A stretch of DNA of 64,000 nucleotides from Tubulanus polymorphus. Its lineage: Eukaryota; Nemertea; Palaeonemertea; Tubulaniformes; Tubulanidae. A program made the translations under genes and the position numbers. The number at the start of each line of letters is the position of its first letter. The stretch's first letter is position 1. The notes below the pieces were generated by a model. It searched no databases. It was given only the letters and a program-made list of their open reading frames with translations, and was not told the origin of the DNA. This document shows, piece by piece, positions 1 to 64,000 of this stretch. The stretch is taken from positions 21,333,110 to 21,397,109 of the forward strand of contig NC_134030.1 in assembly GCF_964204645.1 (NCBI RefSeq), given 5' to 3'.

Positions 1-5595
<5,595 letters not shown>

Positions 5596-8058
5596 ATCAG
5601 AAAATTATCAAACTTTATATAAGAAAAAATCTATTATTAGAAAATCAAACACCAAAATTCAAAATCGTATTTGTTATTTTGAAAGCTCAATTTTGATGAC
5701 GTATAGTGCACATCGACTCACACGGAACCCTTATAAAACCACTGTTGTTTCTATTTTCGTTTGTTAGTAATGATAGACTGGGACATTTTTTGCTACCTTA
5801 GGGACAGTTTTTCCTGCAGCCACGTGCTTCTATTAGGCGTCTATTTATATATACAACATTGCCACTGTAAGGTGATAAAAGAAAAAAACACTTACTGATA
5901 CACAAGATAACTTGAATCACCTCATAATATAACATTCAGTTTTATACACAATTAGATAGATATATAAATATGTTATAATATCGATGAAGCGAGAAGCGAA
6001 ATGCTTGTAAAAAGGGTCACCTCAACACACTATTAGGTTATCTTATAGCAAGGATGTCGGCGTGTTTGCTCATTGTGTCAATGGCAGGGCAACTACCTTT
6101 TTTTCTTCTGAACTACTATAAAATTTTAAAAAAAGAATGATGATTTATGTGGGTATTGATTCCTAAATTCAACTTGTTCCTAAATTCAACTTCCTTTCAA
6201 CAGTTGAATCTTAGCGCTTTAGCATGCATCTGGTGTTTGTTAATATTCAATTAAAATGTCCTAGGTAAAGTACTGAACACATGTGAAGTGTGGACGATCA
6301 GTTTTTGAAAGTGTGCTGATAAAATGTCTAATATCTGGTGTTTGTAGTTCATTTTCAATTAAAAATGTCTCAGGTGAAGCACTGAACACATGTGAAGTGT
6401 GGACGATCAGTTTTTGAAAGTGTGCTGATAAAATGTCTAATGTCTGGTGTTTGTAGTTCATTTTCAATTAGAAATGTCTGAGGTGAAGCACTGAACACAT
6501 GTGAAGTGAGGACGATCAGTTTTTAAAAGTGCGCTGATAAAATGTCTAATGTCTGATGTTTGTAGTTCATTTTCAATTAAAAATGTCTCAGGTGAAGCAC
6601 TGAACACATGTGAAGTGTGGACGATCAGTTTTTAAAAGTGCGCTGATAAAATGTCTAATATCTGGTGTTTGTAGTTCATTTTCAATTGAAAATGTCTCAG
6701 GTGAAGCACTGAACACATGTGAAGTGTGGACGATCAGTTTTTAAAAGTGTGCTGATAAAATGTCTAATGTCTGGTGTTTGTAGTTCATTTTCAATTAGAA
6801 ATGTCTTAGGTGAAGCATTGGACACATGTGAAGTGTGGACGATCAGTTTTTAAAAGTGCGCTGATAAAATGTCTAATGTCTGGTGTTTGTAGTTCATTTT
6901 CTATTAGAAATGTCTCAGGTGAAGCACTGAACACATGTGAAGTGTGGATGATCACTTTTGAAAGTGCGCTGATAAAATGTCTAATATCTGGTGTTTGTAG
7001 CTCATTTTCTATTAGAAATGTCTCAGATGAAGCACTGAACACATGTGAAGTGTGGATGATCACTTTTGAAAGTGTGCTGATAAAATGTCTAAATGATTGT
7101 CTGGTAGTTTTTTTTCAATAAAGAATGTCTCAGGTGAAGTTCCTGACTCTAGGAAATTGAGTATTGATTATCTGAAGGGATGGTTCCACTCAGCTCTCAA
7201 ATAAATTCGTGTGATTCTATCAATATTACTGCAAAACAATATGACGCTGCTAGTGGTTTCTATTATGAGTTCTAGTCAGATGTTATGACCTTATTTTCTG
7301 CTAGCCGAAATAATTTAAGAACGATTACGATTTTACATTTCGGGTTTTCGATAACGAAATCGACGGAAAAACGGAAAATCTCGGAATGAAATTTTGAAAA
7401 ATATTTTGCGCCGTTCAATATGAACACTCGGGATAAAACTCCCTGTAACCAAGGATACGGCATATACTCAACCAGTAGCTGATGTGTCGGTATCACAGAT
7501 TACATAGCCTACGTTGTAACCCTTAGTATGCCCTAAAATAAAAGATGGCATCCACTAATTTAGAAACATTGAATTTGTTGCAACGAAAAGCAAGATAACA
7601 CAAGTATCCACAAAGAATTGAGTATTAAACCTATAAACTTAGCAAAGCATAAATGACATCCTCTTAGTTATCTAGAAATGTCAAACGAAAGTAGATTAAC
7701 CTCACTGTTTTGAAGCACCTTATTTACACGCGTAGAGCATCTGCGATAATTCAGAAACCGCCCGAACGATGAGAAACTATTCCGGGTATTTATAAATATG
7801 ATTGGACACAGAAATAACCACGCGTTATGAAACTGAGAATTGCTGCACAGATCGATGGTTATTACTGGGATGTTGATCGTTTGAGTCAGAGCCAACACTA
7901 ATGACAGAACGAGTAAAAATATCATATGCAATTTCGACAAAATATGAGCGGTTGAAAATAATTGCTGGATTTTAAAATTGCTGAGTGAAGCAAAAACTGA
8001 ATTTCACGAGTGAGATATGTAAAATTCTACATCATTTATGAATGGAACTTGAAGCTCT
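5596..8058. other. Intergenic region between CARNS1-like gene and the CUB/LDLa/LRR receptor
   Basis: Apart from the 109-bp satellite array at 6250-7140, I see only AT-rich sequence. A weak ORF on the minus strand (ATG near 7925, to 7668) begins with a hydrophobic, signal-like stretch (MIFLLVLSLVLALTQT). It lacks any recognised domain or splice context and may be chance. No clear polyadenylation signal for the upstream gene was identified. Confidence 0.5.
6250..7140 (+). repeat. 109-bp satellite, array 1 (~8 copies)
   Basis: The tandem unit is about 109 bp with landmarks GAAGCACTGAACACATGTGA, GGACGATCAGTTTTTGAAAG and CTAATGTCTGGTGTTTGTAG. Because 109 is not a multiple of three, short ORFs recur at 109-bp offsets; they are not genes. 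Two further arrays lie at 19745-20135 (opposite orientation) and 31290-32235 (same orientation), and a decayed single copy at 21870-22010. Confidence 0.9.
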
Positions 8059-11000
8059 ATGGACAACCGAGCAATGGATCGACTGAGAGCGCTGTTTATA
8101 GCGTTGCTGATCGTCTGGCGAGTTAACATCGCACACGCTGATCTGTCTGACACTGTGACGGTCAGTTCGTCTTGTAACAACACTTGGTACCCAGTCGATT
8201 CTACGTCCGGTTACATCGTTTCACCGAGTTACCCGTCATTAACGCGCGGTGTTGAATGTCGTTGGTTCGTCAACAGCTCTTTACCGGGAACTTTCAACAT
8301 CAAACTATTCTACGACATCGAGCCGTCAATATTCTGTAGTGATAACTACCTTCTCGTCAGTGAGTCCGATAACAGATTCTGCGGAGAAGGAAAACATGAA
8401 ATCCGCCGTAACGATTCGATCTCGTTGATGTTTAGAAGTAACGTCGATGGTGCGCGGGGTAGTCGGGTTTATGTCATATATCGTTTTGAACGAAACCATT
8501 TGAAATTAATTCACAACTGCAGATTCCCAATGAACAGATTACAAACATCGACAGGATACAGATTTAAAATGTTTTTATATCGATGTAAATTGTATTTGGA
8601 ATGGATCGAGATCCCGGATGGTTTTGCAATGAATTTGACGTTCATACAGATCGATTTCAGATTATTTCCTGGCGCTCATTCATTGACAACTGTTCAAATT
8701 TACGACGGATGGAACACCAGTGAACCTATAGCTGTTATACCAGAACAAACCGGACATCCACCATCATCATTCTATACTAAAACTGACAAAGCCATTATTG
8801 ATGATACACATCCATCATCCTTTAAATCACAACTATCAGTTCAGGTGTATAGAATATCTGATTGGAACGTCTCTAATCCGTTAATTCAAATCTCTAATAA
8901 CGAGTCTGGAGTGCTCATTCCTGATGACAACAGTTTACACGTAATAACTCGATCAAAACACTTACACTGCTGGTCTATCACAGTGCAGGTGTTACAGTAC
9001 GTCGTCTTCAACTGGACACGTGATCTCAGCACATCCGGTGACGTCATCGGTGTATATAAACTAGAAGGGTTACGCGTTGTAGGAACTGATATTTTACTCG
9101 GTTACAACTACCTGGAATCACTGAGTGTTAAATCTGACGGCTTTCTCGTCATACTGTGCGTTTTAATAAGACCAGGTGTTTTACAATCGAATGCAAAAAT
9201 TGAATTTGAAGTGAAGTCTATTTCTATAGGAGATGTACAACTCCGCAAACGCAGGGTGAGTAAAAATGATTTGCTCAATTAAATGTAACCCAGGATGAAT
9301 TGAGTGTGATTAACTACTCAGCTTCATCTAGATTAAGTGTAACACATCTAAACCACAGAAAATTAAATTAAATAAGATATATTAATGATTAATGATTGAT
9401 GAAATGTGATTTAGAAAAAGAGTTCATATTGCACTAATTACAGTTTTGAATATGGATTAATTAAATTCAATTCTTTTGTGTTTTTTAGATTGAAAAGAAT
9501 TCTTTTAATTAGAATGTGCCTTGTAATCAAACATAGAATAAAAGCAAACTAATAATGATTTAATTGAATCTGTAGAATTATTTCAAAAACGTTGCACAAA
9601 TTTACTTCTAATTTCCCATACGGAAAAAACCCAATAATAGAAATTATTGCTCCCGTTGAAATCATTAAGCATTCGAATGTTCAGATTAAATCAAATGATG
9701 AATTATTCATTGGAAGAAATAATATTGCTTTCAACATCACCTTTAAATAGATTAGGAACGATTTATGGAGATTTTAATGATCTGTTCATATTTTGTAGAT
9801 ATCTGGCTCCAGCGCCGGTCACAAGACGTCAAAGATGACAACATTAATGTATCGTATAAATACATACGAATTTAAACGGAAAGTTGATATCTATGAGAAT
9901 AGATTAAAACTAACAGTTTTATCAGAGACGTGCGAGAGAGCTGGATTTTATATATATGATGGTGGTAATTTTACAGCTAGACGCTATGGTCCGTATTGTC
10001 CTGGTGGTCAGTGGTACGGTCGTAACGTCGTCAGTCTGATTACATCAGGAGGACCGGTTACTGTAGTAGGATACGCTTATAACAGCTTATCAGCGCCTCC
10101 TGCTGCTCTCATATTCAATCCTACTGATTGTTACGGGTATGTTCTACGGGAAGGAGAAAATCAGATCAATATGACGTCAGACTGTCTCGTGATTACACCT
10201 GAAAACCGACGCCTTCCTTTAGAAAATATTTATATATTATCAGAATATGAATATCGAATTGACGCATGTTTTCCTGTGCAATACTTCAGCAGAACATGCG
10301 ATAGGCAAATGAGTTTATCAAATCAGTTTCTCAATAACAGTTTCGTATTAAACTCTGTGAAATTGTTCAACAAATATCAATTCTGGAATTATGGGTTAAT
10401 AGTGAAACTACGTCGTAAATGTCTAAGAGTGAAAAAACCTTCAACATATCCACTTGGAGTTTCACCTTTCCCGGATAGGGATGAATGTGGAATGGTACAA
10501 TCACCGAACTATCCGGGATCGGTGGAATTTACATCGAAATATTTTTATTATAACTTTCAAAATCCGATAGAAAAAAATCGAAATCAATATTACAGATTTA
10601 TAATCAAATTTATTGAGAATGATTTACCATGCAGCAGAGTATCTAGATTAGACAAAGAACCAATTCTTTTCAAGCAACAGATACATGACCTTTACGATAA
10701 TGGATTAGGTATGTCATTCAAAACAACTCTTAAGCGAACTGTATTATGCGCAGCTAACGCTAAACGTGGAAGTATATTTCATAGTTTAATGGACAATATC
10801 CTTTATTTTGAGACAAAAAATCACGTTCCCACGTTTCAAATACAATACAATTTACAAAAGTCCATACCAATAAAACAGTTTGTTAAAATCCACTGTAAAT
10901 CAGGATTCTTAGATTCGGGAATTTCCTGCGTCAAATACATCAGAGATGAACGTCTGAATTGGCAGAACGCTGAAATGTACTGTCAACAGAAATACGGAGG

Positions 11001-14000
11001 ACATCTTCTCAGTATCAACTCACAAGATGAAATGATTTCTGTCAAAAGATTATTTGCGACGAAACTGCTTACAATGGGATATGCCCAGGAGGCGCTTATA
11101 ATGATGATCGGGCTTGAATTCAAGGTAACCTCAAATCGACAAAATGAGAAAAAAAATTAAAATCAAAATATTGAAAAAGATAATCATGAGTAATGCTCTG
11201 TAAAATAATCAAGTTTTCATTAACTGAGTTCAGACGCAAATGTTAAATGTCTTAGAGCTGATCGTAGTTTAAGTAAAAATGCTATAACCATTTTTGCAGT
11301 CGAACTTAATTTAACAGAAACTGAATTTTATTTTTAAAACAGAATGATGGTTATTACACGTGGACTGATGGTAAACCATTGAGCTACACAGAGTGGTTTA
11401 AACCTGCTATGATAAACGAAACGATACCAGAAGTTATTCAAGGATTGATATCTCCTCTACGAAAACAACCGATAAATGACGTCAATATGCCGTGTACGGC
11501 GATGATACTGAATAATCCACGAGGATCAGCGAACTGGGTTCGATTCCCGTGTCAAATCGAGGAGACTCGAACAACTTTTATTTGTGAATCGGATAGGATT
11601 GTTATCGATTCAGAACGCGCGGATAATTCGACAAATACAACGAGCATCATAGAAATAACCGATACTCATAACGATATCGTATTTCTAATTGGAAATAAAG
11701 GTGTTCTAAATTCCAATACAACCAACAACTCGACCTGTAAAAAAGGCTGGCAAAATGTGGACGGCAAATGTTGTCAAATGCTCACAGATTGGAACAACAA
11801 TCGAGGTTTGGATATTCAAAGTGCTACGAAATTGTGTCGTGACCTTCATGCTGAAATAGGCATTGTAGCTAATCAAGTGGAAAATGAAATAAAAACATTA
11901 ATTGGCGCGTTCAGTTTTAAACATCAATATGGCGCAATACTGGCTATCGATGTTGGGAAAATGTTTCAAGTGATCGAACCAGTTTTGAAAAGGGATGAAA
12001 TCACTTTTATCGAGTCGTTGAAATGGTCGATAAAACCGTGGAATAATCAGACAAACAACGTTCATTCCGTGCTATGTTCCTATAATGAAACTGGTGAAGA
12101 GTTGGCTTCTATAAGTGGTTGTAAATCGTGGCAGTTTAAATGTAACGACCAAAGATGTATCAGCGACCATCGCGTATGTGATACCAGAAACGACTGTCAA
12201 CACGGTGAAGATGAACTTGATTGTTCGGGTTCAAACTTACAAAGTCAGTTCCACTGTTCAGATGGACGGGTTGTATCAGTGAGTGGTTTGTGTGATTTCA
12301 TAAAGGATTGTGTCGATGGTTCTGATGAGAACTCGTGTTTTCATCACCCGTGTCTGTCCCAACAATTCCGCTGTACTAGTGGTCAATGTGTGGATAGATC
12401 GTACCGATGTAATGGAATTTTTAACTGTAAGGACGGCTCCGACGAGAAGGAGTGCAGTCCGCAACTTTGCAACGGGTTTCTGTGTAATAATGGTATATGT
12501 ATCAGTTCTCTATTGTATCGGGATGGTGTTGTAGATTGTAGCGGAAGCCTCGAAGAAGATGAACTCTTGACATCGAATGTTACAGTGAATCCTACAGTTC
12601 ACTGTATTGATGATAACTACTGTACGACTAATTTCACAAACTTTTGTAAGAAATCTGATGAACAAAGATGTTCTTTCGATTCTCCTCATTGTTATTCTAG
12701 GCGTCATAGATGTATTTTAGAAAGGATGCCGATTGGTTACCCGGTATGTAGAAGGCTCGAACATATACAAGGTTGTACTGATTTCATATGTCCAGCTGGT
12801 ACTGTAAAATGTCCAGCATCTTACTGTATACCAATGGGACAGGTGTGCGATGGTCGATCCGATTGTCCTAATTCAGAAGACGAGCGAAACTGCGAGACTT
12901 TGTCATGTCCCGGCATGTTCAAATGTGGCCAGGAAAGCCGATGTATACCTCAATCTGAAGTTTGTGATGGTGTTGTAAATTGTAAACATACCACTGATGA
13001 CGAGTCTTACTGCGACGTCACGTGTCCTGAGTATTGTAAATGTCAAGGTCATCTAATTGATTGCGATGATGCTGGTTTAGTAGAAATAACTGATCTTTTC
13101 TCGGCATCAACTCGAGTTCTGATTTTACCAGAAAACCGAGTTGTATTCAATGAGTCCACGTTTTCTTCTTACCTCTATCTACATCTCCTCAATATTTCAC
13201 GTAACAATGTGTCTTATATTGTTCCAAACTCGTTCTTAAACCTACATAATCTACATACATTAGATCTTTCATATAATCGCTTAATGTCATTGTCCTCGAA
13301 TACATTCGCCGGTTTGTATAGGTTGAAAATTCTCTTGATTCTTGGAAATCCTTTGAGAAATTTAGAAGAAAGCAGTTTTCAAGGTTTAAAATCAATTAGC
13401 GATCTCGATCTCCACGGACTTTCCTTGTCAATACTCGGTGGAAATGTGTTCAGTGGTTTATCCGCTTTAGAGTCGTTAAATATCAGCGATAACAAAATCA
13501 GTCATATTTCACCAAACGCATTTTCCGGATTAATAAAACTTAGAAATCTGGATCTAACCAAAAATTCTGAAGTAATATCCGTAGAAAGAAACGTTTTTGA
13601 CAGTCTTAGATTATTGAGTTCTTTGGCTTCTGATGCGTACAAATTTTGTTGCATGGTTCCGAGTGTTGACCAGTGTCTCCCGGAAGCCGACCAATTTTCA
13701 TCTTGTTCCGACCTGATGGGTAACACTGTTCTTAGAGCAATCATTTGGGTGATCGCTTCATTCAGCTTTGTCGCGAACATAATTGTCCTTTTACTTCGCA
13801 TTCAAGCGTTTCGAATTTCAACCTCTGAATCACGTAATACATCTTCTGATATCCTCATCATTAATATTGCCACCTGCGATTTTCTGATGTCGATTTATCT
13901 GTTTCTGATCGCCGGAGCCGATTACGTCTATAAAGGAGTTTATTTTCTTAATTCTGAAAGTTGGACAGGTAGTTCTTTGTGTCGATTCGCAGGGATTATA

Positions 14001-14630
14001 GTGACGCTTTCGTGCGAGGGATCTTTGACTTTTCTCCTCATTCTAACGCGTCAACGATACTCGAATATCGTCGATCCATTTTCCGGAAGTCCAATTATAT
14101 CATCGACATATGTGTCCGGTATTTGCTGTATATCCTGGATCATTTTGGGTAACATTTCAATGCTACCGCTGTCGTCATCTTCTTTCTTTGGAAATAACTT
14201 TTACGGCACAACCGGTGTTTGTTTACCTATGAACTTACTAACCATCAATGTCCACGCCTGGCAATATTCATTCGCTATTTTTGCCGTGTTTAACTCGGTC
14301 GTACTTGCTACAATAATGATGACGTATGCACAGATGTATAGACTCGTATCTGGAAGCAGGTCCGGCTCGGGTAGAGCTGATCCTACCGAATTGGTTCTGG
14401 CGCGTAGGAGTTTAGTGATAAATCTGTGTAATCTATTTTGCTGGTTACCGATAATTATCGTTCAGTTTTGCGCTGTATTCCGAGTAGAAATACCGAACCA
14501 AGTGGCGGCTTGGTTGGCGGTACTTTTCCTGCCGATCAACTCGTCACTGAATCCACTTCTTTACACTATCCTCACTATTGATGTTAAATCAATTCGGGCT
14601 AGAAATAAACGGGTTTGGAGAACTCGCTGA
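8059..14630 (+). CDS. GRL101-type GPCR: CUB, C-type lectin, LDLa, LRR ectodomain with 7TM
   Basis: Three exons, 8059-9255, 9799-11124 and 11343-14630, all with phase-0 junctions, give about 1,936 residues. The N-terminus has a signal peptide (LRALFIALLIVWRVNIAHA). A CUB domain follows (GYIVSPSYP, about 8145-8490), then CUB-like segments (QSPNYPGS near 10500). One C-type lectin domain spans the second intron (CKSGF...MIGLEFK/NDGYYTWTDG), and a second lectin-like domain begins near 11740. Six LDLa-type repeats lie at about 12117-13016 with C...DC..G.DE.C acidic motifs; the fourth is degenerate. An LRR N-cap (CPEYCKCQGHLIDC) and leucine-rich repeats run 13018-13640. Seven hydrophobic segments (13735-14600) end with NPLLY. 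Family members such as Lymnaea GRL101 and relaxin receptors are LDLa/LRR peptide or lipoprotein-type receptors; the ligand here is unknown. The D/ERY site reads QRY (14052-14060). The cytoplasmic tail is only about 15-20 residues. Confidence 0.9.
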
Positions 14631-14788
14631 AACATCTGATAGTCGTTATGACTTTCAAACACTTATCGGAATGTGGAAAACCTATCAGATGAATATTTGT
14701 AGCAAACACCTTGGCACGAGCACGCACTGGTGGTGGCTTGATGTTTTCAATGATAAACACATCACTTCAAATCAATGACGTTAACACA

Positions 14789-14850
14789 AATAAAGCAAAT
14801 TTGAAATAAATGAATAAAATAAATGAATAAATAAATGAATAAATTTGAAT
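14789..14850 (+). terminator. Polyadenylation signals of the GPCR gene
   Basis: AATAAA occurs at 14789-14794, about 160 bp after the stop codon, followed by a run of further AATAAA hexamers to about 14845. Which one is used cannot be told from sequence. Confidence 0.5.
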
Positions 14851-15084
14851 ATGTTGTACACTGATTATCGCGATGTAAGTACTCAGCAGTACTGCTGCCG
14901 CTGCTCAGTGAGTACTGCTGATTAATTGTACATTGAATTCAATTAAGTAATGTCGCTTATCAAAGTATGTTGAATCATTAAAACTCATTTGTTTGAACAT
15001 ATGTATGAAAATGTCCGATATATGATAAAGCATGAGTATACGCCTGCAAGCGGATCCGAGCAGGTCGTACACGATACAGGAAAG

Positions 15085-15245
15085 TTGTTTGAAGTATAAG
15101 TCCCACGATTACAGGTTCGAAAGAGAACTCTTGAAAACGGTTTTTAGCATAAAACCGAAAATTTGAGATTTTTAATAAATTTGTATATTTTTGATGTTTT
15201 AAATCTCTTTCGAACTTGTGATTGTGGGACTTATATTTCATACGT
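15085..15245. repeat. Hairpin (foldback) element, ~150 bp
   Basis: GAAGTATAAGTCCCACGATT with CAGGTTCGAAAGAG (about 15088-15126) is mirrored by CTCTTTCGAACTTGTGATTG and GTGGGACTTATATTTC (about 15204-15240). Spacer contains AT-rich repeats. It is a non-coding MITE candidate. Confidence 0.65.
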
Positions 15246-16385
15246 CTCTCGCGACATATCGCGTAGTTTCATCACGTTACTAAGAAAGTTGTTTCTTGTG
15301 AGCCTACTGCTATTTCCAAATGCTGATATTGTATCACACTGACTCATTTTTTTAAACTGTGATGAACCTTAACCTTATTGATAATTCCTTGATAAATCTT
15401 ATTCATTTTAATCGATTGTAAATTGTTGTATCATTCACGGTGTCGTTTTCTTTCAGTTTATCGCGCGCGATTTAGTTTATGTTTTGCGCTTAAATCGGTA
15501 GGATACATTACGTCACAAGAATATCTTATCAATGAAACAAGACTTGGAAAATATTACCGTCCTATCATTATTTATTAGATCATAGAATATTATGATCTCA
15601 CAAACGATAAAGATGCCAATGGCAGTTAATACGATTTTGAGTAAGAAGATCCTTAACATTGTCTGTAGCAGATCTCAAGCGCCACACCTGCAGCGGGCGA
15701 GCCATGTATGCTTTTTCTATGCTTAACACTAGACCAGGCGAGCCATGTTGTTTTAGCACTGAGCGATTGACTCAGATTGTAAGTTGCTGACCAGTCAAGT
15801 GTTGTGACTGCTGACCACTCAGATATGGTGAATGGTGATCAAGTCAGGTGAGGTAATTGTTTTCACCAGCATCATCCACGGATTTCTAGAGTTTCTAATC
15901 AAATCCCAGCGGTTTTCATGAGTTCAATTGTTCAACTCTTCATCAAAATCCCACTTACCGAAACTGTCAAATATCCTATAATATCATATTAACAGCTGAT
16001 ATCACATTCTAATTTACAAAATATTCACTTACCATTGTAAGTGAACCTATCGAGGCTTATCTAGGGATTTAGACAATGGAAGTGGGGTCAAACCAGAATT
16101 TTTCAAAGGTCGCTCTGTCATCATCATTTCAAGTTCAATTGCCAGTGACTCGGGTGTCTTGTTCTCACATGGACATATAAATCATAAATTCAGCTGTAAT
16201 CGATTTAAATCCTTGTGTTTTTGATAACACTTAATTTTTTTAGCACGGTTTAATCCCATGAATTGATTGAGCGCGATCCGAATGAATTCCTGAATTTCTG
16301 AAATGAAAAGAATTTAGAAATTCAAACAATTGGAAACAAATATCATAAAGAAAATAAATACAAAATCGACCCATCACGAAACCTG

Positions 16386-16549
<164 letters not shown>

Positions 16550-17766
16550 GATAATGATCATAATATCATAATAACGATAATAATGAGTCGACATCTTCCA
16601 AAATCTATGGAACAATTGGATTGGAGGGTTTCACCGCATTCAGATAGATTTACATATAGTTATGGTGCCAAAACTATTCAGGAAATTCCAAAATGTAATT
16701 TGTGAAAATACGTATTTAACATCTTTGATTTATTCTTAAATTTAGCAAAAAGTTAAACAAACTTACTTTTATCTAGTCAAATTTAAAATATCAAATTAGT
16801 TTGATAAGTAAGTTGAATCTTATCACATATTCACAAGGGGTTGACATTTTCTTCTGATTTTTCGGGAGATATGTGCGAGCACTTCTACGTGAGCTGATAT
16901 ACAAGCTGTAAAAGAGGTCTATGGTTCAACGCCACGTACGCCATGGTCGAACAATGTGTCAAATTAATTTCACAATATCTAACTTTTTGGGTCAGTAAAC
17001 TTTAACGTGTTCAACTGTTGTAATCCATTTTCGCTGTGTTAACTGCGGGTATCTACTGAAACTAATCCATTATCCACCGCATGAAGTCTAATCGGTTTGA
17101 GACTTCTGACATACATCTGTCAGAGACTTGAAATATCTTATGGCAATTGATTTTATCTAAATACTGAATAAATATTGTATATTTCATGACTTGTCGGAGC
17201 AATCAACACTGGGTCTTACTCCCAAATCATCTTTATCAATGATTGGACGCATAATTAGGTATACTCGTCGGTGATTGGTTAAATGGCAATCTGCATATCA
17301 ATCTGCATATCTGCATATTATAAAATGGACGTATCGGCCCACTCCGCGCGGTTGCGCCACCACGCGGAATTTTCGCGATGCAGCAAACACAAACATGGCC
17401 ACTCTCTCAATTTTCAATGATAGAAATCGTGTGTGCATTTCAATTATTTCGGCTGTTAGGGTTTTAAGGCACAATATAAGTTGATGATGTGATATGGCGA
17501 TGTTAATTAATGATAATTCCGCAGTGAAGCTAGTCACGAACGGTGCCGATTGAGTGTACAGCTGCCAAAAACACTGAAATGTGCGTAGTTGCGTTACTAT
17601 TTGCAGTGAATTGCAGACGAAACATGAAGCCTTAACGGCCGTTTAAAAAAAATTATACCAATCGCAATTGTAAAATAAAAATGACATAGAACCTAAGTCA
17701 AAATTCTGGCCATTTCTAAAATGTTATTACTAATTTTTAGTCAGTGCCGAACGTTTAGTTTTCCAA

Positions 17767-17998
17767 CAATAATGAGGGGGTGGTAGGTAGTCATGCAATT
17801 CAAGTCATCATTTATTTCACGTTACTTCCGTGTTGTTGAAAATCTCGGGTGTCCTGGACCAAACCCCAATGATCAATGTGATCTGTGTGCTGGCCACAAA
17901 TGCACACAGATCACACTACACTACCCATTACACACTCCAGTACCCACAGCTTTCATATATCCATCCAAATATTTAGTGGCTTTCTTCCTGGATGTAAC
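17767..17998 (+). repeat. Dispersed ~225-bp repeat, copy 2
   Basis: Inverted counterpart of 1290-1514 with the same order of landmarks on the other strand. An AATAAA (about 18103) follows downstream, which might belong to the element's 3' end. Confidence 0.7.
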
Positions 17999-18241
17999 CA
18001 CCTGGTGTTAAGTGGATGAACTAATTAATGTAACTCAATGCAAAGTTTAATGTAAATTGATTGTATATTGTTGTATGATCCACTGGATGTTGTTTTATTT
18101 TATCAATAAAAATCAATTCAACATTGAACATCTCTCTCTCTGCGATATTGTAAAATATTACGATATTATTCGGGTGAATTTTGAGTATATCGCCGCAGGA
18201 AGAAGAAAACGACTTTGATTCGATTCGTTTCGAATCGCAAT

Positions 18242-18247
18242 TTTATT
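18242..18247 (-). terminator. Polyadenylation signal of receptor A
   Basis: Minus-strand AATAAA (plus TTTATT), about 85 bp after the receptor A stop codon. Confidence 0.6.
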
Positions 18248-18330
18248 GGAGTAAAACTGTGTTTCACAAAGAATCCATTCCTATCTCTATCAAGACAATG
18301 TTAGTAAACTGATGGAACTCGTGAAAGTGG

Positions 18331-21300
18331 TCAATCCTTTCTGCGCGCTCGTATCGCGGCCATTAACGCGTCTCTTGGGTCCTCAGCTGGAGCTGGTCTT
18401 GGTGGCGGAGCTGCGGGTTTAGGTGCCGATGCGGCTGGAGCGGGCGGCACAGAGGGTCCTGGCGGTTGCGGAGGAGCCGGTGGTGCTACCGCGGCTGGAG
18501 GAGGAGGGGCAGGAGCTAAAGGAGGAGGTGGAGCTGGAGTTGCTGGGGGTGGTGCTGCTGGTGGGGGAGGGGCAGGAGCTGCTGCTGCTGGTGGGGGAGG
18601 GACAGGAGCCGCCGGGGGAGGAGCTACTGGTGGGGGAGGGGCAGGAGCCGCCGGGGGAGGAGCTACCGGGGGAGGTGGTGCTGGAGCTGCTGGAGGAGGC
18701 ACAGTTAGAGGAGGTTGTGGCACCGGGGCTGGTGATACAAGAGTAGGCGGGACCGGATTCGCAAGGGGCGGCGGTGGTGGGGCGGCTACCCGTGGGGCGG
18801 GGGCGAACGAAGATGGAGCCGCTTTTGGGTGAGCGCGAGCTTGAGCTAATATAGAGTGTAGTCGAGGTAAATGCGACTCAGGCGCCGGTAACATCGGATA
18901 AGTCTCTTCATCATCATCGTCATCACCGTAACTATCAAACTCATCGTCTGGATACTCGTCGTAATAGTGAAACTGTTGATTCTCGTCCCACCAACCGTCA
19001 TCGTTATAGTACGTTCCTTTCTCGTGATTGTACCAGTAACCGTCGTGTCGGCTGTGTCGAGTAGCGGCCGCCAGTCTAGCGTGTCTGCTGACGCCGGCGA
19101 CCAGTCTATCGTGTCTGCTGCCGGGACGATAGCGATGAAGACCTTGACCCCGCGAGAATCGTCTCGAAGGTCGACCGTCTAGGCGACGAGCCTCGTCCTC
19201 GGCGCGGTTCAACTGTCAAATAAAGAAATGTCGATATTGAGTAAGGTAACTTAGGCCATGAAATAGTGATCAACTCTCCCACCAGAGGGCGCCAGTAAAA
19301 GCCTGACTACATTTTATGCAAGACATCCAAATATTGATAGGTGATTCACTTAAAACAAGTGGAATGATCTATCTCGGCATTAGATAATGTCCTACTGCGC
19401 ACTAGCGACACCTAGTGAATCGCCCTCGCTAATTATTATTTCAGTACTTACCGTTGCTAAGGATACCGCAAACTTTGTACCCGGAGTCTTGGATTCAGAT
19501 GATTTACCACAACACGGACACATCAGTTCGCGCATGCGCATACATCGTTTGGCGGCCATTGAATTTTTACAAGCCATTGTTATACAGCTACAATATACAG
19601 AGAAATTCAGGAGATTAGATTTGATGTCAAACCAGGTATCAATCTGCAGCCTATCGTGTTCAAAACACTATAACCATTCTCTTGGGACCCCTCAGACATT
19701 ATGCATGCCATCAACATTGTCATTCCTCAAATTCTATTCGAAAATTAACTAAAAACACCAGATATTAGACATTTTAATCAGCATACTTTCAAAAACTGAT
19801 CGTCGACACTTCACATGTGTTCAGTGCTTCACCTGAGACATTTCTAATTGAAAATGAACTACAAACACCAGACATTAGACATTTTATCAGCACACTTTCA
19901 AAAACTGATCGTTCACACTTCACATGTGTTCAGTGCTTCACCTGAGACATTTTTAATTGAAAATGAACTACAAACACCAGACATTAGACATTTTATCAGC
20001 ACACTTTCAAAAACTGATCGTCCACACTTCACATGTGTTCAGTGCTTCACTTGAGACATTTCTAATTGAAAATGAACTACAAACACCAGACATTAGACAT
20101 TTTATCAGTACACTTTTGAAAACTGATCGTCCAATGCCTCAAGGGGTGCAGGTTCCAAGATGCAGATTGATACCTGTATTGAAACTTTACTCGCGACGAT
20201 CGGAAAGCAGTGGTTGATTAGGAATATATTCGGGATATTTACCAGTATAAACAGCAAGGTGAAAAGCACAGGAGACAAATCACAATAACAGCGGCGGAAA
20301 TACCGACCATTGTACGAGCTTCTTGTACGTTGAAATCAAACCTGACTTCACCGGGTACTAGAAAAAAATAAAACACAAAAAATAAATAATCATGTCCATA
20401 TAATGGGGACAGTGTTTGTTAATCAACTATATTGACATCTTCACCCGTCAAGGGATTCGAACCCACTACGCTAAAGCTGTTCCCCGAACCCCTTGACCTC
20501 ACGAGTCGTTGGAGTCGTTACTAGCCGACCAGAATCCGGTCGTACCACTCATAGCGCTTGTCACAAACGACTTTAGGCTTCTGTTGGTTTTCCCGTTAAA
20601 TGGACCAATCAGCGAACGTTTTACCGAACAAGGAAGTATTTCGCAAATCGATATATGACGTCATGCGCAGCAACGCCAGTAATGAAATCACGCGTGGTGA
20701 GGCCAGGGGCCTGGTGGAAGCGAGTTCGGGAGTGATACCGGACCCCTGGCAAGCGAAGATGCTATTTTGACAGTATTTCTACAATTGAAAACGAGGCTTA
20801 ATATCTGTTGTCTGATATTGGTTCAAGGATGTTTAGTACATTTTGTCTTATTTCGTTCTATCCTTTGTTAATATCTATGTAGCTCATATATCCAACTGTA
20901 GCTGTGTTAGGCGATGTGATAACCCAGCAGGATCCAGTTTTACAGTTGAGAGTTCGTTATAAATTCTCAATGAGTCAAATTTCAAACTCCCGATACTGTG
21001 GAACTGTTCGAATAATTCGAAAACTTTTTCGTGAAATCCATCTCGTCTTACCGAAACACTCCTTCACGTTGTAGGTGGCGCTACCGTCCGTGGTACCGTT
21101 AGACGGGCAATCGAAACAGTTTCCCATCGCGAATTCCGCCTGGTACGTTCCCTTCTTACAGTCGTAACAGGTGTAATCCTCGGGTGGACTGTACTGTCCC
21201 GGGTGACACGGTACTGAAGCAATAAAACAACGGATTGAATTAGATTTAAATTCCTCGATGATTCAAATAAAATGGGACATTTTGTGAAGAAAACTGGTAA

Positions 21301-24300
21301 TTTACATTAGATTGGTTAACCAAAATGAGATTGATCAGCTATAGTACAAAACCGAGCTTTAACAGGTCTTAAGTTATTAGATATAGTTATAAAACCTAAA
21401 AAACGATAATGATTTTTGACCGGTCTTAAGTTGATAGATTGGTTACAGAACCACAAGTAGCTTCGACTGGTCTTAAGTTGTTAGATTTGTTATAGAACTA
21501 ATATGAGCTTAGACCGATCTTAAGTGATTAGATTGGTTATAGAACCAAAATGAGCTCAGACTGGTCTTAAGTTGTTAGTCTGGCTATAACAAATCTAAGC
21601 TTTCATTGGTCTAAAATTTAAGCTCTTTTGGATGGTCGGCTGCTTACTGCAAACAATATCCTGCACGCTATAACCCGCTGGACACGTAAACGTAAATTGC
21701 TTTTCCAGTGAATTCTTATCCAACCGGAAACTACCGGGACCAGTCTGCGCCACAGCACCCTCTGCTTGTAGGAATGCGTCTAAACTGCTGAATGCCTGTA
21801 ATACGATACGGAAAAAAAGTTTGAACATTTTAAAGAATGTTTTCCAAATTAGTATATCAATCTTTAGCCTCTTAAAGACATTGCTCACACTTCAGATCTG
21901 TTCAAAATCTAATTTGAGACATTTTTGATTAAAACTTAACTACAAACACTAGACATAAGACATTTTATCGGCACACTTTCAAAAGCTGATCGACGCTCTA
22001 TTCAGAATCATAATCAATTTCAATGGTGAATTTCTTGTAAGCGCTGGCCGCAGATTCTGCTACCCCTTTTGTTAACAAAATGGAAGATTGTCGTCGAGTC
22101 GTACCTGATTGAAGTTGGCCATAGCTTGCTGGCGCATGCAGATGAAATCGCAGTCGGGAAGCTCATAGGACGGGGAGGCCACGATGTTGAACTTCACGAC
22201 CAGCTCGTGCTGCAAACTGCCCATACTGGCGAAATAGTGACACTGTATATCAATCGTATTCACTGTACAGGCGGTCAGGGCACCGGGCGGGCAGATTTTG
22301 ATTCTCAGCAGTCGTTCCAAAGTCGTTCGTTTCGCGGCCAGCGAGTCGCAGTTCTCGGCCAGATAGCGGTATTTGGTTTCATACGTAAAGTGCGGTGTCG
22401 TGTACACTATAAAGAAATTTAAAATCCTCTACAAAAACCGTTTCGAAGAAATTCTCAAAGTTCTTAAATTAATCGATGTATTTCTTAATCATCTTTTTTC
22501 AAAATCGTGCGCATATTATACCTATGAGGTTTCTTTGAAATTCTTTCGTAATATCGGAGCCGGCCGCATCGCGACCCGTGACGTAACATCTGTACTGGCC
22601 GGAGTCTAACGCCTGCGCGTCGTTCACTACCAGGTCGCCGGACGGCGCCACCTGTAATCGGGAGCGGCTGATCCGCCGACCGATCTGGTCGGTCCAAACG
22701 ACATCCGGGTCCAGGAATTGTGACGCCATTTCGGATTTAATGCAAGGCACGACGACAGTCTTACCGCGGTGAACGTGGACTGAAATTGGAAGAAAAAAGC
22801 AATCAAACATCTGTGCTACATTCAACGGGTACGGGTACTGCAATGGAAATCGATGGGCTCGAAGGATCCACCAGGCGTCGCTAGTGTACAGTCAGAAAAA
22901 TAATTTCACCGCGCAAAAACGAACTTTTTGTTTTGCTCTGCAAGTTTCGTTTCGCATTTTACTATAACCAGGACCTAGTTCCACAGTTGTGAGTAAGAAG
23001 AGTTAACTCTGAGTTAAAGTTAGTTCATTTTCAATGAGTTAACTCTGAGTCAAATCTTAACTCAGAACTGTAGAATTGGATCCAGGTTCATATCAAAATA
23101 ATGCATGTGACAGACAAATAAACCATAGAATACGTTTGAACTAACCGTCGTTTCCCGTGGGAACCGGAGTTGTGTGCGCAGGCGCCACATCTGAAATAAT
23201 GAACATACTCCTTCAAACTGGAATCGTATATACGTTCAACATTTCAAAAGAGTCATGACACTGAAATTTGCCGCTCAGTCCTAGTTCCTTACGCCTGAAC
23301 TTGACTGTGCTCAAATCGTGAAAAGATGCAGTGGTCAATAGTGCGATATTGTGAAATAATGAATTCAACTTTTCTTAAAATCCAGTTATATGAAAAATTA
23401 ATTTCTAAAAAACACTCTTACTCAGTGGCAACTGTTCTCCCGGCGCGACCGGAAGCTGCAACCCGTAAACGGAAATGACGTACGACCCGTCAGAGGTAGG
23501 GAAGCCGCCGCATACGTCAGTCGGTTCCTGGACGCACTTAGCATTGCAGAGTTCACCTGGTACGTTCACTATTGACTGTAAGTCATCTTGGCGGCCGCAT
23601 AAACATTTGAACCTGAATGTGAAAATCATGTGTAAATATGTAATTTAATAGATAGTACATAAGAGTCCTGGGGGCCATATTTATTAAAAACGAAGAGTTT
23701 TTCATAAATTTCTTTTTGTTCGCTTACCCCATTTCCATAGCGATGAAACGAGTAGTTGGAATCGGAGGACAGGCTTCCACACAATCAGACAATCTGCCTT
23801 TCTGATGTTCCCCCAAACTGAACGCGCGATACAAACGTTTCGACTCTCTGAAACAGCCTATAAACGTCGGCGCTGCTGCAACGGGTAGAAAAGTATTTAC
23901 GATGATTTTGTAACTCTCCTCCAAACGAATTCCCGTGGTATTTGATGGGAAAAACAATTTTGTTTATAGATTAATTTTTACAAGAGGGAAAAATTGTTTA
24001 AAAAAATTGTTACAAAAGATAACAAGGTTATGTACGATTATGTATTGTGCTATTTACAAGTCACTACAACAGCGACTACAACAACGCCCCTTGCAGGCGT
24101 TTACCGAACTAATATTTACCCGGATCAGGCGATGTTGTGGCGTGTGGCGGCGATGTTTGTTTCGCTGGTGAATTTTCCCACATGCCTGGCGGTGCTCCGC
24201 CACCTGGCGGTGATAGTTGATTCCCAGACGAATATTTATTGAAATCAGATTGAGTGCCACCTAGCGATGGAGAACGTTGATAATCTTTCGGAGCCAAGTT

Positions 24301-25909
24301 TTGTGGTGGCTGTTTTGGGCTGTTCTGGACCCAATTGGGCGGTGGCGCCTGACGAAAATTCGGAGCTTCGCGAGTTTTCTTCTTTCTGATTTCAGCTGGG
24401 TTTTTCCCGGGATATTCGGTCGTCTGTTGTTCGCGTGAAATCGTGTCAGTATCTAAATACAGAATGAAACTGATGATAATGATATCGACTATGGCTTTCT
24501 TCGATAACCCATGAACTGTTCATGACATAAATTATCATGACATCGAAATGCCGATGCAACCAATTCGAATCAGACAGCTTTAAGGTCTGTCTGGATAAAG
24601 TGTAAAGCCTAATCTACGAGCAATTAAGATATTAGTATGCACGTAGACCTGTTGTTTATGGGTTTAGTTAGGGGCAAGTAAAAAGGATTATGTGATTCTA
24701 CTAGTCGATGAACGGCAGCACACTGACTGAAAGAGTGCAGGGTACAGACGGCAGATTGTCTGAGGGGGTGCAGGGTACAGACAGCAGATTATCTGAGGGA
24801 GTGCAGGGTACAGACAGCAGATTGTCTGAGGGAGTGCAGGGTACAGACAGCAGATACAGGGTACAGACAGCAGATTGCCTGAGAGGTACAGGGTACACAC
24901 AGCAGATTGTCTGAGGGGGTGCAGGGTTCTGACAGCAAATTGTCTGAGGGGTGCAGGATACAAACAGAAGATTGTCTGATGGGGTGCAGGGTCCAGACAG
25001 CAGATTGTCTGAGGGTTGCGGGATAAAGACCGCAAGTCTGATAGGGGTTGTTGCCGTAAGTGCAGCTACAGTTGCATTTGGGTAGACTCATTGATCAGGT
25101 TATGCTATTGGAGGGGTTTGGAATAACCTATAGACCTACCTAAACGGGTCTGTTGGATGTAGTGAGACCCGGTCGAATAAACCGACCAAGCCGTGTAGCG
25201 ATCCAGGGTAGTTTTACCCCCGCAGAATAACGACGAATTCAGCTCACAGGGGGCGTTGCAGTATTCGTCTTGGACACGTTTTATTTCGTCGGTTCCGTCG
25301 TTTAAAGTGTCACCGCATAAACAGATCTTTCTAAACAAAAACACAATTCAGTTTAAGTGATGGTAGGCTACGGAAAAATAGAACCAATTTCTGAATAAAC
25401 AAGCCATAATTTCAGATAATTAGGGTATAAAATTGGTTTGTTTACTCGTCACAAAGAAGGGCCCAGTTGCATAGTCCGACTTACGTTCAAAAGTAGACTT
25501 AGGCCTAGACCTTAAGACTGGTCGTTTATGAGAATTGGGCGTTTCATAGAGTTGTTAGTTCGGTAAACGCCTCAAGTCAAGTTGAAATAGACAGTCATTA
25601 GTCCACGTGTAATGTTATGAAATTAGGTATTAGATTAATCATAGGACTATGATATTCCTAGAAATCTATGCCTGTTCAAAAGCCCCTGGGTCCCGAATGT
25701 ACGTACCCATGTGATAAAGCGGCGTACTGTCGGTTATGGGCTCGACAGTGTGCCACGCACTCGACGGGGGCGCTCGAGGGCGTGGGGTCGAAGCGGAAAT
25801 TCCACTGCCCTACGACTTTATCAGCGAAACAGCCTTCATACTTCAACGCGGCGACGACGGTCTCGAAAAGCCAAAATAATTGCAAAAGTATCAGGGCATT
25901 ATTCTTCAT
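18331..25909 (-). CDS. Receptor A: WSC-WSC-Ig-GCC2/3 single-pass membrane protein with polyproline/WH2-like tail
   Basis: Thirteen exons on the minus strand: 25909-25707, 25330-25140, 24452-24120, 23875-23728, 23612-23422, 23190-23146, 22779-22522, 22406-22105, 21795-21648, 21213-21052, 20357-20243, 19587-19452, 19212-18331. All phases agree; the total is 3,114 nt, 1,037 residues. Order: signal peptide (MKNNALILLQLFWLFETVVA); WSC1 split over exons 1-2; a Pro/Gln-rich linker of 110 residues; WSC2 (exons 4-5); short linker; an Ig domain (VVVPC...VVW...DSGQYRC); an unrecognised cysteine module (exons 8-9); a GCC2/GCC3 repeat (PCHPGQYS...GTYQ); one TM helix (MVGISAAVIVICLLCF). The cytoplasmic side has a CPCCG motif, an acidic Tyr/Trp-rich stretch (about 19044-18895), a long polyproline region and a C-terminal DALMAAIRARRKD resembling a WH2 core. 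Role inferred: surface receptor linked to actin or profilin. Paralogue of receptor B. Confidence 0.85.
19279..19294 (+). promoter_or_regulatory. CTCF-like motif
   Basis: CCACCAGAGGGCGCCA fits the vertebrate CTCF core closely. It lies in the last intron of receptor A. Motif match only; binding is not shown by sequence. Confidence 0.4.
19745..20135 (-). repeat. 109-bp satellite, array 2 (~3.5 copies)
   Basis: Same unit as 6250-7140 in reverse orientation. It lies in the receptor A intron between the TM exon and the CPCCG exon. Confidence 0.9.
20450..20560 (-). repeat. Possible tRNA-like SINE fragment
   Basis: The minus strand shows a B-box-like GGTTCGAATCCC (plus about 20454-20465). The A-box part is weak. 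It lies between the TM and GCC2/GCC3 exons of receptor A. Confidence 0.35.
21300..21612. repeat. ~47-bp minisatellite, degenerate (~6 copies), in receptor A intron
   Basis: Recurring GGTTATAGAACCAAAATGAG, CTTAGACTGGTCTTAAGTTG, TTAGATTGG. The same family appears at 33950-34180, 38180-38640, 45880-46400, 49320-49600 and 58560-58930. Confidence 0.75.
21870..22010 (-). repeat. Decayed single copy of the 109-bp satellite
   Basis: Recognisable ACTACAAACACTAGACATAA and GACATTTTATCGGCACACTT with many substitutions, in a receptor A intron. Confidence 0.6.
22975..23090. repeat. Palindromic 'GTTCCACAGTT' dispersed element
   Basis: GTTCCACAGTTGTGAG at the left and AACTCAGAACTGTAGAATTG at the right, as at 3325-3445. 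Intronic in receptor A. Confidence 0.6.
24710..25030. repeat. ~33-bp minisatellite in receptor A intron
   Basis: About nine copies of a unit around GCAGGGTACAGACAGCAGAT and TGTCTGAGGG. A unit length divisible by three gives long open frames in several frames; they are not coding. A single copy recurs near 36500-36555, upstream in receptor B's first intron. Confidence 0.8.
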
Positions 25910-26354
25910 ATTAGGCTATCAAAGGCATCTTTTCACATCGTGTTCATTCGGTCAAAAATTCCCAGAAAATTGGTAGCGAATTCGGTTGTAACGAGGCTGG
26001 TGATTGGGTGAAATTATTTAACAATTATGTCCGGTGCAGTAACCGTTTCTATAGATATGGTAACATAGTAACCTCCTCGGGTTAGACAACAGGCATAAAT
26101 CGCTTGTGGTTGGATTCCGTTTTTTGCTTTTTAATATCTCGTTTTCTCGCATGGATTCCGACGATTCAACTGATCTGAAACTATTGCTCGATATTTTGTT
26201 GAAAGCTGGATTCCTTCTCTGATACATCCCGATGCGCATCATAGGAAATAAAGAATCCGCAGTCTCGGTAAGGTTTGTTTTTTTAGATTCATTGAAAGGC
26301 AATGTAATTCTTTTATAAAACAACACATTGTAATTCTTTTATAAAACAACACAT

Positions 26355-26360
26355 TTTATT
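26355..26360 (-). terminator. Polyadenylation signal of receptor B
   Basis: Minus-strand AATAAA only about 26 bp after the stop codon, which would give a very short 3' UTR. Confidence 0.5.
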
Positions 26361-26385
26361 ATACAATACAGTTCACATTCCATCG

Positions 26386-29300
26386 TTATTTAGGTGGAGG
26401 TGGTCCTGGAGGAGCGGGTGGTCCTGGAGGAGCGGGTGGTCCTGGAGGAGCCGGTGGCCTAAGTGGGGCTGGTGGGCCAGGTGGAGCTGGTGGTCCTGAT
26501 AAAGTTGGTGGTCCGGATGGTGGCGTTGCTTTTGGTGATCCTGGTGCTGGTGGTCCTGGAGGAGCTGGTGGTCCAGGAGTAGGTGGCAGACCAATTGGTG
26601 GCATCGGTGGTCCTGATAAAGCTGGTGGTCCGGGTGGTGGTGGTGCTTTCGGTAATCCCGGTGCTGGTGGTCCTGGTGGAGCTGGTGGTCCTTGTGATGG
26701 CAGTCCTACTGGTGGACCTGATGCTGGTAATCCTGGTAGTCCTGGTGGAGCTGGTGGTCCGGGTGGTGGCAGTCCAACTGGTGGTCCTGATGCTGGTAAT
26801 CCTGTTGGAGCTTGTGGTCCTGGAAATGACATCGGCGGGAGTGGTGGTCTCACTGGCATCTGTGGTGGTTCTGGTGGTCCTATCGGTGGTCCTACCGGAG
26901 GCGGAGGCACTGGTAACGGAGGTGTTGGTATACTAGAGGCCCCACCAGCGTCGCGAATTGCAGCTAACAGCTGCTGTCGATCATCACCAGGTGGAGCCAC
27001 GGGTACAACAGAATCGTTCCGGGCTATATTACGTATTGACGCAAACAACTGCTGCCGATCATCACCAGGTGGAGCCACAGGCACTACAGAATCGTTCCGG
27101 GCTATATTACGTATTGACGCTAACAACTGCTGCCGATCATCACCAGGTGGAGCCACAGGCACTACAGAATCGTTCCGGGCTATATTACGTATTGACGCTA
27201 ACAACTGCTGACGATCATCAACCAATCGTGGTTCGTTCGCTATCGCTTGTATGACGTCATCAGCGGTGACGTCATCGGTTTCGCTGTCACGCGCTAACTG
27301 CCGTATCGATTCTAACAACTCGCGCCGACCGAGCAGGTCAGCTGACATCCTGCGACTGGAGCGCCGTTCGCCGGCTTTATGATGCCTCACCGAGTCTCTT
27401 ATCGACTGCAATAACGCGTCTCTACCAGACGAACTAACCCTCCTCCGATTCGCAGACGACTCCTCCTTAACGGCATCGCGTATAGAACGTAACAGTTCCT
27501 CTCTTCCGGGAATTGCCGAGTATCTCCGAGCGGTAAAGTGATCCGATTCGTCGCTTGTGACGTCATATTCGACGGCCTCGCGTATCGACTCGAGCAGGGC
27601 TTTACGACCGGTATCGGCTGCCGATAAGCGTCGGCTTTCGCGACGGATGGCTCCGGCTATTTTAGCAACCGCTTCGGCCTCGCTATCCGCGCTATCCGTC
27701 GTTCCTAGGTCCCGGATAGATTTCAGAAGTTCTTCGCGGCCGTGCGTCGAATGTCGCTTAGAATGTCGTCTGCGATCGTCCGATCCTCGGTCGACCTTGT
27801 CACCGGCGTGTACGACTAACCCTTTGCGGCTCGATTTCGGACTCGGACCCGGTTTCGGGAGGTTTGCGCGCTGACCGCTATGCGAGGTTCTGGCTGAGAT
27901 CGGCGCGCTGTCCGCTTCGGACGAGTCCTCTTTAACCGTAGACGTCTTCCGCGTTTTAGCGCCGCTAAATTTCGGCTGCATCATCGACATCTGGCGTTCT
28001 TGTTTGGCCAGACTGGTTAACAGTTTAACCGACGTAGAATGCTCATCGGAACTTCCATGAGAAGAGCCCGAAGACTTTCCGACATCCTTTTTCGAAGGTG
28101 GAGGCGAAACCAACGACCGGCCCTCCTCGCTCTCCGAGGACGACTCGGGCGAAATCGCCTTCGTACGTTTCGCCTGTTCGACGACGTTGGCGAATTTCGT
28201 TTTAGGCGTAACGGCTTTGTTTTTAACGATTCGTTTAAAAGTCTTCAACAGACCCTTGCGACCGTCGAAGCTTTCAGTCGACCCGTCGTCGCCGGTTTTA
28301 GGAAGCGCCGGTGATACGGGCGGGAATAACATGTATTTCGGTATCGGTTTTGGTGGAGTCTTTTTCCCGTCGCTATCAGACGCTGTTTCTATCTGATGAG
28401 AGGAAATTGCCGGAACTGTTTGTGGTAAAGCGGCGCGCATTGATTTCAGTAAATCAGACTTCATCTGCTTCGTTTCTTCGTCGTCCTGTGCGTCGTCGTC
28501 GACTTCCGGTTCGATTTCTGTCGCCTGGAGTTCGAAGAAAAGCAATGAATGATTTTAATTGTGGCAAGTGAGAACCACTAGGTGTCTCTAGTGTGCAGTA
28601 GGACATCAACTACTGCGACAGGAGAGGATTCCACTTAAGGCAAGTGATGGTCCACCAGGTGTCACTAGGGTGCAGTAGGACATCGACTACTGCGGCAATA
28701 GAGGATTAAACTTGTGGGGATCCACCAGGTGTCGCCAGTGTACAGTAGGACATCGATGCTGGATCTCTAAACGAGGTTCAAAAATCTAGATGAAAGTTTT
28801 CTGTCCCACGGATACGCACGCCATCTAGTGGGAAATCTGGGGATACGCATATTCCACGTTGATATGGACTTATAGCTTTGGTAAATCAGAGATTTATGAA
28901 CTTACGCTTATCAAGGCCTGTTTTTCGGAGTCTGTTCCCGAAACTGGTTCCGTTTTCTCAGCGATGCGTTTGAATATTCGAGCCCAGATGCCTTTCTTCT
29001 CTTCCAGAGTTCTCTTATGAACCCCCAGAAAAGAAAATATTGCTTTAACATTTTACAATTAAACTTATTGAGCAGAAAATATGGGTACCTAATATTTCCC
29101 CCTATGACGCAATTAGGGTAACATCAAGTTCGTAAATGAATTTTCTATGACATAGATTATGACATCATAAACCAAAAGCTATTCGATGACATCATAGTTG
29201 CAGCCATCTTATTTTGAATTATGTGACGTCATAATGGGAATAAAGGGGCACCCATTTCAAGTTTACTGGGTAGGAGGGTGTTTACCTTTTGAATCTGATT

Positions 29301-32300
29301 CTGGGCAACGGTGTGTCCACATTTCGGGCAAAGTAAATTCCCGAGTCGCAAGAAACGCCATAATTCTTTTTTGTCTTTGAAGTAGAATTTGACCAACCTG
29401 AGATATATATTTCAGGAAAAACGCAGTTGTAACAATCCTAAAGTTACATCGGTGAAAAGGAATTATTGACCAGCGATCCGAATTTTATATTTCCCAAAGA
29501 AACGACTGTAGCAAAATCGAAAGAAGTTCGAAAAGAAACGGAGACATGGGTTCATACGTACCAATAGAACAGACACGGGGTCGCGAATAAGAGTAAAATC
29601 ACCAGGAAAACTGCGACTGAACCGACGATTGATCCTGTTTCATTCATTTTCACCGAAACGCGTATTTCTCCTTTATCTACAAGTAATATTTGGAATCGAT
29701 CAAAAAAATTTTGAAATTCTGAATGCAGAATGAATTGAGCAATTACTTGTGGCCCCCGGTGGATCATGACTTGCCACAAGTGGAATAATCTATTGCCGCA
29801 GTAGTTGATGTCCTACTGCTCACTAGTGACACCTGGTGGATCCTCACTTGCCTCAAGTGGAATCCTCTATTGCCGCAGTAGTTGATGTCCTACTGCACAC
29901 TAGTGACACCTGGTGGATCCTCACTTGCCTCAAGTGGAATCCTCTATTGCCGCAGTAGTTGATGTCCTACTGCTCACTAGTGACACCTGGTGGATCCTCA
30001 CTTGCCTCAAGTGGAATCCTCTATTGCCGCAGTAGTTGATGTCCTACTGCTCACTAGTGACACCTGGTGGATCCTCACTTGCCTCAAGTGGAATCCTCTA
30101 TTGCCGCAGTAGTTGATGTCCTACTGCTCACTAGTGACACCCGGTGGATCCTCACTTGCCACAAGTGGAATCCTCTATTGCCGCAGTAGTTGATGTCCTA
30201 CTGCACACTAGCGACACCTTGTGGATCCCCTCTTGCCACAAGAAGAAACATTTATTGCCGCAGTTGTAAATGTCCTACTGCACTCTAGCGACACCTGGTG
30301 GATCCACACTTGCCACACGTGGAATCCTCTATTGCCACAGTTGTTGATGCCCTACTGCACACTAGCGACACCTAGTGGATACTTATCTACCGCAAGTGGA
30401 ATCCCCCATCACCGCCGTAACATTAGCGATTACCCATTTCGATATTTACCGCTTTGCCAGGTGAACAAACTTACCAATGCAGTCTTTGATGTTGATCGTC
30501 CCAGTAGATGGCGTTGTGCCGTTTCGAGGGCAAACGACGCAGCGAGGCATTGCGTAATCGGGTTGATAAGAACCCATATCGCAGCGGTGACAGTTATCCT
30601 GTACGGCAGTGCTGTAGAACCCCGGATGACACGGTACTGTAACAGAAACAAAAAATATGGATTCCAGCACTGAGGGTTTAACAGATGAAACCACACAACG
30701 CCACTTATAGTTATTAAGATAGAATCCCATGATACATAGAAAAAAAAATAGGTTCGATTTCATGATTTAAAAGGTTTCCATTTCATTTGAATTAATATCT
30801 TAATTATACTGAACGATACTGAATAAATACTCCTAGGTCCAGTTTTATAGACTGGCATTATCTTAAATCTGGGGGTTAACTCAATTAAAAATGTGTTAAC
30901 CTCGGGTTAAAGATAAAACTAGTCTATAAAACCGGGCACTGAAGGTAGAAATAAAAGTTTTCTTGAGCTGCTAGTTAAAACTAGATGATACTAGTTGATA
31001 CTAGTTGATACTAGTCATGCGACTCTTCGATCAATGGCTACCACACACAGCTCGTAACAGGGCTTACCGCAGATGATGTTGTGTAGTCTATATCCGCCGG
31101 GACATTGAAAAACGAAATCGTTTTTCAAAGAATTGCGATCGATGTTGATCGTCTGGTCGTCGATCTTATTCACTTCTGCGAGAACTTCGTTGTCAACTAC
31201 TGCAGAAACGGCTTTGAATTCCTGACAGAAAAAGAAATGAAAAAATGCCTAATGCCTGGTGTTTGTGATTAAAATTCATTAATATTGTTCAATAATGAAT
31301 AAAGTGTGCTGATGAATGTCTTCTAATGTCAGGTGTTTGTAGTTCATTTTCAATTAAAAATGTCTCAGGTGAAGCACTGAACACATGTGAAGTGTGGACG
31401 ATCAGTTTGTGAAAGTGCGCTGATAAAATGTCTAATGTCTGGTGTTTGTAGTTCATTTTCAATTAAAAATGTCTCAGGTGAAGCACTGAACACATGTGAA
31501 GTGTGGACGATCAGTTTTTGAAAGTGTGCTGATAAAATGTCTAATATCTGGTGTTTGTAGTTCATTTTCAATTAAAAATGTCTCAGGTGAAGCACTGAAC
31601 ACATGTGAAGTGTGGACGATCAGTTTGTGAAAGTGCGCTGATAAAATGTCTAATGTCTGGTGTTTGTAGTTCATTTTCAATTAAAAATGTCTCAGGTGAA
31701 GCACTGAACACATGTGAAGTGTGGACGATCAGTTTTTGAAAGTGTGCTGATAAAATGTCTAATATCTGGTGTTTGTAGTTCATTTTCAATTAGAAATGTC
31801 TCAGGTGAAGCACTGAACACATGTGAAGTGTGGACGATCAGTTTTTGAAAGTGTGCTGATAAAATGTCTAATGTCTGGTGTTTGTAGTTCATTTTCAATT
31901 AAAAATGTCTCAGGTGAAGCACTGAACACATGTGAAGTGTGGACGATCAGTTTTTGAAAGTGTGCTGATAAAATGTCTAATATCTGGTGTTTGTAGTTCA
32001 TTTTCAATTAAAAATATCTCCGGTGAAGCGCTGAACACATGTGAAGTGTGGACGATCAGTTTTTGAAAGTGTGCTGATAAAATGTCTAATATCTGGTGTT
32101 TGTAGTTCATTTTCAATTAAAAATGTCTCAGATGAAGCACTGAACACATGTGAAATGTGGACGATCAGTTTTTGAAAGTGTGCTTATAAAATGTCTAATG
32201 TCTTGTGTTTGTTGTTTGTTTTCAACTAAAAGCGTCGCACAATGATTATCACAATAGATAATTTTAATTTCCGATAAAATCTAACGCGCTTGACTTTATG

Positions 32301-35300
32301 GTCTACATATCGAGAGTACGTTTAGATAGAACAATGCCTAACAAGCCCGGCTAGCTCAGTCGGTAGAGCATGGGACTCTTAATCCCAGGGTCGTGGGTTC
32401 GAGCCCCACGTTGGGCGTTGATTTTGCCGTCGATTTCATTTTTCCGTTGAAAGCTTACATTTTCATATGTCTTACGCGAAAAACCCTTCGGTGTTGTCCA
32501 TTTCGTAAACCACTTACCTGATTGAGGTAGCCAGTGACTGATGCCCGCATACAATCGAAATCACAATTCGGTAGATGATACCTAGGACCCGGTATCAAGT
32601 CGAAAGCCACTGTTAAACTATGCCGCACTTTCTCCGAATCTTTCTTACTCTTGTAGAAATGACATTCGGTTTTGAATTTAGCCATCGCGCAAACTCGATT
32701 CTTCGGGCAAACGCTCGACTTGAGCAGTTTTCTGATGGCGGCTTGTTTTGCGGCGAGTTTCGGCGAGTCGCACGAGTCTAACTGGTAGCGAAAACTGACC
32801 CGGTATTTGAAATCCGGTGACACGTAAACTGCGAACGAAAAAGGGGTATATTATAATGTGATATCCCAAAATGATAGAGTAAAGTGTTTGCTTGAACTAT
32901 TCCAACCGTTGTGCCGTTCAAGATGGCTGACTGGTGGCCATTTTTGATTCCAAAAAAAATGTCAGATTAACAGGTCAAATGATATCATGAATTAAGTCAC
33001 CATGCCAAGAGGCTGTCTGATTCTAAAAAAGTGTCTGAAAGTTTATTCCACGCTTCAACTTTATCTAAATAGTCCGGGAATATCGAACTTACACAAAACT
33101 CGTCCTGACGATGACTTTTTCAGTTATAACGTCGAAATAAACTACTCGATAAATCTTTTTGGACTATATTTTCATACTTAGTTAGGGATTTTATAACACT
33201 AGTTTTAAGTTCCTGGAGATGTTCATTAGGATATAGTTGAAATGTGTAAAATATTTCCTGACGCCACCTAGCGGCTGTGTTGATTGTTAATACCTGTCGA
33301 TTCAATGATAGCAGTTACGTTTTCTTATGCGTTATACTAAATTATACATTCAAGGCCGAAGCTATGTTTCCAACGCCATCTAGCGACCGGTGATTTAGTT
33401 ACCTACGAGTCTGGATTGGAATTCCTTAATCTCTTTGTTACCGCTGTCGTCCTGCCCGGTCACCCTGCAGACGAACAAACCACCGTCTTTCGGCTGCGCG
33501 TCGACGAGGCCAAGGTCACCCGACTCCATCGTCTGGTAGCGCTCGTTGGCGATTGGCTGGTTGAATTTATCGTGCCACGTCACTTCCGGATCGAGAAAGT
33601 CGTGCGAGACTTCCGGTTGTAGGCAGGGTACGATCACCGACTTGCCTCGTTCAACCCGAACTTTATCAGCGAAAAAAAAATATCGAATAAATATCATTCT
33701 AAATTCTTAAAGAAATCGTTAATTAGCAGATATTATTTTGGTTCTTACTGATGTGGACTTGTTTCACCACGCGGGCTCCGCTGTCAGTCAAATTATTTGT
33801 AACTCCGCCCATTTCTTCGTCTTGATCCGGCGAGTCTAAAATAGATATATGATATCAACCTTATTAAACTTTCCACAAACGACGGCTGCTTTTTTTAATT
33901 TCCGTATGACATCATCAGCCATCTTTACCGAAGCTGATTGCAGTGCCACCATTAAGTCCTATAACCAATCTAAAAACTGAAAACTAGTCTAGACCTCAGT
34001 CTTAAGATTTAAGACCACTTCTTAAATCAAGTTTTTAGATTGGCTATAGAACTAAGTTGGTCTTAGACTGGTCGTAAGTCTAAGCGATGACTTTGCAATC
34101 GGCCGCTGGAGCTGGATCCATAGTCATGGCTTAGACTCAAGACCAGTCTTAGACCACATCAATGCTAATCTAATAACAACTTAAGTAGAGTTCGTAGATT
34201 TGAGCTCAATTTTAGGGGAAAGTACCTGAACTCAAAATCGTACCTGCTACTACTGGTGCTGCAGCATCTGCCACTGGTTTCAGCGGTCTACTGTAGACCG
34301 ACAGTGTATTGTAATCTGTGTCAGCCGACCCCCCGCAAAGTTTCTCTTCGCTCCCCTCGCAGTGGTAGCTGCAGCGCGAGTCCGGTACCGGCTCCAAAAC
34401 TTTCATATCTTTCTGTTCCCCGCACCGACAAATGGACCTGAAAATTTAAAATCTGGTAATCCGGTGCCTAATTTCAGAAGCAATTCATTTTCATAATCTT
34501 GATTTTGTTAATTATCTACAATTTGTAAGTAATTATCATTCCAACTCAAATCAATTAAAGCCCGGCTAATGGGGGTTTTGTTTGGGGTAAGCGATGGTCC
34601 ACCAGGTGTCACTAGTGCGCAGCAGGACATCAACTACTGCGTGATAGAAGATTCTACTTATGTCTGCAAGTAAGAATCCACCAGGTGTCACTTGTGCGCT
34701 GCGCAGTAGGACATCAACTACTGCTCCAATAGAGGATTCCACTTTTGGCAAGTGAGGATCCACCAGGTGTCCCTAGTGCACAGTAGTTAAAATCATTCAT
34801 GTTTAGAAACACTACCACGATTTGAAATCAATAAGACAACTCATAAGGTATCTTCTAAATACGCTTTAAGACTTGTAGGCTAATATTTTCTGATTATTTC
34901 TTATTACCCTTTCAACATGGCGGCGAATTTGTAGTTTTCCGCGTTACACTTATCGACGCACGAACCGACGACTTCGTTCGAATGCGTCGGGCCCGTGAAA
35001 CTGGGCGCCACGTCACTCAACGGCTCCAGAAAACAGCCCACATACGTGACGTCATCGTCGCCTGCGGTCGTGCTATTCAACGCGTTAAACCAATATTCAG
35101 CGGTTTGCTCGCTAACCGGTGTCGGTGTCGTGGAAGTTGTTTTCGTCGCAGCGATGCGAACAGTTTTAGACTTCTGGTTATCGTAAACGGCCAGTATAAA
35201 GTATTTCGGACTCGCGTCCACCGAGCCGCCGCACTTTCTACGCGGCTCAGCTGAACACGGTTTCGTGCAATATTTCGAATCGTTGAGTTTCGCCATGCCG

Positions 35301-36867
35301 TCGATACGACCAGCACAAGAACACAGTCCACTGAAATCAGATTAAAACCCGATATTAGGTTAAATGTGATGCCAGGTTTACACTTGTATGAAATCATACT
35401 ATATAGTATAAAAAAAGGGTGCGGAAGTGCTCCTTGAGCTAATTGATAGTTTATAGGCCTAGGTTTGTTCAACTTTTCTAATGGAAGTTACGACAAAATA
35501 ATTATCAGATACCCTATTCAGAGGGCAAATAAGATATAAGATGATCCTAGGTTTACTCAACGTTTCTTGCGTGGAATCTAATGGAAGTGGGCAAAATTTT
35601 ATCAGATATATCGAACGACAATCCGGGAAGAATAAGTAATAAGATGTTATACAATCTAAGGTGATAAACATCATAAAACAGTAACGAACTAAACTTATTC
35701 GAAGCAGAGCGAACTCTAGGATGACGTCTTATACTATAGTAAATAGGCTAAACAAAAATGATACCTTGTTTCTCCGCAGCGGCCGGGTCATTTTTGTAAA
35801 ATAAGATAAAATGTATAAACAGTTCATTTCTATAGCGGCCGGGTCTGTTATGGTAAAATTGATCACGATTTTAAAAAAATATGTATAGGGTAGATAGGCG
35901 GCCGGCCGGGTCAACATTTAAGCTCAGCAGAGCGGAGAAACAAGGTATCAATTTTTTTTAGCCATATAAGTTCAATGGCTAGACTTCTTGGAAGCCAAAT
36001 AGGAAGGCGAAAATAGATCATTTTTATGTAGCGTTGATGCCTTCCCATTTTATAGGATTGGGTATGAATCCTGACAATGTGGGTTCGATAATGACAGCTG
36101 TAGTATAACATGAAAGGTCGGTATTGTTAATAGCTACAGCAGCTCACCACACTCACCAGACTAACTCCCAAACCGCAAAAATCACTTCAGATTTATGGTC
36201 TAGCGGTTTGCGCGCTCGGTCGGCAAGCCGCTGGCTGTAGGTTCGAGTCCTGCTAGGGTAACGGCTAGGTTTAAGTTTCGGGGAATTTGGAAATTTCATG
36301 ACCATGGTGAATTTTGAAGGAAATACCCTTTTTGGGATAAGTAACGTGGCTCCGGCGGGCTGGTCTCCAACTTTACCAATCATTTTGATAAAAACACCAT
36401 ACCCTATGAGAGAATAAAGCCCATGAATTTGGTAGCCGTTTCACAAAGCTACTTATTCTTTCTTGACTAAGTTTTATCATTGTCAGTCCGTCTAAGGGGT
36501 GAGTACAGACAGCAGATTGTCTGAGGTCAGGATTGTCCGATTGGTTGCAGGGTACAGACGTCTTTGCACTCTTCGAATTAGCTTTAATTACCTTTCAACT
36601 AATTTAAGATGAACTCAAGTCTTACCCGTCAGAAACCGCGCTGTAGCGATGGCCTTCCTCCAAACACTGCTCAGAACAGACCCTAATAGACACACGGTCA
36701 GCATCGTTCAACGATTCCGGAACGAACATGAACTTTCTCGAATTTTCATCGCTTTTCAAATCGCCGAAACAACCGACGTATCGTCTGGCCTCGGATCGCT
36801 CGGAGTACAAAGAAACTGCAACGAAAATCAGCCAAAATATGGTGGTTTCTTTTGATGTCTTTTGCAT
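26386..36867 (-). CDS. Receptor B: WSC-WSC-Ig-GCC2/3 single-pass membrane protein with tandem WH2-like repeats and polyproline tail
   Basis: Twelve exons on the minus strand: 36867-36626, 35330-34908, 34437-34244, 33835-33749, 33660-33403, 32828-32518, 31221-31068, 30636-30475, 29676-29562, 29397-29286, 29013-28906, 28524-26386. Phases agree; 4,305 nt, 1,434 residues. The ATG at 36867 precedes a signal peptide (TTIFWLIFVAVSLYSERSEA). WSC1 (GCFGD...), a linker and the first half of WSC2 share exon 2; exon 3 completes WSC2 (CRCG...KLCGG). An Ig domain follows (VIVPC...VTW...DGGLFVC), then a cysteine module, a GCC2/GCC3 repeat (PCHPGFYS), a TM helix (SIVGSVAVFLVILLLFA) and CPKCGH. The 713-residue last exon has about ten LLxSIR motifs, three in nearly identical 26-residue repeats (26955-27225), then about 180 residues of Pro/Gly/Ala. 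Inferred role: receptor recruiting actin monomers and profilin. A start upstream of 36867 in the same frame would be non-ATG. Confidence 0.86.
28565..28770 (-). repeat. 77-bp repeat family, ~3 copies
   Basis: Reverse-oriented copies of the unit seen at 29755-30400: CCACCAGGTGTCACTAG, CAGTAGGACATCAACTACTG, AGAGGATTCCACTT. In a receptor B intron between the WH2-tail exon and exon 11. Confidence 0.8.
29755..30400 (+). repeat. 77-bp tandem repeat, ~8 copies
   Basis: Unit of 77 bp (for example copies starting at 29832 and 29909): CCTGGTGGATCCTCACTTGC, AAGTGGAATCCTCTATTGCC, GCAGTAGTTGATGTCCTACT, CACTAGTGACA. In the receptor B intron just before the TM exon. Each copy contains, on the minus strand, CCACCAGGTGTCACTAG, one base away from a CTCF-like core. 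Related arrays: 34575-34795, 50620-50910, 52095-52390. Confidence 0.9.
31290..32235 (+). repeat. 109-bp satellite, array 3 (~8.5 copies)
   Basis: Same unit and orientation as 6250-7140, with copies more alike to each other; recurrent 68-residue frames are spaced exactly 109 bp. Lies in the receptor B intron between the two exons of the cysteine module. Confidence 0.92.
32345..32417 (+). tRNA. tRNA-Lys (anticodon CTT)
   Basis: Cloverleaf of 73 bases: acceptor arm GCCCGGC pairs with GTTGGGC (two G-U), D arm GCTC...GAGC, anticodon arm TGGGA/TCCCA with loop CTCTTAA, T arm GTGGG/CCCAC with loop TTCGAGC, discriminator G. A-box TAGCTCAGTCGG and B-box GGTTCGAGCCC are intact and a TTTT Pol III stop follows within about 10 bases. 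No intron. The 3' CCA is not encoded, as expected for a eukaryote. It lies on the strand opposite to receptor B, inside its intron between exons 6 and 7, about 100 bp from an exon. Confidence 0.95.
33950..34180. repeat. ~47-bp minisatellite family, degenerate
   Basis: Fragments such as TAGACTGGTCGTAAGTCTAA and GATTGGCTATAGAACTAAG, in both orientations, in a receptor B intron. Confidence 0.55.
34575..34795 (-). repeat. 77-bp repeat family, ~3 copies
   Basis: CCACCAGGTGTCACTAGTGC and GCAGTAGGACATCAACTACT in reverse orientation, in a receptor B intron. Confidence 0.8.
35750..35955. repeat. Foldback element with GCGGCCGGGTC motifs
   Basis: AATGATACCTTGTTTCTCCGC (about 35757) is mirrored by GCGGAGAAACAAGGTATCAA (about 35932). 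GCGGCCGGGTC occurs three times inside, and once more at about 54707 within an SLC6 intron. No coding capacity. Confidence 0.6.
36190..36270 (+). repeat. tRNA-like SINE head in receptor B first intron
   Basis: A-box-like TGGTCTAGCGGTTTGCGCGC and B-box GGTTCGAGTCCTGC at tRNA spacing, without a paired acceptor stem. The downstream sequence is AT-rich and lacks a clear tail. Confidence 0.5.
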
Positions 36868-37712
36868 TTTAGTTCTCAATAGAAATTCGTGCAATTGCGA
36901 TGGAGTTTGTCCACCATTTTGAAAACGTTTTTCTTTTTCGTTGCCCGACAACAGACGATCTGACGGTTTCTGTCGTCATGGTAAGTAAACGAATATCTCT
37001 CTGAGCCGTCGCTACAGAATTTGCGGGATCAGAAAACTGACGGCTTTTTAAATGTTTTCAATAAAGTGGTCGTCATTTCACAAAATAGATAAAGGTATGT
37101 TCGTATTCACGACCTACAGTTGAAAATGTTGAAGTAGTAATAGAACTGACTCTGATTAAGATCTCTAAGAATTTTACTAAACATAGGCCTTAATATGGCT
37201 ACTGTCTGTCACAACTGCTCTTCGTGCGACGTTTTGGTGCCTAATTTCGTTAATAATCGGTTGATCTGTAAATATTATGCATCAATTTGATCAGTAAGGA
37301 ATTTGCATTCAGAAATAAATCATGAACTGGCTTAAATTTGTTTGCGTTTTCATCTATCAGCGATAGTTTACCTAGCATACGCTCGCTTAATGCTGAAAAA
37401 CGGCTTTTATGGCTTGTCACTCGGAGCCACCCACTGTATATTGATATGCTAATGAGCAGGCGATGAATTGATACCCACTAACCACCGGACCAAGCGCTTT
37501 AACTTGCTTTACATGGCTAAAAGATGAAGACAACAAATAGGCCCGAAGACGTATCAATTTTCTAAACGAGCGTTCTCAAAATATTTTGTTTTTTTTTCTA
37601 ATGCTGAATTTCACGGGGCCAAGACCTACGCAATGTCTAGAAATCATTACAATTCAACGCTTTTTAAGATATCCTTCGAATTCATTTCTTATCAACTGAT
37701 TTTTTTTTTCAG
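36868..37712. promoter_or_regulatory. Divergent intergenic region between receptor B and gene C
   Basis: About 850 bp separate the receptor B ATG (minus) from the gene C ATG (plus), so the two genes are head-to-head and may share control sequence. A strong acceptor (poly-T then CAG, AG at 37711-37712) sits 3 bp before the gene C ATG, implying a spliced 5' UTR exon somewhere upstream. I could not place transcription starts or a TATA box. Confidence 0.45.
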
Positions 37713-37715
37713 AAT

Positions 37716-40700
37716 ATGATGGCACTGATTTTCAAATGGGCGCCGTTATTGTGGTTTCTTGGTTTGCCGGTTCTAATTGACGCATCCCCGAACGTCCAGC
37801 CAATCGGATGCTTTCAACCAATGCGTCTATCGACCAATGGGAGACTAGGGCCGTTTTACAAGATCGTCGGAGGCCAGAGCAATACGCCCTGCGGATGCGG
37901 TCTAAGATGTTACTACAAGAGATTTGAATTCAGTGCCGTGCAAAAAGGGCAAGCATGAAAAACGTCGTAATATGATTTTCTGGACCATTAAGTGCATATT
38001 TGTCACTTAAATTCAAAAGTCACAAATGGTCAAGTCGCACGATAGAAAGAACCCAGATGGTGTTGGACTGGTTTTAACTCTGTACTTGAACCACCTGGCG
38101 CTGGTTTAGTTATCCGGCATAGATTCATTATATAAATATTCGTATATCTTAAGAATATAAGTTCATCTTGTTGCATTGAAGATAAGTTGGCCATAGAGCT
38201 TAAATGGAAAAGAGTTTAATTGAACTAAAATGAGCTGATAGACTGGTCTGAAGTTGTATGATTGGTTATAGAACCAAAATGAGCTTAGACTGGTCGGAAG
38301 TTGTAAGATTGGTTATAGAACCAAAATGAGTTTAGACTGGTCGGAAGTTGTAAGATTGGTTATAGAACCAAAATGAGTTTAGACTGGTCGGAAGTTGTAA
38401 GATCGGTTATAGAACCAAAATGAGTTTAGACTGGTCTGAAGTTGTAAGATTGGTTATAGAACCAAAATGAGCTTAGACTGGTCTTAAGTCGTTAGATTGG
38501 TTATAGCACCAGAATGAACTTAGACTGGTCTTAAGTTGTCAGATTGGTTATAGAACGAGAATGAGCTTAGACTGGTCTTAAGTTGTTAGATTGGCTATAG
38601 AACCAGAACTAGAACGATTAGAATAGCAAAAATAGTTTTAGACTGGCCTTGTCTAAGTAACGGGTCCCGTCCATTTTATTTTGTAGTGGTATTTGTCGCT
38701 GTTCTAGACACCTGTATGAAAATCAGCCGATTGGTTATAACTACTGTCTGAGTCAGTGTCTGACCAATCAGTGGCTGTTTTGCGGAGGTTCAGCCAATCA
38801 GTTAAGCGTCTCTCGCACCGGGTACGTGCCGAAAAAACCGGTTCGCATTTACAAGTTGCCGTGTAAGTTTTCTCGTTCATCGAATCCAGTTTGTTTCTAG
38901 GACAGGCTGCAGCCGAGTACATAGCTAGCTGACTAGACTAGTCGTAAGAGCGGGGCACTTAGTCAGCTGTTGCAGGTTCGAATCCAAAATCCAACAATTC
39001 ATCTTGCCATTTTAGTTTGCTATAGTTGTTTCTGTGCAGAACTCCAGTTACACTATTGTTGCTTCAGTCTGAACCCAGTTCCAAAGTTTGGGTTTAACTT
39101 GACTCTGAACCCAGTTCCACAGTTGCGTGGGTTTAATTTGACTCTGAACCCAGTTCCACAGTTGTGTGGGTTTAAGAATCCAGTTCTACAGTTGTGTGGG
39201 TTTGATTTGACTCTGAGCCCAGTTGCACATTTGCGTGGACTTCATTCGACTTTGGTCTTTGGAAGGCAGTTTAAGACCTACAATCTAATAAATCTACTTT
39301 CATTTCGACTTTCAGATCAAGATGATATCGTAGCTTGGTGGCCGCTGGATCGAATCTACACATCTACCGATATAAGCGGCGCCGGTCTCGACGGCACAGT
39401 GCACGGGGCCCCATTTACTGAACCCGGCCCACCTTCTGCGGTTCAGCAAACATCTTTAGAAATCATGAAGCCAGCGCATTCCGTCTATTTCGAAAACCTA
39501 GGCATGGACCGCGCTTTGATGGACTCCAGTTTTTCTATCGCGTTTTTCGCGAGGTTCCTACAAGAACGCGAACTGTACATATTGCTCGAATGGGTACGAG
39601 GCACTACCGTATTCGTCTACAAAAGGAAATTCAGCATCATATTGAAACCTCACGACAAATATCCGGCTTTGTTCAGCCTCACTGAGGGATCGGGAGCAGT
39701 TCCGGGCGCACACTGGCACTACTTCACCGTGTCGTATAACTGGAACACAGGCGTGATGCGGCTGGCAAACAATGACCACTCGAGAACGCGCACAATGGGG
39801 AAATTTTCGCTGGCATTCGAAGGTCAACTCTGGCTAGGCACGCGGCTTCACGATTGGAATGTACACATGTACGGTAAATTGTCTTGTTTGACGATTTTCG
39901 ACAGAGATCTGAGCGCCGCCGAATTTGCGGTCGTCAAAGACAAGTGTCTGAAAGGTTCGTGTGAATTTCATGGAAGATTTTTCTAAATTACTTCACTGTC
40001 CATGCAATAGGATAGGTTTTGACGTGATAACCTGACATGACATACTTACTGATCACTAGATGGCGAACTAGTCGCACCCGGCTGATCAGACTGTTTCGGC
40101 TTGCTTAAGTGTTGTCTTACAGTCGTTGAAATGCCTTTCTGCTCGTAGACATATTTTCGATAAGCTAAACCAATACGAAACCTGAACATATTTACAGGGG
40201 TCCGTTGCTCAAAAGTTGGTTAATCTAAATTTCAATAAAATGGTATTCATCCGTCGGTTAACTTTGGAGCAACACTGACCCCTGGAAATGTTATAGGTAT
40301 TATGGTTATTACTATTGAAAAAATTATCTTATTAATCAAACAAATTTGTTGCTTGAAATAGAACACATTTTTATGGCTACCTACATTCTATTTTTCGTTT
40401 TTCAAAATTTCAGCTAATTACCATCAGTTTTCTAGTGACTTAGCCGCTCCGCGATTAGATCCCAGCTCTGAGTATAAAGGCTGCTACCTGTCGACCGTTC
40501 AGTCGTTGCTTTACGGCCGCAAAGATTGGATGTCGCGCGACGAATGTACGTCTTATTGCCACCGAGAAAAACGCGCCTACACCGCCATGTCCGAAGGGTA
40601 ATTAATGGACAGAGTCCTAGTCCACCGTTTGAAGCACCAATATTGATGACGTAGTGCACATAGAATCGAACGCAGAACCCCTCGTATAACGCATACTCGG

Positions 40701-42190
40701 TATCAATCTATATAAACATTATAGTAACGGTTTTTGCGGCCTCAAACATGAGTCCATTTTTAATATTCAACCCCCTTTGCCCAGATATTTAGAAAAAATG
40801 CTGTCTACAAAAGGGCCGACTCCGATTTTTTTATATTCATTGATCATCGAGTTTATATTTGAATTCAAATTACTCAGGATTACGCTCAGAAAAATTGGAT
40901 TAATGTCAACTTCACTAATTATCCATGATAATTTATGCAAATGGTATGCAAATTCGGTAATTTCTTGTATTTTGATATATGGACTGCGCGCATTCGTTCG
41001 CTAATTCAATAACTAAGATCGGTTAGAAAGTTAACGCAGTTGTATATAGATGGCGCTTTGGTTTCTTTCCGATGGTAAATTATCTTATGCAAATTTTTCT
41101 ACACTTTTGCTCTTTGCTATTCGATGATCATTCAAAGCTTTAGATGGTCCACGTTATTCTCTATGCACATTACCGTACGCAGGAGATTTAGACATTTTAG
41201 ACAGGGCAGAAGTCGTAAGATTGGCTATAGAACCAACGTGATTTTAGATTGGCCTTAAGTCTAAGCCCTGACCTGACCCAGGCTAAAAGTTCGTACGCAC
41301 TTTTGCTCCACCATACCATCAGACGCTGACTTGAAGAATGCCTAGAATGCTTATTTACCATTTCGACCTAATGCTTATTTACCATTTCGGCCTAATCAGG
41401 TGCCTCTTTACTGTGCTTACGTCGGATGCTTTGGCACCTTGAAAAAGATGCCGATTATTTATGTTAATTTTATGCAAATCTACAGGGGTCGATGTCGTTG
41501 CGTGGTGGATGTGGGTACCTTACGGAAAGTAGCTGAATCCCACTGCAGTAACAGATGCGTTAAACAGTACCAGTGGACGTGCGGAGGTGTGGAATCCGAT
41601 AAAAACACCGGTTACTATTCCGTCTATAGAATACCTGGCGCATCGGCAGACGACACTTCGACTATTGACGGTAAGCGCCGTTTTTTTCTCAGAGACCTAG
41701 ATGACATTTTTGAATAGTTTTAAGCACGCAAGGTCTGCGTATGGGAATCTGTTATTCTTGATCTCTTAATGAACAAAATGGACGTCTTAAGTTGCGAAGT
41801 GTGTATTGCTAGAGAAAATTGGTTTGATTAACGAGCGTTGCATATATTTATGGCAGGAAATAGAACGCGGCACCACTTTGCTGCAGCAAGTTAGGATCCG
41901 CTAGGTGGAGTTAGTGGTTTTTCAGTAAACTGAGAGGGGTTATGTAATAGGTGGATTATTTTATAGAACAAACAATCAGTTAGGTCATAGGTTGATGTCC
42001 GTGGCAGCCATTTTCTGATATCTTCCTTCATCGGTCTTTATCTATCTTTACAGACAGGCAGCTACTGTTCGCGGACGAGGAAAAAGGGCGCGGCAACGAG
42101 TTGCTAAAGGCAACGGGATTCGCGTCTCTGCGCGTCGCTAGGATGATGCAGACGCACTTAGCAAGGGAACCGAAGTGTCGTGCGCGCTAG
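37716..42190 (+). CDS. Gene C: secreted WSC-LamG-WSC protein
   Basis: Six exons: 37716-37948, 38687-38862, 39316-39954, 40414-40597, 41486-41670, 42054-42190. Phases agree; 1,554 nt, 517 residues. Signal peptide (IFKWAPLLWFLGLPVLIDAS); WSC1 in exons 1-2 (IGCF...FEFSAVQKG, then CRCS...LTNQWLFCGG). Exon 3 encodes a LamG/pentraxin-like concanavalin fold (DDIVAWWPLDR, near the start; WHYFTVSYN; GQLWLGTRLHDW). WSC2 lies in exons 4-5 (YKGCYLS...CRCV...QWTCGG). A basic 45-residue C-terminus follows. No TM helix, so the product is probably secreted. WSC domains are cysteine-rich modules thought to bind carbohydrate. Exon borders inside both WSC domains have the same phase-2 position as in receptors A and B, so all three share ancestry in this module. 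The first intron would use a GC donor. Confidence 0.83.
38180..38640. repeat. ~47-bp minisatellite, ~9 copies, in gene C intron 1
   Basis: Tandem GATTGGTTATAGAACCAAAA, TGAGTTTAGACTGGTCGGAA, GTTGTAA. The best-preserved array of this family on this strand. Confidence 0.85.
39060..39245 (+). repeat. Short tandem repeat of ACCCAGTTCCACAGTTG
   Basis: About five copies of a ~33-45-bp unit (CTGAACCCAGTTCCACAGTT, GTGTGGGTTTAA) in gene C intron 2. It leaves an open frame upstream of the true exon start at 39316. Confidence 0.7.
40195..40285. mobile_element. Small MITE-like element with inverted ends
   Basis: CAGGGGTCCGTTGCTCAAAA at 40195 is mirrored by GGAGCAACACTGACCCCTGG near 40285, with GTTAA inner repeats. 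It lies in gene C intron 3. Confidence 0.6.
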
Positions 42191-44658
42191 ACGAACCTGC
42201 TATCGAGCATCCCGTCTAACCTCTACCCCCGTAACGTATAAACCGTATCAGAATGAACTCCAAAAAATAAAATGAATAAACATCTTTTCTTATTCAAACG
42301 TGAACGGTTCTTATCATTATTATTATAATATAAAATATATCAACTATTTGTACAAATTTTCAGCTATATTTTACAATCGAATGTCCGGGAAACAGTTCCA
42401 CAGTTGTCAATGAGAGGTGACTCTGACTCTGACTCCGAGTTCATTTTCAAAATCTTCACTCTGGGACATATTTTGATCCACAACTGCAGAACTGGCCATG
42501 TGTCCAGTTCCACAGTTGTTGTGAGGTTCCAATTGACTCTGACTTGAAATTAGTTAGTTTCCGAAATGTTGACTCTGGTCCAATATTTCCCATTTACAAC
42601 TGTGGAATCGAATCCTGGTTTATATATTTTAAGAAAAACATATGGCCAGCTATTATGTCATGATATATCAATTTATATATAAAGAATTCCATTATCAATC
42701 ACAGAACAAGTCAATTACACAACATTATACAAAAAAAAAACAATTCTGCTAGTAAAGATGGCTGTCATGGAGGCATATTCACCAATGGTATTCACCAATG
42801 GCCTTAATAAAGATGGCTGTCGTACTGGCTTGCTGATGCAAATAGTGATATATTCAGTGCCACTGGCAAGAAAATATAATACCGAAATCAATGTTAACAT
42901 TTACCACTCGTTAGCAGGAAAATAGCCGCCATCTTTGTATAGGAATTTATTTCTACAGGACCCAGTTTCACAAACATAGTTCACTCAACTTTTTGGTGAA
43001 ATTGCTATTGGTTACTTCATGTTTTCAATGAGGACAAGAATTTAAACTGAACCGTTTTAGGCTTAAACTATTTCGCGAAACTGAGACCTGGTGCCCATTA
43101 AGATAGCTGCCGTCTTGGTAAATAGGCACTTCGTCACTGCTGGCAACCTTGTAGATGGCCGCCATCTTGATATATGGGCACTTGCTACAATGGCACGTCA
43201 ATCGATTTCAAACTTTCAATGATCAGATTTTCAATTAATCAAATGATTAGTCATTTGTGTAATATTTAGTTTAGGCAGCCACCATCAACAGAAAGGACGA
43301 ACGTTTTACTAGCAGAACTCTTACCCTTCATTTTGTCATGAGCAGAAATCGCAGAAACAAAAGTCACCGAGCGACCGTTTGATTGGCTGTCACGTGGACT
43401 CGATCGCCGAAAAAAAACGTCATGGATTCGTACATGTGTAAGTCATTATTATAGTAAGTCATTTTGAACGAGGGCACGCGGTCACATTAATCAAGAACTT
43501 CAATAAAAGTACAATGTCACATTTATCAAGACCCTCAATTACGGTCACATGATAACATATATCCTAATTTTCAATAAAAGTTATCTTAAATATCCATAAT
43601 TCTTGAAAACGTCTTTTTCTAATCGAAATCCATGATTTTTCTTATATAACCAAAAAAAAAGAATTTTCATTACTTCAACGATGACTCCGCGATCGATTGT
43701 GGCAAGTGAGGTCGATCCACCAGGTGGCGATAGTGTACAAATATGATGCTGGAATACTCGACGAACTCGATAATAATCTAATTTCAATTTTTTTCCGAAT
43801 ATTCGATTAAGCATACAACAAATGATTCAATGAATTTGATTTCTAGATGGAAGTTAGAACTGTATTAGGCGAATATTTCCTAACTGTATGGAACGCCATC
43901 TGGTGGTTCGGAGTCAGATTACATCAGATCTAAGATCATTTACTCTGGTTCTATATACACAAAAACGTAATTACAAATGTATACGGAATAAGTGATCAAA
44001 ATACAACAAACATTAAAATTCGACTATGATTTTGAAATCACAAATAACGGCTAGTGCAGAAATAGTACGCCCTACGACCACTAGGTGGCGGTACTCTGAA
44101 TATAAAGACGGCATCATCATGTATACATATTTATAAATATATATTGTTTCTTAAAGCAGTATATTGACCCGACTGAAGTTGCTGTTAGAAGACGAAGTGC
44201 GTAGGACATCCTTCTGGTCCCCCTGTTTTCCTGGAGGATTAGAATCGCAATCGAAATTAGATGAACTGGTCCTCTTTTCAATTGTTTAGGTCCGTGGTCC
44301 GATTCGAAGCCTTTTATTCCAAAATTTGGGAGAATTTTTCATAAATTTGTTTTCAAGAATTTTCGTCATGATTTCAGTGCGCATACCGCTGCACCTGAGC
44401 GGGTTTTCTAATGACTATTCAGGCAGCCTCGTCGATTTTCGAAATATCAATAATTGCGATCCGATTTCTATCTAAACCTGCCAGTGTTTGAACTCGCAGA
44501 CGATTGACCGTCCGGTGCTGCCATCTATGCAGCACGGAGCAACTAAAAGATTTTCAAAATAAACGGTATTCGATCTAAAAGACGGGCATGAGATCCAGCG
44601 CCTCTTTGATTGGCTGACTGACACTCGCATTAAAGATTCGACCTTGAGATGAACGTGA
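42191..44658. other. Intergenic region between gene C and the SLC6 gene
   Basis: The two genes converge here. It contains two palindromic GTTCCACAGTT elements (42385-42500, 42500-42615), degenerate AAGATGGCTGTC/ATGGCCGCCATCTT repeats (42755-43180), and CTCF-like motifs at 43891-43906 (minus) and 44078-44093. A minus-strand AATAAA at 44313-44318 may be the SLC6 polyadenylation signal. No gene seen. Confidence 0.5.
42266..42280 (+). terminator. Polyadenylation signals of gene C
   Basis: Two AATAAA hexamers (42266-42271, 42275-42280), about 75-90 bp after the stop codon. Confidence 0.7.
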
Positions 44659-59191
<14,533 letters not shown>

Positions 59192-62189
59192 CTGCAATTA
59201 GAAATAAAGAAAACGTTAAAAAACGTAAGAAAAACGCATCAAGTTAAAAAACAAAAATTCATCATCTCAAAAAAGTTTTCTTTTGCGTATCACGACAAAA
59301 ATTCATCATCTCAAAGAAGGTTTTTTGTGCATCGTTTTTGAGAAATTTGTTTAAGATAAAATGAAGGTAAGCTTGAGGTTGAATCTCACTGTCAGCTACA
59401 GGTCGTAGCAAGGAACGACGACAATGTTGGGTCATTCTAAATTCTTGATCAAATAAACTTTTGGTTTTTCAAACTTTTAGACCTGTACACAACAGAATTT
59501 GTTCCATAATGCATTTTCCACATTCTTATGTTGATATTTTACTATCTTTGATTATTCTTAAATTCTGGTTAGCCTAACACGAAGCCCCATTATCGATGAC
59601 GTAGTACCCACATCGACTCACACGCACACACAGGCGCGTGGTAGTTAGCGACGAAAGTACTCAGGGTCAGATCTTAACCCATAACCGGTGGAACTGGGTG
59701 CTGAGAACTGATTCTACAAACGCCGCCCAGAACACTTAAATGGCCTCGTTTTAACGCCGTTATTTTCGAGCGCAAACAATAGTCAATTAGAGGTGTAATT
59801 AACGTCACTAATTGAGTGTAATTAGCGGTCATCAATCATCGCACAGGCTCGAAATTCAAGCAATTCGCGAATTAATGATTTCCCATGATTTCCCCCTGAC
59901 TAATGCTTGTACTTTTGACGTTATAATTTATTTTCAGGGGATTTTTTTTTCTTTTCGTCCCGAGATCGAGATGGAAAAATAATCAAGGTCGTTTCCGTAT
60001 ATCAAAAGAGATAGCGGATGTTGGCTGCATGCCAAGTAGAACACCGAGCTGAACACCATCCCTAAATGTTCAATTCACCCTAGAACTCAAGGTAGCGAGC
60101 GTCAAGCAGTAAACTGAGGGCAATTCTTTACAAAAGTACTTAAGATTAATGTTAGCCTCACCAAATAACTGAATATTCAAATTTTGAAGCGAATGTTTCA
60201 ATTTCAATTTTCTTTCTTCTGGTCGCTTTGGAGAAACAACCCAAGAAATTGACCAATCAGAGTTCCTAACACATTGAGACTGTTTGCGATTGGTCCAAAA
60301 GCTCAAAAGGCTCGCAACTGGGCCAATCGGAGTTTGTTTTAGATTAAACACACATCGAGACTGATCCTGATTGGTCGCATAGCTCGAACGACTAGTGAAA
60401 GGACCAATCAGAGTGCGTTTTATGTAGACAGCGGGAATGACTCGAATATGAGCCAATCACAATCAGAAAGAATGACGTCAGTCATTTCCTGTGTCATAAG
60501 TTCTGATTGGTTTATTAGTCAAAACACAGCGTTAACTGACCAATCGAAGATCACGTTTTATAGAAGATGTTCTAAGCTTCGATTGGCCAGTTAATAAAAG
60601 ATCATCGAAGTCCAATCTGATTGGCCCGCTCACTTGAAATACCATTACATATGGACCAATCAAAACAAGCGATTTAATTCAGTCAAACAAATTCGAAATT
60701 TTCATGGTTCGCTGGAATACTTGATAAGAAGACTAATCAAGAATATATCACAAATATATGAAACGCCTCAATATTGATGATTTACAACGCAAAATCTGTC
60801 ACACTGTCGGATAGATATTTATCTAAAAAATCGTCATGTCACAGACTGTTCCTTGATAATCATCGATTTTGAAGGGATTTACATATAAACCGCTAGAATG
60901 TGACTAGCCGAAATGGTATCCGTCCAAAATCGTTATGAATTATTCCATTTTCTGGGAGCGACTTCAAAACAAACCATAAAATATCGTTGTGAACTACATC
61001 GTGAGTTCAGGCAGTACGTGTAAACAGAATTCGTACCGCTTATTTACATCAAAATCACGGGTGAAATTCACCCCGTTCATACCCACAGTCAGGGTATAAA
61101 TCATCTTCCAGGATTTCACCAACTGTACTCGATCAATAAGGTATAGGCGAGCCTCGTAGATCGTATGGGCAATTATCATACATATTATGACCTGGTTTCT
61201 CGATAACCGGGTGCATTTATCGTTCAATTGTCCCGCGAATAATTAATCGCGTTTATGATATTATTTTCTGCGACACAATTTAGCTCATTTCGCATCTAAA
61301 ATTGACGCAATTCAACGCGATGTATCGAGTGCTAAATGGAGAGATGAAGTGCATCCAACCAGTGAGGTTCCCACAGAGGTATGACTTCTCGTTTGCCCAC
61401 CAGGGGGTGCTGCAGTTGCTCAAGTTGGTACCAATAACTTGACTACCCTGAAAAGACTTCCTAATTTTCCCTCAAAATGTGATATATGATTAAAGATTTA
61501 ATCTTGTCTGCACATTGAACAGTGATAATCTATATACATTAATTAAAAAATTACTATTACTATTGTTTTTACTCTTTATACTATCGTTTTTAGTCATGGA
61601 GACCAATTAAGTTATCTTATCTTACAAATAAAGTTAAAGATCAACTTGTACATCAAGTGCGGGTATGGTTATCGATATAATTATCAATATAATTATGATC
61701 TACTTAAAAGAAAAGTTCATTCAGCTTTTATTGAAATGTAGAAGAATTTAAACGCGGAAAACTACTAGCGACACCTGGTGGAATCTCGCCTGCCGTACGC
61801 AGATTCCTCGATTGCCACTGGTGAGCTCGATTGCCACCCCAATGATTTATTCAAGAAAAAGGTTCACTCTTTTCGCTGAATTGAAGAAGATATTGAACAC
61901 GGAGTATAACTACCAGCGAACCTAGCGGATCATCGCTTGCCACAGTAGCGTTCGAAGTCATAAAATCCTTCTAAAATCAATCGTCCGCGATAGAGGGCGC
62001 GCGGACTTACTCGTTGTGACCAGGAGAAATTGAATAGAAAAGATAAGTCACGTCCGACTTGCCTTTTGAACTCTAAACCGGTAGACGTTAATCGTATTGA
62101 TAGCATAGACGAAAACAACAGGTCAATAAGTCGAGCATGAATTTAGCTTAAACATGTTTATTAGAGAACTAATAAACTCCCGTACTGTT

Positions 62190-62285
62190 GTACCGAGCGA
62201 CCAACACGAGCAGGGGGGTTAAAACAGATCGGGTAGAGAGCCGACCAACACGAGCAGGGGGGTTAAAACAGATCGGGTAGAGAGC
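62190..62285. repeat. ~44-bp direct duplication
   Basis: Two near-identical copies of CGACCAACACGAGCAGGGGG and GTTAAAACAGATCGGGTAGA in tandem. Confidence 0.8.
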
Positions 62286-62514
62286 TGTCAGACGAGAGAC
62301 CGATCAAAAATCATACGCCACGCAAATGCTTTCCATCAGCTTGCACTGCTGAGGTCTATTTACAGTTTGTTGAATGCTTGTTTTTCTGAGGTATGAAGCT
62401 AACGGTAGACGTGTTAGGCTACTCGGTAGGTGTGTGCGCCGAGTTTTCTCAAATATCTTTGAAAGCAAACAGCACATGTAGGATAGAATCTTTTACATAT
62501 CTAAACCTTCTACG

Positions 62515-62960
62515 TCGTTTAACCCCTACAGGGTTCGAGTTAAAACTGGTCTATTAGAACAGCCCCTGCAGGGTTCAAGTTAAAACTGATCTTCTAGACC
62601 AGCCCTTGCAGGGTTTGAGTTATAACTGGTCTATTAGACCAGCCCCTGCAGGGTTCAAGTTAAAACTGATCTATTAGACCAGCCCCTGCTGGGTTCAAAA
62701 TATAACTGGTCCTAAAATCAGCCCCTGCAGGTTTTTAAAACTAGCCCTTGCAATGTTAGAATTAAAACTGACTAGTCCCTGCAGGCTTTAGCATAAAGCT
62801 GGACTACAAAACCAGCCCCTGCTGGTTTTTAGAACTATTCTATGGAATGAGCCCGCAGGTTTAGAATTAAAACTGACCAGTCCTTACTGGGTTCAAAGAT
62901 AAAACCGGTCTACCAGCCTTTACGGGATAAACTTTATCAATGATCTCTCAATAACACCAG
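62515..62960. repeat. ~40-bp minisatellite (~10 copies)
   Basis: Repeats of AGCCCCTGCAGGGTTCAAGT and TAAAACTGATCTATTAGACC, increasingly degenerate to the right. Confidence 0.82.
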
Positions 62961-64000
62961 CCCGAAAGCCTATGGAATATAACTGACCTAAAACAAACTA
63001 GGCCGAGACTGCAACTCAGTTAAACTTTTTGTACATGTAATAGGTGAATGGAAAGTTACTCGGGCGACGAGCGTCAATTTCCCTGTTTCAGAAGGTAAAA
63101 AAAGACGGAATTCTCATTATCACCAAATTGCAGTCCCTCCGCGTGTTTATGAGTGATTACTCCTGAATTGGACAGGACAAAAATAGCCGTACTTTTTGTC
63201 TGAGCTCGTTTTCTGTGTCATCATCATAGAGACATTCATAATGACAGCCTTCATTATCAACAATAATAGCAATACGGGAAATTGCTTTGGAGAACGCTCG
63301 ATGATTCATACCCCCGGTATTGAAATGAGCATTCGAAATAAACTGGATGTTGAGGTCTCGAAAAAATACAAGGCTATAATACAGGAACGCGAATAGCTAG
63401 GACGAGATGATATGATAGCCCTGGCAGGACCCGCTATCATTATCTGGTTACAACATTTCAGTTACCAGGCGAAATTGCCAAGGGCCCAATGACAAACGAC
63501 ACACTCCATGATGATAAGGACTCTGAATCATGGGTTATATTACTTTTCTCAAAAAACGGATAACAAAGCTGTATTTCTTGTTATTAACACATGTATTCCC
63601 ATAAGAAGAATAAAAAAAGTTGAGTCCGGTACATTTCCTTGAGCTAGTAAAGTCGATTTATTTTCGATTGTCCACGATCTTTTAGGGATATTTCGCTCAA
63701 CTAATTTTCGGCGTACACATCTCAAATAGGTCTTAATCGAATCAGTAGGTTTGTGCAGTCCAGATAAATCATCGTTTTTATATCCATTTCGTACCGGGTT
63801 GAAGGATTGATGAATATTCTCGAAAATTGAGCTTTCAATCGGCGAGAAAGTCCGCCATTTTGTTCCAGTTTGTTTACTTCTTTATGCAAATGAGCAGTGT
63901 GCATCATGTGATCAAATCGAGAGAGTCTACTCAAAGTGTTTCATTAAGCACCAATGATATTTCTTTCATTATTATTTTTCAAACAGATGTACTAAACTTT

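Follow-up and report, generated by a model that had tools for sequence, protein, structure and literature searches.

What is encoded by two neighbouring genes that seem to join an ectodomain, with WSC and Ig domains, to a cytoplasmic tail of the kind that contacts actin? Genes A and B lie side by side on the minus strand of NC_134030.1 of Tubulanus polymorphus, a nemertean and thus a lophotrochozoan. The window, i.e. the whole stretch of DNA analysed, measures 64,000 nucleotides; coordinates below are positions in it, and all features are on the minus strand. Gene structure and order, ZPBP resemblance, transmembrane stretches, repeats and RRxS clustering were computed here. In the spliced models gene A (18331-25909) has 11 exons and encodes 911 aa, gene B (26386-36867) has 10 exons and encodes 1369 aa; products of 1,037 and 1,434 residues, given in the original prediction, were not reproduced. 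All introns are GT-AG, with phases that match in the models of A (2,1,2,1,1,0,1,1,2,0) and B (2,2,1,1,0,1,1,2,0), and each model has a single, terminal stop. The AATAAA hexamer is found downstream of both stops, at 26360 in B and at 18247 in A. All 9 introns of B correspond in order and phase to 9 of the 10 introns of A, including the one preceding the tail exon; the unmatched A intron, of phase 1, separates its two WSC domains. Three A/B exon pairs are identical in length (258, 162 and 115 nt). Since A and B, though diverged, share a phase-0 intron before the tail exon, a one-gene model is preferred for each, and assignment of ectodomain and tail to separate genes was rejected as the less simple model.

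The two proteins feature a putative signal peptide, two WSC domains, an Ig domain, a cysteine module, a GCC2/GCC3 domain, a transmembrane (TM) stretch, a CPxCG motif, and a proline-rich tail. This common order in adjacent minus-strand genes had been predicted at this place, and is borne out by splicing, Pfam and hydropathy. In both models exon 1 (A, 25707..25909; B, 36626..36867) encodes the putative signal peptide, assigned by hydropathy, and the first half of WSC 1. A 19-residue hydropathy window reaches 1.82 at the N-terminus of A; that of B reaches 0.96 at most, yet includes an 11-residue hydrophobic run (IFWLIFVAVSL). In A the second half of WSC 1 is found in exon 2 (25140..25330), the halves of WSC 2 in exons 3 (23728..23875) and 4 (23422..23612). 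In B the second half of WSC 1, a linker and the first half of WSC 2 are fused in exon 2 (34908..35330), and exon 3 (34244..34437) completes WSC 2. Pfam places WSC (PF01822) above cut-off in two stretches per protein (80.5 bits in B, 75.8 in A), as it does Ephrin_rec_like, corresponding to GCC2/GCC3 (37.5 bits in B, 33.6 in A; A exon 8, 21052..21213; B exon 7, 30475..30636). The domain search agrees with the prediction for WSC and GCC2/3, but the Ig domains (A exon 5, 22522..22779; B exon 4, 33403..33660, weak in Pfam and located by ZPBP alignment) fall under the cut-offs of the general Ig families of Pfam. The central cysteine module, delimited by alignment and genome search, is encoded by exon 6 in A (22105..22406) and exon 5 in B (32518..32828), and its remainder, likewise aligned to ZPBP, by A exon 7 (21648..21795, with CPAGY) and B exon 6 (31068..31221, with CPGGY). 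TM helices, denoted by hydropathy, reside in A exon 9 (20243..20357) and B exon 8 (29562..29676), and are followed by juxtamembrane CPCCG in A exon 10 (19452..19587) and CPKCG in B exon 9 (29286..29397).

Ig domain, cysteine module and GCC2/3, treated in the original prediction as separate parts, make together a ZPBP/Sp38-like unit which had been overlooked. In profile alignments the Ig, the cysteine module and the first half of GCC2/3 are collinear with ZPBP/Sp38, the zona pellucida-binding protein of mammalian sperm, the first half of GCC2/3 in B exon 7 corresponding to the C-terminal EGF-like part of ZPBP. ZPBP1 and ZPBP2 (Sp38, IAM38) show the same succession of Ig, cysteine module and EGF-like end, and 11 cysteine columns are common to A, B, ZPBP1 and ZPBP2, 9 of them after the Ig. 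Human ZPBP1 and ZPBP2 lack, to our knowledge, both WSC domains and tail. The human queries were reconstructed sequences, both assigned to Sp38 by Pfam. A profile made from A and B scored 49.7 bits against this ZPBP1, with an alignment spanning residues 79-341 of its 351, and 35.2 bits against ZPBP2 (best of 1000 shuffles, 8.0). A reverse ZPBP profile gave 35.5 bits with A and 26.0 with B (best of 1000 shuffles, 5.4). Resemblance drops when the Ig is removed, to 16.8 bits in A and 12.8 in B versus 7.8 in the best shuffle; the best single stretches then score 9.5 and 10.3 bits, respectively, the best shuffled stretch 6.3.

The top Ig family of A in Pfam is Sp38 Ig (PF07354; E 1.3e-4). Over the 268-Mb genome the A Ig exon (24.3 bits, cut-off 23.1) is the sole one of 5 places listed to pass; in longer sequences A scores 22.3 and 19.7 bits against the same cut-off, and no match is listed in the Pfam search of the B protein. 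The runner-up place in the genome (L010, 19.3 bits) was discarded as sub-cut-off; judged by eye, the region around it contains several reading frames of Ig type. With the second model, EGF_Sp38_C (PF20626), A scores 9.6 bits (cut-off 24) and B has no match listed; the two genome places listed for it are both under cut-off, and neither is in A or B. As this second ZPBP model stays under cut-off, A and B are called ZPBP-related rather than members of Sp38. Among the 15 genome matches listed for the central cysteine exon only A and B carry it, and a third copy is not seen. No relatives were found in viral contigs, nor in bacterial and archaeal genome contigs.

The ZPBP/Sp38-like unit points to sperm. 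IAM38/ZPBP is located at the inner acrosomal membrane and has been termed a zona receptor, in the parts consulted of two reports (PMC3429778; PMC7827414). The first of them describes IAM38 as a peripheral protein, unlike the TM proteins A and B, so its location is not simply transferable to them. We tentatively favour, as the best single explanation, though one more open to doubt than not, that A and B are paralogues in tandem and encode a lophotrochozoan receptor related to ZPBP, which would be expressed in sperm and reside in the acrosomal membrane, with tails that may recruit actin or profilin-actin. A and B might alternatively encode a somatic receptor, of neurons, immune or epithelial cells for example, in which an old ZPBP-like ectodomain triggers cortical actin remodelling upon ligand binding, unrelated to sperm. 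This is possible, although rather unlikely. WSC domains are common in this genome, with 75 exon matches, the sperm link of A and B is one that we infer, and a receptor tail binding actin directly has a precedent in neuronal HPO-30, as far as the available text goes (PMC10411975). Against it, no third ZPBP-type gene is present among the genome matches listed, and the ZPBP literature, in the portions consulted, concerns sperm (PMC3429778, PMC7827414, PMC12070448); some further ZPBP papers deal with other topics, such as an asthma locus and pig uterus. In the titles and abstract openings listed, mostly from non-subscription journals, neither an invertebrate ZPBP nor ZPBP combined with WSC or WH2 was found; the sperm proteome of multiple species that discusses ZPBP is restricted, by its own statement in the part consulted, to chordates (PMC12070448).

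The tails are encoded by single exons, A exon 11 (18331..19212), which closes with the C-terminal end DPRDALMAAIRARRKD, and B exon 10 (26386..28524; 712 aa plus stop). As predicted, LLxxIR motifs stud the tail of B and terminate that of A: in the entire proteins strict L(L/F/M)xxIR occurs 9 times in B and once in A, as a WH2-like motif at the C-terminus (18334..18381; Pfam and motif pattern). L(L/F)x(S/A)IR is found 9 times in the B tail, versus a shuffle mean of 0.003, a count reached in 0 of 20000 shuffles. The B copies at 923, 967, 1001, 1028, 1060 and 1176 differ from one another at synonymous sites; those at 1098, 1124 and 1150 are tandem and near-identical. Five units, as delimited by motif counts, shuffles and codon comparison, combine RRxS and GRxxLLxSIR (27301..27774), and are followed by tandem units of 78 bp, or 26 aa (26963..27220; DDRQQLLASIRNIARNDSVVPVAPPG), in which the last unit has diverged from its neighbour: of 26 codons, 7 differ synonymously and 15 change the amino acid. 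Shuffles and synonymous-site differences led us to reject a chance origin of the repeats. Seven RRxS sites are clustered among the first five B copies (0.71 expected; 0 of 20000 shuffles). The B C-terminus (26386..26928) is proline-rich, and B features no run of five prolines. A and B tails are 45% identical; as identity is mostly due to proline, it is not used as evidence.

WH2 is the best Pfam family of the B repeat segment (39.3 bits summed over copies, E 4.5e-10), and composition alone was rejected as the source of the match, since WH2 matches none of 9 shuffled segments. The score is 18.7 bits (cut-off 23.1) in the entire B protein; no match is listed for the entire A protein, and the A C-terminus by itself gives 15.9 bits. 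The best stretch ends at position 13-15 of the 28 in the WH2 profile, and the tails contain the LLxxI sequence pattern of its helix; LKKT/V-like strings, the other half of WH2, are absent from both. The LLxxIR motif matches the helical half of WH2. The single-pass receptor with an actin-style tail originally predicted is a fair description, with WH2 and N-WASP on top of the searches, but the name WH2 was too firm. With LKKT/V lacking, single copies below cut-off and actin binding predicted, we infer, rather than observe, both a WH2 identity and direct recruitment of actin.

The LLxxIR repeats may rather form helices that dock a different partner or the membrane under control of RRxS phosphorylation, the tail acting as a scaffold; this option, which is compatible with location in sperm, we hold doubtful. 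It would fit the missing LKKT/V strings, and the results with ten fragments tested singly (8 of the 9 strict B copies, i.e. all but 1124, plus B LLKSMR and A LPRLHSIL), of which 3 matched WH2 at 11.7-14.5 bits, all sub-cut-off, Ish1 scoring higher in one, and 7 gave no match. Ish1 is likewise above cut-off in the repeat segment (28.1 versus 26.6), and the 10 places listed for WH2 across the genome include none of the LLxxIR copies of the window. Docking is countered by the rank of WH2 as top Pfam family of the segment, and by N-WASP as its top PDB match (E 6.1e-6 with 283 aa; E 4.3e-8, again on top, with a chosen 51-aa piece), the GRDALL..IR form being common to B repeats and N-WASP in the alignment. 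Convergence, namely an ordinary Ig beside an unrelated cysteine module and GCC2/3, is improbable: the low EGF_Sp38_C score, the weak signal once the Ig is removed, the A Ig lying near contactin-2 too in PDB (E 2.3e-7), and a six-frame genome search with the reconstructed ZPBP1 in which neither A nor B is among the matches listed speak for it, but the alignment is collinear across most of ZPBP and shares the 11 cysteine columns.

WASP, N-WASP and WAVE resemble A and B in the LLxxIR helix, the GRDALL form and the adjacent proline-rich stretch. In contrast to them, A and B have no LKKT/V-like string and, by a simple pattern, no acidic Trp end, the motifs precede the prolines in B, and A and B are TM receptors rather than cytosolic proteins. 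We know of no ZPBP unit or actin-like tail in Kremen, polycystin-1 or the sea urchin SpREJ6, 7 and 10. The comparison with Kremen and polycystin-1 made in the original prediction holds for WSC, but A and B were rejected as their relatives, WSC alone being in common. Other domains differ, also in the SpREJs, where WSC likewise marks surface proteins, as stated in the parts consulted (PMC1934368; Kremen1). Of the same family, SpREJ1 and 3 are thought to be active in the sperm acrosome reaction; to the WSC-bearing SpREJs the portion consulted assigns no function, and testis has comparatively little SpREJ6 (PMC1934368). HPO-30 of C. elegans is a membrane protein whose disordered tail contacts actin directly, as that of A and B would; it differs in being claudin-like, in binding and capping filaments and in recruiting the WAVE complex, and WH2-like repeats are not described in the part consulted (PMC10411975).

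If A and B are acrosomal receptors, as we favour, the two WSC domains, as possible glycan binders, would lie outside, followed by the Ig, cysteine module and EGF-like end of the ZPBP unit within the acrosome. The tail, probably disordered, would extend into the subacrosomal space and present WH2-like helices in repeats, together with stretches rich in proline. In polychaete sperm, the filaments found in this space are presumed to consist of actin (PMC5574576). Upon the acrosome reaction the ectodomain would be exposed and grip the egg coat; in clustered tails LLxxIR helices would hold actin, polyproline would hold profilin-actin, so that the tails would start or accelerate filament growth beneath the same membrane. 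The pair formed on membranes by proline-rich region and WH2 in WASP/WAVE acts as actin polymerase, according to the part consulted (PMC12621849). Its nine repeats would make B the principal binder of actin; A, which has a single motif and more proline, would feed in profilin. Next to the B repeats, RRxS sites might switch binding via cAMP-dependent kinase; both actin binding and such phospho-control are read from motifs. That a single molecule acts as gamete receptor and actin assembly factor, with clustered tails nucleating or accelerating the actin of the acrosomal process and cAMP-dependent phosphorylation at RRxS as the switch, is in full an unlikely proposal.

How acrosomal actin starts at, and stays held by, the membrane is a long-standing question (Tilney and Mooseker 1976). 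If true, an actin-style tail on a ZPBP-related receptor would offer a gene to test in this respect. Egg-coat recognition and the acrosomal spike would be joined in one molecule, and the ZPBP family would extend from vertebrate sperm to lophotrochozoans. Vertebrate ZPBP would then be a trimmed relative, having lost membrane and tail, or the lophotrochozoan line would have gained both.

Both on the minus strand of the window, genes A (18331-25909, 11 exons) and B (26386-36867, 10 exons) are arranged head to tail. Spliced models were obtained by listing splice sites, adding the TM exon that A still lacked, checking junctions and joining exons. All introns are GT-AG, with phases in agreement. The 9 introns of B all correspond, by order and phase, to introns of A, which has 10, the additional one being located between its two WSC domains. 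In both genes the final intron is in phase 0, and directly precedes a single long tail exon. The predicted proteins measure 911 (A) and 1369 (B) aa, rather than the 1,037 and 1,434 residues of the original prediction. The observation of tandem genes is confirmed with these corrected lengths, and the spliced models bear out the domain order claimed for both (signal peptide, WSC, WSC, Ig, cysteine module, GCC2/3, TM, CPxCG, proline-rich tail). WSC (two stretches in each product) and GCC2/3 (Ephrin_rec_like in Pfam) are over cut-off in a domain search of A and B. Putative signal peptides were assigned by hydropathy alone (19-residue window), and that of B is weak. Elsewhere in the genome, WSC exon clusters were found on contigs C7 (loci L005, L006, L008) and C9 (L003, L004); part of the C7 matches carry in-frame stops.

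The best Ig family for A, module searched alone, is Sp38, the Pfam model for the Ig of the mammalian zona pellucida-binding protein ZPBP (22.3 bits, cut-off 23.1); I-set scores 21.6 bits. Pfam listed no Sp38 match for B, and EGF_Sp38_C, the second ZPBP model, stayed below cut-off in the products as in the genome. Searching the genome with Sp38 (267,791,593 bases, 77 contigs, exon by exon, six frames) gave five places at E ≤10; the top one, the Ig exon of A (24.3 bits), alone among them exceeds the cut-off. A and B are not classed as Sp38 members by the standard of Pfam, and are termed ZPBP-related. Human ZPBP1 and part of ZPBP2 were compared as approximate sequences. They are adequate for a homology test, because each is matched in Pfam by Sp38 and by EGF_Sp38_C (129.8 and 96.7 bits for ZPBP1, 153 and 94.1 bits for the ZPBP2 part). 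A aligns to the approximate ZPBP1 over 271 columns at 21% identity (BLASTP against a database of two sequences, E 3.3e-14 with composition correction off); the reverse direction, with correction on, gave E 7.4e-14, and hhalign a probability of 97.2. Against a profile built from the two sequences A and B, the approximate ZPBP1 scored 49.7 bits and the ZPBP2 part 35.2 bits; the top of 1000 shuffled ZPBPs reached 8.0. Conversely, a ZPBP profile gave 35.5 bits for A and 26.0 for B (the top of 1000 shuffles reached 5.4). When the Ig was left out, totals were 16.8 and 12.8 (top shuffle 7.8), the strongest single stretch measuring 9.5 in A and 10.3 in B. Eleven cysteine columns are common to A, B, ZPBP1 and ZPBP2, 2 within the Ig and 9 after it. 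We conclude from these alignments that the whole Ig-cysteine module-EGF unit is probably a distant homologue of ZPBP. Against this homology stand the lack of a Sp38 match in B, the sub-threshold EGF_Sp38_C, and a six-frame genome search with the approximate ZPBP1, in which one chance match (E 2.3) was listed and neither A nor B. Among the 15 genome matches to the cysteine module and GCC2/3 of B, no separate plain ZPBP gene was seen, since the central cysteine exon is covered in A and B alone; this search scores the best candidates only, and a very distant ZPBP could escape it.

The B tail contains 9 strict L(L/F/M)xxIR motifs, a number reached in 0/20000 shuffles, and one LLKSMR; A features a single motif, at the C-terminus. 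Six B copies encode the motif by differing synonymous codons, three are near-identical and in tandem, and the last 26-aa unit has diverged. No further copy of the array was listed in the genome, all three matches being within B. WH2 matches the repeat segment at 39.3 bits in four stretches, and none of 9 shuffled segments; Ish1 too exceeds its cut-off there (28.1, cut-off 26.6). N-WASP chains are the nearest PDB sequences: 3m3n chain W matches the 283-aa segment at E 6.1e-6 and a hand-chosen 51-aa piece at E 4.3e-8, and 2vcp and 6uhc match this piece more weakly. The WH2 match covers the first half of the model only, and both tails lack any LKKT/V-like string. WH2 was matched in 3 of 10 single tail fragments, over cut-off in none, and the whole B protein scored 18.7 bits, under the 23.1 cut-off. 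The WH2 genome search listed 10 places, 5 over cut-off and none inside the window; complete motifs are present elsewhere, in stretches which we take to be WIP-like and N-WASP-like. Because of the half-model match, the missing LKKT/V, the weak single copies and the genome search, the motif is termed WH2-like. It may plausibly bind actin. The original interpretation, a receptor with a WH2 tail, is partly supported. A further genome WH2 match, GGRSDLLASIRKSGGINALKK (locus L033, 1501-1566, 23.4 bits), has a form near the B repeats, yet with an LKK end.

Residues 658-1190 of the B tail include 7 RRxS strings (0.71 expected, 0/20000 shuffles), and 9 of the looser form (R/K)(R/K)x(S/T) (2.7 expected; 20/20000 shuffles reach 9). 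For the first five LLxSIR motifs, the closest RRxS serine is in each case 7-11 residues N-terminal; around the last four, a window of 46 residues holds no such serine. As repeat copies are not independent, the excess is counted as clustering, not as seven separate events. RRxS is a site of the cyclic-AMP-dependent kinase, which takes part in sperm activation. Proline makes up 28.7% of the A tail, with one run of five, and 17.7% of the B tail, where runs measure at most 4. Residues 676-721 of A (18904-19041, minus strand) form a Tyr/Trp/Asp-rich stretch, GYWYNHEKGTYYNDDGWWDENQQFHYYDEY...DDDDDEE.

The divergent neighbour at 37668-41714 (plus strand, unspliced reading) features WSC-like halves by eye, together with an exon resembling Laminin_G_3 (19.1 bits against a cut-off of 27.6); its three WSC-like exons, searched singly, matched no Pfam family. 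A large receptor gene at 8053-14627 (plus strand), which resembles GRL101-type receptors, passes the cut-off for LDLa (six stretches), leucine-rich repeats and a rhodopsin-type 7TM, and has a weak C-type lectin match. The exon at 4393-5592 (plus strand) encodes an ATP-grasp enzyme (ATP-grasp_4, 45 bits), which we take to be carnosine synthase-like. A 109-bp tandem repeat of similar consensus resides at 6239-7139, 19732-20133 and 31301-32231, two of the three places falling in introns of A and B. A tRNA-Lys (CTT) match, gene or SINE, is found at 32345-32417 (plus strand) within a B intron, opposite to B. In the wider genome, contig C6 carries nine Hox-type homeodomains inside 0.3 Mb, among eleven matches at E ≤1e-15. 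AKLNGP follows one homeodomain and IKELN two, flanks which we assign to Lox5 and Lox4/Lox2, respectively; these are lophotrochozoan marks.

IAM38, equated with ZPBP2, is presented in one account as a zona receptor of the inner acrosomal membrane, and described there as a peripheral protein (PMC3429778). A and B combine a ZPBP-related ectodomain with WSC, TM and an actin-style tail. In WASP/WAVE proteins at membranes, a proline-rich region and WH2 are described as an actin-polymerase pair (PMC12621849), and HPO-30 as a membrane receptor whose tail is able to act directly on actin (PMC10411975). Subacrosomal filaments in polychaete sperm are, according to one description, presumed to be actin (PMC5574576). 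The ZPBP-related unit would reside within the acrosome, the actin-style tail on its outer side; such a combination may fit the geometry of acrosome and subacrosomal actin.
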